A stretch of 64,000 nucleotides of DNA from Sphaerolaimus hirsutus (Eukaryota; Nematoda; Chromadorea; Monhysterida; Sphaerolaimidae). Positions within the stretch are counted from its first letter, which is position 1. Each line of letters starts with the position of its first letter. The position numbers were made by a program, and so were the translations under genes. Below the pieces are notes generated by a model. That model had not been told where the DNA came from. It worked only from the letters and a program-made list of their open reading frames with translations, and ran no database searches. The stretch is from positions 28,221,785-28,285,784 of the forward strand of contig OZ038452.1 of assembly GCA_964036195.1 (NCBI GenBank). The letters run 5' to 3'. Of the stretch, positions 1 through 64,000 are shown piece by piece.

Positions 1-329
1 TTTTCCTCAGAACTTCCAGGAAAACTTTCACTTTATTCATTGTTTGTATGCATTCCGTCAACACATCTAATGCAGAAAATGACCAGTTCAACAAGAACAA
101 AAACAGCGGCGCGCCCCCCTTCTGCGGTCAAAAAGAAAAGATGCCAAGAATAGCACTTTTAAAAAGCGATTTTGTGGGTTGTTTCCAAACATTTTGCGCG
201 CTGGCGTGCATTTACCCACCCATCTCGCAATATATGGTTTTCTTACATAAATATGTTTCAGGAGTAAAACAGGTCACTTCAAATGATTCAATACGGCGTC
301 CATTATCATACATTTAGGTAAATATACCT

Positions 330-505
330 ACACATGTCGGTATATAATAAGACTTTGGCGCCATTGTGCGGCGCTTACAAATGGCGCCAACGCCATAACT
401 CGATTCCGTCCTAATAGGGGCAAAAAAATCATTGGGGGAGGGGGGGGGGGGCGCCGCACCCCTCGTTCGCCGGGCTCCGTATACAATTCCCCCCACTCAA
501 AAATC
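330..505. mobile_element. hAT-like G/C-tract element, right part
   Basis: The segment has a GGCGCC-rich core, a long G run and a right end (GGGCTCCGTATACAATTCCC then CGTGGCTATGTATC) that match the fuller copies at 6270-6693 and 51064-51501. The left end is not recognisable, so this is a decayed copy. Confidence 0.5.
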
Positions 506-543
506 GTGGCTATGTATCTCCTCCAATGTGCCTGCGCACACTA

Positions 544-722
544 ATTTTCACACGAAATTTCGAAAACTCACAAATCAGCTTAGAACGCATTTGAGTTTTC
601 TACAATGAGGTGGCACATGACGGAGATTAAAAATGACTCATTGTGGAAAACTCAAACACATTCAAAGCTCATTTATGAGTTTTCAAAATTTCGTGTGAAA
701 ACTAGTGTGCGTAGAGCCAATG
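544..722. mobile_element. MITE with CACTAGTTTTCAC termini
   Basis: The two ends are inverted copies: TTTTCACACGAAATTTCGAA at the left is repeated in reverse at the right before AAAACTAGTGTGCG. Internal arms (GAGTTTTCTACAATGAG and ACTCATTGTGGAAAACTC) also pair. The same family recurs at 712-980, 21.5, 23.5, 23.7 and 27.3 kb. Confidence 0.75.
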
Positions 723-726
723 GCCC

Positions 727-980
727 TAGTTTTCACCTACACACACTAGTTTTCACCGTGACTTCTGTGAAAACTGAAATGGTGACATGGTGACATTCAG
801 CCTACTCTTATTGTATGCTACCGTATATGTGTTTCAGTGTTCAAATTTAAACTTTGATTAATTTAAATTCACATTAAAATTAAATAAAATCATTCAACCG
901 TGTTGATAAATTTACATTGGAAAAAAATTCAGTTTTCCCACAAAGTCACGGTGAAAACTAGTGTGTGTAGGGCATAGGCG
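727..980. mobile_element. MITE with TACACACACTAGTTTTCAC termini
   Basis: Left end ACACACTAGTTTTCACCGTG is matched by CGGTGAAAACTAGTGTGTGT at the right. The interior is AT-rich and different from the 544-722 copy, so only the termini are shared. Confidence 0.7.
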
Positions 981-1227
981 CAATAGAAGGGCACATTCAA
1001 TAGAACGGCAGCTATTGTTATTTTTTGCACTCACGAAAACAATAGAGCGGCAGTCTGCAATAGAATGACAGGTAGAAATTAAGGTGGGACTGGAAGGTGC
1101 CAAAACACTATAAAATAGAACAGCAGGTTAAAAGGTTGATGAGACGAGCCCGTGCCATTGTGAATCTAAACCGATTATGCATCTAGGCCCATCATGCACC
1201 TAATTCTACCTATTATGCATCTAGACC

Positions 1228-1530
1228 GATTACTCATGAGTACTCACTTACTCGCGTACCTTTTGAAAGTATGCGAGTACAGAAAACCTATTTTAAGGGG
1301 ACTGAAAATGTAATTTTCTGTGAGAAAAAATATCCATTTTTATGTTTTCCCTGGAAAAATACTCAATTTTATGTTTTCTCAGGAAAAAAGTATTTTAATA
1401 AGATTTTATGCAGTGTAAAAGTAAAAATGAAATACTTTACATTTTCTGTACTCGGGATAGTAAAACAAAAATACTTTACGATTCCGTCTACTTTAAAAAA
1501 ATTCAATACTTTTAACAACTCTGGTTAGAT
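1228..1530. mobile_element. hAT-like MITE, decayed (GTTGTTAAAA termini)
   Basis: The right end TTTTAACAACTCTG matches the CAGAGTTGTTAAAA terminus of the better copies at 53019, 36097 and 60299. The interior carries the same GTAAA-rich low-complexity sequence and the ACTCACTTACTCGCGTAC motif seen at 36.48 and 53.4 kb. Confidence 0.5.
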
Positions 1531-1800
1531 GCATAATTCGTCTAGATGCATAATGGGTAGAATTAGGTGCGTGATGGGCTAGATGCATAATCGGTTTAGA
1601 TGCATAACGAGTCCTACTCGATGAGACAATAGAATGGCGCTCTTCTATTAGAAGAAACACGGTATTATGTTTGAATGCATGCATAAGTTATGAAGTTACC
1701 CATTTGTATTTATGTCCTCCTACCCAGTACGCACATGAATTATGCAAATATTTATAATCTAGGCATGCATTTATGTATTTATTAGCATCGACATTTATTA

Positions 1801-2225
1801 CCGTATTACCTCGAATTAACCCCCCCCCTTGAATTAACCCCCCCTCGAAATAACCCCCCTAAAATTCGGCTGAGGAAATAATAAACCCCCCCTCGAAATA
1901 CCCCCCCCCCCCTAAGATTGAGTGTAAAGTGAACGTACATGACAAATACCGCAGTTTGTGATCTGTACAATGCAGAACACACGTTAAAACTGATGATTGA
2001 GTGATGTTAGGGAAGGGTTTATGTGTAAATACAGTTATATATGCCTATACACACATATACATCTATGTAATTGTTAGATTTTTCTACGTCTGAGTATGGG
2101 GAATTTCCGAAAATTTCTGGCGAAATAATAGACCCCCCCTCGAATAAACCCCCCCTCGAATTATCCCCCCTCAAATTTTGCTGGCGAAATAATAAACCCC
2201 CTGGGGGTATTTCGAGGTAATACGG
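1801..2225. mobile_element. TA-flanked CCGTATT MITE (C/G-tract type)
   Basis: The element begins CCGTATTACCTCGAATTAA and ends TTTCGAGGTAATACGG, with TA on both outer sides. Sub-terminal arms are C runs on the left and G-type complements on the right, giving an imperfect hairpin. The TA flank suggests a Tc1/mariner- or pogo-like mobiliser, but no transposase is present. Confidence 0.85.
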
Positions 2226-2522
2226 TATATAGCAGATTTTATTATATTTATTTTGAAAAAGTTTACAATCGCCTAGTTATAAGTAAATAGTTAGCTAGTT
2301 ATAGGTGTAGGTGGTCATAGTTCTGGCTAGTAAAAATGTGTAAATATATAAAGTTCGATAGCCACAGTCAATGATGCAAATCAATAGTACTTTAGGTATG
2401 TCATTATTGAAGCCTACTGTGTCAATATTTAAGCCTACCTATGTACACGCTACAAAAAAAATGTATTTACATGCCAGCGAATACATGAACAGCTGTGAAC
2501 GTGCGGGAACTGTATGTATTTA

Positions 2523-2735
2523 CCGTATTTCCTCGAATTACTGCCCCCCTTGAATTGAGCGCCCTCTAAATACCCCCAAGTCAGAGCGACCTGAGGAATA
2601 CCCCCTTTTCTTTACTACAATCCGTCACGAAAATTTCCTGACAAAATAATAAACCCCACTTGAATAATTCTCCTCGAGTTAACCCCCCTTAAAGATTGCT
2701 GGCGAAGCGATAAACCCCCTGGGCCTGGGGGTATG
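2523..2735. mobile_element. CCGTATT MITE, right end lost
   Basis: The left end CCGTATTTCCTCGAATTAC follows TA. The characteristic interior (AAACCCC, GAATAATTC, CTGGCGAAG) follows, but the closing AATACGG is absent; a GCGCC hairpin lies directly beyond. Confidence 0.7.
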
Positions 2736-2745
2736 TGCTGGTTTA

Positions 2746-2925
2746 GTGATGTTAAAGCGCCATGGCGCTGGCGCCACAGCAAAAAGCGCCATGGCGCTTT
2801 TGGCGCTTGGCGCTATTTTTACGCGACGCCAGGAACAAAATGCCTGGCGCTGGCGCCTGGTTCTAGCGCCAAAGCAAAAAGCGCCATGGCGCTTCTGGCG
2901 CTTGGCGCTATTTTGCTGTGGCACA
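2746..2925. mobile_element. GCGCC hairpin element, partial
   Basis: Runs of GGCGC/GCGCC in inverted arrangement (AGCGCCATGGCGCTT occurs repeatedly) give strong self-complementarity. It is the first of about nine clear copies in the window. Confidence 0.7.
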
Positions 2926-2929
2926 TTTA

Positions 2930-4310
2930 CTGTGCATTGTTCAGTTTATCACGGCACAGCACAGTATTGCACAACTCCAATGAAAAAACTCAAAAAACTT
3001 TTCCGTGTTTCTGTGTTCTTCAATAAAAACTCATTTGAGTTTCGAATTTTCAAAATTTTTGAGTATCCGTTTTTCTGTGTAAAGCAAAAACACAGAAACT
3101 CAATGAGTTTCTATGTTCAATTTCTATGTTCAATTTCTGTGGTTTTTCCATCGTTGGTGCTGGCATTTAATGTCGACATTTTGAGTTGACTTGGCACAAT
3201 GAAAGCAGTCAATATTTTAGTGTTTTTTATACATTAATTTACTAAATATTTTCGTAATCGAACAATTTCTCGCCTATTTATCAATTGGAACAGAAAAACC
3301 TGACAACTGACAAGGTAGAAGTAATATTTGTCTGTCACAAGCCAAAATCAATCAATGTCAATTAACGCAAATTAAAACGCAAATCCATCCCGACTTATGC
3401 ATTTTATCAAGAAAAACATGAACTAAAAAAACGTAATTTTCCGGCAACTGCCATCGCAGATCACACTCACAAATGACGATTATATACCAAACATTTGCAT
3501 GCGGCCTGTCTGCTATCTCTCACTATTGGAATACTATTGGGAGTAAAGAGGGGGGCACAAATGAATGAAAGCCGAAGTGCCCGGTGTTTTGCACAATTTG
3601 AGACACGCGCTAATGTTTCGGCATGTGTCTGCCTGCATGTGAGGGTTGCCATAATAGATTGCATTGAATATTGAGTGTTGAGCTTTTTTATTTCAAATAA
3701 TGTTGATAATTTTTAAGTGATGTCAATTATAATGACAAAATATTTGGACATTGTATATATTCAATGTTGAATATTAGGCATTTTTGGTATTGTACATTAG
3801 GTGACATTCACACAGGTTTTCTGTGATGACAAAAATTTTGATTTTTTTCAACCATTTTTTTGGGATAAAAATGAATTTGTAGATAGATAGGAAGCCATTA
3901 TGAATCATGATTTGATAAGCCTCACTGCATGGAAAAATACCAAGTTTTTTTATTAAGAAATAATGCACACTAGATAACATAATCACTCATTAGCGAGGCT
4001 GCATAGAACAAATCCTCCTGCAATCTTTGACAGCATTAAGAAAATGTGATCTAGTGAGTGTTATTACACAATCAATGGAACTTGATGTTTACCTCAGTCA
4101 GTGAAGCTTGTACAATCATGATCAATCGAGGCATTGCACATGTAAAATATTTCATGTTCATTCCACAAAAATAGTTGAAAAATCACATTTTTTGTGGTCA
4201 CAAGAAACCATTTAAATGCCACCTTAATAACTAAGTCTCAAATACCCTAACGGCACAGCAGCAATTTTTTCCATTACATTCTTTCCAGCAGAAAATCCCA
4301 TTGTTTTCAA
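2930..4310. other. AT-rich stretch without recognised gene
   Basis: Apart from AT-rich sequence with simple inverted motifs such as CACAGAAACTCAATGAGTTTC near 3.1 kb, I see no exon with convincing splice sites and no full transposon ends here. Confidence 0.4.
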
Positions 4311-4321
4311 TTGTACTCCAG

Positions 4322-4956
4322 GTGCCGGTTCCGCAAGTAGACAAGTTAAGAGTTAAAAGTTAAGAATTGAGTAAAATGACAAATGGCGAGTTAAGAGTAA
4401 AGTTAAAGTTTAAGAGAAAAGTTAAAGTTTAAGAGAAAAGTTAAAATTTAAGAGTTGAGTTAAAAGTTGAGTTAAATGTTAAGAGTTGAGTTAAAGGTTG
4501 AGTTAAATGTTAAGAGTTGAGTTAAAGGTTTAAAGTTGAGTTAAGAGTTAAGAGTTGAGTTAAGAGTTGAGTTAAGAGTTGAGTTAAGAGTTGAGTTAAG
4601 AGTTGAGTTAAGAGTTGAGTTAAGAGTTGAGAGTTAAATTCTTTTTTTAAAGTTTTTTATTATTTTTTATTACATTTTTCAGCCATTTGTCTTTTAAATC
4701 AACTTTTAACTCACCTTTTAACCTTTAACTCAACTCTTAACTCAACTTTTAACCTTTAACTCAACTCTTAACATTTAACTCAACCTTTAACTCAACTCTT
4801 AACATTTAACTCAACTTTTAACTCAACTCTTAAATTTTAACTTTTCTCTTAAACTTTAACTTTTCTCTTAAACTTTAACTATACTCTTAACTCGCCATTT
4901 GTCATTTTACTCAACTCTTAACTTTTAACTCTGTTGTCCACTTGCGGAACTGGCCC
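4322..4956. mobile_element. Palindromic MITE P1, long copy with tandem core
   Basis: Ends GTGCCGGTTCCGCAAGT and ACTTGCGGAACTGGCCC are inverted repeats, flanked by CAG on both sides (4319-4321 and 4957-4959). The arms are made of degenerate AGTTAAGAGTTG units on the left and their complement on the right, so roughly the whole 635 bp can fold back. The same ends form an intron at 30766-30974. Confidence 0.85.
4530..4640. repeat. GAGTTAAGAGTT microsatellite in MITE arm
   Basis: Near-perfect tandem GAGTTAAGAGTT units within the left arm of the P1 element. Arm length differences among P1 copies (157 to 635 bp) are largely due to expansion of such units. Confidence 0.8.
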
Positions 4957-5109
4957 CAGCTTGAAAACTTTCACCTTTTCAGGTTTTATTTGAATTTTAG
5001 TGTTTTCTTTGCTGTCAATGCCCAACACAGCAAAAATAAGTGTGATGCACAATTAAGCACTATTAAAATTTTATGAAGCATGTGTAAGTATCTTCACACA
5101 GGTCACTTC

Positions 5110-5350
5110 ATGCAAACTCTCCCTATTTCCACATCCTTCCCAAATCCCCCGCCAACTCTACAAAAATCTCAAGTCACCAATTCACGCGCAACACCGCGCG
5201 CAGTCGAGTCAAGCCAGACGCGCTCGCAGTGCTCGGCGGCCATCATTCTCACCTGTGTACTGTGTCCGGTGCAGCGCGCTCATCAGCCGTCAGATAAAAT
5301 AAAACAGTGGGCGAAATGCCTTTTGCATTTGAATGCTGCCCCCCCCCCCG
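5110..5350. promoter_or_regulatory. CpG-rich island, possible promoter or first exon
   Basis: A GC-rich, CpG-dense block stands out from AT-rich surroundings, with several CGCG and GCGC words. On the minus strand a CACAG|GTGAGA donor-like site and an ATG ATG GCC GCC start context occur inside it, so it could be a 5' exon or promoter of a minus-strand gene. No downstream exon was found. Confidence 0.25.
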
Positions 5351-5877
5351 CCCGGGTTTGATGTTTTGATGTGAACTGCCCTTTATCCATCAGAATACTT
5401 TTTGTTCTGAATTTTTGTGGCTATTGAAGTGCCTGCTTTTATCTTGTGTATTTATTTATGCGTTCAGGTTTTGTGTGTCTATGTTTTTTGTTGTGTAGGT
5501 GGTTTTTTTAATTAAAGTTTGTGAATAGGAACAATGCTGAATGGATATTTTTTTGTAAAAAATTATGCTATAGCAGTACGATTTTTCTTTAGTGGAAGGG
5601 TTTGCTTTTTATTTCATTATTCACTATAAAAACGTCTTTTTTACATTTCTAGACATTGGATATAAGTAAGGCATTGATGTTCTGCACTTACGTTTGAATT
5701 TGTGCTTATGATTAGATTTTAGTTAAAATAAAATTTCAATGTTGTTCTTTTCTAAATTGTGCTACGCAGTACGCATGTCTTTCATTTTTGTTACAGTTTA
5801 CCAATTATATGCAAAAAGGGTTGGAGTATCTTCTTTCTACTGATGCTTCATCGTTATATTATACTTATTTTTGTATA

Positions 5878-6060
5878 CCGTATTTCTTCTAATAGAACGG
5901 CATACCTCGAATAGAACGGCACCTCCAATAGAGCGGCAGGTAAAAAAGTTGACGGAAAAAATAGAACGAATAGATACGGTACGCACTTTCACAGAAAAAG
6001 AACACATTTCGAATAGAAAAAAGCGGAGTCGCGTACAAGCGTTGAATGATTTTGACTGAA
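5878..6060. mobile_element. CCGTATT MITE, AATAGAACGGC type, partial
   Basis: The left terminus CCGTATTTCTTCTAATAGAA after TA is followed by repeated AATAGAACGGCA units instead of C tracts. The right end is missing. It shares outer ends with the C-tract copies but has a different internal unit. Confidence 0.65.
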
Positions 6061-6269
6061 ACGTTTTCTTCTACATTTTGAACAATTTTGATTTATCAAT
6101 GATGACGTCGTGGTCGAGTGTTTCTTCAGAAAAGTCTGACCTGGGGAAATAACAAACCCACCCCTCTAAATACCCCCCCCCCCGTCGTGAATGATGTAAA
6201 TACATCATGTATGCAATGTACATGATGTATAAATTGTTACCAAATTACATCGCAGCCACACATACCTAC

Positions 6270-6693
6270 CAGGGCCGTATCCAGGGGGGGGGCGGGGGGG
6301 GCTGCAGCCCCCCCCCCCTCCCGGGGCGAGACCAGAAAGTGACCAGAAAATGCGACTTTTTCAACGTCAGCGTAAAACTTTTTGCGCGCAAGCGCGCAGT
6401 CTTCACCAGATATAAGGTGTTATCATCACATTTGCGCAATGTGGCCGCAAATCATTAAAAATGTTGTGCTTTTTGCTGTTTTGTATGTATTTTATATACA
6501 TATACAGCATTCCATGGTGCTGACGCCAACGCCAATGGCGCCATGGCGTGGCGCCTACTAATTGCGCCAGCGCCATGGCGCCATTCCGCCACTATGTAGA
6601 TCAAATTTTAGGGGGGGGGCTGAGCCCCCCCCCCCTCGCCGGGCTCCGTAAACAAGCAGCCCCCCCCGCTCAAAAATCCTGGATACGTCCCTG
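6270..6693. mobile_element. hAT-like element with 8-bp TSD ATACCTAC
   Basis: Termini CAGGGCCGTATCCAGG and CCTGGATACGTCCCTG are inverted repeats of the CAGGG type usual for hAT elements. The 8-bp duplication ATACCTAC is perfect at 6262-6269 and 6694-6701. The interior has G and C tracts and a GGCGCC-rich centre; there is no coding capacity. Confidence 0.9.
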
Positions 6694-6719
6694 ATACCTA
6701 CCTATACTAGTCTGTGCAG

Positions 6720-6876
6720 GTGCCAGTTCCGCAAAATGAGAAGTGAGAAGTGAAATGGCAAAGGCGAAGTAAAAGCGCAAAGGCCAAGTGGAATGGCAAG
6801 TGAAATGGCAAAAGCGAAGAGAAATTACATTTATTTATATTTATTTTACTCACTTCTCATTTTGCGGAACTGGCCC
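6720..6876. mobile_element. Palindromic MITE P1, short copy, CAG-flanked
   Basis: GTGCCAGTTCCGCAAAATG at the left pairs with CATTTTGCGGAACTGGCCC at the right. CAG flanks both sides (6717-6719, 6877-6879). If transcribed, the copy would already have GT...CAG splice-like borders. Confidence 0.88.
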
Positions 6877-6879
6877 CAG

Positions 6880-7600
6880 ATGTAAATATCTCTATATAAC
6901 ATATGAGGCCTCTACGTCAAAAAGTCGACAAGTCCATAAAATGTGATTTGAGTAAATCGCATTTTAAGTTTCCGATCCAATTCCAGGCCCGTGGTGCGTG
7001 TCCAATTTGGCTCTCTCATGCTTTCCATTAAGTTCCATATGTTGACAATAAAGTGTCAAATTTTCAGCCCCTGCTCTCGTCTCAACCTATATCTGAAAAA
7101 TGGGGTGTCCATAAAATGTCATTTGGTCAGAGCAAAACTGTTTTGGGGAGGGAAATGGACTTGTCGCCTTCTTGCACGCGAGAACATTTTTGTTCCCGGC
7201 GACGACGAAGCTGCCTAATGGGCAATTTATGGAATTGTCGACTTTTAGAAGTAACTGTCCATGAGATGACGGACATATCACATTTCTTGCTATTTTTGCC
7301 CATAAAAAAGGACGAAGAGGATGGACTTGTCGACTTCTTGCTCTAAACTAAGTGGACTTGTCGACTTCTTGCCCGAAATTTTTGCATTTTTCCCCAAAAA
7401 TGTCAAATTTGGCATTATGCCATATGGGCATGTGAGGTCAAAAAATTTATGGAAAATGATGAAAAAAATGTGCGGAAGTAGCCCCAGATGACGATTCCGG
7501 GCCTAACTCGAAATTTTCATATTTTGGACTTTGGCCTCAGATTTTGGCCTCAAATATATCCTGCTTGTTCTGATTTATGAGCAGTTTTGGGTATGTTTTG
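6880..7600. other. Unassigned stretch with TCGACTTCTTGC motifs
   Basis: ACTTGTCGAC and TCGACTTCTTGC recur at about 7.15, 7.33 and 7.36 kb, and a related CGACAAGTCCATAAAATG lies near 6.93 kb, suggesting a decayed repeat. No exon is supported. Confidence 0.3.
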
Positions 7601-7614
7601 ACATATTCTTTACT

Positions 7615-7735
7615 ACGATTCTTCATGAAATTTTCTTACGAAATATTTGACCCCCTTGAATAAGCCCCCTCGAATTACCCCCTCAAAATTTGCTGACGAA
7701 AAAATAAACCCCTGGAGGTATTTCCAGGTAATACG
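7615..7735. mobile_element. CCGTATT MITE, right half
   Basis: Ends in CCAGGTAATACGG before TA, preceded by the family interior (ACCCCCTTGAATAAGCCCCC and AAATAAACCCC). The left terminus is lost. Confidence 0.6.
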
Positions 7736-8504
7736 GTACTTTAAATTATATTTTGATTTTTAGTTTCTCATTTACTTGAATTTTTCCGATTAATATTCGA
7801 AAATTTGCCAACCATGATTATGAGAAATCCGTTTTGTCACGACCGGCATTTCACACCTGCAGACGTTTTCTTATTAGTGCCTTGCATAATCCATGACATT
7901 TTTCCATTCCAATTCAATGGTTTTTATTACAGTTAATTAAAATTGAGCACTATATACGCTGTGCGGATACTTTTACACATCAGGGGCCAGTCCCAGACCC
8001 TGTAAAATGTCAATGTAATAAGTGTTGAATGGATCGTGAACGCCTGCGGAAAATTGATTTGTGGCGTTTTGCCAGCACCTTCTGATAATATGCATTTCAA
8101 TGTGTACTATCCAAATGCAACCTTTCAAATTATGATGGCTTTTTAAGTATTTTATGTATTTACATGTTCCATTAAAAATTCATGCATACCGCAAAAATTT
8201 GCTAAAAACTGCCTAAATAGCAAAAAAGTGAATTCACTGGCTGCATGAATGCAGCTAAATTTCACTGTTTCGCACTTTCATTGCACCATTTCCCAGTGTC
8301 TATTGATGCAATGAGTTCAGTGTCACAGTTGACTGAACCCAACACACGCATGCACCTGTGAACTATGATGGTAAACTCTCTGGATGAAAGTGTTTTTATT
8401 TTAATTTTTTCTAAAATGTGTTTATAATTTTTTTTTAAAACATGTTCAAGTTTTACAATTTTCACATATTTTCTACTATTTTATTATTTTCAGTTCAATT
8501 TGAC

Positions 8505-8818
8505 TATTTCCTCGAATTACCCCCCTTGAAATACCCCCAGGTCTGAGCGAGCTGAGAAAAAATAGCCCCCCCCCCCTGAAAATACCCCCTATCTGGAATA
8601 ATGTAAAGTACATCATGTAGTCAATACTGCTATTTTGTATCACAGCTACACAGATCACTTTGGGCACATTTATTACTAGTTTTAGGTATATGTAAGCCTA
8701 TATTCTTCACGAAAATTCCTGACAAAATGTGAAAAAAACCCTTGAGTAAGCCCCCCTTTAACTCCACTGAAAATTTGCTGGCGAAATAATGAACCTGGTT
8801 TTTTTCGACGAACTACGG
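8505..8818. mobile_element. CCGTATT MITE, degenerate ends
   Basis: Left ACTATTTCCTCGAATTACC and right GACGAACTACGG are mutated family termini. The interior holds the shared ATGTAAAGTACATCATGTAG palindrome-like segment and C tracts. Confidence 0.65.
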
Positions 8819-8827
8819 TATATTAGT

Positions 8828-9078
8828 ATGTATACTCGGCGTACATGATACTCTGCCCTCGCACTGATTTATGTCTCGTGTTGGAAGCGTGCCAATGATT
8901 ATTAAATCATGCGATTTCCATAAAATATGAAAAAAATTCATCGATGTGAATATGTTAATGAATAACATTATAACAACAATCAATTTTGTCATCTTTTTAT
9001 GAAACTCGGATGGGTTAACCATCGTTGGCACACTTCCAGTGGGAACCACGCGTGCAGGGTGTAAAGTAACCGGAGTAT
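8828..9078. mobile_element. TATACTCGGC-terminus element, decayed
   Basis: Left GTATACTCGGCGTACA and right GTAACCGGAGTATAAC are inverted repeats of a family also seen at 42.7-43.5, 49.3-49.5, 56.3 and 61.8-62.4 kb. Confidence 0.45.
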
Positions 9079-9154
9079 AACAGCAGAGTAGCAGACTAAA
9101 AACTGTAAATATTACGGACACCGCTAAAAGATCCATGTGACGGTGACAGATCTA

Positions 9155-9591
9155 CCGTATTACCTCGAAATACCCCCATGGGGGTTTATTATTTCGCCAG
9201 CAAAATTTGAGGGGGGTTAATTCGAGGGGGGGGGGTTTATTCGAGGGGGGGGTTTATCATTTCGTCAGAAATTTTTGTAAGGATCATAGTAAATAGTAGG
9301 CATTTGCGTACCCAAAATAGGTAATAAACGTGTCCAAACAGGATATATTTGGACATAAAAACGTAGATAGCTACACAAACTACTCTATGTGTAGCTGCAA
9401 TGCAAATTAACCTTAATATACATCATGTACATTGCGTACATGACGTATTTATTATGTACATGACGTACATCATTCCGAAGGGGGGGGGGTATTTCGAGGG
9501 GGGGGTTTATTATTTCCCCAGCCCATTTTGAGGGAGGGTTAATTCGAGGGGGGGGGTTAATTAACGGGGGGGATAATTCGAGGTAATACGG
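9155..9591. mobile_element. TA-flanked CCGTATT MITE, complete
   Basis: Begins CCGTATTACCTCGAAATAC and ends CGAGGTAATACGG between TA dinucleotides. Contains the internal palindrome ATACATCATGTACATTGCGT, the CATTGCGTACATGACGTA segment and long G runs typical of the family. Confidence 0.85.
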
Positions 9592-10336
9592 TATTGTGTT
9601 TTTACATGCCTTTCAACTGAAAATACCATTAATATTTGAAAATCAATTCCAAATTTATGATTTTATTTGCAAAAAAAATGTTTTAATCATTTTCCTCGGT
9701 GGAATAAAAACTCTAAAAATGCGAAAATTATAAATGTTTTAGAATTTTATCATTTTTGTATGCCATCTTTACCTGGAAAGCACTCAATTTCATCCATGTA
9801 GATAAAAGTGTGGCGGCATTACAGCATAGAATGTTGTGAAAGAAACAGCCGAACAAAAACTCATTTTTACTAGGTATAATAAATTCGTACAAATACTCAT
9901 TCATAACATATGGGCACCATGCCAAAGAAAACTTATCCAGGTAAATTATTTACTTCACAATTAAAAAAAGCAAAATGAGTATTCTTGGGTGAAAAATAAA
10001 TCAAATTGACCGATAGAACTTAACTCAAGTAAAGCGGGAATTAGAGCTCAGCGTCGATTCGACGTGAGCTCTAATTCCGGCCTAACAACAATTGATATTA
10101 TTTAGTTGTGTGTTATATTTTATATGATTGAATGTTTGATTTTTGTCTATCGCAAGCAATTTCGGTGCTTTCTCGATGACCCATATTTTGAGATGTACAT
10201 ATTTATACATGTGTGGTATTGTGTGGCTGTGTACTTATTCGATATTACAAATTTTTTTGCGGATCCAGAAACATTCTCTGCATTTTTGGCGCTGTGCCCA
10301 CCATGTAAGTAACTTTTCGATTTTATATGCTGATAT

Positions 10337-10773
10337 CGTATTACCTCTAATAAAAGGTATACCTTATATTGTTTTCGTCAGATTTTTAGAGCCAAAAGTT
10401 ATACCTTATATTAGAGGGTACCTTCAATTTTTTTCGTCAGATTTTGCGTAAATTTAACAAATAGTCAACAACAACGAAATTCATTTTTTTCAAATTAGAA
10501 TGTAACGTAAAGGCGGAACAGCATCAAAACAATCGACCAGATCGGTATTTGGAGCGCAATTTGACTTTCTAAAACCCGCTTAAGTCATTATCATCATTTT
10601 CCGCTATGTTTGGCAACCGTTTCTAAGATTTTACGCGTTTTGGCACGCAGCCAGCTGTGCCTTATATAGGGTACCTTATATCTATTTCATCACGTTCAAA
10701 ATAGGCAAAAGTTACACGTTATATTAGAGGGTACCTTATATTAGAGGGATGCCTTATATTGGAGGTAATACGG
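10337..10773. mobile_element. CCGTATT MITE, CCTTATATTAGAGG type
   Basis: The outer ends are those of the family (CGTATTACCTCTAATA ... GGAGGTAATACGG), but the sub-terminal unit is TATACCTTATATTAGAGGGT instead of C/G tracts. This is a third internal version on the same termini. Confidence 0.75.
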
Positions 10774-10784
10774 TATGTCACTTG

Positions 10785-11043
10785 CAGGGTTGGCAAAATC
10801 TTAGTAAAAAATAAAAATAAAATGGAAAATTGAAGAATAAAATAAAAATAAAATGGAAAATTCAAGAATAAAATAAAAATAAAATGCAGTTTCAATAAAA
10901 ATAAAATATTATTTTAGTGAAAATAATTTTACTAACATCAATCCTAGTCAGGAACGAAAATAAGAAATAAAATTAAAATAAAATACAATTTTAATAAAAA
11001 TAAAACAATTTTAGTAAAAAGAATTTTACTAAAACCAACCCTG
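10785..11043. mobile_element. hAT MITE with perfect 8-bp TSD GTCACTTG
   Basis: Ends CAGGGTTGGCAAAATC and TAAAACCAACCCTG are hAT-type inverted termini, flanked by GTCACTTG at 10777-10784 and 11044-11051. The interior is AAATAAAAATAAAATGG-like simple sequence. It sits directly beside the preceding MITE. Confidence 0.92.
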
Positions 11044-11084
11044 GTCACTTGACATGCATCCTGCTACATTTTTGTACAGTTCAG

Positions 11085-11306
11085 GGGGCAGTCCCAAGCC
11101 CTGTAAAGTGTAAAGTAAAGTGTCATAGTAAAGTCAAATGCAAAGTAATGTGTCAATCAAAACAAAAAAGAAAAGATTTTATTACTGAACTTTGCATGAC
11201 AATTGACAGTTTACTTTGCATTTGACTTTACATTTGACACTTTACTTTGCATTTGACTTTACATTTGACATTTTACTTTACACTTTACAGGGCTTGGGAT
11301 TGCCAC
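11085..11306. mobile_element. Palindromic MITE P2, CAG-flanked
   Basis: GGGGCAGTCCCAAGCCCTG at the left pairs with CAGGGCTTGGGATTGCCAC at the right, flanked by CAG on both sides (11082-11084, 11307-11309). The arms consist of AAAGTGTCAAATG-like units and complements. A related element forms the intron at 29290-29497. Confidence 0.88.
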
Positions 11307-11730
11307 CAGGGGTGGAATGTCTAAAAAATTTTTTACCCTGGTCTTTCTGAGATCGAATGGAACATGCATTATATGCATTATGTATCTGGCATGTTAATAG
11401 CTGCATAAATACATAACTTTATGTCACTGTGTCACTTTTTACTTTATTAGGTACTGTTGCATTTGCTTACTCAGAGTTGGCACCAGGTTTTCCACTTAGG
11501 TTTAAATGATAAACATATTTGCAAAAAATGCACCACAGCACACTGATAGTAAAATACAGCTGAACAAATGAGGGGGCACGCGGTAACCCTAAAAAATGCA
11601 TTTACAGCATAACAAAAGATTCATGCCATCATACCATTCATGCTAATTTTTGGAAAGGATGGAGATAATAGTTTGCTGAAGTTGAATGTTGAGTGGTGTG
11701 GTTTGTTAGTATTTAATTCGTAGTGAAGTA

Positions 11731-12075
11731 CGGTATTTCTTCGAAATACCCCCCCCCCCTCAAAATGGGAACTATGATTTAATAACCCCCCTCGAAATGC
11801 CCCCCCCCCCAGTTGAGTGTAACGAGAACGTCAATGACAAAAGCTACGGTTTATGACCCGGGCAATGCATAACAGACGTTAAAAACAATGATTGTGTTAC
11901 GTTAGAACATGCTTTATATAAGGCTGCATAGTGGCATAGTGCAAGGCTGCAAGGCTTCAAAAAAAATTTGGCGAAATAATAGACCCCTTCGAATTACCCC
12001 CCCCCCCTCGAAATACCCCCTTAAAATTGTCACTCTGAAAAATAAACCCCCTGGGGGTATTTCGAGGAAATACGG
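11731..12075. mobile_element. TA-flanked CCGTATT MITE
   Basis: Left CGGTATTTCTTCGAAATAC, right TTCGAGGAAATACGG, TA on both sides. The interior includes the conserved GTGTAACGAGAACGTCA...TATGACCC segment shared with 1.9, 22.9, 33.7 and 59.95 kb. Confidence 0.8.
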
Positions 12076-12230
12076 TAGTTGATTGAAGTTACTGAAAAAT
12101 TACTACGGTAGTGTCCTTTATGGCTTTTATCACACAGCTGTATTCGATCACTCATGGAACTGGTTTCACTGAACAAACATCATAAATCCCAACATCTTCC
12201 ACATTCAAGTGTATTTCAAGTCATCAAGTA

Positions 12231-12350
12231 CCGTATTTACTCGAAATACCCCCTCGAAGGACCCCCGGGTCTGAGCGAGCTTATGAAAAATATCCCCCCG
12301 TCACGAAATACACCGTCCCTCGATTTATATCCCCTTCAAAATTTGCACAA
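12231..12350. mobile_element. CCGTATT MITE, left fragment
   Basis: CCGTATTTACTCGAAATACC after TA, then C-tract interior; truncated. Confidence 0.6.
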
Positions 12351-13090
12351 GAAATTGAAAAAGAAAATCATATTAAAAGAAAAATGGACGTTTCGCTGCG
12401 TCCGTGCGTGCCACGCCCTAGTTATCTACATTTTCAATGTTGCTCGTAAAGAATTTGACCGTTCAAACTACCGTTTTACCATTCAAACTACCGTTTTTGT
12501 TTTTATTTTATTTTTCATTCGTTGGCTCCGTTCCAACAGAAGAGAACTTGGCAGCCGGCCAAAATTTCGAAATCCGCTATTCATATGAATAAAATAGGCT
12601 CACAAATAGCTATATAACCATGTATATAAAGAACAATAGCGATTATGAAGGTGGAAATTGGCAAAGCGAAGCAAATTTTAACGATTTTTAGCTAACTTTG
12701 AGTTTTCACTCTCATTTGTATAATACGCAACTGGTAACTGGGATAAGGGCCAAGTTTTCATACGTGACCCGATCTATTCCAATGGTTAAAATATTGCGTC
12801 ACAATACCTAATGCCGTCATGCACTCTCCACTGGAGAGATTGACGCAAATGTTTGTAGGGCGATACGTCTGCCGACTTTACCTATAAAGTACCCCCAGAA
12901 ACAGCAAACATAAAAGCCAAGCATGTAAAATTTTCAATGGCGTCAGAAATCCCCCTCCACCCCAAAGCGCTACGGCTTTCTAAAGCTCATACTCTAATTA
13001 AAATGTGCCCATACGTCGAGAATCATGTAGATACTTTCATATCGGCCATGTTTCGCAGCGATGTGAGCGCACCGCACTTACATATATTTA
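12350..13090. other. Non-repetitive stretch, no gene supported
   Basis: The base composition is more mixed than the neighbouring MITEs. An open frame near 12.94-13.13 kb has no convincing flanking splice sites and no recognised domain, so I do not call it. Confidence 0.3.
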
Positions 13091-13091
13091 A

Positions 13092-13571
13092 CGATGGCAA
13101 ACCCTCCAGTCCAGAAAAACGTATTTAAATTTTTAAGTATTTTTTTCTGAAATGACTTTTCGAATTTTCGAATTTAGTTTTTGAATTTTCAAATTTTTTA
13201 GGTAGTTTTCGAATTTTTTGGTAGTTTTCTAATTTTTTGGGGGTAGTTTTTGAATTTTTTAAAATAGTTTTCGGATTTTTAGAAAAATTTTTTATTCAAA
13301 ACTTAATTGAACTCAGAACTCAACGTTTTACGTCTTTATTGCAGCACAGAGACACCGCAAGTCAATTGTCAATTGATTTAGAACATTGAACTTAAGAATA
13401 CATATCAAAGCCTCGAATTACCTAAAAAAATTCGAAAAGTCTTTTCGAATCGTTTGAAAAAAATCGATTTTTATGTATTTTTTTCACGGTGTGCTCAAAA
13501 ATTCGAAAAGTCCAAAAAAAATTCGAAAATTCGAAAACGTTTTCGAATTTTCGAATCTTTTTTTGCCATCG
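13092..13571. mobile_element. Foldback element with CGATGGCAAA termini
   Basis: CGATGGCAAA at the left and TTTGCCATCG at the right are inverted. Both flanks carry TTACATATATT(T)A, a probable target duplication with one indel. The interior is TTTTCGAATTTTC tandem sequence on the left and its complement on the right. A related copy is at 20683-21118. Confidence 0.65.
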
Positions 13572-14078
13572 TTACATATATTAAAGTAATTGCGGTCCGT
13601 TGGAAATGTCGAGTTTTCAGACGCACACACTACCTAAGTTTTTATTTTTCGTATACGGTGAGTGTGAATTAATTAATTATCCTCGGCGATTAATTAATTA
13701 ATTAATTATTTCCAAATCTATTTTGCACTATAAATCAAATATGTGTGTATATATTGATCTGAAAATTTATTTGGTTACTTTTAGACACGGGCTTTGCAGT
13801 GGTGTAATTCGTTTTTGCCTACGATGCACTGTTAAGGAGTGATTTAACATTTAATTTCAAATGTTCAGATTTGTTCCCAATTTTGGGTGACTTACAAAAT
13901 CTCACATAACTCCCTAAATATTTCCCGGCCAACAAAATTTGTAGTTACAAAAATTGTAGAGAAATGTCGGATCTATCTGAAAAGTGCGAGGCATGCGTCG
14001 TCCCTTAAACACAGCGCCGTCGGGTCATCGTCAAACCTTAAAAAGCGATTTTGAAAAATATAAAATTGTGGACATATA

Positions 14079-14410
14079 CCGTATTTGCTTGAATAATCCC
14101 CCTGGGGGATTATTATTTCGTCAGACTATTTTGAGGGGGGAACTAATTGAGGGGGGGAATTATTCGAGGGGGGGAATTATTATTTCATCAACATTTTCAA
14201 CCATGTTTCTATCAACTCATTTGATGAAATCTGCTCTATTCACACAAAAACGTGCCATTTTTGTTTAAATTGGGCACAATAAATTGAGCAAATTCTTTAA
14301 GGGGGGGATTATTCGAGGGGGGGAATTATTATTTCCTCACTCGTCTTACAGGGGGGGATTATTCGAGGGGGGAATTATTCAAGGGGGGGGTACTATTCAA
14401 GCAAATACGG
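14079..14410. mobile_element. TA-flanked CCGTATT MITE (GGGGGATTATT type)
   Basis: Begins CCGTATTTGCTTGAATAATC and ends TTCAAGCAAATACGG between TA dinucleotides. Sub-terminal repeats are CCCCC/GGGGGATTATTCGAGG. Confidence 0.8.
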
Positions 14411-14467
14411 TACGTTTTGGGATGAAACTCCCCAGATAGAGATTGACTGAAAAGATGACAAAAGAAT

Positions 14468-14550
14468 ATAAGGCTGGTCTCCAATAGAAGAGCACGTAAA
14501 AAAATTGACGAAAAATATAGAAGGGCGCCCTTCTATTAGAAGAAATACGG
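14468..14550. mobile_element. CCGTATT MITE right end, AATAGAAG type
   Basis: TTCTATTAGAAGAAATACGG closes a short fragment with CCAATAGAAGAGCACG at its left; the outer left end is missing. Similar right-end fragments lie at 1613-1665 and 31918-32013. Confidence 0.5.
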
Positions 14551-15001
14551 TATCTGAGGAAGCAGTTATTACTTTCCCACTGCATTACAATAGCTATAGT
14601 ATACCTAGGTACATTTTATCAATTTGGCACTTAATATTTGATGGGCAGTTGGTATATTTTTGATGGCCCTTAGGTAGTCAATCTTGTTAAGTCAATTTAA
14701 ATTACGATCTTCACAATCGCGTCAAATGACAAAACTGACACATTTTTGTAACACGTGATATTTTGGAATGGTGCCAGGGCGCTTGCGCCATTATGCGCGG
14801 TCCATCCGTATTTTCCCCCTAAAGTCCTTTAAAAACATCCTGAAAGTCGATTTTCGTATCGTTTGTTTGGAAGCATTTATTTTCTGATATTTTCTGATTT
14901 GTGTATATTTTTGCATCCCAAAAAACGATTACATAATATTCCAACATTGAAAACGTATTGAACATGTTCCTGAAAAAATTTATTCCGCTGTAACCCAGGA
15001 G

Positions 15002-15212
15002 TAGTGATGGAAAAAGCGCCAGGACTTTGGCGCCAAGCGCCAAAAGCGCCATGGCGCTTTTCCGAACCCCAGCGCCAAGCGCCAATGGCGCCAGAGCAAA
15101 ATGGCGCCAAGCGCCAAAAGCGCCATGGCGCTTTTCTAGACCATGGCGCCAAGCGCCAATGGCGCCAGAGGACATTGGCGCCAAGCGCCAATAGCGCCAG
15201 CGCCAAAAATTT
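15002..15212. mobile_element. GCGCC hairpin element
   Basis: Starts TAGTGATGGAAAAAGCGCC and ends in AATAGCGCCAGCGCCAAAAA before a T run. About 200 bp of GCGCCAAGCGCCAAAAGCGC units fold on themselves. The TAGTGATGG end is conserved among copies; the other end differs. Confidence 0.8.
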
Positions 15213-15559
15213 TTTGCTTCTCATATAGGTATACAGCCATGCTGATGCACTGCTATTCATTTGTTTTTGGCGCATAATACAAGTCAACTGCAGTCACTTT
15301 TGTTCTTTTTGTCTCGATATTTTGCAGCTGGGTGTTTGGGCTTAAGTATAGCACACCATCTGTAAAAAGTGCTAAGATTTTTAAGGTGTTTTTTAAAATT
15401 ACTTTTAGAATTTAGTTTTTTTTCCCCAAAAATAATTTTCAAATGAAGTTTTCCATTTTTTTTTGGAGTACTTTCGATTTTTCTACAAGAATATTGCAGT
15501 TTCGATTTTGCTAGTCACTTTTGAACATAGGATTTTTAGGTTTCAAATTTTGGATTGCA

Positions 15560-15770
15560 ATTGTTGGAATGGCTTCAGAAAGTGATTCCACACCCTGTAA
15601 AATCAAGTGTCAAATGTCAAGAAGTAAATGTGATGTAAAATGTCAATCAAAATAAAAAAGAAAAAATTTTGATTGAACTTTTGACATTTTGCATGACACT
15701 TAACAAAGTTGTATTTATGAAATATTGGATGATGTTTATTACTCAACTTCACACTTTTCAGGGTCCTTTG
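15560..15770. mobile_element. P2-like palindromic MITE, decayed
   Basis: CCCTGTAAAATCAAGTGTC on the left and CACACTTTTCAGGGTCC on the right, with ATGTCAA/TTGACAT arms, resemble the P2 family at 11085 and 48312. The outer ends are mutated. Confidence 0.5.
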
Positions 15771-15956
15771 ACCCTGCTCAAACAAAACTGCAAGGAACGA
15801 GCTCAGTATAGCGATTGAGCTAAAACCTATGTGAAGAGTGTTACGAGTCCGATGAATAGTCACATTAAGTCTTACATAATTCTGATTAGATGGGACAAAT
15901 GTAGAATACCCATGCAATCACAAGGAAATTTTTATAAAGTAATCCAGAATAGGGTA

Positions 15957-16379
15957 CCGTATTACCTCGAATTATCCCCCCCCTTGAATTAACCCCCCCC
16001 CCCCTCGAATTAACCCCCCCCTCAAAATGGGCTGGGGAAATAATAAACCCCCCCCTCGAAATACCCCCCCCCCCCTCCGGAATGATGTACATCATGTATG
16101 CAATGTACATGATGTATTTTTACTACTAATTTGCATTGCACATTCACTTATACGCTCATTTGTGTACAGATGTACGTCTATAGCGCCAATATGACCTATT
16201 TTCTCACGTTTTTTACCGTTTTTGTGTACGAAAAAGCGTATTCTTCATTATGAAGTTCACAAAAATTTCTGACGAAATAATAAAAAAAAACCTCGAATAA
16301 ACCCCCCCTCGAATTAACCCCCCTCAAATTTTGCTGGCGAAATAATAAACCCCCATGGGGGTATTTCGAGGTAATACGG
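15957..16379. mobile_element. TA-flanked CCGTATT MITE, complete
   Basis: CCGTATTACCTCGAATTATC to TTTCGAGGTAATACGG with TA flanks. It holds long C runs and the ATGTACATCATGTATGCAAT palindrome. Confidence 0.85.
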
Positions 16380-16478
16380 TATATTGATCTGGGAATACAC
16401 TGACAGTAGCACATATACTTATGTAAATTATACTTAACAGGTCTTTCTGCATAAAATAATGATGAATTTTGAGTTAAC

Positions 16479-16704
16479 TTCTTGGCGCTTTTTTGGCGCT
16501 TTTTAAAACACTAGCACCAAGCGCCAATGGCGCCACGGCGTCATAGCGCCAGGCGCCAAAAGCGCCATGGCGCTTTTCCAAACCCCAGCGCCAAGCGCCA
16601 ATGGCGCCACAGCAAAAAGGCGCCAAGCGCCAAAAGCGCCATGGCGCTTTTTGCTTTGGCGCTAGCGCCAGGCGCCAGCGCCATGGCGCTTTTCCATCAC
16701 TACC
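16479..16704. mobile_element. GCGCC hairpin element
   Basis: Starts TTGGCGCTTTTTTGGCGC and ends CTTTTCCATCACTAC, the complement of the TAGTGATGG end in other copies, so it is in the opposite orientation to 15002-15212. Confidence 0.8.
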
Positions 16705-16981
16705 CAGGAGGCTAGATGAACTTTACAAAAAGTAATGAAAAGTCATTTCATAATACATAATACGTTATAAATATCGACCAATTACATATTCCATCTATCA
16801 ACCATATAGCAGGTCCAATGTAAAAGTGTATAAATACATCAGGAGCACCTCCCATCTGTTTCACGTGTCAAGTTCACCATAACTCACATCAGTGTGCACT
16901 GGCACTGCATTTTAACACTTTAACAATAAGGTCATTTTTGCAACCTACTTTTTTAATAAACTTGGGTGATTCTTTGCTCAC

Positions 16982-17097
16982 CAATTTTAGACCACTTATA
17001 TATGCATCTGGCAAAGTGCCAATAAGGATTTCTGTACCTGAGTCAATAAGATATTCTGCACAACACTGAATACATTGTTCATCACAAAAACTCACAT
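16982..17097 (-). CDS. Candidate internal exon, cysteine-rich
   Basis: On the minus strand a TGTGTCCTAG acceptor opens a frame reading FCDEQCIQCCAEYLIDSG and ends at a strong TTG|GTGAGC donor (phase 1 in, phase 0 out). The upstream candidate exon at 17540-17570 ends in the matching phase. I do not recognise a domain and found no further exons, so this may be chance. Confidence 0.25.
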
Positions 17098-17539
17098 CTA
17101 GGACACAAATTTGACTTGACCCAACTTAAATTGTAACTGGAGGCTGAAAATGGGTACCAAAAATTCAACTCACATATAATTTATATTATTTAAAATGGCT
17201 GAAATTCAAATTTGATAAGATGTATCACATTCATTTCATAGTTGCATTTATTCATTGCACAATGTGAAAGTGAAATAAAAATGACTTGTTTTTTTTTGGA
17301 TCTGTGCCTGTGTTTTATTGAAAATTAAAATGCACTATGCGATACAGATGTTAGGTGGAATTTTTTGTATTGATTCATTCCCCAGAATTCTAGATCAGTA
17401 CGAAATTTAAATTTAGGGATGTTTTTATCTTATTTTAGTAGGGTAAAATTTGTCTATTTGTTCAGGATATTTGTCATGGCTCCATTATTGTACACCATGT
17501 GCATGCAAGTCACAATAAACTGTATTTTAACATTCTCAC

Positions 17540-17570
17540 CTACAGTTGTGCAGCTGAAATTTTGACAAAT
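17540..17570 (-). CDS. Candidate 31-bp micro-exon
   Basis: TTATTCACAG acceptor and GTAG|GTGAGA donor bracket 31 nt reading ICQNFSCTTV, phase 0 in and phase 1 out, which matches the exon at 16982-17097. Support is limited to the splice sites and phase agreement. Confidence 0.22.
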
Positions 17571-18590
17571 CTGTGAATAATTGTTGATGATGCTGTGAAC
17601 TTCACATGACTGTGATGTAGTTCACTCAGCTGTGAGCTGTCAAGATCACTCACTTTGGGTTTGCAAGTTCACAGTCTATGGAATTCATGTCCATCAGAAT
17701 GTGCACACTATCCTTAATGCATTCTGCTTCAAACACATTATGAAACATTGGCACTGAGCCAAAAAAATATGTAGATTGTTCTCTCATGAAAAGGTCTGAC
17801 ATAATAAAATCATGAATGAAATGAACAGAATTCATCCATTCTCTTTTGAATTTACAATGTCAGTAATTATACCAAGGTGAAACAAAATTACATAGTGAAA
17901 CGTTTGCCGATAATAAATTTTACAAAAAAAGATAAAGACAAGAAAAAAATTTTTGACAACATTTTTTTTAAATTTTCCAGTGATGCGTTTTGCACCGTCA
18001 TGTGAAATCAATTTTGTGCCACAGCGCCCACGCAATGTTGCTGACTTATGTTCTTAAACCTTTATTGGATTGTGTTGTGTGGTAGGGTAGCCTTGATTAA
18101 AAGTGAAAATCCTTCTTTAGTTACATACCATAACGAGTGAAACAGTATGGCATGCTCGATTAGAGTCACGGGGGAAATAAATAAATGCAAATGAAGAACT
18201 ATGTGCATATTGTTCTCGATTGGTTTTATCCTTAAATTTCCAAATTTGAAGATATCGTTTTTATGTACCGGACGTTAACAGTTATATTAGTTTTAGGATA
18301 TTAGGTGTGAATTTTTTCTGATACATGAGAAGAACTACCAAATTTCCTCAAAATTCACCAGCTGCGTTTATTTTTTTAGAGTGCACTTTTTAGTTGTTTG
18401 TAACGTCTATAGACTTAAAAAAGCATGTAGAAAATTGCAGATGGTATAAGCCCTGTCCTAACGAACATAGTGATTGGTTTAACGTGTGTTCTGCATTAGG
18501 CCGGAATTAGAGCTCACGTCGAATCGACGCTGAGCTCTAATTCCCGCTTTACACAGATCACAAACTGCAGTTTATCGCAATAAATGTTCT
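17571..18590. other. Unassigned stretch
   Basis: A minus-strand open frame at 17650-17835 ends at an AAA|GTGAGT donor-like site but does not join its neighbours in phase. The rest is AT-rich with no recognised elements. Confidence 0.25.
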
Positions 18591-18599
18591 TCAAACTCA

Positions 18600-18702
18600 T
18601 TTCGGGCGGGGGTATTGCTATTGCGAGGGGGGTAATTTTTTCATTAGCTTGCTCAGACCGGCGGGTATTTCGAGGGGATGTGAGTACTTCGATGAAATAC
18701 GG
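18600..18702. mobile_element. CCGTATT MITE, right half
   Basis: G-tract interior ending TTCGATGAAATACGG before TA. Confidence 0.55.
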
Positions 18703-18871
18703 TATTTTGCATTTACAGTATGTATTTTTATATCACCCTGCCCCTCAGTAAACACAAGTATTTATACATCATTCTGTTTTCACTTCCAATATTAATTTGG
18801 CCCCATTAGTAAATGATTTTGCTCAAGGTACCATAGATAAACTTTCTATACTCCGTGGATAGCATTCTCTG

Positions 18872-19091
18872 GGTCCGGTTCCGCAAGTGGAAAAGTTAAG
18901 AGTTAAAACTTAAGAGTTGAGTAAAATGACAAATGACAAGTTATGAGTAAAGTTAAGAGTTAAGAGTTGAGAAAAAAGACAAATGATGTTACTCAACTCT
19001 TAACTTTTAATTTTACTCTTAACTTATCATTTGTCATTTTACTCAACTCTTAAGTTTTACCTGTTAACTTTTCCACTTGCGGAACTGGCCC
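18872..19091. mobile_element. Palindromic MITE P1, CTG-flanked
   Basis: GGTCCGGTTCCGCAAGTGG pairs with CCACTTGCGGAACTGGCCC, flanked by CTG on both sides (18869-18871, 19092-19094). The trinucleotide differs from CAG in other copies, which supports a genuine 3-bp target duplication rather than a conserved element end. Confidence 0.88.
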
Positions 19092-19539
19092 CTGATCGCG
19101 GAGTTTTTAGATTTTCCTGTACATTTAGCATTCAATACTGTATTTTAATTAATGCATAAGCGAGATGGCTAAATAGAATCATTCGTTTTCATGATTAGAA
19201 TACAAATTTTGCGACTTATTTTTCATCCATGCCGCATTGTAATCTTATGTAAAATTTGGTTTTGTACTAGCATTTTAAAAATCTAAATTACAAAAGATTA
19301 TCCGCGATGGCGGCCGATCGCATCAGAAATCCAATTTATTCATGAGATTTATTTACTTAAAACACGAGAAATGGAAGTAGAAATGGAAGAATAAGCTATG
19401 AATCAGATAAAATGGGAGATTAAAGCATTGTAGTGCATTCTACTGGCTTTTATTAGGCTTTGGCGTTGGAAATGCACCATAGCGATTCTATATAAAAATA
19501 AGTTCTGGCGCGGTGCCTTACTATAACTATTTCTTTCTG

Positions 19540-19743
19540 GTGTCACTCCCATACTGTGTAAAATGCCCCATAAAATGTAAAAAATGTTCTTTTATCTTTT
19601 TTACCGGTCGTTTGTCATTTTACCTGGCATTTTACATGACTTTTGACAGATTGGGTGACATTTTCCAGGGCATTTTACATGACTTAAGATAATTTGCCTG
19701 ACATTTGAAATTTTACAGGGCATTTTACAAGGTCTAGGGTTGG
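19540..19743. mobile_element. P2-like palindromic MITE
   Basis: GTGTCACTCCCATACTGTG at the left and CAAGGTCTAGGGTTGGC at the right are diverged inverted ends, with repeated CATTTTACATGAC arms. The next P2 copy follows directly. Confidence 0.6.
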
Positions 19744-19746
19744 CCT

Positions 19747-19937
19747 CGGCTGTCCCAAGCCCGGTAAGTGTCAAATGTAAAGTCAAATGCAAAGTAAAGT
19801 GTCGATCAAAACAAAAAAAATTTTTTACTGAACTTTGCAGGACAATTGACACTTTCCTCTGCATTTGACACTTAACTTTGCATTAGACTTTAAATTTGAC
19901 ACTTTACTTTACACTTTACGGGGCTTGGGATTGCCAC
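19747..19937. mobile_element. Palindromic MITE P2, GCCT-flanked
   Basis: CGGCTGTCCCAAGCCCGG and GGGGCTTGGGATTGCCAC are inverted ends, flanked by GCCT on both sides (or CCT if the duplication is 3 bp). Arms are AAAGTCAAATGC-type repeats. Confidence 0.78.
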
Positions 19938-20258
19938 GCCTGGAACCTGGCGGCTGGCGCCATTTTTCTCGCGCTTTACAATCGCGAATCACACCACATG
20001 ATGGAAATGTGATTGTTGCAGCATTCTGGATTCAGACATTTTTTTTAAACTTTAAAAGATTTTTTTATCTAGGTAGGTATTTGGGCACATTTATTGATTT
20101 ATTTATTTACGAAAAAACCTGTAGTCTGTGTGTTTAGAAATTAAACTTATTTCAAGTATTTTTGTTGGGAAAAATTTACATTACTTGAACGAAACAAAAT
20201 GTTAAGATTGTTTGTTACAGCTACGCTAAAAGTAAGCCAAGATATATGATTATAAGTA

Positions 20259-20373
20259 CCGTATTTCCTCGAATTACCCCTCGCGGGCTTTATTTTTTCA
20301 GAGTGGAAATTTCCAGGCGGGTTAAACGAGGGGGGGGGGGGTATTTCGAGGGGGGTATTTCGAGGAAATACGG
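20259..20373. mobile_element. CCGTATT MITE, shortest complete copy
   Basis: Only 115 bp between TA flanks: CCGTATTTCCTCGAATTACC to TTTCGAGGAAATACGG. It shows the minimal unit of the family: termini plus C/G arms. Confidence 0.85.
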
Positions 20374-20682
20374 TATACTGCTTAAAGCGCATCTTTTACA
20401 AAGAATAATACCATATTTAAATGAATAAAGTAAAGTGAGAAATTGAATAAAATCAGTTCACCAACCCCAACCATAGTGAGCGTATTTATGCTCATGGGGA
20501 ACATTAAAAATTAGTCCTTTATTCTGACGGCATATGGTATTTTTAACAGTAGAGTATCCGGTTAGTAGACTATAATAAAAAATTCATACACAATACCAGA
20601 AAAAAGGGTTCACTAATGTAAGCGGAGGCGTATAATGCCCACCAAACAGAAAGTGCATTTTTACTTAGTTCTGATGCGCTTC

Positions 20683-21118
20683 TGGATGGCAAATTATGTT
20701 TTAAGAAAATCGTTTTAACTTTTGAAGTGTTTTTATTTTTTCTTAAATGTGTTTTCCATTTTCGATTTTCGAATTTTTACGGAAAAGGTTCTCGATTTTC
20801 GAATATTATGTATGTATATGTTGTATAGGTGTATGAAGTCATTATTAAAAAGGCTGTTCACCGCATCTGCTTGAATAATTCCTCCTCGAATAATTCCACC
20901 CCCTTGGATAATTCCCCCTGAGGGCGTATGGTAATGTTTCATGTCCAATTCAATCTGGAATTGAAAATTATCGTCCAAATTTGCAATTTCGAAGTGTTCG
21001 AATTCAATGTTGAAAAAAAATTCTAATCAATTTCCCAAAAAAAATTTCAAAGAAAAATCCAATTTTTCAAATTCCCAAAAAAATCCAATACTTTTTTCGA
21101 ATTTTAGTTTGCCATCGC
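20683..21118. mobile_element. Foldback element with GATGGCAAA termini
   Basis: GGATGGCAAA and TTTGCCATCG ends, TTTTCGATTTTCGAATTTT interior and its complement, like 13092-13571. A fragment of a CCGTATT MITE (CCTCCTCGAATAATTCCACC) is inserted near 20.86-20.93 kb. Confidence 0.55.
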
Positions 21119-21319
21119 CGACTCATTTCATCGGGGGCGTACATAACTTATGCATGGATGCCAACAACCATTCTTATCATTAAGCCCAAGTTTCAGTGCA
21201 ACGTGGAATGTAAAAAAAGTAACCATTAGTGAAAAGCTTGCTTCTGGATCCAATTAAAGCCCAGAGTGACGCAAAGCGTGGGAAAATCATTGAATTATAG
21301 CTAATTTCGATTACCGCAT

Positions 21320-21475
21320 TTCCTTGAAATATACCGTATTTCCTCGAAATACCCCCAGGGGGTTTATTTTTTCAGAGTGGAAATTTTGAGGGGGGTATTT
21401 CGAGGGGGTCGGGGGTTATTATTTCGCCAGAAATTTCCGCAAATATCGTAGTAAAGTATGGGCTTTTTCATACCC
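21320..21475. mobile_element. CCGTATT MITE, left part
   Basis: TA-CCGTATTTCCTCGAAATACC start with C/G arms; the right terminus is missing and a different MITE follows. Confidence 0.6.
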
Positions 21476-21519
21476 AGAACTGGTAATAAACGTCACCAAA
21501 GAGTATTGTGGCTGCACAC

Positions 21520-21727
21520 ACTAGTTTACTAACACAAGTGAACTCAATTTCGGTGCCCATAAATCAGCTTTGAACGTATTTGAGTTTACCAGAATACGTT
21601 TTTTAGATCCTCGGCAACTTTAGTTTACAGATATCTAATTTTGGTAAACTCAAATGCGTTCAAAGCGTATTTATGAGCACCCAAAATGAGTTTACTTTTG
21701 TTTGTAAACTAGTGTGTGCAGCGCCAA
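21520..21727. mobile_element. MITE with GCACACACTAGTTTAC termini
   Basis: GCTGCACACACTAGTTTAC at the left and GTAAACTAGTGTGTGCAGC at the right are near-perfect inverted repeats with a palindromic AAACTCAAATGCGTTCAAAG-type interior. Confidence 0.8.
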
Positions 21728-21755
21728 TAGAACAGACCTACAAACGTAGATAGCT

Positions 21756-22510
21756 ACTGTATTACCTCGAATTATCCCCCCTTGAATTAACCCCCCCTCA
21801 AAATGGGCTGGGGAAATAATAAACCCCTCCCCCCCCTCGAAATACCCTTCGGAATGATGTACGTCATGTACATGATAAATACGTCATGTATGCAATGTAC
21901 ATGATGCATAGGCGGCGTAAGTGCTTGTACGCTTGTGAATGTCACAAGCAGAATTTTTGGTGTCACAAGCGGAAATTTCACTGTCACATTGTGACATTCA
22001 CAAGTGTGTATTGTACAAACAAGAGTGAAATCTCAAAATTAGCTAAGAGTTGCCCCATTTTGCCAATTTTCAGCTATGTAATCACTATTTTCATTTATTT
22101 ACATGGTTATATACCTATTTGTAGCCCATTTGAGTTATATTTATAGTGATTTCGAAATTTTTGGCTGGCTGCCAACTTCACATAAGGGTCTGATAAAAAG
22201 GTGTCACAAGGTGAAATTTTGACTAATGTGAATGTCACAAGCGCAAATTGAGACCTTGCGCCGCCTATGACATGATGTATATTATACTGTTGATTTGCAT
22301 TGCAGCTACACATAGACTAGTTTGTCCAAATATATCCTGTTTGGACACACTTATTACCTGTTTTGGGTATGCAAATTCCTACTATCCTTACGAAAATTTC
22401 TGACGAAATAATAAAAACCCCCTCGGATAAACCCCCCCTCGAATTAACCCCCCCTCAAATTTTGCTGGCGAAATAATAAACCCCCATGGGGGTATTTCGA
22501 GGTAATACGG
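21756..22510. mobile_element. CCGTATT MITE interrupted by a hAT insertion
   Basis: Left GTATTACCTCGAATTATCCC and right TTTCGAGGTAATACGG enclose a typical C-tract MITE whose ACATGATG internal palindrome is split by the element at 21907-22269. The nesting order shows the hAT-like element is younger. Confidence 0.8.
21907..22269. mobile_element. hAT-like MITE nested, 8-bp TSD ACATGATG
   Basis: CATAGGCGGCG and CGCCGCCTATG termini with GTGAATGTCACAAGCG sub-terminal repeats. Perfect ACATGATG duplications lie at 21899-21906 and 22270-22277. Decayed relatives are near 53.60-53.65 and 56.70-56.83 kb. Confidence 0.9.
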
Positions 22511-22595
22511 TATACAAACTACTTTATGTATAGCTGCGATGAGATTTGACTCCAATAAATACATCATGTACGTTGTATACATGAAGTATATCATT

Positions 22596-22705
22596 CAAGA
22601 GGGGGTATTTTGAGGGGGCGTTATTTTTTCCTCAGCTCGAAAACACCTAGGGGTATTTCGAGGGGGGTTTATTCAAGGGGGGGGGGGGTTTCGAGGAAAT
22701 ACGGT
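22596..22705. mobile_element. CCGTATT MITE, right part
   Basis: G-tract arm ending TTTCGAGGAAATACGG before TA. The adjoining 22515-22590 segment is internal family sequence with a palindromic ACATCATGTACG...ATACATGAAGT. Confidence 0.65.
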
Positions 22706-22743
22706 ACCCCCAAGATGGCTGGTGAATATTTTAAATATATTTA

Positions 22744-23042
22744 CTGTATTTTCTCGAATAACCACCAAAAGAGTGGAAATTTTGAGGGGGGTTAAACGAG
22801 GGGGGAAGGACTTAAGTATGTAGATGGCATAAACCCTGTTCTAATTTAACACAATCATTGTTTTTAACGTGTGTTTTTCCCAAACGATCACAAACCGCCC
22901 GGATCACAAACCGCAGCTTTTGTCATTTACATTCTCTTTATACTCAATTTTTCTTATTTTTTTATGGGGGGGGGGCGCATTTATAAATTCATAGCGGCCA
23001 TTTTGAGGGGGTATTTCAAGGGGGTATTTCGTGGCAATACGG
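22744..23042. mobile_element. TA-flanked CCGTATT MITE
   Basis: Left CTGTATTTTCTCGAATAACC and right TTTCGTGGCAATACGG. The interior contains the shared GATCACAAACCGCAG...ATTCTCTTTA segment. Confidence 0.75.
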
Positions 23043-23486
23043 TATACTCCAGCGACATTACACCTTACAATGAAATCACCATATCCCATCCGAATAAAAG
23101 AACAAACATAAAAATGTTTCATTATATTTATCAAATTTCTTCTACTTGTGTGAATTTGGTGCAGTTTTTCACGAGACTTTATTCATCAAAATATGGTATC
23201 AGTCATTGTAAGGCGATCTGTCTGTCTAGTTTACCTATGATTATGAACCTTTGTGAATCTGAACCATTTAAATATTCTTCCTGCACAGATTATACTATCC
23301 TAAAGATTTCTACTAGAATATTGAAAATGGGACACTATTACAATTCCATTGAAATTTCTGTTTAATTCTTTGAAATGACAGTGAGCAAACTATTTGTTAG
23401 TTTTTTTCACATTTAATTGAGCTAACCAATGGATAAATCGGTACGAATTTGGGCTATGCATAGCAGAAAACATTACAACCTATTGG

Positions 23487-23832
23487 TGCTTCACACGAAA
23501 TTTTGAAAACTCACAAATCAGCTTAGAACGCATTTGAGTTTTCTACAATGAGATGGCCGTCAACTGCAGTTGCCAGAGATAAAAAATGACTCATTGTGGA
23601 AAACTCAAACACATTTAAAGCTCATTTATGAGTTTTCGAAGTTCGTGTGAAAACTAGTACACCGCCGATATTTGGGAAACTAATAAATCCGCTTTGAACA
23701 GACTTGAGTTAATCTGAATGAGGAGTCTGTCAACTACTGTTGATGGCGATCAAAAATCGTGAACTCAAATATTTCCAAAGCAGATAAATGAGTTGACCAA
23801 ATTTCGTCGGTGTACTAGTGTGCGTTCACACC
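23487..23832. mobile_element. Two adjoining CACTAGTTTTC-type MITEs
   Basis: The first runs from TTCACACGAAATTTTG to TTCGTGTGAAAACTAGTACA. The second has GATATTTGGGAAACTAATAA paired with a GACCAAATTTCGTCGGTGTA arm and ends ACTAGTGTGCG. They share the junction. Confidence 0.65.
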
Positions 23833-24316
23833 TGCATCAAACAAAATTTGTTGCGTTTATTGCTACCATAACTTCTGAAATAAATCCCTGGCGCAGGGAT
23901 GTAAAAAGTCATGGTGCTGCTAGTGCCTAAGCCCCAAGCGAAATGTATGCAAATGCGCCATGCTTTTTATTTGGCCTTTGAATAATACTGCCCTTTTAGA
24001 AAGTCATTTTTTCGCGTATCGTTACTGGAATTTTGTTCATGTGGGAGTTTGTTCATGTGGGAGCTGGTTATACTTTACTGACGACACACGTTACAATGAA
24101 ATCTACCATATCCCATCTGAATAAACGAAACAAACATTTAAATTTATTTTTGATCACATCACGTTGTACCACTTTGGGTGAATTTGGTGCACAATTTTTC
24201 AGATGAGAATATTCATCAAAATATGGTATTACTGATTGTATTGCGTTCTTTCCCTTATATAAATCATTTCATCGGAAAGTGCTCAAAAACTCACTGTATT
24301 CACTATTCAGACACAC

Positions 24317-24541
24317 GGATAGTGATGGAAAAGCGCCATGGCGCTGGCGCCTGGCGCTAGCGCCAAAGCAAAAAGCGCCATGGCGCTTTTGACGCTTGGC
24401 GCTAAAACGCTCTGGCGCCATTGGCGCTTGGCGCTGGGATCTGAGAAAGCGCCATGGCGCTTTTGGCGCTTGGCGCCATTTTCTGGTGGCGCTATTGGCG
24501 CCTGGCGCCGGCATTTTAAATAGCGCCAAAAAAGCGCCAAG
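24317..24541. mobile_element. GCGCC hairpin element
   Basis: TAGTGATGGAAAAGCGCC start, closing AGCGCCAAAAAAGCGCCAAG. Closely similar to the reverse-oriented copy at 33478-33698, including the CCGGCATTTTAAAT core. Confidence 0.8.
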
Positions 24542-24693
24542 CATGATTATAAAATTCTTATGATTCAGTGAACATGGACAAGCCAGTTGATAAATTTTGA
24601 GATTAACTGAATAAATTTTGTTAAATATAAGGGTGTAAGGGGACATTTATATTACCTGAATATTGATTAGGTAATATTTGGGGCAAATGAATA

Positions 24694-24810
24694 TACCGTC
24701 TTTCCTCGATATACCACCAGGGGGTTTATTTTTTCCGAGTGCAAATTTTGATGGGGGTATTTTGAGCGGGTGGTTTATTATTTCTCCAGGAATTTTCGTA
24801 AAGTATCATA
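24694..24810. mobile_element. CCGTATT MITE, left fragment
   Basis: TA-CCGTCTTTCCTCGATATACC start and G-tract interior; no right end. Confidence 0.55.
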
Positions 24811-25046
24811 TAAAGAATAAGTATTTACATACCCATAACTGGTATTAAACATGACTAAATGGGATATAATATTTAGGACCTATCATCGTACGGCTGTTTG
24901 GCTGAAAAATAGGTGTATACCTTGGCATTTTAATGATGTAGTGGTTGATTGAACTTTAATGGCAAAAGTTAAATCAACTACTGCGACATCAGCGGTATGT
25001 CACAATTACGAATTGATTATTATATTTACAAACAAAATGCAGAATA

Positions 25047-25274
25047 AAAGTTTTTTTGGCGCTGGCGCTATTGGCGCTGGCGCTATTGGCGCTTGGCGCC
25101 ATCACTCTCTGGCGCCATTGGCGCTTGGCGCTGAGGTTCAGAAAAGCGCCATGGCGCTTTTGGCGCTTGGCGCTATTTTGCTCTGGCGCCATTGGCGCTT
25201 GGCGCTGGGGGTCGGAAAAGCACCATGGCGCTTTTGGCGCTTGGCGCCAAAAGTCTGGCGCTTTTTCCATCACT
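25047..25274. mobile_element. GCGCC hairpin element
   Basis: GGCGCTGGCGCTATTGGCGC start after a T run, CTTTTTCCATCACTAC end. Opposite orientation to 15002-15212 and very similar to it. It lies 180 bp upstream of the transmembrane exon. Confidence 0.8.
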
Positions 25275-25344
25275 ACACACGGATGCCTAGGTATTCACAT
25301 TTGTCCGGCACATTGAGGACAGATAATAATTTCACACTATAAAC

Positions 25345-25452
25345 AACATTGCCCACCCTACACCCTAAACCCTACAAAAACCGTACCTACTCCTTAAACC
25401 CTACAAAAACCCTACACCCTAAACCCTACAAAAACCCTACACCCTACCTTTT
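25345..25452. repeat. Telomere-like CCCTAAA/CCCTACA tandem before a splice acceptor
   Basis: Irregular repeats of CCCTACACCCTAAACCCTAC with AAAAA spacers run up to the TTTTTAG acceptor of the transmembrane exon. They resemble interstitial telomeric sequence and also provide a pyrimidine-rich tract. Confidence 0.7.
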
Positions 25453-25455
25453 TAG

Positions 25456-25653
25456 GGCGCAGAAGAGGGTCACCCCCTAGTGGCGATAGGGATCCTATTT
25501 TTCGGAGTAGCCGGCGGCACCCTTTTGGTCCTTTTCGCTTTAATTTGCTGCAAATATTGCCTGAAAAAGGACGTGATCCAAAGAAGCAGCGTTTACAATG
25601 TGCACAAAAAGGGCGAAAGTTTCAGCGATCCTGGCAAGGGAAATAGAAGGAAG
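25456..25653 (+). CDS. Exon 1 of window: transmembrane segment
   Basis: TTTTTAG acceptor, AAG|GTGGGT donor, phase 0 on both sides. The peptide starts GAEEGHPL, then a roughly 22-residue hydrophobic helix (ILFFGVAGGTLLVLFALI), then CC-KYCLKKD. It defines topology: N-terminal side outside, C-terminal side cytoplasmic. The upstream exon is unknown. Confidence 0.75.
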
Positions 25654-28600
25654 GTGGGTGCGAGTTTAAGGCGCGAGTAAGGCGCTGACGCGCCGGCGAG
25701 CGCCTGATTTTATTGGGGAATTGTATTTTTTGTGGTTTTACATGTGGTAAATATATCATAGGGTTTATTTGTAAACCTCAATAGGAATCCTACTTGGTGC
25801 AACAACTAGGACTCGAAAATTGATGTTTTTCAAACTTTAGTTCGAGTCAAAGTCCCAAATTTTTTCCTGTCGAGTTGGCGAGTCGAGTCGAGTCAAAGAA
25901 AATCGTGCCGCGAGTCCTCAAGTCTCGAGCTAGGCTAAAATCAGGAGTATCGAGTCATATTTTTCATATGTCGAGTCGAGTCAAGTTTCCATCTTTATCC
26001 TCGAGTCACGACCACGAGTCGAGTCAAAGTTCGAGACCTACAAACAACCCTCAACCCATATCAGGCACCAGACAAAGAAATTGCCAGTTTCCAACCACAG
26101 AACCAAACACCTACAACAATTCAAAATCCAAACACACCAGCAAAAATGGTGGCAGCTGGCCTCGAACCTGTGCCAGCAATTTCTGCCAAAATTATGGCTC
26201 AACCTGGAGTCATGTCACCAGGAATTATTGGTGCCATTGGTGCCGCAGATGGCACCAGTGATGGCACCAATAAAAAGCAAAAAGTGCAGCTGCAGCAAAC
26301 CGTTGAAGTTGAGAATTTGACTGAGAAAATGGTCAGGGAGAATGGCAGGAGAAATGGGAAGAGGTCATTTTTGTGCTTTTCGTTTATTCAAAAAAATTCT
26401 GCTGGCCGTGTTGTTTGTGTGTTTCTTGCAAGATTTCACCATAATTTGAGGATTAAATGCACCTTCCGTATTACCTCGAGTCGAATTGTTCCCCCTTGAA
26501 TTAAGCCCCCTCGAATTACCCCCCTTAAGTTGGGCTGACGAAATAAGTAGAAGAAAATTGGTTCATTATTCAGATGACGTACGGTAAATTTTACTGCAAG
26601 GTGTGATGTGAATACAGTTGTAAAAATTGAACCACCGTAAAATCAAATAATCTTTTTTTAAACTACAGATCAGCATCGGAGAGACGTCCCATGCGCACCT
26701 ACAACCCCCCATTGCAACCTGGTTTACCCAATGTCGGTAGCAACGGTACCACGAATGTACCACTTTTGCCTGCCACAGCACTGGTGAATGGTTGCGGCGT
26801 GGCACCAGGTGCACAGCAACGTGGCAGGTTGGCAGTCAGCAATGAAGACATTATGACATTGCAAAGTTGGTTCCTTTTGATTGGTTTAGTTGTTGTGTGG
26901 TTTGAATCTTCTTTTTTAAAACATTCATTTCTCCGAGTGGCTACGCATTAAAAAATTATCAGTTGTGAAAAAAGTCACTAATTAAAGGGCTTGAACCTGT
27001 ATAAAATTTGAATTATCAAGGATTGTCAAAAAATCATTATTACTTTTCGTTCTAAAAATTAAATGAACAATACTATAGCAAAGAAAAAAACACACAGACC
27101 ACGGACAGATGCAACAAAAGCAATTTCTACATGACAGGCTTGTTCAAAATGTCAGGTAAATCACATGGGTAGTTATCATTTTCCCTCCTCTTAGCGATTA
27201 ATTTGACAATTTTTATGACAAAAGTTACTTTTACTGGATTGTGCCTACACACACTAGCTTTCAACCGAAATTCCGAACACACATAAATAACCTACGAAGT
27301 TTCCATTTGAATTCGAGTTTACCGAAATGAGTTATTTTTGATCCTCATCAAATGCAGTTACATTCTGGGTGACTTAAATGCATTCAAAGCTGATTTGTGA
27401 GTTTTCAAAATTTCAGTTGTTTCAGTTGAAAACTGGTACTGCGTGTAAGTCCCAACGCTAAATTTAGTTTCTGAACAAACTCTCTACTTAGTATTTATTA
27501 TATAAGAAAGTTATTTTAAGGTCTACAATTGTACGAACACATGGTAAAATATAGTGAACCATTTTCAATTCAATATGATTGAAACAGCTGTTTGAATTTA
27601 CCGCAATTTCATTTTCTCGAATTTCAAGTCACATCTTTCGTGTATAATATTGAAATGCACAAATGTGTTTTACCTCGTTGATGGAAAAGTTTACGTTTTG
27701 TATAGAGTCCATCAAAATAAATATGTGATGAACCACAGTCAATTTTTGTTTGGAATACTTAGGCATTTACCGTATTTACTCGAATAATTCCCCCCACTTG
27801 AATAATTCCCCCACTCGAATAATTCCCCCTGTTAGGCGAGTGAAGAAAAAATAATTCCCCCACTTGAATAATTCCCCCCCCCCAATGATGGAAGGTAGTT
27901 AATGCACATTTATTTCAAAAACAATGGATGAAGCCAACCCAAGCAAAAGAACTGTGTGTGGTTTGATTCACTGAATGCAAATGCAGTACATCCAGTGTTC
28001 AAAGATGCAAGTGTGCACTACCAATGGAAACAGGATGTGTATTTAATGTGATAGAAACATGGCTAAAAATTTTACGAAATAAAAATCCCCCCACTTGAAT
28101 AATTCCCCCCCTTGAATAGTTCTCCCTCAAAAATGTCTGACGCAAAAATAATTCCCCGGGGGAATTATTCGAGTAAATACGGTACTTTGCAGATACCGTA
28201 TTTCCTCGAAATACCCCCCGTCCCGAAATACCCCCCTCAAAATGGCGACTATGAAATAATTACCCACCCCCTCGAAATACCCCCCTCAAATTGCGTGTAC
28301 AGAGAATGTACATGCCAAAACTGTGGTTTGTGATCTGGCAATGTGGAATATAGGTATGTTAAAACAATGACTGTGTAACGTCAGAACAGGGTTTACACCA
28401 TCTACATACTAAAATAACTGTATAGACCCTTATACATGGTGCTTATTGTCGCATTTTTCGACGTCTGCCTACGTGACAACCAACATTTTAGTACTGGGGG
28501 TTCAAAAAATTTCTGGCGAAATAATAAGCCCCCCCCCCCCTCGAAATACCCCTCTCGTTTAACCCCCCCCCCCTCAAAATTCTCGCTCTGAAACAATCAC

Positions 28601-31600
28601 CCCCGGGGGGTATTTCGAGGAAATACGGTATGCATAAAATGCGATGTATTGTATTATGCGTCTTGTAGTGCTCATGAAACCCCCCCAGCAAAAACGCTGC
28701 TTTTAGCCGCTTTTCTAGTCTGAGAAAACATAGACAAAAACAAAAAATTTCCATGTTTTTTGGCTTCTTATTTTTTATCTTAGCGACTTTCCGACTACAT
28801 GGTTCGGCAAAATTCTGGGACTTAGGCGGTTCCGGTCCCGATTCAAATAAATTTCTGTTCCCAGTCCAACAAAACTTGTGCCGTTAAAAATTAAACCCTA
28901 CCCGTGACGCCATTTAAAAATGGCGCCAAATGCATTGGTGCCATTGTAGTGTACTTAACGGCGCCATTTTCCTGGCAATTTTCCATCGCTACACGCGACA
29001 AATGACTGCTAGCGAATCAAATTACCTAGGTACACTCATAAAACATCTGACATTTCCAGATACGTAAATCTCACTTGTCACACAGGCAAACGTCGAACAA
29101 TTCCAGTCTAGAAAATCCTCAACACTTGGCGATTTCTCCCACATTGAAGCATTCGTCGTTGGATAGAGAAAATTATCAAAATTCCTATCAAAATAGCGCC
29201 GCGGCGCCGCAGTCATTTTGGCGGCAAAATCAAAGCGGCGTTCAGAATAATTCTAATTTGAGGGTGCAACAAGCTTGGCCCTACGCCAGGTGCTAATCGC
29301 AGACATTGTAAAATGCCCTGTAAAATGTCAAATGACATGCAAAATGTCAATAGTCATGTAAAATGCTCTGCAAAATGACAACCTTCCCCAACCGAGTTGC
29401 CGTTTTTCCGTTTTGTTGCATTTTACATGGCTTTTGACACTTTGCATGACATTTGACATTTTACAAGACATTTTACAGGGTCTGAGACTGCCCACAGATT
29501 GAGTGCGGAATGGATGCTGGAAAGGGGCGCAAATCTACTCACAATTGGGGCCAGTGAGGTGAGATTTATAGACGATAACTGTCAGACAAGCGAGGAAAAA
29601 AAAATTCCCCCTTTAATAATTCCACCTTTAGGGATATCGTCAATTTGTTGTATCAAGTTTGAACAAAATTGGTCATTTAGGGTAATTCGAGTACCTATAA
29701 AAGATTTATACCATTTTGCGAAAAATGAACGTTTGCTGCCCGTAATTCAAGTTTCAAATTGTTGTGAAAAGTGCGAATATAACACAAACGATAAATCCTG
29801 TGCCATTCACATGCACGAGCATCAAAGTCTAAACTTTTTTTATCAATCTCACTCAAAAGTTATGCCAGACGCTTAATTCTCCCTCTTTCCAATCAGATAT
29901 ACAACATGCCTACGGATGGCATTAAAAGTCCCAACAGGACCGGTTATGGCAGTATCGACAATCAACACATGTCAAATCCAGTGGCTGCGTGCAACAGAAA
30001 CCTGACAAAAGTCCAATATGCATCACCAGGAACCTGTCAGCAGCCATATGTCAGCAATGTCGCTGGCGCCAGCAGGCCACCTTTGCAAAAACAGAGGGCC
30101 AGTCTGGGACCGCCGGGGTTTCATGGACCCGGTAAGTGCCATGCTAAGTGATCAATTTCAAACAAACTTTCAAGTGAACTGAAAAGTGTCAAGTGGCAAT
30201 TTTCCAATAGATTTCCCACTTTGCACTTTTGAAAGATGCCATGGTGCCATTTTGAAACCACACTAGCTCAATACCCCCCTCCCAGCACGCCAGTCGCGCA
30301 CCCCCAGCACTTCATTGGAGGGCCACAGCCCCATGGAGACCCTGCCGCAGTCTGGCAGACTTGTACTGGACAAAACTTCCCCCGTGCACGCGCACCCCAG
30401 CACGCATCTGGGCACTGTGGTCGGTTGGGGGCAGGGGTTGATAGGTGTGATGCAGTAGGGGGTGATGGTTGTTGTGTGACATTTTACATGTCATTTGACA
30501 CTTTACACTTTACAGGGTTCGGGACTGTTACCCGTGTGGCAAATTTGTGTTGAGACAGGCACCAACCCAAAAAGTGATTGAATATTTTCCACCATCAAAA
30601 ACATTAACTAAAATTATCAATTCTGAATATTTACATTTTCATTTATTACAAACCATTTCAGCTGAACAACAACATAATGGAGGGGCACTCGCCCTACCAG
30701 CAAATGCCCTACAACAGTCCCCTACAAGTGCCCCTGGCCCAAACGCAAAGCCAGGGAGTGACCAGGTGCCAGTTCCGCAAGTGGAGAAGAAAAACCTATT
30801 TGAGAAGTGTTAAGTGAAATTAGAAGTAAAATGAGACGTGTGAAGTGAATGAGTAGTAAAATGAGAAGTGTGAAATAATTGAAAAGTAAAAAGTTATCTT
30901 AACATTTTACATTTCACTTAACTTCCCACTTCTCAAATAGTTTTTTACTTCTCCACTTGAGGCACTGGCCCCAGGAACCCTTGCATGTCAGCGATTGGAG
31001 ACCAAAGATCTGCGCCTGTGCAGCTGGCCCAGCTGGCCAGGCAGATGGCTGTGGTGCAGCAGCACGAGCCAGCTGGGGTCGATGGCAGGTGTCTGTATGT
31101 GCCTGGACATAGGTGTGTTTGTGCCTGTTGGTTGTTAGTGTTGAAAAAATTTTTGTGGGAAATTTAGATTTCAAAATATCAGTGAATTTATTTTGATAAA
31201 TATAATCTTTATTTGTATTTTTTTCTCCAAAATTTTCGAGAGAGATTTCATAATATTTATCTTTTGAAAAATTTCTGAGATTATATTAGCTCAAAATGAA
31301 TGCCTGAAACCTGTTTGAATGCCACTGGTGATGGTAAATACATCATGTATGCAATGTTTACATGATGTAGTAATTGCTGCCAATTCGCATTGCAGCTACA
31401 CATATTTTATTCTGCTGCTCAATTAGCAAACTTATCTTTGGTAATCTCAATCAATAAACTTTTCCAAACTGATTATAAAATATCCATCAAACTCACACTT
31501 TCTAACTCACCAGACGCAACAAAACCCACACCACCCTCATAACCCCCCCATTCAGAAATTCCCATTCTTGGGACACCCCCGGCACATGCCCAACCAGCAC

Positions 31601-34600
31601 GAGCCCAAACAACATGGCGCCCTACCAGAACCAAAGCCGCGTGCACCACGCCCAGTGCGCGCCCGGCGAGAACTTCGACAACGTGGACAGATTCCTGACA
31701 TTGGTGCAGTTGAGGGAACGAGTGAACGATAGGTACAAGCAGACTGGCGAGAGAAGAATGCTGCCGAAATTGCCAGTGGTTGGTTTGGAAAACTCTTTAA
31801 AAAAATTTGCGAAATATTTTTCATAATATTCTGCTGGCGCGACATCGACCAAGACATCAGTAATTTTGGGCACATACTTTGTGATCTGCCGGGTATATAT
31901 CAAATGACATTTTCTCCTCTGATAGAAAGGCGGGTTTCCAATACAAAGGCGTTTCCAATAGAACAGTGGGTGTAAAACTGTAGGGCGCTCTTCTATTAGA
32001 AGAAAAACGATATTTAAAATGTCTATCTGAGAAAAATTACAAATTACAAATAACTCATGACATAATGTAATTACAAAATTTGTTTCGTTGTTTCTGCATT
32101 CATCAAATCACACACTATTTTACATCTCATAGACTGCCACGGAAGACATCAGTGCAGTTGGCACAGTGCCAATACCACCAACCTACAGTAATCCAGTGAA
32201 TATGACACCACAGACTGGCGTTGCAATTGGTTATAGTTCACAACAAATGAAGGACCCTTTTACGAGGCCCAACGCATTGGTTAGATGATGAATTGACTTT
32301 TTTATGTTGCACTATTTCACATATTTCAACAAGTTTCTAAAGAAGTTTTTCAAAAATCATTTTCCAGCCCGCTTTGAGGCAGTTGAGCGTCCAGACGACG
32401 CCATTGGTGCAGCAAACGTCTTTGTCTCTGTCTCCGCAAAACCTCCCGTTGCCGTCCAGTTGGTTTACCGTATTTCCTCGAAATACCCCCCGGGGGGTGA
32501 TTTTTTCATAGTGCTCCCGAGAGGGGGGGGGGGGGTTAAACGAGGGGGGGAATTCGAGGGGGGGGTTATTGTTTCACAGGAAAATTTTTGAAATCCTAGT
32601 ACAAAATCATGGTTTGTGATGTGCGCTGGGGTAGAAAATTGCATCAATAACTGACATGTATCAACTCCTGTATACTAATATTAGTACGTAGATTCTCTTC
32701 TCTGTAAACGTAATCCTTCTCGGTACGAAAACACTGTTCTCACGTGTAGTGATGGAAAAAGAGCCAGGCTTTCGGCGCCAAGCGCCAAAAGAGCCAAAAG
32801 CGCCATGGCGCTTTTCTGACCCCGGCGTCAAGCGCCAATGGCGCCAGAGCAAAATGGCGCCAAGCGCCAAAAGCGCCATGGCGCTTTTATGAACCTCAGC
32901 GCCAAGCGCCAATGGCGCCATAGGGTAATGGCGCCAAGCGCCAATAGCGCCAGCGCCAAAAAAATTGTTCTACAATTTGATGGTAGAAAAATGAGTGCAT
33001 AACTGTGAGTGACGTACTGCTGAAGTCATAGTAGTCTATTGAACTTTTTTGCCCATTCAAACAACCACTAAATCGGGGCAAAATTTCTCAAATAATCGCT
33101 CTGGAGAGATACATATCTGGTCGATTTGGGGTGGGGGGCTCGAGGGATAGTAGCCTAAAATTTAGCCTCAGGTTAGATAGATAGCTGAGCGGCCCGGGAA
33201 TAGATAGATAGCTGGAGCATTTGTTGGGGGGGGGAAACCCCGCCCCCCTCCAACCCCCGCCAGACTGAACCCCTGATTTAGACTGCATGAAAGAATTAGG
33301 AGCAAAGCACAAAAGGGGATTTACCGCGATTTTAACACCTCTGCTTTTATTCAATGTATGCATCTATTTATATAAAGTCTACCCTAATATTTATCAATAT
33401 TTATTCAGTTGCCTCAAAATTGATCAACTGCAGTGTCGATTACACCGTATTATAAAAAAAATTTTTATTATCATGACTGGCGCTTTTTTGGCGACATTTA
33501 AAATGCCGGCGCCAGGCGCCAATAGCGTCACCAGAAAATGGCGCCAAGCGCCAAAAGCGCCATGGCGCTTTCTCAGACCCCAGCGCCAAGCACCAATGGC
33601 GCCAGAGCGTTTTAGCGCCAAGCGCCAAAACGCCATGGCGCTTTTTGCTTTGGCGCTGGCGCCAGGCGCCAGCGCCATGGCGCTTTTCCATCACTACTCA
33701 CGTGATTCCAACATTGTTTTAACGTGTGTTCTGCACTACGCAGAACACAAACTGCAGTATTTGTCATGTACGTTCTCTTTACACTCAATCTGGGGGGGGG
33801 TATTTCGAAGGGGGGGGGGGTGATTGTTTCATAGTGGTCTCGAGAGGGGGGAGGGGGTCAAACAAAGGGGGGGGGGTATTTCGAGGGGGGGGGGTATTTC
33901 GAGGAAATACGGTAGTTAGAATTGCACAAGAAATATTTTACAATAAGATTGTCGGAAAATTTGTGAAGTCAGATAGGGTTACTTTTTAACACGAAATCGT
34001 GTTTAACTTGCGGTAATATTTACAAATACATTTGTCAGATGTACAGTCTTTTTTACGTTTTCTCGGATACCCGGGTAAATGTGCCAGGAAAGAATAACAC
34101 AGGGTAATGGTATTTTTGGAAAACTTTAATGTAAATGCAAGCTAAAACCCCCGAAATACCCGGGTATTTCGGGTAAACGTAAAAACTTTTTCGCACCTCT
34201 GGAATAATGAGAAAAAGAAATACCCGAGGCAGAACTTTTCGGATTGACGCTTGCAGTGAAGCGCCATTTTTGTCATTGCGTCATTTTGTGGCCATTTTCC
34301 ATCACAAATTTACAAGCAACAAAAAAAAATCGCAGCGTCTCCGCAAATGCCTAGTCGGGCGCATTCGATGGACCGTCCCAGGAATTTGCCAATTTACAAT
34401 GCGAAGAATGAAAATGGTCAAAATTTTGTAGAAAATGGTCAAAAATTGCACAGTGTGCCGGGGGAAATCGACGTTCAGAGTTGCAAAATGTTGTGGGGAT
34501 TGAGGGAGACATTTGAGAACACGTTTGACATCGACGACTGCGGAAGTGACGTTGTAAGTAAATGTGATCGTAGGACACTTTTTCACAGCTTTTCTATAAA

Positions 34601-37600
34601 TGGAGAAGTGACAAGAAAAGTGACAAGCTAAAAGTTGAGTTGAGTGACACTTAGGTCAAAGTGTAAATTAAAGTGTCAAAGGTCATGTAAAATGTCATTC
34701 AAATTTGTTAAATGTCATGCAAAATGTCAAAAATTCAGTAATAATACCGTAAATTAATTATTCAAAAATTGAATGTACCTATTTTAAGGAAGTTTTCATC
34801 ATTACAAAAACGAATTCATCATGTCAACTTTCAGGAGGACAAATTCAATAACCCCAGTTCGAGCACGAGTGTCAGCGCATACACAAAGGATAGTGAATTC
34901 AATCAGAGTATGGAGGCATCGTCCAGCGCTGGCAACCTGCCAAACTTGCCTAATCGCTCGCAGCAAATTAGGTGAGATGCGACTTTTTCTATTGTGGTGT
35001 GGATATAATCAATTGACACTACGCAAGCAAACTACTTTGTATTTCTTCCAATAGAATTTCACAACTCCAATAGAAGAGAACCTCCAATACCGTATTTCTT
35101 CCAATAGAATGGCATACCTCCAATAGAACGGCACCTCCAATAGAACGGCAGGTTTTGCCACTTTTTTACACCCACAAAAAGAATAAAACGGCAGCCTCCA
35201 ATAGATAGACACCTCGAATAGAACGGCGGGTAGAAATTACGTTGAACGAGTGCCAAAACACAAAATTTGGAAAATTGGTGGTGCGAGCGAACATCCAGGG
35301 TGTTCAGAACTACGATTCAGGGGTTGTTTTCGGATTTGATTTTGTTTAAATTGATGCTCTGAGTTGAAAATTTCGCTCATGTCTCACTAAAATACTAGGT
35401 TCAAATGAAAATCGTGTGAAAAAGTTTGACGAAAAAAATAGAACGGCAGCCTCCAATAGAACGGCAGGTAAAAAAGTTGACGAAAAAGATAGAACGGCGC
35501 CGTTCTATTAGAAGAAATACGGTAGCAGGTTTTGGCACTTTTGTCCATGGAAAAAATATATTTTGGCGTCCAATAGAACGGCATCTCCAATAGAACGGCC
35601 ATTTTTATACATCCAAATACGGCAATTTATTCAGTTCGAACGGCCCCTTTTCTCAGCCCCGGACCCGCATCTCATACGACGAGTTTCGAATCGAATACCG
35701 ACGCCATTTGCGCCGATGAGAAGCAGGGAAGCGGGAAAAATAAAAGCGGCAATCAGCATAGGCGCAGTAGCACGTTTTTGGAGCCCCCTGGCCATAAATT
35801 GAGTTTGGAGGCGAAAAGGCAGAAGTATAAGTGAGTGCATTTTGGGGGCACTTTTGGGATCAGATCAGTAATAGCGCCGTGGCAAAAAAATTTCGGCTGC
35901 CGGAAAATGAAAAGCGAAAAGGTAAAAAAAAATTGCTACGGGAAGACAGAAACGGAAAACAAAAGTTGTCACCGTATGCAAGACTCGAAATCCTTTACGC
36001 TTTTTACACCACTAGTAAGACGTGTGGTTCTACACACCCCATAAAAGGGCCCCCTGATTACAATAGCATTTTTTGATCCGAATCACCATATATATCCAGA
36101 GTTGTTGAAAGTACTGAACTTTTTCAAAAGTAAACGTAAACGTAAAGTATTTATTTTTTACTCACATGTGCGTACAGAAAACGTAAAGTATTTATTTTTT
36201 AATTTTACTCATGAGTAAATGTGAGTAAATTACTTTTGTCGCCAGAAAACAAAAAGTGGGTATTTTTGAGAAATTTTGCCTCAATTTTCGCTCAAAATCA
36301 CTACATTTTGAACTTTTTCAGCATTAAATTAGATAGTTAATGTGTTTTTGCCTATTTTTATGCTATTTTGGATATTTTGTCCATATTTTAAGCTTCTCTC
36401 CCTTTGGATCCTTTATGGCTTGAAAAGGCCTATTAAAAAGCCTGTTTGAAATACGTTTTCTGTGCTCACATACTTTCAAAAAGTACGCGAGTAAGTGAGT
36501 ACCGGTATTTTTTCAGGAGGAAACGTAAATGTATTTACGCAGTACTCGAGTATCCGTATTTGTCAAGTAAACGTAAATACGTTTTAACAACTACGTATTT
36601 ATCACCCAGATCGCTCTACGAACGGCGTCGCATGGCTCTGCGCCGCGCTCTAGTGGATGGCTCAGTGGACACTTCCATGGACGACTCGTCATTCAACACT
36701 TCCTATGGGGATAGTGTCACTAAAGATTCGACTGCTGTTGGCACGGTGCCAGGTGGGTACTGGGTAGCTTGTCTGATTCGGTTATGGTAGACTGAGAGTG
36801 TGAAGAGTACCTAGTGATGGAGAAAGCTCCAGGAGCACCATGGCACTTTTCCGAACCTCAGCGCTAAGTGCCAATAATGGTGCCAGAGCAAGATAGTGCC
36901 TAGCACCAGAAGCACCATAGTGCTTTTTTGCTTTGGCGCTAACATTTTGTTCTTGGTACGGTGCCATGCAAAAATCGCACCAAGCGCCAAAAAAGCCATG
37001 GCGCCTTTTGTGTGTGAAGCGTTCAGCACCAATTGCGCCACAGCAAAATCGCGCGAAGTGCCAAAAGCGCCATGGCGCATTTTCATTTGGCGCTAGCGCC
37101 ATGGCGCTTTTTCATCACTAGTGAAGAAGCGTGGAACGAATAGTAAATGGACCAAAATTCTATTGAAATGACACATTTTCGGCCAGTCCAACTCGTTCAT
37201 CAGATCCCCAATAAAACTTACTTACCTACCTAATTATGATTGGCACCTAATCTCTGCATACTTTTGGAGGTTTGAAGGATTGTATTTATGTCTTATATCT
37301 TGTGTTGGGTTGGTATTAAAAATGTATTCTTTACCTGCAGCAAAAAGTATATCTTTGGGGGAAAAATTCTTGAATTTTTTCTATGCATTTTCCACTGTGA
37401 AAATCGTTTTCATTTTATTTACGTTGTAAATACTCGATCATCAATGCTTCTGCTACCCATCAAGTTAAATCGCTTTGCCCAACCTCACAGGTACCAAAGG
37501 TGGCAGCCAAGTGCCAAGTGACCAAACGACACAGGGCAAACTGACACACAACGAAACGGCTCCTGGCAGACTTCCACCTGTCCCAGTTTTGCCTATTTCC

Positions 37601-40600
37601 ATGGAAAGCAATGGGGAGCGCTCTGGTTTGTTGGGGTGTGAAGGGGGGGGGGGTAATTTGAGGATACCGTAAATGCTCCAATAAGGCGACCGTCGGTTTA
37701 TTGTTTTCAGCACATTTTTGGGGGTCGCATTATTGGAGAGGTCGCTTTATTGGAGAGGGTCGCATTGTATTTTTTGACACCTCAACAACTCAACTGTTCA
37801 TTTAACTCGTATGAGCATGGCATCGTAAAGCAATATTGTAAAACAAAATCACCACAAAGCCACAAAATTTGCTAAATTTTTACAAAATTTGCCAATTGAC
37901 AGTGTCCGTAGATTGTGACATCATTTTCTTACGGCTGTTTTTTGTTTTTTCTTTTTCTTTGGGGGTCGCATTATTGGAGGGGGTCGCATTATTGGAGAGG
38001 GTCGCATTATACTTAGACAACGTGCCAAAGGGGGTCGTACTATTGGAGAGGTCGCTTTATTGGAGGGGGGGTCGTTCTAATAGAGCATTTACGGTATGTA
38101 TACTCTGCAGACTGCATGCTTATTCATATTTAAGTTTTGGGTGTGTAAAAGCCTATCCTTTACTATGTATTTATGATACTTCACAAAAATTTCTGATGAA
38201 ATGATAGACCCGCCACAAATTTTTTAATTTTAAATTTATCTGAACAAATATGGTAAAGATTATATTTTATCTACATTCACAGACTCCCAAGACAGCGCCG
38301 GCAAAAAGAGACTTTTCTCTGAAATAAAGAAGGATTCAGGCTACAAATCAACATCAGTGGAACATCACCATGGCAATGCTCCTATAATTAAACTTGAAAG
38401 TAACACTTGTGAAGTGCCACAAAAAACAAATGAAGCAAAATTTTATCTACCCAGGATGGAAAGTGATTCAAAGTTGGTTTTTAACGAATTACTACGTATT
38501 TTTATCGTTTTCTACTGAAANNNNNNNNNNNNNNNNNNNNNNNNNNNNNNNNNNNNNNNNNNNNNNNNNNNNNNNNNNNNNNNNNNNNNNNNNNNNNNNN
38601 NNNNNNNNNNNNNNNNNNNNNNNNNNNNNNNNNNNNNNNNNNNNNNNNNNNNNNNNNNNNNNNNNNNNNNNNNNNNNNNNNNNNNNNNNNNNNNNNNNNN
38701 NNNNNNNNNNNNNNNNNNNNGGTTGACATCATCTATCAATGTGATCTTTTGGATTTTTACTAAGATAGTCTTGGAGATTAATTGGCCCATACAAACAAAC
38801 TTTATCAGACTTTGTTTTCTCACTGAAAATCGTGGCTGAAAATTTGAAAATGGCGCCAATTTTTTGGTTCTGAATTGAGAGCTTAGCTTTTTTCACAAAA
38901 ACTGTGCTCAATTGCATAGTTTATGACAAAAAAATAAAATCCAAAAACTAGGTCTGCACTTTTTTACCACAGCAGTTTGAAATGATCAACAACGCAGATG
39001 TCATGATCACAGACAATCCCACTCTGAAGACTCAGATGAAGTTTTATGAAAAAAGTTTCCATTATATTCTTAGGTTATTTTATCATGCTCTTTCATTTGT
39101 ATGTCTCCATTTTTTATTAAACACACTTTGAAAGTGTGCTGTCATACAAAAGTGTACTTTTTTAGCAAATATCACAAGTGTGATCATGTAAAATTAAAAA
39201 TAATTCATTTTTACCATCAGCTAGGGTGTCAAATTTCCGTTTTCCGTTTTCCGTTTCCATTTTCTGCAGGCAAATTTTTTCCGTTTTCCGTTCCGTTTTC
39301 CGGCTGCTGAAATTTTGTTTCCGTTTTCCGTTCCGTTTTCCAGCAACTTTTTTTTCCGTTTCCGTTTTTCCGGCTCAGTTTCCGTTTTCTGGCTAAATTT
39401 GTAGTTTTTCCGCTTATTTTTTCGGTTTTCCGCCTCAATTTCCAGTTTTTCCGCATTTTTTCATTTTCCGCCTCAATTTTCCATTTTTCCGCCTAATTTT
39501 ACCCTTTTCTGGCTCAAATTTCTGTTTTCTGATCTGCCAAACTGGTAAAAATTCATGCAGATTGTCAATGATGAATAAAATTTCTTGTTTCCAGCAAAAT
39601 TACTGCAAATTTTTTCCACTTCCAGCAAAATTTCAGCAAATTTTATCCGTTTTCCGGCAAAATTTCAGCAAGTTTTTCCATTTCCGTGCAAATTTGATTT
39701 TTCCGTTTCCATTTTTCCAGCCTCTTTTTCCGTTTTCTGGCCACTGAAAAATTTTTTCCGTTTCCATTTCCGTTTTCCGCCAAGTCAAATTTTTTTTTCC
39801 ATTTTCCATTCCGTTTTCCGGCTGCTGAAAAAATTTTTCCGTTTCCGTATCTGTTTTCCGTAAAAAAATTTTTTTGACACCCTACCATTAGCTAACTGTT
39901 TTGACAGTAGCTTTTAGCTGGCCATTTGGTTATTTTATATTTCTGTTTGCAATCTAACTGCTATGAACTAGGGTTGGGACATGATATTCACATGTGATCA
40001 TGCTTGTGATATTTATTTTTTTATGCAAGTGCAATTTAGCAGAAACATAAAATAACCAAATGGCCAGCTAAAAGCTACTGTCAGAACAGTTAGCTACTAG
40101 TACAAATGAATAATTTTTGGATTTTACATGACCACACTTGTGTTATGTGCTAAAAAGTACACTTTTGTATGACGGCACCCTTTCAAAGTGTGTTTAATAA
40201 ACAATGGAGGCATACAAATGAAAGAGCATGATAAAATAACCTAAGAATATAATGGAAACTTTTTTCATAAAACTTCATCTGAGTCTTCAGAGTGGGATTG
40301 TCTGTGATCGTGACATCTGCATTGTTGATCATTTCAAACTGCTGTGGTAAAAAAGTGCAGACCTACTTTTTGGATTTTATTTTTTTATCATAAACTATGC
40401 AATTGAGCACAGTTTTTGTGAAAAAAAGCTAAGCTCTGAATTCAGAACAAAAAATTTGGTGCCATTTTCAAATTTTCAGCCACAATTTTCAGTGAGAAAA
40501 AAAAATCTGATGAAGTTTGTTTGTATGGGCCAATTAATCTCCAAAACTATATTAATAAAAATCCAAAATATCAAATTGATAGATGATGTCAAGCAAAAGT

Positions 40601-43600
40601 TTTGAATTTCCAAAGAAACGTCTGGAAAAAAGATGATTTTTGACTTCAATCAATTTTTTTTTGTAGGAAGATGGCATTTCCAGATATATGTATGGAAATA
40701 AATGTTTAGTTTCTATGTACGAAGATTCCAAATGCACCATAAAAATGGGGCTCAGAATTCTTTATGTGAAAAGTGAATTTTTGTATGGAAGCACCCTTCC
40801 AAATTATGTTTAATAAAAAATGGAGATATACAAATGAAAGAACATGTAAAAATAACCTAAGTTTATGATGAAAACTTTTTTCATACAACTTCATCTGAGT
40901 CTTCAGAGTGGGAGTGTCTGTGGTGGTGAGACGGGTGTCAGGCTGTTTCAAACTGTTGTGGCAAAAATTGGCAGACCTACTTTTTCTATTTTATTTTTGT
41001 AAAATAAACTATGCAATTGGGCACAGTTTTTATAAAAAAAGCTAAGCTCTCAATTACAAACTGAAAATTTGATGCCATTTTCAAAATTTCAGCCATCATT
41101 TTCGTTGAGAAAAAAACATTTGATGAAACTAGTTTGTATGGGCTAATTAATCTCCACAACTTTCTTAATAAAAATACAAAATATTATATTGATAGATAAA
41201 GTCAAACAAAAGTTATGAATTTCCAAAAAACAGCCTGAAAAACGGTGATTTTTGACTTTGATCAATTTTTTCAGTAGGAAGATGACATTTCCGGATATAT
41301 GCATGGAAGGAAATTTTAAGTTTCTAGTTATGGAGATTCCAAATCCATGAAAAAAAACGCAAAAAACTTTTTGTGACAGGAACAAAATAGGCATGTTTGG
41401 TTCTTAGGCGAAGCGAGTCTTAAATTGTCTGTCACAACAAAAACAATGGGTGTGTTAGATTCACCAGGAAGCGGGCTGGATGTTCGTGAAGCGCTCGCTG
41501 CTTCCACATCCACAGGCTTCCATTAGCATCACAAAATATTTGGTGAAGTGCATTTCACACGCTTCAACTAGCTTCCCACGTGCTTCATGGGCTTCCAAAA
41601 TTGTGGAAGACACCTGATGCTGGCGCTTCCGCACACATCACCATCTCTATACATCTCCTTGTCAGTGCAATATTCAACAGCGTGAGGTGTCTTCACGCAG
41701 ATATTCATTGTGTGAGTGGAAACGCTGGCATGCTTGGTGAAGCGTTGGGAAGTGTCCATGTGAAGGAACTTTACAACGCTTCACAACGCGCATCCACGCC
41801 CCAAATTTTTTGCTGTGTGCCAACTACCATTGATGTAGATTCATTCTGGTAATGATTTAAAAATAGTGATGACTTAAAAATGATTCATTCCGGTGAACTT
41901 AAATGCATTCAAGGCTGATGTATTTATGAGTTTTCAAAATTCTGTTAAAATTACAGTAGAAAAGTACTGGCTAAGGATGAAAAACCCTGACTATTAATGG
42001 CCATTTGATAACAAAATGTTTGTTTTTTAAAAGCTCATCCAACTGCACCAGCACTTTATATTTAGACTGACACAAAAATGATATTAAAAAAACCTATTCA
42101 CAGGTCTGATGAAGTGACTGGTGGTGAATCGATCGATATCCCCGACATGCCAGCACAATGCAGCAGCACAATAAAGTGTGTCACTTACCTAAAACCATTC
42201 AAAATTACCAACACATTCACTGCTATCCACCAAATTTCGCAGCCATTACCCCAGCGAGTCGCCAGCAGGTTGGCCTGTCAGCAACATGGCAGCCAAGCCA
42301 CCAACTGCCAGGAAGCCACCGCTGGCCCTGCACAGACACGCGACCATAGCTGCGCAGCATAACAGGCTCGATTTTGTTTCTTGTGTGAAATGGTACCTAA
42401 GTTATGGATAAGAGCCAATCAATGTTTTTACACACATTTTAAACTACTGTAGCCCACGAGAATAAACCACGAGGTTTTTTTCCATTACATTGTTCTAAAT
42501 GTGGATGGATCAGGTGGCAGTTCCGCAAATTGAGAAGTGAAAAGTAAAATGGCAAAAGTGAAGAGAATTACTTTTTATCTTTACTTCGCTGTTGCCAATT
42601 CACCTGCCATTTCACTTCGCTTTTTCCAATTTACTTCGCATTTGCCATTTTACTTCTCACTTCTCAATTTGCGGAACTGGTACCTGGTCTGGTGCTTAAT
42701 TTATACATGACATTATTCACCAAAATGCCTTCACACACTTTGTGGTGTAAACTCGGCAGACTTTATGCTATACAATTATCAACTGACGCCATTTCGCTGG
42801 AATTCAGCCAAGAATAAAGTATGTAAAATATAGTAAACAATAAAATACGCCTGACGCAATTTAAATGACGCAATTTTCGCATGTTCTTGAGTGAACAAAC
42901 CTTTCGCTACAAAAATTTTGTTCTGTTTAGCTACAATTGATAATGTATTTATTGATTTTGGCTGAATGAATATATTCCATTCAGTTATTTGTTGAATTTA
43001 TTCCGTCCAAACTTTTAATGGGAGAAATCTCTTTTTGGATCAGTGCCAAAAATGTTGTTGGCATGTGTTTAGGATGACTCCCTTAATTCGAAATTCGTAC
43101 TTACCCATCCCTTTTCTTGTTCCGTTTTTGTGCATATTTGGACTGTGCATATTTGACAAAAACGGGTTCAGCTTTCAATAAAATGGGCAATGTTTCTCCT
43201 AAAAAAGCAGAAATGCGACCATAAAAACGCTAGGATGTCACATTTTAGCGTTTTCAGGATTTTAAACATTTGGCCCGATAAAAATAAGGGTTTGATTAAA
43301 TATTAGAAATTGTAAGGCGATTAGGTAGTCATTTGCAATTAAGTTAATGCAAAAGAATATTCTCCTCAAGCGAAATCAGCGTCACGTTTTGCGGAAATGC
43401 CGTACTCCGCATGGCTGGCAGAAGGATTTTCTATTTTTATTTTTATTTTGAATAGGCAGTCGTTGAACATAAGTTTCGCCTAGCGGGCGCTCAGCGAAAG
43501 GAAACATAAGTGGAGCAAACTTGTAGAATATCACGTCTGCCGAGTATACTAATCAAATGCCTGTCCCATTGAACCTTGTGAAATGTAGAATGTAAAATGT

Positions 43601-44342
43601 CATGTAAAATGTAAAATCTCTTGCAACCTAAAAGTTAATATTACTGATGGCTTTCGTCATTTTACATTCAACATGACTATTTTATTTTCAGATATCGGGA
43701 TGACATGCGCTACTTCAATGTTGATGCCACCAGCGAGCGGCTGTACAAGGAATTCAGTAATTTTGATCCAACTTTTGAAAAGTGCCAACATCACACATCT
43801 GTTGATTATGACAGAGTGCAAGTTCCCACAGTGCATTTTGAAAGGGTGAGTATGTAGTTTCAAATCAATGAATCCTAGCTGAAATGCCCAAACCAGCCAA
43901 AACTAATAATGCAATGGCATAATAAGTGACATAATTGCATGTACCCCCATTCTTCATTAAAATTCTTTAGGGGACATTTTTGGGTAATGTTTTTATGCAA
44001 TGTTACACATTAGACCTTCCCCTAAAGGGTCTTCCAACTTTTAAAATGTGTAACAAAGGTAAATTGCAGTAAATTTTGGTATGAGACTAGTGATTTTCAT
44101 ATCTCCCTTTTTACTAATGTAACTGCTAAAACACAGTACTTTTGCAGTCTCACTCAGCTGAAATGACCTTTATGGACGGACATCAACTACCATATGAGCA
44201 AATCATTCAGAACCAACAGAAACAAAGGCACTTGGGGGATGTATTTCATCAAAATTTGCCACAAAGTGAAATTATGCAGGGTCAAGATGCTTTGTACAAT
44301 CCAAGGGGTGTTCCCTGTATTAGATTGCAGGAACATGAGTGA
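25456..44342 (+). CDS. Single-pass membrane protein with very long cytoplasmic tail, 3' part of gene (22 exons)
   Basis: Twenty-two exons (25456-25653, 26065-26363, 26669-26783 or -26827, 29060-29289, 29498-29558, 29897-30131, 30286-30419, 30662-30765, 30975-31088, 31556-31778, 32133-32279, 32368-32462, 34355-34553, 34835-34971, 35657-35830, 36610-36752, 37491-37625, 38283-38472, 42104-42175, 42243-42365, 43692-43845, 44148-44342) join in one frame of about 1,158 codons. The first exon carries one hydrophobic segment followed by CKYCLKK, a stop-transfer pattern, so the rest should be cytoplasmic. The tail is rich in Ser, Pro, Gln and Asn with no folded domain that I recognise; it has proline motifs and possible phosphosites. 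Exons for an extracellular part must lie upstream, probably before the window. I cannot assign a family. Exon 3's donor and exons 19-20 are the least certain parts. The model spans an assembly gap and many transposons, and two introns are whole MITEs. Confidence 0.72.
25808..26040. mobile_element. MITE with TAGGACTCGAA ends and GAGTCGAGTC core
   Basis: TAGGACTCGAA and TTCGAGACCTA are inverted ends, and the core is GAGTCGAGTC tandem sequence. Flanks GCAACAAC and CAAACAAC agree at 6 of 8 positions, a possible old 8-bp duplication. It fills most of intron 1, ending 24 bp before the next exon. Confidence 0.65.
26065..26363 (+). CDS. Exon 2, cytoplasmic tail
   Basis: ATATCAG acceptor and AGAG|GTCATT donor; phase 0 in, phase 2 out. 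It opens APDKEIASFQPQNQTP, passes a small-residue segment (SPGIIGAIGAADGTS) and a KKQKVQLQQ stretch, and ends basic (RENGRRNGKR). Confidence 0.72.
26465..26550. mobile_element. CCGTATT MITE, left fragment in intron 2
   Basis: TCCGTATTACCTCGAGTCGAA followed by CCCCC-GAATTA units. It is followed by TTCATTATTCAGATGACG, which belongs to the TATACTCGGC family interior. Confidence 0.5.
26669..26827 (+). CDS. Exon 3, cytoplasmic tail; donor ambiguous
   Basis: AACTACAG acceptor completes an Arg codon with exon 2 and reads SASERRPMRTYNPPLQPG and onward. GC-rich coding-like sequence runs to GGCAG|GTTGGC (26827, phase 2). The alternative CTG|GTGAAT at 26783 (phase 0) is the one that joins exon 4 directly, otherwise a further exon is needed in the 26.8-29.06 kb intron. 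Confidence 0.6.
27243..27445. mobile_element. MITE with CACACACTAGCTTTCA terminus
   Basis: GCCTACACACACTAGCTTTC at the left is answered by a mutated GTTGAAAACTGGTACTGCG right end. The GAGTTTTCAAAATTTC arm matches the 544-722 copy. Confidence 0.6.
27770..28182. mobile_element. TA-flanked CCGTATT MITE in intron 3
   Basis: CCGTATTTACTCGAATAATTC to ATTCGAGTAAATACGG, with CCCCCACTTGAATAATT arms. Its interior (AATGCAGTACATCC, ACATGGCTAAAAATTTTACG) resembles the 14079-14410 copy. Confidence 0.85.
28196..28628. mobile_element. TA-flanked CCGTATT MITE in intron 3
   Basis: CCGTATTTCCTCGAAATACC to TTTCGAGGAAATACGG. Starts 14 bp after the preceding copy; shares the AACAATGACTGTGTAACGTC internal segment with 11.9 kb. 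Confidence 0.85.
29060..29289 (+). CDS. Exon 4, cytoplasmic tail
   Basis: CATTTCCAG acceptor, GCCAG|GTGCTA donor; phase 0 in, phase 2 out. Reads IRKSHLSHRQTSNNSSLEN, then Asn/Gln/Ser-rich sequence. Its last three bases (CAG) are one copy of the target duplication of the following MITE-intron. Confidence 0.75.
29290..29497 (+). mobile_element. Intron 4 = palindromic P2-type MITE (introner)
   Basis: The whole 208-bp intron is one P2-like element. It starts GTGCTAATCGCAGACATTG and ends CAGGGTCTGAGACTGCCCA followed by CAG, with TGTCAAATGACATGC-type arms, and exon 4 also ends in CAG. The donor GT is the element's first two bases and the acceptor AG lies in the duplicated CAG. The exon phases on either side agree. 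Confidence 0.78.
29498..29558 (+). CDS. Exon 5, cytoplasmic tail (61 bp)
   Basis: Phase 2 in, phase 0 out, GAG|GTGAGA donor. Reads LSAEWMLERGANLLTIGASE, the most helix-like part of the tail. The acceptor is the right-hand duplicated CAG of the preceding MITE. Confidence 0.72.
29897..30131 (+). CDS. Exon 6, cytoplasmic tail
   Basis: CCAATCAG acceptor and CCCG|GTAAGT donor (strong); phase 0 in, phase 1 out. Reads IYNMPTDGIKSPNRTGYGS and later RPPLQKQRASLGPPG; SH3-ligand-like proline basic stretch. Confidence 0.78.
30286..30419 (+). CDS. Exon 7, cytoplasmic tail
   Basis: CCCCCCTCCCAG acceptor after a strong pyrimidine tract; phase 1 in. Reads RQSRTPSTSLEGHSPMETLP and then VLDKTSPVHAHPSTHLGTV. 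The phase-0 donor GTG|GTCGGT fits exon 8. Another acceptor 19 bp upstream would give a different, less protein-like frame. Confidence 0.62.
30662..30765 (+). CDS. Exon 8, cytoplasmic tail
   Basis: CCATTTCAG acceptor; phase 0 in, phase 2 out. Reads LNNNIMEGHSPYQQMPYNSP and on through Gln-rich sequence. Its last bases ACCAG abut the GTGCCAGTTCC end of a P1 MITE, so the donor lies at the exon-transposon junction. Confidence 0.78.
30766..30974 (+). mobile_element. Intron 8 = palindromic P1 MITE (introner)
   Basis: The complete 209-bp intron is a P1 element: GTGCCAGTTCCGCAAGTGGA on the left, TCCACTTGAGGCACTGGCCC on the right, then CAG. The exon before it ends in CAG, so a CAG target duplication brackets the element. 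GT comes from the element end and AG from the duplication. Phase 2 is conserved across the junction and both exons read well. Intergenic relatives are at 4322-4956, 6720-6876 and 18872-19091. Confidence 0.85.
30975..31088 (+). CDS. Exon 9, cytoplasmic tail
   Basis: Starts right after the MITE-intron, GGCAG|GTGTCT donor; phase 2 in and out. Reads NPCMSAIGDQRSAPVQLAQL and continues with a Gln/Ala amphipathic stretch (ARQMAVVQQHEP). Confidence 0.78.
31325..31400. repeat. ACATCATGTATGCAATGT palindrome segment in intron 9
   Basis: TACATCATGTATGCAATG followed by TTTACATGATGTA and GCATTGCAGCTACACAT matches the internal palindrome of CCGTATT MITEs (8.6, 9.4, 16.1, 21.9 kb), here without the MITE ends. 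Confidence 0.65.
31556..31778 (+). CDS. Exon 10, cytoplasmic tail
   Basis: AACCCCCCCATTCAG acceptor; phase 2 in. Reads NSHSWDTPGTCPTSTSPNN, then an ordered-looking segment FDNVDRFLTLVQLRERVNDR. The phase-0 donor GTG|GTTGGT joins exon 11; GATAG|GTACAA is a stronger site but in the wrong phase. Confidence 0.7.
31918..32013. mobile_element. AATAGAACGG-type MITE fragment in intron 10
   Basis: TTTCCAATACAAAGGCG...TTCTATTAGAAGAAAAACG is a degenerate right part of the CCGTATT/AATAGAACGG variant. Confidence 0.45.
32133..32279 (+). CDS. Exon 11, cytoplasmic tail
   Basis: CATCTCATAG acceptor, TTG|GTTAGA donor; 49 codons, phase 0 on both sides. Reads TATEDISAVGTVPIPPTYSN, later MKDPFTRPNAL. The AVGTVP motif recurs in exon 16. 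Confidence 0.75.
32368..32462 (+). CDS. Exon 12, cytoplasmic tail
   Basis: CATTTTCCAG acceptor, AGTTG|GTTTAC donor; phase 0 in, phase 2 out. Reads PALRQLSVQTTPLVQQTSLS. The donor overlaps the TA target of a CCGTATT MITE four bases into the intron. Confidence 0.72.
32468..32590. mobile_element. CCGTATT MITE at the exon 12 donor
   Basis: CCGTATTTCCTCGAAATACC begins 5 bp after the exon end, in the TA of the donor sequence GTTTA. Long G run follows; the right terminus is lost. Confidence 0.7.
32747..32968. mobile_element. GCGCC hairpin element in intron 12
   Basis: TAGTGATGGAAAAAGAGCC start and GCGCCAATAGCGCCAGCGCC end followed by A's, collinear with 15002-15212. Confidence 0.78.
33100..33280. 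repeat. TAGATAGATAGCTG-containing G/C-tract repeat
   Basis: TTAGATAGATAGCTGAGCGG and TAGATAGATAGCTGGAGC recur with a G run and matching C run. Similar pieces are near 50.93-51.03 and 59.60-59.68 kb. Confidence 0.4.
33478..33698. mobile_element. GCGCC hairpin element in intron 12
   Basis: CTGGCGCTTTTTTGGCGAC start, CTTTTCCATCACTAC end. Near reverse complement of 24317-24541. Confidence 0.78.
33712..33912. mobile_element. CCGTATT MITE, right half
   Basis: AACACAAACTGCAGTATTTG internal segment, G tracts and final TTTCGAGGAAATACGG before TA; left end missing. Confidence 0.65.
34030..34205. mobile_element. hAT-like ACCCGGGTA MITE, decayed
   Basis: CGGATACCCGGGTAAAT at the left and CCGAAATACCCGGGTATTTC near the right with ACGTAAAAACTTTTTCGCAC before CTCTG resemble the family at 54294 and 60299. 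Confidence 0.5.
34355..34553 (+). CDS. Exon 13, cytoplasmic tail
   Basis: TGCCTAG acceptor (weak pyrimidine tract), GTT|GTAAGT donor (strong); phase 2 in, phase 0 out. Reads RAHSMDRPRNLPIYNAKN and later CKMLWGLRETFENTFDIDD, a conserved-looking mix of aromatic and acidic residues. Confidence 0.72.
34600..34745. repeat. P2-like TGTCAAA repeat remnant in intron 13
   Basis: AAAGTGTCAAAGGTCATGTA and AATGTCATGCAAAATGTC units without an opposing arm. Confidence 0.4.
34835..34971 (+). CDS. Exon 14, cytoplasmic tail
   Basis: CAACTTTCAG acceptor, TTAG|GTGAGA donor; phase 0 in, phase 2 out. Reads EDKFNNPSSSTSVSAYTKDS; Ser-rich. Confidence 0.77.
35090..35522. mobile_element. CCGTATT MITE, AATAGAACGGC type, complete
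   Basis: CCGTATTTCTTCCAATAGAA to TTCTATTAGAAGAAATACGG with TA flanks and repeated CCTCCAATAGAACGGCA units in the left arm. A similar fragment precedes it (35040-35089) and another follows (35560-35620). Confidence 0.8.
35657..35830 (+). CDS. Exon 15, cytoplasmic tail
   Basis: CCCCTTTTCTCAG acceptor, TATAA|GTGAGT donor; phase 2 in and out. Reads HTTSFESNTDAICADEKQG, then RRSSTFLEPPGHKLSLEAKR. The basic RRSSTF is a plausible kinase site. Confidence 0.77.
36097..36593. mobile_element. hAT-like MITE with CAGAGTTGTTGAAA terminus
   Basis: CAGAGTTGTTGAAAGTACTG on the left and TACGTTTTAACAACT on the right; internal GTAAACGTAAACG simple repeats in both orientations. It lies just upstream of exon 16's acceptor. 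Confidence 0.65.
36610..36752 (+). CDS. Exon 16, cytoplasmic tail
   Basis: TTATCACCCAG acceptor, CCAG|GTGGGT donor; phase 2 in, phase 1 out. With exon 15 it forms a basic, likely helical stretch: KRQKYK then SLYERRRMALRRALVDGSVD. Acidic/Ser sequence and a second AVGTVP follow. Confidence 0.78.
36814..37119. mobile_element. GCGCC hairpin element, long diverged copy
   Basis: TAGTGATGGAGAAAGCTCC start and CTTTTTCATCACTAG end, so both ends are of the GTGATGG type here. Interior GCGCC units are partly mutated to GCACC. Confidence 0.7.
37491..37625 (+). CDS. Exon 17, cytoplasmic tail
   Basis: CCCAACCTCACAG acceptor, TCTG|GTTTGT donor; phase 1 in and out. Reads GTKGGSQVPSDQTTQGKL and contains the proline motif GRLPPVPVLP, a candidate SH3 ligand. 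Confidence 0.77.
37667..38094. mobile_element. CCGTAAAT MITE, GGTCGCATTATTGGAG type
   Basis: CCGTAAATGCTCCAATAAGG to TTCTAATAGAGCATTTACGG between TA dinucleotides, with GGGGGTCGCATTATTGGAG arm repeats. It is a fourth internal version on related TA-flanked ends. Confidence 0.8.
38283..38472 (+). CDS. Exon 18, cytoplasmic tail
   Basis: CATTCACAG acceptor; phase 1 in. Reads KKRLFSEIKKDSGYKSTSVE, later FYLPRMESDSK. The phase-2 donor TCAAA|GTTGGT joins exon 19; the open frame continues to a stop just before the assembly gap, so other donors or an exon in the gap are possible. Confidence 0.65.
38521..38720. other. Assembly gap (200 N)
   Basis: Exactly 200 N, so probably a placeholder of unknown true size. 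It interrupts the left arm of a large inverted repeat, the kind of structure that breaks assembly. Confidence 0.95.
38721..41426. mobile_element. Large foldback element in intron 18
   Basis: The arm 38721-39222 is repeated inverted at 40090-40600; shared words include GGAGATTAATTGGCCCATAC and TAGCTGGCCATTTGGTTATT, and the centre is near 39.99 kb. A further direct half-unit covers 40.6-41.34 kb and ends GGCGAAGCGAGTCTTA, matched inverted at 44.99 kb. It is related to 45.0-47.06 kb. No coding capacity seen. Confidence 0.75.
39223..39883. mobile_element. TTTTCCGTTTTCC-rich MITE nested in foldback arm
   Basis: AGGGTGTCAAATTTCCG start and TTTTTTGACACCCT end are inverted. Flanks ACCATCAGCT and ACCATTAGCT (9 of 10 identical) look like a target duplication. 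The opposite palindrome arm lacks the insertion. The interior is strand-asymmetric TTTTCCGTTTCCG simple sequence. Confidence 0.75.
41429..41822. mobile_element. MITE with TGTCACAACAAAAA-type ends and GAAGCG core
   Basis: GTCACAACAAAAACAATGGG at the left is answered by CCCCAAATTTTTTGCTGTGT at the right. The interior is dense in GAAGCG/CGCTTC in both orientations. Confidence 0.5.
42104..42175 (+). CDS. Exon 19, cytoplasmic tail
   Basis: CTATTCACAG acceptor; phase 2 in. Reads SDEVTGGESIDIPDMPAQ. ATAAA|GTGTGT gives a 67-bp intron before exon 20. If that intron is not removed, the frame runs on to 42268 and can also splice to exon 21 in phase. Confidence 0.6.
42243..42365 (+). CDS. Exon 20, cytoplasmic tail; GC donor
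   Basis: AATTTCGCAG acceptor; phase 2 in and out. Reads HYPSESPAGWPVSNMAAKPP, then basic sequence ending AAQHNR. GC-rich coding-like sequence stops exactly at AACAG|GCTCGA, which has GC instead of GT. It joins exon 21 in frame (NR-YRDD). Confidence 0.55.
42514..42683. mobile_element. Palindromic MITE P1 in intron 20
   Basis: GTGGCAGTTCCGCAAATTG pairs with CAATTTGCGGAACTGGTAC; outer context is CAG on the left and CTG on the right, so a clean direct duplication is not visible here. Confidence 0.75.
42748..43548. mobile_element. TAAACTCGGCAGAC-terminus element
   Basis: TAAACTCGGCAGACTTTATG at the left is matched inverted by GTCTGCCGAGTATA at the right. About 800 bp, no ORF. Same family as 56337-56533 and 61798-62370. 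Confidence 0.6.
43692..43845 (+). CDS. Exon 21, cytoplasmic tail
   Basis: TATTTTCAG acceptor, AAAGG|GTGAGT donor (strong); phase 2 in, phase 0 out. Reads YRDDMRYFNVDATSERLYKE, then FDPTFEKC and VDYDRVQVPTVHFER. It is the most aromatic and ordered-looking part of the tail, likely a conserved C-terminal motif. Confidence 0.8.
44148..44342 (+). CDS. Exon 22, C-terminus and stop
   Basis: ACTTTTGCAG acceptor; phase 0. Reads SHSAEMTFMDGHQLPYEQII and ends RLQEHE with TGA. No C-terminal PDZ-ligand pattern. Confidence 0.8.
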   Translation, partial: SHSAEMTFMDGHQLPYEQIIQNQQKQRHLGDVFHQNLPQSEIMQGQDALYNPRGVPCIRLQEHE

Positions 44343-44398
44343 ATATGTGTCACATTTTGATAGTTTTTAAATTGTTTTGAATGTTTTTACAAATTGAT

Positions 44399-44404
44399 AT
44401 TAAA
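44399..44404 (+). terminator. Likely poly(A) signal ATTAAA
   Basis: ATTAAA lies 57 nt after the stop codon of the long-tailed membrane protein, the common variant of AATAAA. Confidence 0.45.
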
Positions 44405-44791
44405 TGCAACCATTGCAATTAGCAAAATTTCCAGCTTTAAAAATGATTTTCAAATCTATTTATAATGTTTTTCTTCCTTTGGAATTTCATCTGCTACAAC
44501 GGGTTCTCTGGAATTGGTGGTGTAAAGTGTTTTTTTAATTGTGGTATTATATAATTTTTTTATTGCCTAGACACAGCAATGAATAGGATAAGATTGCTAT
44601 ATTTACAGATACATGTAATAGTAAATATTTGTAAGGACTTTAAGGGGTACTGCTTGCCAAAAAATCAAAGGTCAACAAGTTCAGTCTCTATAATTTACAA
44701 ATAAACAATAATGCTTTGATGTTGAAAGCACTAACTGATATCTACATGGTCCGGCTGAAAAGTCCCCGGGCAGTGCTCGCCATTCGCGCCT

Positions 44792-44979
44792 AGTCGCCCT
44801 TGGCGCTTGGCGCACTCTTTCTATGGCGCCCTTGGCGCCTGGCGCCCACTTTCCGAATGGCGCCATGGCGGCGCCCTTTTTCTGTGGCGCCCTTGGCGCT
44901 TGGCGCCCAGTATCCGAATGGCACCATGGCGCCATTGGCGCCTGGCGCCCTTTTTTCTGGCGCTTTTCCATCACTACTG
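44792..44979. mobile_element. GCGCC hairpin nested in composite
   Basis: GGCGCTTGGCGCACTC start, CGCTTTTCCATCACTAC end. It lies immediately inside the left outer repeat. Confidence 0.75.
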
Positions 44980-44992
44980 CCCATCAATTATT

Positions 44993-47065
44993 AAGACTCG
45001 CTTTCCCTAAGAACCAAACATGCCCAAACCTGTGAAGGCACAAAATTTTTTTTGCGTTTTTTATCGTATATTTCGAATCTACATATAGAAAAACTCAAAA
45101 TTTATTTCCATACATATATTCAAAAATGTCATCTTCCTACTAAAAAATTGATCAAAGTCAAAAGTCACCATTTTTCAAGCTGTTTTTTGAAAATTCATAA
45201 CTTTTGCTTGACTTCATCTATCACTATAATATTTTGGATGTTTATAAAGATAGTTTTGGAGATTAATTGGCCCATACAAACAAACTTCATAGAACTTTTT
45301 TTCTCATTGAAAATGATGGCTGAAATTTTGAAAATGGACCCAAATTTTCAGTTTGTAATTGAGAGCTTAGCTTTTTTTACTAAAACTGTGCTCAATTGTA
45401 TAGTTTATGATAAAAAAATAAAATCTAAAAACTAGGCCTGCACTTTTTTTCCAGAACAGTTTGAAACACCCATGTCTCCATCACATGCAATCCCATTCTG
45501 AAGACTCAGATGAAGTTCTTTTTCAAAAGTTTCCATCATAAACTTAGGTTAGTTTTCCATGGTCTTTCATTTGTATGTCTCCATGTTTTATGGAACACAA
45601 TTTGGAATGTGCTGTCATACAAAAATGAACGTTTTCTGCAATTATCACATGCATAGTTGTGCAATATCCAAAAATAGTTCACTTGTACCAGTAACTAAGT
45701 GTGCTGATAGTGTCCTTTAGCTGGCCATTTGGTTATTTTTCTCAGTAAACACTTTAGGATGAAATGTGACTGATAAGAGTGACCTATAGGGGAACAAACA
45801 ATTGTTCAAATGTTGATAGCATTCTGATAGCAAGCAGAAACAAAAAATAACCAAATGGCCAGCTAAAGGACACTATCAGCACACTTAGTTACTGGTACAA
45901 GTGAACTATTTTTGGATATTGCACTACCATGCATGTGATAATTGCAAAAAGTGCATTTTTGTATGACAGCACCCTTCCAAATTGTGTTTCATAAAACATG
46001 GAGACATATAAATGAAAGACCATAGAAAAATAACCTAAGTTTATGATGGAAACCTTTTAAAAAGACTATCATCTGAGTCTTCAGAATGGGATTGCATGTG
46101 ATGGTGACACGGGTGTTTCAAACTGTTCTGGAAAAAAAGTGCAGGCCTAGTTTTTAGATTTTATTTTTTATCATAAACTATACATTTGAGCACAGTTTTA
46201 GTTAAAAAAGCTAAGCTCTCAATTACAAACTGAAAATTTGGGTCCATTTTCAAAATTTCAGCCATCATTTTCAATGAGAAAAAAAAGTTTTATGAAGTTT
46301 GTTTGTATGGGCTCATTAATCTCAAACACTATTTTTATAAAAATCCAAGATATTATATTGATAGGTAATGTCAGGCAAAAGTTATGAATTTCCAAAAAAA
46401 CAACCTGAAAAATGATGACTTTTGACTTTGATAAAATTTTTCAGTAGGAAGATGACATTTTTGGATATATGTATGGAAGGAAATTTTGACTTTCTATATA
46501 TGTAGATTCCAAATCAACAATAAATTAGGGGGTCTAAATTTTGTACATAAAAAGTGAATTTTTGTATGACAGCACCCTTCCAAATTATGTTTAATGAAAA
46601 ATGGAGATATACAAATGAAAGACCATCAAAAAATAACTCAAGTGTATGATAGAACCTTTTTGCATACCAATTAATCTAAGTCTTCTGAGTGGGATTCTCT
46701 GTGATGGTAAAATGGGTGATGGGCTGCTTCAAACTATCCTGGGTAAAAAGTGCAGGCCTAGTTTTTAGATTTTATTTTTGTATCATAAACTATGCAATTG
46801 AGCACAGTTTTTGTAAAAAAAGCTAAGCTCTCAATTACAAACTGAAAACTTGGTGCTATTTTCAAAATTTCAGCCATTATTTTTGGTGAGAAAAAAAAGT
46901 TTGATGAAGTTCATTTGTATGGGCCAATTAATCTCCAAGACTATCTTAATAAAAATCCAAAATATTATATTGATAGATAATATACAGCAAAAGTTATGAA
47001 TTTCCAAAAAATAGCCTGAAAAATGATGACTTTTGACTTTGATCAATTTTTTCAGTAGGAAGATA
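44993..47065. mobile_element. Large palindromic repeat, related to 38.7-41.4 kb
   Basis: AGACTCGC...AAGAACCAAACATGCC start, arms running to 46.51 kb with the centre near 45.79 kb (TAGCTGGCCATTTGGTTATT and its complement), then a second inverted-orientation half-unit from 46.51 to 47.06 kb. The repeated CAGTAGGAAGATGACATTTT marks unit ends. Confidence 0.75.
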
Positions 47066-47066
47066 A

Positions 47067-47550
47067 GTCTTAAGTTGTGATCATGAAACTTTGGCTAGTG
47101 TAAGCCACCAGTGTTGGCAATGTGCCAGCACTAACCAACATTAGCTATGATATCATAAGCCTAGTCCATATTGTCATTACTGTCACTACTCTCACTACCA
47201 AATTAATCATTCTGCCTCTCCTTCTCAAAATAGCCCCCCTTGGAGTCTACTCAGTGCTGTTGAACACAGGTAATGTGTCCACTACACATTAGTAATGAAA
47301 CATAGTGAAATTTTATCCACATAATTCATTTACTGCACATTACAAAACAACATTAAAATCACTGCAATACAACATGATTTCAGATGATCACCAAAAATAT
47401 CCATCACACTTCCCACGTTTCTCGCACATCACCCTGATTTGCATATTAAATTAACCTTAATAATGTGTATGAAATTGTTGAATAAATACTATCAGCACAT
47501 TGCCAACACACTGGCTTACACTAGCCAAAGTTTCATGATCACAACTTAAA
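47067..47550. mobile_element. Palindromic MITE with CTTAAGTTGTGATCATG ends
   Basis: TTAAGTTGTGATCATGAAAC and GTTTCATGATCACAACTTAA are near-perfect inverted ends, extended by TTTGGCTAGTGTAAGCC and complement. It sits within the composite after the palindrome unit. Confidence 0.82.
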
Positions 47551-47785
47551 GCAGCATTGAGCTAGAGCATCATGTGCATCAGTACAAAATGACTGAAATT
47601 GCCACCCCCACAGTTCCTGAGTGGGTGGAGCTAGAGAAGTGAAATTTTGGGTGAAAACTCAAAACACCTGATATCTTAACCTGTCAAAATTTTATGACCG
47701 TACCTTACCTCTGGCGCGAATGGCGAGCACTGCCCGGGGACTTTTCAACCGGACCATGTACATTCTACATCATGTTCAAAAATTA

Positions 47786-48052
47786 CCGTATTTCCTCGAA
47801 TTACCCCCCGGGGGGGTTATTTTTTCAGAGTGAAAATTTTGAGAGAAAAACGTGAAAAATGCAACAATAACCACCATCTATAAGCTTTTACAGCCTTATA
47901 CAAGGATGTAGATGGTATAAACGATGTTCTAACATACAGTAAGTGTTTTGAAGGTCTGTTTACTGTTATGCATTTCCCAGACCACAAATTCATAGTGCCC
48001 ATTTTGAGGGGGGGTATTTCGAGGGGGGGGGGGTATTTCGAGGAAATATGAT
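47786..48052. mobile_element. TA-flanked CCGTATT MITE
   Basis: CCGTATTTCCTCGAATTACC start; right end TTTCGAGGAAATATG is mutated. Interior TATAAACGATGTTCTAACAT is shared with 59.9 kb. Confidence 0.7.
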
Positions 48053-48311
48053 ATCCAAAAAGCTCCTGTACCTAGTTCTTGATATATGATTTTTACTGTA
48101 TTTTACATCAAGATGTCATCATTTGTTGGCAAATACAGAGAAAAATGATGTTTGACAAATTGTGAAACCTTGACATAAAATTTGTATCTACTGGATACTA
48201 CTGGAGAGCTACTGGTGCTTTTTGGATAATTTTTGAAAATATAAAGTTGTATATCAGTTAGTGATTTCAACGTGTCGATTAAGGGATTGACACCTATTTA
48301 TTAGCATTCTG

Positions 48312-48525
48312 GGGGCAGTCCCAAGCCCTGTAAAGTGTCAAATGTAAAGTCAAATGCAAAGTAAAGTGTCAATCAAAACAAAAAAAAAGAAAAGATTTTA
48401 TTACTGAACATTGCATGGCAATTGACAGTTTACTTTGCATTTGACTTTACAGTTGACACTTTACATTGCATTTGACTTTTCATTTGACACTTTACTTTAC
48501 ACTTTACAGGGCTTGGGATTGCCAC
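48312..48525. mobile_element. Palindromic MITE P2, CTG-flanked
   Basis: GGGGCAGTCCCAAGCCCTG and CAGGGCTTGGGATTGCCAC ends, CTG on both sides (48309-48311, 48526-48528). It is nearly the same sequence as 11085-11306, which is CAG-flanked, so the trinucleotide is target sequence. Confidence 0.88.
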
Positions 48526-48529
48526 CTGG

Positions 48530-49330
48530 TGTATTTGTATTTTTACTTTTTTGGCAAGCTGTAAATTCCCGTTATGTAAATAACAACATGGTTTAATAAA
48601 AATGTTGCTATTGGTGATGAGTGAGGAACAGACACTTTGTTTGGTGTCAAGTGTCAAAAGCACCATAGGACTTTTTCTCTGGTGCTAGCACCAAACGCAT
48701 GTGTCATGGCACTTCCACATCACTAGTTGCCATTTTTTACTTTTATCATCTAAATGTTGCCATTACAGAGGTTTATCTGGTCCAGGTGGATGTAGATTAA
48801 ATATATGTGCTATAATATTTATATAAAAATTAATTTTGAATATTTATATAAAATTAATTTTGAATATTTATATTAAATAGTTTTTATATCTATAGTAAAT
48901 AAGTTTTTTTTAAATGCTAACTTGAATTACTATCAGATTTGCTGCTTCACATACTTACAATGCAAATTGCACAAGTGTACAAGTGACAAGGTAAGTAGCT
49001 AAGTGGCAGCAAGGCAAGTAAAGATACAAGTGACATGACAAGGGCACAGGTGAATCTCTAAATATGAATATATTGGGACGTATCACTTTACTTGTCACTT
49101 GAGAATGCACTTTGGATGATCACCTTTCTTACCAGTTACCATGGCCCACTTGAGCACTAGCATTATTGGCCCTATGCCTAGATTCATTCTGAATGAAGGA
49201 CCTGAATTTTTTTACAATTTTTGGCTGATTAGTACTTGGTATTTTTGCAAAAATTTTATTCTGCAGTGACAGTTCTGCATCACGCATGTTGTGTGACAAA
49301 AAGTACCAACAGTAAATTACATGTAGCTTT
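48530..49330. other. AT-rich stretch, degenerate repeats only
   Basis: Contains a decayed GGTGCTAGCACC remnant of the GCGCC type near 48.65-48.73 kb and a TATTTATATAAAATTAATTTTGAA duplication near 48.83 kb. No exon supported. Confidence 0.35.
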
Positions 49331-49545
49331 GTTATACTCGGATGACATTACGCCATACATTTTTCCGGAGGAAACACTCCATCATGACGTGATCACTTTC
49401 GTCGCCATCATCATCTCTCGCCATCACGTCGGCTTGATGGTCATCACTTCGTCGTCATCACGTCTTCCATAAGTTCTCGGCTGGCCTTCTGCCAGCCGAA
49501 GACATAACTCCTATCTGTTTGTAGAGTATCGTGTCTGCCGAGTAT
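49331..49545. mobile_element. TATACTCGG-terminus element
   Basis: TTATACTCGGATGACATTAC at the left and GTGTCTGCCGAGTATAT at the right; CATCACGTCGTC-like interior repeats. Confidence 0.5.
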
Positions 49546-50056
49546 ATCTTCGTAGTCCACTTCAAAAAACTTGCTAGTTTCATCAGTAGTTGACAAGATT
49601 TAAGGGTAGAACACCAAGTGCCAATTCTGCAAGATACAAATGACTAGCAAATGGTAACTGGTAAGTCAAGTGAAAAGTCAAGTGAATATAAGTTTCTAAA
49701 TAACAATTGTGTCTCTTACATGTACTTTACTAACCACATGCCAATTATCATGCCATGTACTTGTCCATTAGAAGACTTGGTACTTGTCCATTTGAAGACT
49801 TGGCACCTGTCCATGATTTTTCTAGAGTTTATATGCTATCTGCTATATGTTTACTTTTTCCTGCACCCCTTCCTTGATGATACTTTTTTCACTATTTCAA
49901 ATGTGAATTTACACACTGAGCTGCTTTACAATGAATAACTGCATTAAAATAGCAACTTAAAAATTATACTCAAAGCATCAATATGTTGTACATTTTTCTT
50001 CATTTTAACCCCGATAATCGATGATTATCGTACATTTTTGCACGTTTTGTTTTAGC

Positions 50057-50083
50057 ATTTATTTTTATTTATGAATTTATTCA
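50057..50083 (-). terminator. Poly(A) signals of the DB-FN3 gene
   Basis: On the minus strand several AATAAA hexamers occur about 100 nt after the stop codon at 50178-50180. Confidence 0.45.
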
Positions 50084-50177
50084 TCTGCTGCTCCCAACCA
50101 GGGTTTGGCGATTTTTTTGCCTTTGGACTCCCCAACAAAAACTTCGGCACCCCTAAAACAAAACATAACCCACTAGG

Positions 50178-50312
50178 TCACTCTTTAATAATCACGCTGG
50201 CATTATTACTGGGCATGCTCATTCCATGTTCGTTTGACGCCAAAATATTGACGTCATATTGTTTCTGCTTTTCGAGACCGACCATCACGTAGCGTTTTTC
50301 ATCCGTAGTTAT
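50178..50312 (-). CDS. DB-FN3 gene exon 6 (FN3 strands D-G, stop)
   Basis: CCCCTACCCCAG acceptor next to a minisatellite; phase 0. Reads ITTDEKRYVMVGLEKQKQYD, then NILASNEHGMSMPSNN and ends IIKE-TGA. The YDVNILASNEHG pattern is diagnostic of FN3. Confidence 0.85.
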   Translation of the reverse strand: MTTDEKRYVMVGLEKQKQYDVNILASNEHGMSMPSNNASVIIKE

Positions 50313-53300
50313 CTGGGGTAGGGGAAAAATGAGAGACCTTGTGTCGGTGGTCATCTCTAAATAGATGAGCAGAGGGTAGAAATAGATGAGCAGCGGGTAG
50401 AAATAGATGAGCAGAGGGTAGAAATAGATGAGCAGCGGGTAGAAATAGATGAGCAGAGGGTAGAAATATATGAGCAGCGGGTAGAAATAGATGAGCAGAG
50501 GGTAGAAATAGATGAGCAGCGGGTAGAAATAGATGAGCAGAGGGTAGAAATAGATGAGTAGCGGGTCTAGATGGACAGTGGGGTTTAGATGACACTACTA
50601 GACTTACGCCAGAGAAAGTGTCTGTTTGGGTTTGGACGATATGACTTTTTGATATCGATATGGACGCTCGATATCGATATTGAATAGGAAGAAATGGTCG
50701 ATGTCCGATATTCGATATGAAAAATATGGCCCTGTGGCATTACGCATGTAAACCCATCACGTGTAGACCCGGCATGCATTGAATTATATCCGACATGCTG
50801 AGAAAAGACAACAAAACACATGACCTAGTGATTTTGAAGGTGAAAATCTAAAAAAGTATGAAAATTGCCGATTTTGTGTGAAAAGTAAGGTAAAATTGCT
50901 CAAAAGCACTCCAGATAGCTGGATAGTTAGGCTATTTGCGGCGGGGGTGTACAGGGGAAAGTAGCAACAAAAAAATAGATAGATAGCTGGCCCGTTTGGG
51001 GTAGATTTAGCCGCCCCCCTTTCTTACCCCTGCTTGTATGTGTCCATAATGGGTCTACAAGCGCAAGGACGTAGCCAGGGGGGGGCGGAGGGGCGGCCGC
51101 CCCCCCCTTTCCCGGGTCAGACAAGAAAATATTCCCGAAATGCCACTTCCGTAAATACGATTTTGTGGGCAGTTCGGAAAAATGTTGCGCACAAGCGCCC
51201 ATTTCGGAGCCGCGCAGTATATTTTTGTCATATTTACCTGTGGTTGATGACCAAAAAAGCACTCAAAATGTGCTCCCGTCGCTGTATATGTATGTAAAAC
51301 AAATACATGTACAGGGTACAGCGCTATTTTGCGCCATTGCCAACGCCAATGCCGCCATGGCATCGCGTCTACGAATGGCGCTGGCGCCAAGGCACCATTC
51401 CTTTACCACAGGGGTCAAATTTTAGGGGGGGACCGCCCTCCCACGCTCGCCGAGCTCCGTATACAATCCACCCCCGCTCAAAAATCCTGTCTACGTCCCT
51501 GTACATGCGTGATGGGTTTACATGCGTAATAGGCTTGACTCCTCATTTTTTAATTGTCCACTTGCAAAAGTGGCACCTACAGTGATAATTTTCCACAAAT
51601 AAAAAGCCCAAATTTTTACGTGGTGTTTCATATGCAATTGAGCAAGTGGCCAGAAAACGAAATTAAAAATAGTTCACCGACCGTACACCTTACAGTGAAA
51701 TCAAAATTACGCAGTTTTTCACGTGACTTTATTAATCAAAATACGGTAATATTCCCTGTAAAGCACGCGGTCCGATCAGTGTACAAATAACAAAAAACTC
51801 ACATTTTGATCCAATACGCCATTTTTGAACACACGCACAATGTAATGCTTCACCTGCGCGTAGAATCAAATGGAGACGCAACACAAGGAAACCATTATTA
51901 ACAACCGAAGACGTCAACAAAAAAATTTGAACATAGAATTTCCGTTTTATTTTTTTTGTTTTTAAAGATTGTTTTAGGATATTTTTTTTAGATGTAAAAA
52001 CTCAGCACTCACAACCCATCCAAAAAAATAGACACTAAAAATAAAAACACGTTCACAACCCCACTTAAACCCCCCAAATAAAATTAGGATACGCACCTCT
52101 GTATCCTGTTTTGGAGCCGCCCACGCAATGGTCATATCCTGATCAGCCAGCGAAAGTATATGCAAACTTCTGGGGGGTCCGGGTAAGTTCAATCTGCCCT
52201 CCAAACCGCACTTTAGGAGGGAATCCATATATTCCACGCAAGTGAGATGCTCCCTATCATCCATATTATAGGGGCCGTAACAAAATGCCATGCAGTGTTC
52301 GGGGATGCCCGCTTCAACGCAGCAAGGTCTGTGGTTTTGCGTTATATTGTTAGGGTGAAAATGTCAACTGTCAAATGTCAACTGTGGATAAGTCAATTGG
52401 CAAATGTGCGAAACTGGCTGAAAGTGTCCAAATTTTTAAGTGTTTTTCAACTATGAAGTTTTTACTTTACCCTAATAGTTTTCGAATTTTAATACTAGAA
52501 TAGTTATATATTTTTGAGTTCTTTCCAGGAGTAATTTCCATAAGTTCTATAATTTTACGAGGGGGGTGAAATTTTACGTTTATGATTCAGGTAGGATATG
52601 GTAATTTTCAGTGTGAAAAGTATTCAGTCAACCAAACAATTAAAAACTAAAAAAGAAACATCAAATATTCTCCACCTGTGATCCCTGCCATCAATTGCGC
52701 AGTTAATCCAATTAGAAACGTGTCCCAAACATTTGGGGCCCCTTTCGATGAGAATTTCCGCCGTAATATTATAAGCGCACAGACTTTTGCAGTGGTCAGA
52801 AATTTCGTGATCATCACAGCATTTGTGCAAATCTGCCGCCGCCGCGTTCGCAGACTCTGCGAGAAAAAGACGATTTTTTATCATGAGCCAGATTCACAAA
52901 CTAGTTGACAAGGAAACCAAATGTCAACTGGTTCCCATCCCAATTCAAAGCTGGCTCACGAACCGACAAACGACGATCAAATGCAAAAGTTGACGCAAAT
53001 CAAATCAAAGCTACTGACCAGAGTTGTTAAAAATACTGAACTTTTTTCAAAGTAAATGTAAATGTAAAGTATTTATTTTTTACTCAACCCTGAGTACAGA
53101 AAACATAAAGTATTTTTAAAATACTTTTACGCTGCGTAAAACGTGAGTATACGTAAATACCAATATTTTTACTCAGGGAAAACGTAAAAGCTAGTATTTT
53201 TCAATTTTGTACTCGGAAAAACATAAAGGTGAGTAGAGCAAACGTGGAAGTCATCGCTTTCCCTACCCGTCGCAACTTTGATCATTGCTGCTGTGATTTT

Positions 53301-53936
53301 CACAGCTACTTCAATTTGTTTTGAATAGTTTTCGCTTGTTTTGCATCCCATTATTTTTTTGGAATTATGTTTCCTGTACGCGCATACTTTCAAAAAGTAC
53401 GGGAGTAAGTGAGTACCGGTATTTTTTTTGGGAGGAAACGTAAACGTATTTAGATATGTAGCTAATTGCTCCTCCCGAGGGAAAGATAGCAAAAAATTTG
53501 TTATTTTTGGGGGTAAGGGGGGGGGCTTGCTGGGTACAAAATATATAGGCTTTTTCAAGGTATAGAACAAAGAAAATGGGAAAAAATCACATAAATAATA
53601 ATAATGTGAATGTCACAAGCACAAATTGGGACCTTGTGCCACCTATGATTGAAGCAGCTCACCTTGCCCAGTTACAATATTCATGATAAGAAACAATATG
53701 CACAGTGACAATACTCACCCTTATTGGAGCCCTCGCGACTGGGCCTACGGCCTTCGCCACCTGCAATCAGGTACTAATAAAAGGCAATCGCTTTTGCTGG
53801 ATGGCAAATTGTGGCAATTTTTTGTATTATTCACCTATAAACATTTTTCAGTTTAAAAGGAATATTGAGGCATCTAACCTTGCACAGCCACAATACTCAT
53901 GATGAGAAAAAGTGGAACTATAGTTTTGTAGTCCAT
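50178..53936 (-). CDS. Secreted protein with 12-Cys DB-like module and FN3 domain (6 exons, complete)
   Basis: Exons 53936-53879, 53760-53719, 52856-52676, 52328-52097, 51853-51803 and 50312-50178 join with consistent phases into 232 codons. Order: signal peptide (about 1-20), a short basic linker, a cysteine module (about 45-140) with two six-Cys halves of CC-x(8-9)-C-x3-C-x(n)-C-x(8-9)-C spacing, and one FN3 domain (about 142-230) ending right before the stop. The 12-cysteine pattern matches the DB module known from nematode and arthropod Ig/FN3 proteins. The FN3 core Trp (IAWAAP), strand C (HYIVRVF), the Leu of GLEKQKQYDV and the NEHGMSMPS tail are all present. No transmembrane segment, so probably an extracellular adhesion or ligand-type protein. 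Function unknown. It is convergent with the membrane protein gene ending at 44342. Confidence 0.85.
50343..50575. repeat. 21-bp minisatellite
   Basis: About ten tandem copies of AAATAGATGAGCAGAGGGTAG alternate AGAGGG and AGCGGG, giving a 42-bp higher-order period. It lies inside intron 5 of the DB-FN3 gene, 30 bp before exon 6. Confidence 0.92.
51064..51501. mobile_element. hAT-like element in intron 5 of DB-FN3 gene
   Basis: CAAGGACGTAGCCAGG and CTGTCTACGTCCCTG ends, flanked by TACAAGCG and TACATGCG (7 of 8). Same family as 6270-6693, with GGCGCC core and G/C tracts. Confidence 0.8.
51803..51853 (-). CDS. DB-FN3 gene exon 5 (FN3 strand C), 51 bp
   Basis: CTACGCGCAG acceptor and AAT|GTGAGT donor, phase 0 on both sides, 17 codons: VKHYIVRVFKNGVLDQN. 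It supplies exactly the missing FN3 strand between exons 4 and 6. Confidence 0.85.
52097..52328 (-). CDS. DB-FN3 gene exon 4 (second Cys half, FN3 strands A-B)
   Basis: AAAACCACAG acceptor, GAG|GTGCGT donor; phase 2 in, phase 0 out. PCCVEAGIPEHCMAFC opens the second six-Cys half; LPGPPRSLHILSLADQ and MTIAWAAP begin the FN3 domain. Confidence 0.88.
52676..52856 (-). CDS. DB-FN3 gene exon 3 (first Cys half)
   Basis: TTTTTCTCGCAG acceptor, CACAG|GTGGAG donor; phase 1 in, phase 2 out. Reads an Ala-rich linker then HKCCDDHEISDHCKSLCAYN, later KCLGHVSNWINCAIDG: six cysteines. Confidence 0.87.
53019..53455. mobile_element. hAT-like MITE in intron 2 of DB-FN3 gene
   Basis: CAGAGTTGTTAAAAATACTG start, GTAAATGTAAATG repeats, CAAAAAGTACGGGAGTAAG as in 36.48 kb; the right end is not clear. 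Confidence 0.6.
53600..53700 (-). pseudogene. Decayed duplicate of signal-peptide exon end, beside hAT remnant
   Basis: On the minus strand TTTCTTATCATGAATATTGT...GGGCAAG|GTGAG (53657-53700) closely parallels the end of exon 1 (TTTCTCATCATGAGTATTGT...GTGCAAG|GTTAG). It directly adjoins a GTCACAAGC...CACCTATG hAT remnant (53600-53649). It may be a relic exon duplication. Confidence 0.45.
53719..53760 (-). CDS. DB-FN3 gene exon 2 (42 bp linker)
   Basis: CTGATTGCAG acceptor and AAGG|GTGAGT donor; phase 1 in and out. Reads GEGRRPSREGSNK, a short basic linker after the signal peptide. Confidence 0.75.
53879..53936 (-). CDS. DB-FN3 gene exon 1 (start codon, signal peptide)
   Basis: ATG at 53934-53936, MDYKTIVPLFLIMSIVAVQ, a good signal peptide with a hydrophobic core, then CAAG|GTTAGA donor in phase 1. 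An upstream in-frame ATG would give a hydrophilic 57-residue extension without a signal sequence, so the inner start is chosen. Confidence 0.78.
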
Positions 53937-54293
53937 TTTGATGAATCGCTTCTCAAGGGAATGACAGTGATGAGATTCTCCATTGCTTTTGAGTTCACAG
54001 ACCTGTCTTTTGTTCAGAAACACATGTTGCCCCAGTGAACAAAGATACACATTTTGCATGACTTTATTGCACCCTGGACAGATTTCCTTTGTGCTTTCAT
54101 TCAAATTTCAGTCTGAATGAGTCGTTAAATGGTTAACATTTTTAAAAGATGCATTATCTATCTTAGCCCCACTTTTATTATTTTTATTATTAGTCATTAT
54201 TTCATTCACACTTGCATTTCGAATGTTTGAGTACCATTTCAGCTGCATTTACAAAGGCAGTTTGCACCAGCTGGGAGGGGGGGGGGGGGGTAC

Positions 54294-54748
54294 CAGAGTT
54301 GCGAAAGCGTATTCACACTTACCCGAAATACCCGGGTAAATGGGTATTTATACTTATGCTTACGCTTATGCTTTCATAAAATACCGGTACGTTTTATTAC
54401 GCTTTCCTGGCTGAAATACCCGGGTACTAAAAGCGTAAAAAAGCTTGTCACATGGTCCGGTTTTACACTTTTGAAAAAGTGTAAAACCACGAAAAAAGAA
54501 AATGAACAAAACTGCGTACCAAAATAGAATGACTGTGTGTGTGCATTGTGCAGTAATGCAAAGGAAATAGCGACACACATGTGCAAATTGTGTTGCTGGG
54601 AGAATGATTTTGGAAGAATTGACTGAGAAAAACAGTCTTGAAGTTTTTTACGCTTACGCTTTTTTTACACTTTCCTAGATATTTTAAAAATACCTTACGC
54701 TTTCTGTATCCATACTCAAAATTTGGAAAGTGTATTTACGCTTACAGT
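54294..54748. mobile_element. hAT-like ACCCGGGTA element, partial
   Basis: CAGAGTTGCGAAAGCGTATT start as at the right end of 60299-61085 (inverted); shares its interior ACATGGTCCGGTTTTACACT and CGCTTACGCTTTTTTTACAC. The far end is lost. Confidence 0.7.
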
Positions 54749-55078
54749 TGGCGAAGCTGGTTGTTGGTTGCTGGTTCATTGGCTGCTCGGGTGCTGGCTG
54801 ATGCCTTGTGGGGCTCAGCTATCAACTATGAATGACAATTAAACAATGAAATGGGAAAGAGGATCACACACATATCACTAGATGAACTTTTTGTTAATTC
54901 AATGTTGTATGCCTAGGATCACTTTTATCACTGGAAGTCACTGCTAACTCCTCGGGGGGTGCAGGAAGTATTTGGCCTCAAATACCTAAACTACATTAAT
55001 CACAAATCACCTGTTTTGATCCTAAATTCCTTGACTGGTCTCCTGTTGCTCCTCTCCACATCACTGCTCCTACATACC

Positions 55079-56283
55079 CAAGCCTACAGAACGGGGCTGC
55101 AGCATGTTGATGGGGACAACACGCATTTTACCATTACTAAATTTGATGGTTGCAGCCTTGGGAGATGGGAATGAAACAATTTCCCCTTCCTTTGAGTTGG
55201 GTAAGTCCAATTTGGCTTTACAACTTCCCATAGCAGGTGTATCCTTCACAAAAATGGTATCACCTATTTTGAATTTGGTGGTGGGATTTGTGACATAAGC
55301 AGAGTTTGCTGCTTTCTTTTGGGCATTTGCCACCCTCTCATTGATCTGTTGCCAAAATTTGACAAGTGGTGGTGCAACTTCAAACTCATGCCCAGTTGTT
55401 GCACACCTTGAACCATAATGAGCTTCAAATGGTGACACACCTGTTGCAGAATGCTCTGTAGCATTGTAGGCAGCCACTGCATCAGGCAGGATCAGGTGCC
55501 AGGCTCGGTGATATTCAGCTCTTTTCTTGGACAGCACATCTTGCAGTGTGCGTATGGCTCTTTGTAAATGGGCTGTTTTTCTGAAACAGCTGTGTCAAGG
55601 GGTGGTGATCAGTAAACACTGTCACTTTTTCTTCAGTGATGTATGGTCTGAAAGTTTCAAGTGCATAAATAACTGCATGTGCTTCCAACTCAGTGGCACA
55701 ATAGCGCTTCTCTGCAGGTGCCCTTGGATCACCCATCTCAGTGCAAATTTGCCTGAATAATTTCTCCAATTCAGGTGTCCATTTCAATTGTGCCTTACTG
55801 CTCTCAGCAGCTTGACAAAATTTGTGCAAAGGCGCCAACCTATGGGACAGGTTGTGGTGAAAACGCCGCATGTAGCTGACGAGTCCCATGAATGAAATGC
55901 CTTCCTTCTTGGTGGCAGGCAATGGATAATTTTGAATGGCTGTGGCTTTGTCTGGATCCACATGGATTCCATCACCACTGATCACATGCCCTAAATACTG
56001 AATTTTGTTTTTCAGAAAATGGCACTTGCGTGGATTCAGTCTCAATCCAGCTTTGCATGTTGTTGCAATCACTGCCTTCAGGTGAGCAATGTGCTCGTCA
56101 AGTGTGGTGGATGCCACAATGATGTCATCTAAGTAGGCTCTGCAGTAGCCTTTATGTTCAATCCGCATGTTGTTGATGGCTCTTTGAGAAGTAGCCGGAG
56201 CCGAGTGAAGCCCAAATGGCATGCGCTTCCACTCAAACAACTGATCCAATGCAGTAAATGCAGTTTTATGCTGATCTTCTTTT
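55079..56283 (-). pseudogene. Ty3/Gypsy pol remnant with internal deletions
   Basis: Reading leftwards: RT from EDQHKTAF through WKRMPFGLHSAPAT and the catalytic YLDDIIVAS, the connection, and RNase H beginning AEKRYCATELEAHAV. The segment before AEKRY that normally carries the first RNase H Asp is missing. The frame then jumps to an integrase C-terminal part (AYNATEHSATGVSPFEAHYG and KFKIGDTIFVKD). Thus at least two deletions removed part of RNase H and most of integrase; the 5' end is cut at 56283. Non-functional copy; no LTR recognised. Confidence 0.88.
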
Positions 56284-56336
56284 TACGCGTAAACAAAATT
56301 TATTTTAGAACATTTAATATGGGATAAATTTATGAA

Positions 56337-56533
56337 GTATACCCGGCGGACAGCACAGCTAGTATGGAAACCTACCATAATTTGATGAATAAAATCTTGT
56401 GATAACTTTTGTAATTAATTATTTCATAGTAAAAACAAAATATTATGCTGAAAAAATTGTATAATTTTTGGTCCATTATTCAGATGGATTATGGTATGTT
56501 TTCATACTAAATGTGATGTTCGCCGAGTATAAC
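56337..56533. mobile_element. GTATACCCGGCGGAC-terminus MITE beside Gypsy remnant
   Basis: GTATACCCGGCGGACAGCAC and GTGATGTTCGCCGAGTATAAC are inverted ends, with inner CATAATTTGATGAATAA and TCCATTATTCAGATGGATTATG arms. Confidence 0.75.
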
Positions 56534-56564
56534 TACACTTATATGTGCAATAGTTAGCCAAAAT

Positions 56565-56655
56565 AACCCCCCCCCCCCCCCCCGGCGGGGATTTGTTGAG
56601 TTGTTTCAAAGTGGAATTTTTGCGGGGAGTTAAAACGAGGGGGATTATTTCCATC
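56565..56655. mobile_element. CCGTATT MITE fragment
   Basis: C-run then G-run with GGGAGTTAAAACGAGG; no termini. Confidence 0.4.
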
Positions 56656-56699
56656 TAGGTATATACATACATATCTATTTTTCGCCTATTTTATTTGTA

Positions 56700-56830
56700 T
56701 TTATAGCAATTTCGAAATTTTTGGCTGGCTGCCAACTTCACATAAGGTCTCCGATAATAAGGTGTCACAAGATGAAATTTTCGCTAATGTGAATGTCACA
56801 AGCACAAATTGGGACCTTGCGCCACCTATG
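56700..56830. mobile_element. CATAGGCGGCG hAT-like MITE, right part
   Basis: TTTTGGCTGGCTGCCAACTT through GTGAATGTCACAAGCAC to CCTTGCGCCACCTATGG matches 22150-22269. Confidence 0.6.
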
Positions 56831-57149
56831 GTCCCCAGCATGCAGCGATTCAATGAAAAAATGCATGCCGCGGAATTACAGAGTGGCGCGTGCCATTATT
56901 TAAGCAATTTAATATTTAAGCAATTCACATTGGGTGATCTTTTTTGGAACCTAGCATAGCACCCCCGGGGTGCTATGCAACTGTATAACACCCCGGGGTG
57001 TTGTGCTTTACACGGAGAAATACGGGTCCGGGGTCCTTTACACGGAGAAATACGGTACATGCACAAAAGAGTCATATTTCATGATGAATATGAAAATAAA
57101 ATAGGTAGTCTGTTGTTAATGACTAATGAAGATCCAGGATTTTGACAAC

Positions 57150-57345
57150 AGTGCTGGGCAACAAATGGCACCAGCATTGGTGATGGTGTGGTGAGGTGCT
57201 CTTTTTTAGGGTGCCCTGCCGGTGCCGGTACCATTTTTAATGAATAGCACCAGTGCAGGTGCGGTGCGGTGCCCTTTTTTGCTGGTGCCAAAGGTGCTAG
57301 CACCAGGGCCAAAGTAAAAGGCGCCAGGAAAGGCACCGGCTGAGT
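57150..57345. mobile_element. GGTGCC-type degenerate hairpin
   Basis: GGTGCCGGTGCC/GGCACC units resemble the GCGCC hairpins with C-to-T and G-to-A changes at CpG. A related piece lies at 57640-57715, and another at 59440-59585 ends CTTTTCTATCACTAC. Confidence 0.45.
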
Positions 57346-57787
57346 CTTCATAGGGTGTAAAATGATGTCCACAGCATGTGCTTATTCATATTTACAAGAG
57401 CAGCATAATACCCAAATGGTTTTAGTCTATTTTGGAAAAAAAACATCCCATCACAATATACTTTGAAATCTGCCATACCCTTCTAACGAGGAACCAAAAA
57501 TTTTCATATTAAATAAATATTACATTTAAATATTACATTTAAAAATTACATTTTAATATTACATTTAAATATTACATTTGTTTCATCATTTTGTTCATAA
57601 TTTTTTGTCAGTTTATGAACATTTATGTTTATACTGGTACCATTTTTTTAAGAATAGCACCAGTGCGGGTGCGGTGCAGTGCCCTTTTTTGCCGGTGCCA
57701 AAGGTGCTAGCAAAGTTTTTGATAAGAGAAATGGTGTGAAAAGTTTCTGGATGGTAGACAGCAGCATGGATGCACTGTCAAAAATAA

Positions 57788-58687
57788 ATAGGTGGGTGGG
57801 CAGGCACAGATGTCAAAACAATTTTCACAGCTGATTTTACAACACTGTTCCCCAAACTACTGTTTCAGGTGATGATCAATAGTGTCAAAAGTGCTGTTGA
57901 TTTATTAGTTAAAAGTGACTCAATAAATATTTTTAAAAATCACATTTCAGTTGATGTTAGTTTGAGGCCCAGGGCAAGTGTAACCCTGACTAGAGTGGAG
58001 TTAATTGAGGTGTTGGTTCTCAGCATTGAGGAAAACTTTGTAGAATTTGGGTCTAAAATATTTAGACAAACCTGTGGTATACCTGCGGGAGGGGCACACT
58101 CTCCCGCATTAGCTAATTTGACATTATCAATGCTAGAGTTCAAATATGTGAAAACACACTTAAGAGATGCCAATATTGCATTGACACATCGTATTTTTAG
58201 ATATGTCGATGATTGTCTTGCCATCGATACTCCACATTGTCTGGAAATTTGTAAAGAGGTGTATCCTGATTGTTTTTCACTTGAAATAGCCTCAAAACCA
58301 GAGACAGGTCTATTTCCATTTCTGGATATAGAGTTTGTTTTTTTGAGCGGTCATATGTACTATAGAAATTATGACAAAAGGAGACTATTTAGTTTTGAGG
58401 TCACTAGACTATTGTTCCCTGACTCAAATGTTTCATCAAAACTGATAAATACAGTCATAATTGGGGCACTGGTTAGGTATGCCAGGACAAGTTATGATGT
58501 AGTTCAATTTGAACCAGTGGTTAGGGAACTAGTTGATAGACTATATAGTAATGGATGGGATATTAATGTATTTTTACGGGCTTTTTCACGCTTTACAGAT
58601 CAGAAACCACTGTTCGCTGATAAATTAGGGCTAAACAGTTCTCAAGTCCGCATCGACTTTCTCCAACCCTGTTTGATATGCCTGTGA
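57788..58687 (+). CDS. Reverse transcriptase ORF, catalytic core intact
   Basis: The frame is open from 57788 (after a TAA) to the TGA at 58685-58687. It has RT motif A (FTADFTTLFPKL), motif B (CGIPAGGAHSPALANLT) and motif C (FRYVDDCLAID), then FPFLDIEFVF and a RYARTSYDVVQF segment. These fit the group of metazoan RTs with GIPMGTN-like motif B and YxDD that are usually unclassified or placed near Penelope-like elements. The catalytic Asp residues are present and about 300 codons are unbroken. The first ATG/GTG lies after motif A, so the real N-terminus is missing or in an upstream exon; a TGTTTCAG sequence just before 57869 looks like an acceptor but is inside the reading frame. No endonuclease domain seen. 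Confidence 0.82.
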   Translation: MGGWAGTDVKTIFTADFTTLFPKLLFQVMINSVKSAVDLLVKSDSINIFKNHISVDVSLRPRASVTLTRVELIEVLVLSIEENFVEFGSKIFRQTCGIPAGGAHSPALANLTLSMLEFKYVKTHLRDANIALTHRIFRYVDDCLAIDTPHCLEICKEVYPDCFSLEIASKPETGLFPFLDIEFVFLSGHMYYRNYDKRRLFSFEVTRLLFPDSNVSSKLINTVIIGALVRYARTSYDVVQFEPVVRELVDRLYSNGWDINVFLRAFSRFTDQKPLFADKLGLNSSQVRIDFLQPCLICL

Positions 58688-58910
58688 AATACATGTTTTT
58701 TGATACTTATGTTTCATTGTGCTTGCCAATTCCATATGAATGTGTTGCTGATAAAAAAATAAAAAATGACTGTCACCTTACTTTTGTTAAGACTAGCTGT
58801 TGTCAATTGGAAAATTGAAAGTAGCACGCGTGTGCACGTATCTGAAGTGAGTTAGTTAAGTGACACTTAATTACACTTGAAAAACACTTGTTTTTAATGT
58901 GCATATATAG

Positions 58911-59042
58911 ATGTGTCCGGCTTTTGGTGCGCGCTGCGGATCTGCAAATTTCGGGCAGAATCGTGGCACGAGCAATCGACAGAATTTCAAGCGACCCAGG
59001 ATGGATTCAGATAGTCCTCCCGTGAGAGGAATAGGTAGACAG
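58911..59042 (+). CDS. Candidate first coding exon
   Basis: ATG after a TATATAG-containing leader; 44 codons reading MCPAFGARCGSANFGQNRG, then basic FKRPRMDSDSPPVR, ending at CAG|GTGGGT in phase 0. CpG-containing, unlike the flanks. The KRPR could be a nuclear localisation signal. No downstream exon is found in the window. Confidence 0.3.
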
Positions 59043-59683
59043 GTGGGTGTGGGTTCATGTTTTTTTGAGTTTTTTCACCAGGTTGGAGGTTAGTAGGTTG
59101 TGATAAGTAGGTTAGCACCCTCGGACTTCCAAACTGATGAGTCCTGAGTCTGGGGTGCACAACAGTCTTTGGGTAGGGACGAAACTGTTGCTTTCATATA
59201 GGTTAATATTTATGTCAGTAACATTTTCAATTCAACATCCAACCCAGTCAGTAGATAATAGTGACTAGTATATTGGAGCATATTAAATATTTGAGCTATC
59301 ATTTGTAATAATTCTAATTGCTTCATAATGTGATTGCCACATCATTCTGATCATTTGACATGATCAAAATCGGTAGAGAATTCATGGAAATATGCAGTTC
59401 TGAAGGTGCTGCCTCTAAGAAAATACCCGATAAACATTGTGGAAGCTCCAGTCAGGTGCTGTCCCTTTGGTGCTAGCATCGGTAGCCAGCTGGTGCCCCA
59501 GGGTGCCGGTGCTATTTTTTTCAAAATGGCACTGGTGCCGATGCGGTGCGGTGCCATATTTCCCAGTGCCTTTTCTATCACTACTTCAGAGTGGACATAT
59601 AGATGAAAAATTTTCAGGGGGGGAGGGCTATATAGATTGCCAGCTTGGGTAGATAGATAGCTGAGCAGCTGCCTGGATAGATA

Positions 59684-60087
59684 CCATATTTCTTCAAAAT
59701 ACCCCCAGGGGTTTATTTTTTCAGAGTGAGAATTTTGAGGGGGGTATTTCGAGGGGGGTAATTATTTCGCCAGAAATTTTTTGAAATCCCAGTACTAATT
59801 CATTGTTTGTAAGGTACACAGATGTAGAAAAATGCAACAATAATCGACAAGAATAAGTGTTTCTATACTTAAATATCCAAGTATGTAGATGGTATAAACA
59901 CTGTTCTAACATCACACAGTCATTGTTTGAATGTGTGTTCTGCATTGCCTGAATCACAAATGTCATCTTTTGTGATGTACATTCTGTTTACACTCAATTT
60001 GGGGGGGTATTTCGAGGGGTCTATTAATTCATGGTGCCCATTTTGAGGGGGTATTTCGAGGGGGGGGGGTAATTCAAGGAAATACGG
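59684..60087. mobile_element. TA-flanked CCGTATT MITE
   Basis: CCATATTTCTTCAAAATACC to TTCAAGGAAATACGG. Its interior (TTCTAACATCACACAGTCATTG, GTTTACACTCAATTT) is the best preserved copy of the shared core. Confidence 0.78.
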
Positions 60088-60298
60088 TAGACAGCTGATT
60101 TGGGGAGAGTTGCCCATCCTCCCACCCCCACCCCATTGGAGACTTCTGCACAAAGTGCTTGTTTCAGATCCTTGACCACTTCTACATCCTTTGTCCTTTT
60201 TAAATTATCCCAGATTTTGCAGATTACAGACTTTCACACATTTTTGGTTATCTAAAAAGCAGGCACAAAATATGGTAAACAGGTATAGAGGTAGATAG

Positions 60299-61085
60299 CA
60301 GAGTTGTTAAAATACCGGTATTTTTGGAAAGCGTAAGCGTAAGCGTAAATACACTTTCCAAATTTTGAGTGTGGATACTAAAAGCGTAAGGTATTTTTTA
60401 AATACCTAGGAAAGCGTAAAATAAAGCGTAAGCGTAAAAAATTTTCAGGGAGTTTTTGCTCAGTGAATTCATTCAAAATCAAGGTTTCAGCAACATTTTT
60501 CGGATGTCCACTTGGTAGTCTGCCATTAGATGTTGATGGCAATTAATCGACAGCGACAGTTTATTAATCTTCATTTCCGAACTCGGACTTTGTGCTGTCA
60601 ATTTTTGCAAAGTATTTATACCTAATTCTCATAAATACTTACTGCATTTCTTCTAATAGCATATACGTAAGACATACTACTTATGTCATCTTAATTTTCA
60701 AACTCGGACGTCGTGCATTTTCGGCCACAACATTTCTATATTAAAGCCATCTAAATATTTTGCCCGAGGACACAGTATAAAAGTGACATTCATATTGCGA
60801 CACAATTTGTAAATGTGCCGCTATTTCCAGTGCATTACTGCACAAATGCAGTCATTTTTTGGTATGCAGTTTCGTTCACTTTTTTTTGTATTTTTACACT
60901 TTTTACAAAAGCATCAAACTGGACCATGTGAAAAACTTTTTTACGCTTTTAGTACCCGGGTATTTTGGCCGGGAAAGCGTAATAAAGCGTACGGGTATTT
61001 TATGAAAGTGTAAGCGTAAGCGTAAGTATAAATACCCATTTACCCGGGTATTTCGGGTAAGCGTAAATACGCTTTCGCAACTCTG
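60299..61085. mobile_element. hAT-like element, 8-bp TSD GTAGATAG, inserted at a stop codon
   Basis: CAGAGTTGTTAAAATACCGG and ATACGCTTTCGCAACTCTG ends; perfect GTAGATAG at 60291-60298 and 61086-61093. Interior is GTAAGCG simple repeats and ACCCGGGTATTTCGGG. The right duplication directly abuts the TAA of the small secreted-peptide gene, so the insertion is in its 3' UTR. Confidence 0.92.
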
Positions 61086-61093
61086 GTAGATAG

Positions 61094-61450
61094 TTAACCA
61101 CGCTCTCCATTGGCAGCTCCTTGGTTGCCATTGCCACCTTGCTGGTCAGGGTTGTCTTGGTTGCCATTTCCACCTTGCTGGTCAGGGTTGCCTTGGTTTC
61201 CATTGCCACCTTCCTGGTTGTAGTCATTGTCATTTTGCCATTGAAGCCACCTTTGTTCTTGCCGGCACCTTGGTTTCTCTGCCACTTTCTGCCAGTTTCT
61301 CTGTCGTCTGATGTGCATTGGCTGACCACCTGTTCAAATGCGATGTGCCACATTCTGCTTAGTTTGCATTCTAGCTGATAAAAAGACATTGAAATACTTG
61401 CTGCTGCTTACCAGTATGGCCAGAACAAGGAAGACACACAACAGCTTCAT
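61094..61450 (-). CDS. Small secreted Gly/Asn/Gln-repeat peptide (2 exons, 88 aa)
   Basis: Exon 1 (61450-61412) encodes MKLLCVFLVLAIL, a signal-peptide core, and ends ACTG|GTAAGC. Exon 2 (61321-61094) starts after GTGGTCAG, phase 0. The mature part begins basic and Trp/Gln-rich (PMHIRRQRNWQKVAEKPR, one Cys) and ends in tandem GGNGNQGNPDQQ, GGNGNQDNPDQQ and GGNGNQG units before TAA. The intron is 90 bp. An earlier acceptor (TTTTTATCAG) would give another frame (LECKLSRMW...) that loses the repeat periodicity and runs into the transposon. Function unknown; the layout suits a secreted structural or antimicrobial-type peptide. Confidence 0.65.
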
Positions 61451-61488
61451 GTTTCCAAATGTGTGTGCAGATATTCTGGGTACTAATG

Positions 61489-61494
61489 TTTATA
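61489..61494 (-). promoter_or_regulatory. TATA box of the small peptide gene
   Basis: Minus-strand TATAAA within GCTATAAACATTAG lies about 40 nt upstream of the ATG, which would place transcription start just before the start codon. A second TTATAA is near 61.53 kb. Confidence 0.4.
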
Positions 61495-61797
61495 GCATGT
61501 GATTGCACCAACGGTGGACCAGCGTGTTATAAAGGACAAAACTTCACACCAGATGTTCAAATAATTATCACGGGGAATATTGTTTTGCTAAATAAAATCT
61601 TGAGTAGGGAATGAAAAAAACTTTTTCATTCATGGCAGTTTTTATATTTTTTCTTTTCTTCTTCTCAAAACTAAGATAGTTATGATTAAACATATAAGAT
61701 ATTTTATAATGTATTGTCATAACTATTGAGAACATAACTATTATATCTGTAGAGCCTTTTAACAGTAAACATTTCAAGTGGTCTACAAAACTCCATG

Positions 61798-62370
61798 TTA
61801 GACTCGGCAGACATGAAACGAGTCAGCTTTCCTTCTTTTATGTAGAAGTAAGATATGTCTCAAATTCGAATTTGAACGGACGGATTCCGTTCGATTCACA
61901 GTTTATTCAAACCGATTGAACTTTCAAATGTGAAAAATAAATGGATAAAGCACGGATATTAAAATACAGAGTCAGAAAGCTAGATATCTCGCTCGAACAG
62001 TGCTAACAAATTCCTAAAAAGGACAAATGTGATAGATATCCAATATGTTAACTTGGCACGCGTCGGGTTACGTATTTTATGAATGAGGTGAAAAACGCAG
62101 GATTGATGTTTGCGTTACTCATTACATCTGTGGAATACAATTAAGCGACTGGAAATGATTGCAAATGTGTCAGCTAGTGTACTTGTGATCATTTCCAGTC
62201 GATTTATTGCATTCCGCATAATCATGCATAATCAGTGACGCGAACATGAAACAAACACGTTTTTCACTCTCATTTGTGTGAAATGCAGAGCGGACCCTAT
62301 CGTTGGTTTATACCGCACTCATACAAAAATTCCTTAGACCATTGACTTCCATAATGTCCGCCGAGTTTAA
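61798..62370. mobile_element. TTAGACTCGGCAGACAT-terminus element with inner palindrome
   Basis: TTAGACTCGGCAGACATG on the left is matched by ATGTCCGCCGAGTTTAA on the right. An inner hairpin (62087-62272) pairs CGACTGGAAATGAT with ATCATTTCCAGTCG, and GTGAAAAACG with CGTTTTTCAC. A related left end recurs at 63.13 kb. Confidence 0.7.
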
Positions 62371-62927
62371 CTTGGTGCATTTATCACCATTTAGTGAACA
62401 TTAACGACTTCAAGTGAATTTGGACACGGAACAGTGCTCTAGTAAACTTAGAATAGAAGATAAACTAATACATTGAGAAAAACATTTCATACTTCAGAAT
62501 CACATCTGCTGACCTTATATATTTACTAAACATATCATATCTTGTTATTGCATGGTAAAATACAGAAATGGGAGGTTTGTCACTAAAAATACAACAATAC
62601 CTATGAAAACAACCTGCAATATTAACCTGTATTTGAAATTATATGCAGAAATACCTAGTAAACCAATACTAAAAATTTTGTCTGCTATTTAAAAAATTGT
62701 AGTATTTTGTTTAATTGAAATGCATTTTATTTAACAACATTTTTAAAAAATTATTTGAAGAAAGTCCCTACACAGTACACATGTTTATGCACATATCAAT
62801 TTATTCTGCACTCTGCATCTGCGGTGCATAAAGAAACAGTGTGATATTTTTATTCAACAATATCATTTGATTAATAGCATTTTTGTGTAAATATATAGCA
62901 ATATTGCATTGTTTTACATTAAAATAT

Positions 62928-62996
62928 TCAGCGGGCAAGAGCAGCAGCTTGCCTGGATTGCTTTTCCCTCCTATACTTTTCCTCCTGCATTTTTTC
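62928..62996 (-). CDS. Terminal exon of an otherwise off-window gene
   Basis: Minus strand: AATTTCTGACAG acceptor, then EKMQEEKYRREKQSRQAAAL and AR-stop, 22 residues, phase 0. Highly charged and helical, like a coiled-coil C-terminus. An AATAAA lies about 75 nt downstream (near 62.85 kb). Upstream exons would be beyond 63 kb or outside the window. Not identified. Confidence 0.5.
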   Translation of the reverse strand, partial: EKMQEEKYRREKQSRQAAALAR

Positions 62997-62999
62997 CTG

Positions 63000-63860
63000 T
63001 CAGAAATTTTTATAGTAAAACAAAATTATGCACTATTCTAGATAAAGACTTATTGAATTGCATCAAATCAAACTTAAAATGAACTGAGTCCATTCTAGTA
63101 AAATTCTAATATCTGCAAATTAAAAATTTGTTAGTAAACTCAGCGGACATGGAACACTACAATAATGTTGTTTGACTAAATTCCTAATATTTATTTATGC
63201 CTCACATTCTAGTCTGAATGGGCAGATTCCGCTCAGCTCACAGTTAATTTTATTCACATCTAAACTTTTTGATACGATAATGGTCAATGTGAATTGTTTT
63301 TGGCCCAGTGATCATGTTCCATGATCATTATGTCACCAACTTAGCCGCTGGTGAATACGTCACCAACAGGGTTGGTTTTATAAAAATCATTTGTATACAA
63401 ATTGTATAAAAATTGTATAAAAATGCATTTATTTTATTTTATTCTGGTTTCATTTTATTTTATTTTATTTTAAAATAATAATAAAATAATTAATAGGACC
63501 ATTTTACAAAAAATTTACAGAAATTTGACAAAAAATCAGAATCTTGCATGCAAGGTCAGCAAAATGTGACAACTGGACCTAAACATGAAAACCGTGTGAC
63601 AAAGTTTTACATTACTTTGCAAAAGTTGCATGCAGTAGGTATTGTTAGCTAGTTGCAAGTGTTAAGTTATGATTATCGATAAGAATGGTTGCATTTTCAG
63701 TAGAAGGATTACTGGAGTGTGCTGGGCGCATTTGTAAAACATCATGCAGAGTGTCAATTGTCATGACAAATGTAGTAAAGAGTCAATTGGCATCTCAACT
63801 GTAAAGCAAAGTATAATTGTCATGACAAATGTCATGCAGAGTGTAAACTGTGTATCTGAA
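63000..63860. other. AT-rich stretch with repeat ends only
   Basis: TAAACTCAGCGGACATGG at 63.14 kb is a left end of the TATACTCGGC family. CAACAGGGTTGGTTTTATAA at 63.37 kb resembles the hAT terminus at 10785, followed by TTTTATTTTATTT simple sequence. ATGCAGAGTGTCAATTGTC repeats occur at 63.74-63.84 kb. No exon supported. Confidence 0.35.
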
Positions 63861-63861
63861 T

Positions 63862-64000
63862 CTTATGTTTTGGTATCCAAACCTTATATTTTGGTATCCA
63901 AATCTCATGTTTTTGTATCCAAATGTTCACATAAGATTTGGTTACAAAAGATAAGATTTGGATACAAAAGATAAGATTTGGATACAAAAGATAAGATTTG
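63862..64000. repeat. 20-bp tandem repeat with opposed arm, cut by window end
   Basis: TTTGGTATCCAAACCTTATA units on the left face GATAAGATTTGGATACAAAA units on the right, around TCCAAATGTTCACATAAG. It is probably another foldback with tandem arms. Confidence 0.75.

Follow-up and report, generated by a model that had tools for sequence, protein, structure and literature searches.

NuwaI-type MITEs in the nematode Sphaerolaimus hirsutus very probably insert at exonic CAG trinucleotides and are spliced out as introns, which is the reading that best explains our observations as a whole. The main case lies in the 64,000-nucleotide stretch of genomic DNA analysed here (the window), where an element of a family named P1 fills a predicted intron of a coding gene from one splice site to the other. 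The anatomy of the element, its target-site duplication, its family, the surrounding reading frame and the repeated occurrence of the same arrangement in conserved domains were all directly observed.

A P1 element fills a predicted intron of the window gene

The host gene and its two introns of interest comprise the following features.

25456–38476, plus strand: modelled part of the gene, 18 exons, with a long tail and, by eye, a membrane-spanning segment in the first modelled exon
29107–29289, plus strand: exon E4, with a CAG end before the P2 intron (exon chain)
29290–29497, plus strand: probable second element-intron, a P2 element (29290–29494) plus CAG, phase 2 (arms, P2 similarity and fold)
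29498–29558, plus strand: exon E5, after the P2 intron (exon chain)
30662–30765, plus strand: exon E8, phase 0 at its start and phase 2 at its end (ORF/phase chain and codon score)
30763–30765, plus strand: target-site duplication CAG, left copy, the last bases of the exon
30766–30974, plus strand: intron 8 of the model, the P1 element plus the second copy of the CAG duplication
30766–30971, plus strand: P1 element, NuwaI-type MITE, 206 bp, TIR 21/24, arms 56/66
30972–30974, plus strand: target-site duplication CAG, right copy, source of the AG acceptor
30975–31088, plus strand: exon E9, phase 2 to phase 2 (ORF/phase chain and codon score)

The predicted intron spans 209 nt with the edges CAG/GTGCCA ... 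CCCCAG/G. The initial annotation had called it base for base a P1 element, and the element does fill the intron exactly, with P1 repeat similarity reaching both splice sites; its right end, however, reads ...TGAGGCACTGGCCC, unlike the common P1 end. As that annotation had also stated, a CAG trinucleotide stands on each side of the element, and the sequence reads such that GT comes from the element's end and AG from the duplicated CAG. The claimed folding of the ends on each other holds as well: the terminal repeats agree at 21 of 24 positions, and the arm score of 44 was not equalled in any of 500 dinucleotide shuffles (maximum 16). As RNA, the intron has a predicted fold of −73.8 kcal/mol (z −10). 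With its arms diverged to 56/66, this copy is not obviously fresh.

Reading through the element meets seven stops, while its exact removal preserves the frame of the 18-exon model. Exon E8 ends in ...GTGACCAG and E9 starts with GAACCC in phase 2; the two meet in phase 2, as previously noted, and their join fits a chain that runs from 25456 to 38476 with consistent phases and no stop on joining. The chain is a model whose exon boundaries were set by eye, guided by AG/GT sites and open reading frames, and the gene continues beyond it. A 200-N assembly gap (38521–38720) lies just past the last modelled exon. No homologue was found at E ≤ 1 for the 650-aa tail of the protein, nor for a 983-aa tail that was padded so as to take in longer candidates, and because no homologue was detectable the exons rest on frame and codon statistics. 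Using leave-one-out training, the modelled frame had the top codon score in 18 of the 18 eye-picked exons, narrowly so in E8 (8.2 vs 6.9 bits); two modelled exons scored negative in every frame.

The donor CAG/GTGCCA matches 6 of 9 positions of the U1-type consensus and is weak beyond +3; by the same measure, the other donors of the gene match at 5–8 of 9. The right arm of the intron is pyrimidine-rich and contains yUnAy motifs, including ones at −28 and −54. Competing AGs occur near the 3′ end of both element-introns of the window. In the P1 intron, acceptors at −15 or −36 would also leave E9 readable, since E9 is open in all three frames, but they shift the phase by one and clash with E10, whose single open frame excludes them through the exit phase. 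From this constraint of the reading frame we infer a preference for the terminal CAG as acceptor.

Overlooked in the initial annotation, a further probable case in this gene is the intron at 29290–29497, which is probably a drifted element of the related family P2. It resembles the P2 copies at 11085 and 48312, has an arm score of 52 (maximum 20 in 500 shuffles) and a fold z of −13, and lies between two CAGs with a codon split in phase 2. Drift at the left end amounts to 8 mismatches in 24, and this intron is therefore probably the older. Use of an AAG at −32 as acceptor would likewise preserve the frame, with ten codons more, so the idea that frame alone fixes the P2 acceptor was dropped; the main case does not rest on that acceptor and is unaffected by the weaker claim. 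Against the scores of 44 and 52, 13 other introns of the gene scored 7–24, two long introns being left out.

P1 and P2 copies in the window

Searching the window for complementary ends bordered on both sides by the same CWG trinucleotide yielded eight matches, namely four P1 (4322, 6720, 18872 and the intron), two P2 (11085 and 48312) and two unrelated (21480 and 63747). A further P1 relative was found by BLAST. The copies outside the two introns are as follows.

4322–4956, plus strand: P1 relative, CAG duplication, GT/GG ends
6720–6876, plus strand: P1 relative, CAG duplication; its 24-base ends differ solely at TIR position 2
11085–11306, plus strand: P2 relative, CAG duplication, left end GG
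18872–19091, minus strand: P1 relative, CTG duplication on the plus strand, both ends GG
42514–42683, plus strand: P1 relative, CAG left and CTG right, both ends GT (BLAST)
48312–48525, minus strand: P2 relative, CTG duplication on the plus strand, reading CAG/GT...CAG on the minus strand

The copies at 4322, 6720 and 18872, previously cited as relatives of the intron, proved to be real P1 copies with CWG duplications. Of the window's eight P1/P2 copies, seven are flanked on both sides by the same trinucleotide, CAG or CTG, and TIR position 2 differs between the two ends in six of the eight, above every other position; most P1 and P2 copies have GG at one end and GT at the other. The copy at 42514–42683 lies beyond the modelled exons and, by eye, inside an intron of the unmodelled 3′ part of the gene, and no frame is open across both flanks of 48312–48525. 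By their CWG duplication and GGG end, P1 and P2 appear to match the NuwaI group of PIF/Harbinger (PHIS) elements.

The window has several other features. By eye, GGCGCC-rich inverted-repeat blocks beside a 'TAGTGATGGAAAA' type end are repeated in it (24320–24540, 25050–25270, 32760–32960, 33480–33690, 36810–37120 and 44770–44970), as are CCGTATTTCCTCGAAATACCCCCC type repeats with G/C runs (27770–28300, 28530–28620, 32470–32580 and 33790–33915), one of which directly follows the donor of intron E12–E13. A second gene, on the minus strand, has DB module matches at 52624–52893 and 51974–52363. A sub-threshold fibronectin III match lies at 50178–50594; a homology search with the DB/fibronectin protein gave no match at E ≤ 0.001. 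A minus-strand tandem repeat of HLFLPAA/HLFLPSA units was seen by eye at 50300–50600. Reverse-transcriptase ORF fragments of two retroelements lie at 57788–58687 (plus strand, below the Pfam cut-off) and 55515–56282 (minus strand).

Abundance and end asymmetry across the genome

The whole genome (348 Mb in 762 contigs) was searched, the counts being of exact ends and not of whole elements. For P1, exact matches numbered 704 for CAG+GT ends, 785 for CTG+GT ends and 3055 for CWG+GGG ends, and for P2 there were 707 CAG+GT ends; reversed-pattern controls gave 0 in each count. The genome-wide excess of the splice-ready P1 orientation that was sought is absent (704 vs 785), orientation relative to CAG being about even.

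Among 30 genome places sampled by a GGG end, 16 show a partner end carrying the same duplication, and the partner starts with GTG in 15 of the 16. A sample of 70 exact-end P1 copies with CAG-GTGCCAG was taken first in genome order (30 + 40), the window copy included; some duplicate one another (for example, L037 and L038), and all carry GTGCCAG, the rarer subtype, which accounts for 11 of the 100 CAG+GT ends at the head of the listing; GTGCCGG is the commoner one. Right ends were present in 64 of the 70, and 42 of the 64 are GTG/GGG, among copies that had been chosen by their GTG end. The flank of the right end is CAG in 39, CTG in 10 and something else in 15, where a CAG match was sought first. 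The GT/GG asymmetry is common but not universal, because the copy at 18872 is GG at both ends and, among 100 GGG ends listed, five head-to-head pairs 200–420 bases apart look GG/GG. The palindromic arms of P1 and P2 are often longer than 61 bp.

A minority of P1 copies (L019, L020, L028, L034, L037, L038 and window 42514–42683) have CAG on the left and CTG on the right, which a 3-bp duplication does not account for. One of them, L028, has a coding-like flank, but with CTG as its right flank it has no AG at its end, which the preferred reading does not account for.

At least 163 matches to DDE_Tnp_4, which we take to be a Harbinger-type transposase family, are present in the genome. Most of those listed are about 633 nt long with three to five internal TGA codons, usually four, which may point to an intron or to an ancient inactivation that they share. 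Searches of IMG/VR and prokaryote contigs with the TIR patterns gave two chance matches (L001 and L002) with no surrounding element, and the P2 terminal-repeat pattern had no matches in IMG/VR.

P1 elements interrupt conserved domains in other genes

Besides the window copy, three of the 70 sampled P1 copies interrupt recognisable domains with their joined flanks in frame. In a FANCJ-like helicase (L012), the joined flanks, from a query cut by eye at an upstream TTCCAG, align ungapped to residues 654–714 of human FANCJ (E 2e-5), and the alignment runs through the junction, at query residues 20/21; a Pfam Helicase_C_2 match of 22.4 bits, under the cut-off, lies downstream of the junction. In L014, junction 61/62 falls inside a C2H2 finger (zf-H2C2_5, stretch 49–74), between CxxC and HxxxxH. 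In L018, junction 48/49 falls inside an LDL-receptor class A domain (stretch 6–50, E 2.8e-12), and the element is long, at 1131 bp, with a TIR of 16/20. The joined flanks thus read as before insertion, with an ungapped FANCJ alignment, an intact finger and an intact LDLa domain.

The putative introns of L012, L014 and L018 are 192, 231 and 1134 nt long, all multiples of three, and if unspliced each would bring three to five in-frame stops; across the six copies examined, the range was two to seven. Competing AGs lie near their ends, at −7 in L012, −15 in L014 and −9 in L018. Two further copies, L030 and L077, are probable element-introns. L030 is open to the edges of its 600-nt flanks (199 and 200 codons), with AAG replacing CAG. 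Neither had a Pfam match at 0.01, and L030 is graded as only a probable case because no domain was found. A reading of L077 by eye as a globin had no Pfam or PDB support and is not counted. All five copies (L012, L014, L018, L030 and L077) are oriented with the GT end on the upstream side of the sense strand.

Of the junction-crossing ORFs scanned, 3 of 26 in the sense direction and none of 28 in the antisense direction had a Pfam match, a small contrast that is suggestive only, because the ORFs were picked by eye, and not blind, from the 55 sense and 38 antisense ORFs printed. Judged from the joined flanks, introns of the same family would sit in several unrelated genes (the window gene and the FANCJ-like, zinc-finger and LDL-receptor A genes), which supports the view that these MITEs are spliced out as introners at several loci. 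The exact fill of the window intron, together with the presence of its family in three conserved domains elsewhere, likewise supports the proposal in the initial annotation that the intron arose by insertion of an element.

Alternative explanations and proposed mechanism

The seven stops met on reading through the P1 intron would also be expected if the element simply disrupts an exon, in a broken gene copy or a rare allele, and is never spliced. We consider this improbable: the flanking exons are still open and coding-like, the divergence of the arms does not point to a recent arrival, and the arrangement recurs in the FANCJ-like gene, the zinc finger and the LDL-receptor A domain. Still less probable is an old spliceosomal intron that was later invaded by the element, or a mobile family that was itself born from an intron. 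Introns often contain transposons, which lends this history some general plausibility, but the element here occupies the whole intron between its splice sites and has a duplicated target, thousands of dispersed matches share its ends, and the GT/GG asymmetry is also seen in copies without coding flanks.

It is scarcely credible that an ordinary intron has the palindrome and its CAG flanks by chance. Since CAG/GT...CAG/ is a common splice consensus, CAG on both sides means little by itself; the arms of both introns, however, beat all 500 shuffles and stand apart from the scores of the 13 other introns (the two long ones again left out), and the genome-wide number of matching ends contradicts chance.

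Under the preferred reading, insertion of MITEs at exonic CAG, P1 and P2 would be non-autonomous elements of NuwaI type (PIF/Harbinger-like) with CWG as their insertion target. On landing in an exonic CAG, oriented so that its GT end comes first in the direction of transcription, such an element would produce the arrangement exon-CAG/GT...element...CAG/exon, where the element's GT would serve as donor and the end of the duplicated CAG would provide the acceptor AG. Branch-point-like and polypyrimidine sequence could be supplied by the pyrimidine-rich right arm of the palindrome, and the long hairpin may draw both splice sites together. Splicing away the element with one CAG would then return the message to its pre-insertion sequence. 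Splicing itself, the role of the hairpin and mobilisation by a Harbinger transposase are what we infer from these features.

Relation to known elements and introners

Introners are families of similar introns derived from non-autonomous DNA transposons, many of which bear TIRs and duplications, and in the accessible text of PMC9860276 (Gozashti et al. 2022) they are described as rare in animals, with two animal groups, copepods being named. The resemblance to P1 and P2 lies in introns made by transposons and in a donor that is carried and an acceptor that is borrowed, as in one introner type in which the element brings the 5′ splice site and the 3′ site is borrowed (PMC9860276, Fig. 2C). That Chrysochromulina introner has 4-bp duplications and no TIR evidence, whereas P1 and P2 have 3-bp CWG duplications and long TIRs. 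The words tunicate, Oikopleura and superfamily are absent from the main text of that paper, and no mention of NuwaI was found in its results section.

As described in the available part of PMC4482050, NuwaI elements, of the PHIS superfamily, have CWG duplications and TIRs of 12–61 bp that usually begin with GGG, and are reported from animals only. P1 and P2 share the CWG duplications, and in most copies one end starts with GGG, but they are short and palindromic, the other end is usually GT instead of GG, and some are putative introns. The two DB module matches of the window and the FANCJ-like gene suggest an animal host.

Splice sites drawn from element repeats are also described, in the accessible text of PMC12357937, for intron 3 of notothenioid slc26a2, where GT and AG lie within the element's inverted repeat and direct repeat; there, in contrast, the direct repeats are 4 nt, the ends are TGT...ACA and one fish gene is concerned. 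Recently gained fungal introns likewise contain PIF/Harbinger sequence, although the accessible text describes no CWG element filling an intron end to end (PMC8476143). Amoebophrya introner elements resemble P1 and P2 in having inverted repeats, direct repeats of 3–5 nt at the intron ends and a predicted hairpin, but according to the part of PMC7789003 available their splice sites are largely non-canonical and no family-specific inverted-repeat motif was detected. PMC3257199 was rejected as a precedent, as the Harbinger mentions in its accessible text concern genes from transposons and not introns.

Among the titles and abstract openings searched, with subscription literature mostly outside that range, no report tying CWG-duplicating Harbinger elements to introners was found. 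Transposon-derived introners are already known, including those that carry the donor and borrow the acceptor; what would be new, as judged from the sequences, is the use of CWG Harbinger-type elements as introners.

Implications for intron origin

With about 700 exact CAG+GT ends in each of two NuwaI-type MITE families, we think it somewhat probable that this animal harbors a standing intron-making system, in which a GG-to-GT change of one TIR base would provide the donor, the CWG target would provide the acceptor, and insertion at a proto-splice site would create an intron in one step. How introns originate is an old question, and both splice sites appear traceable here, one to a single TIR base and the other to the target site of a transposase. 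If the elements are spliced, they would offer a step-by-step view of intron birth, in which each landing in a gene would be a new intron.
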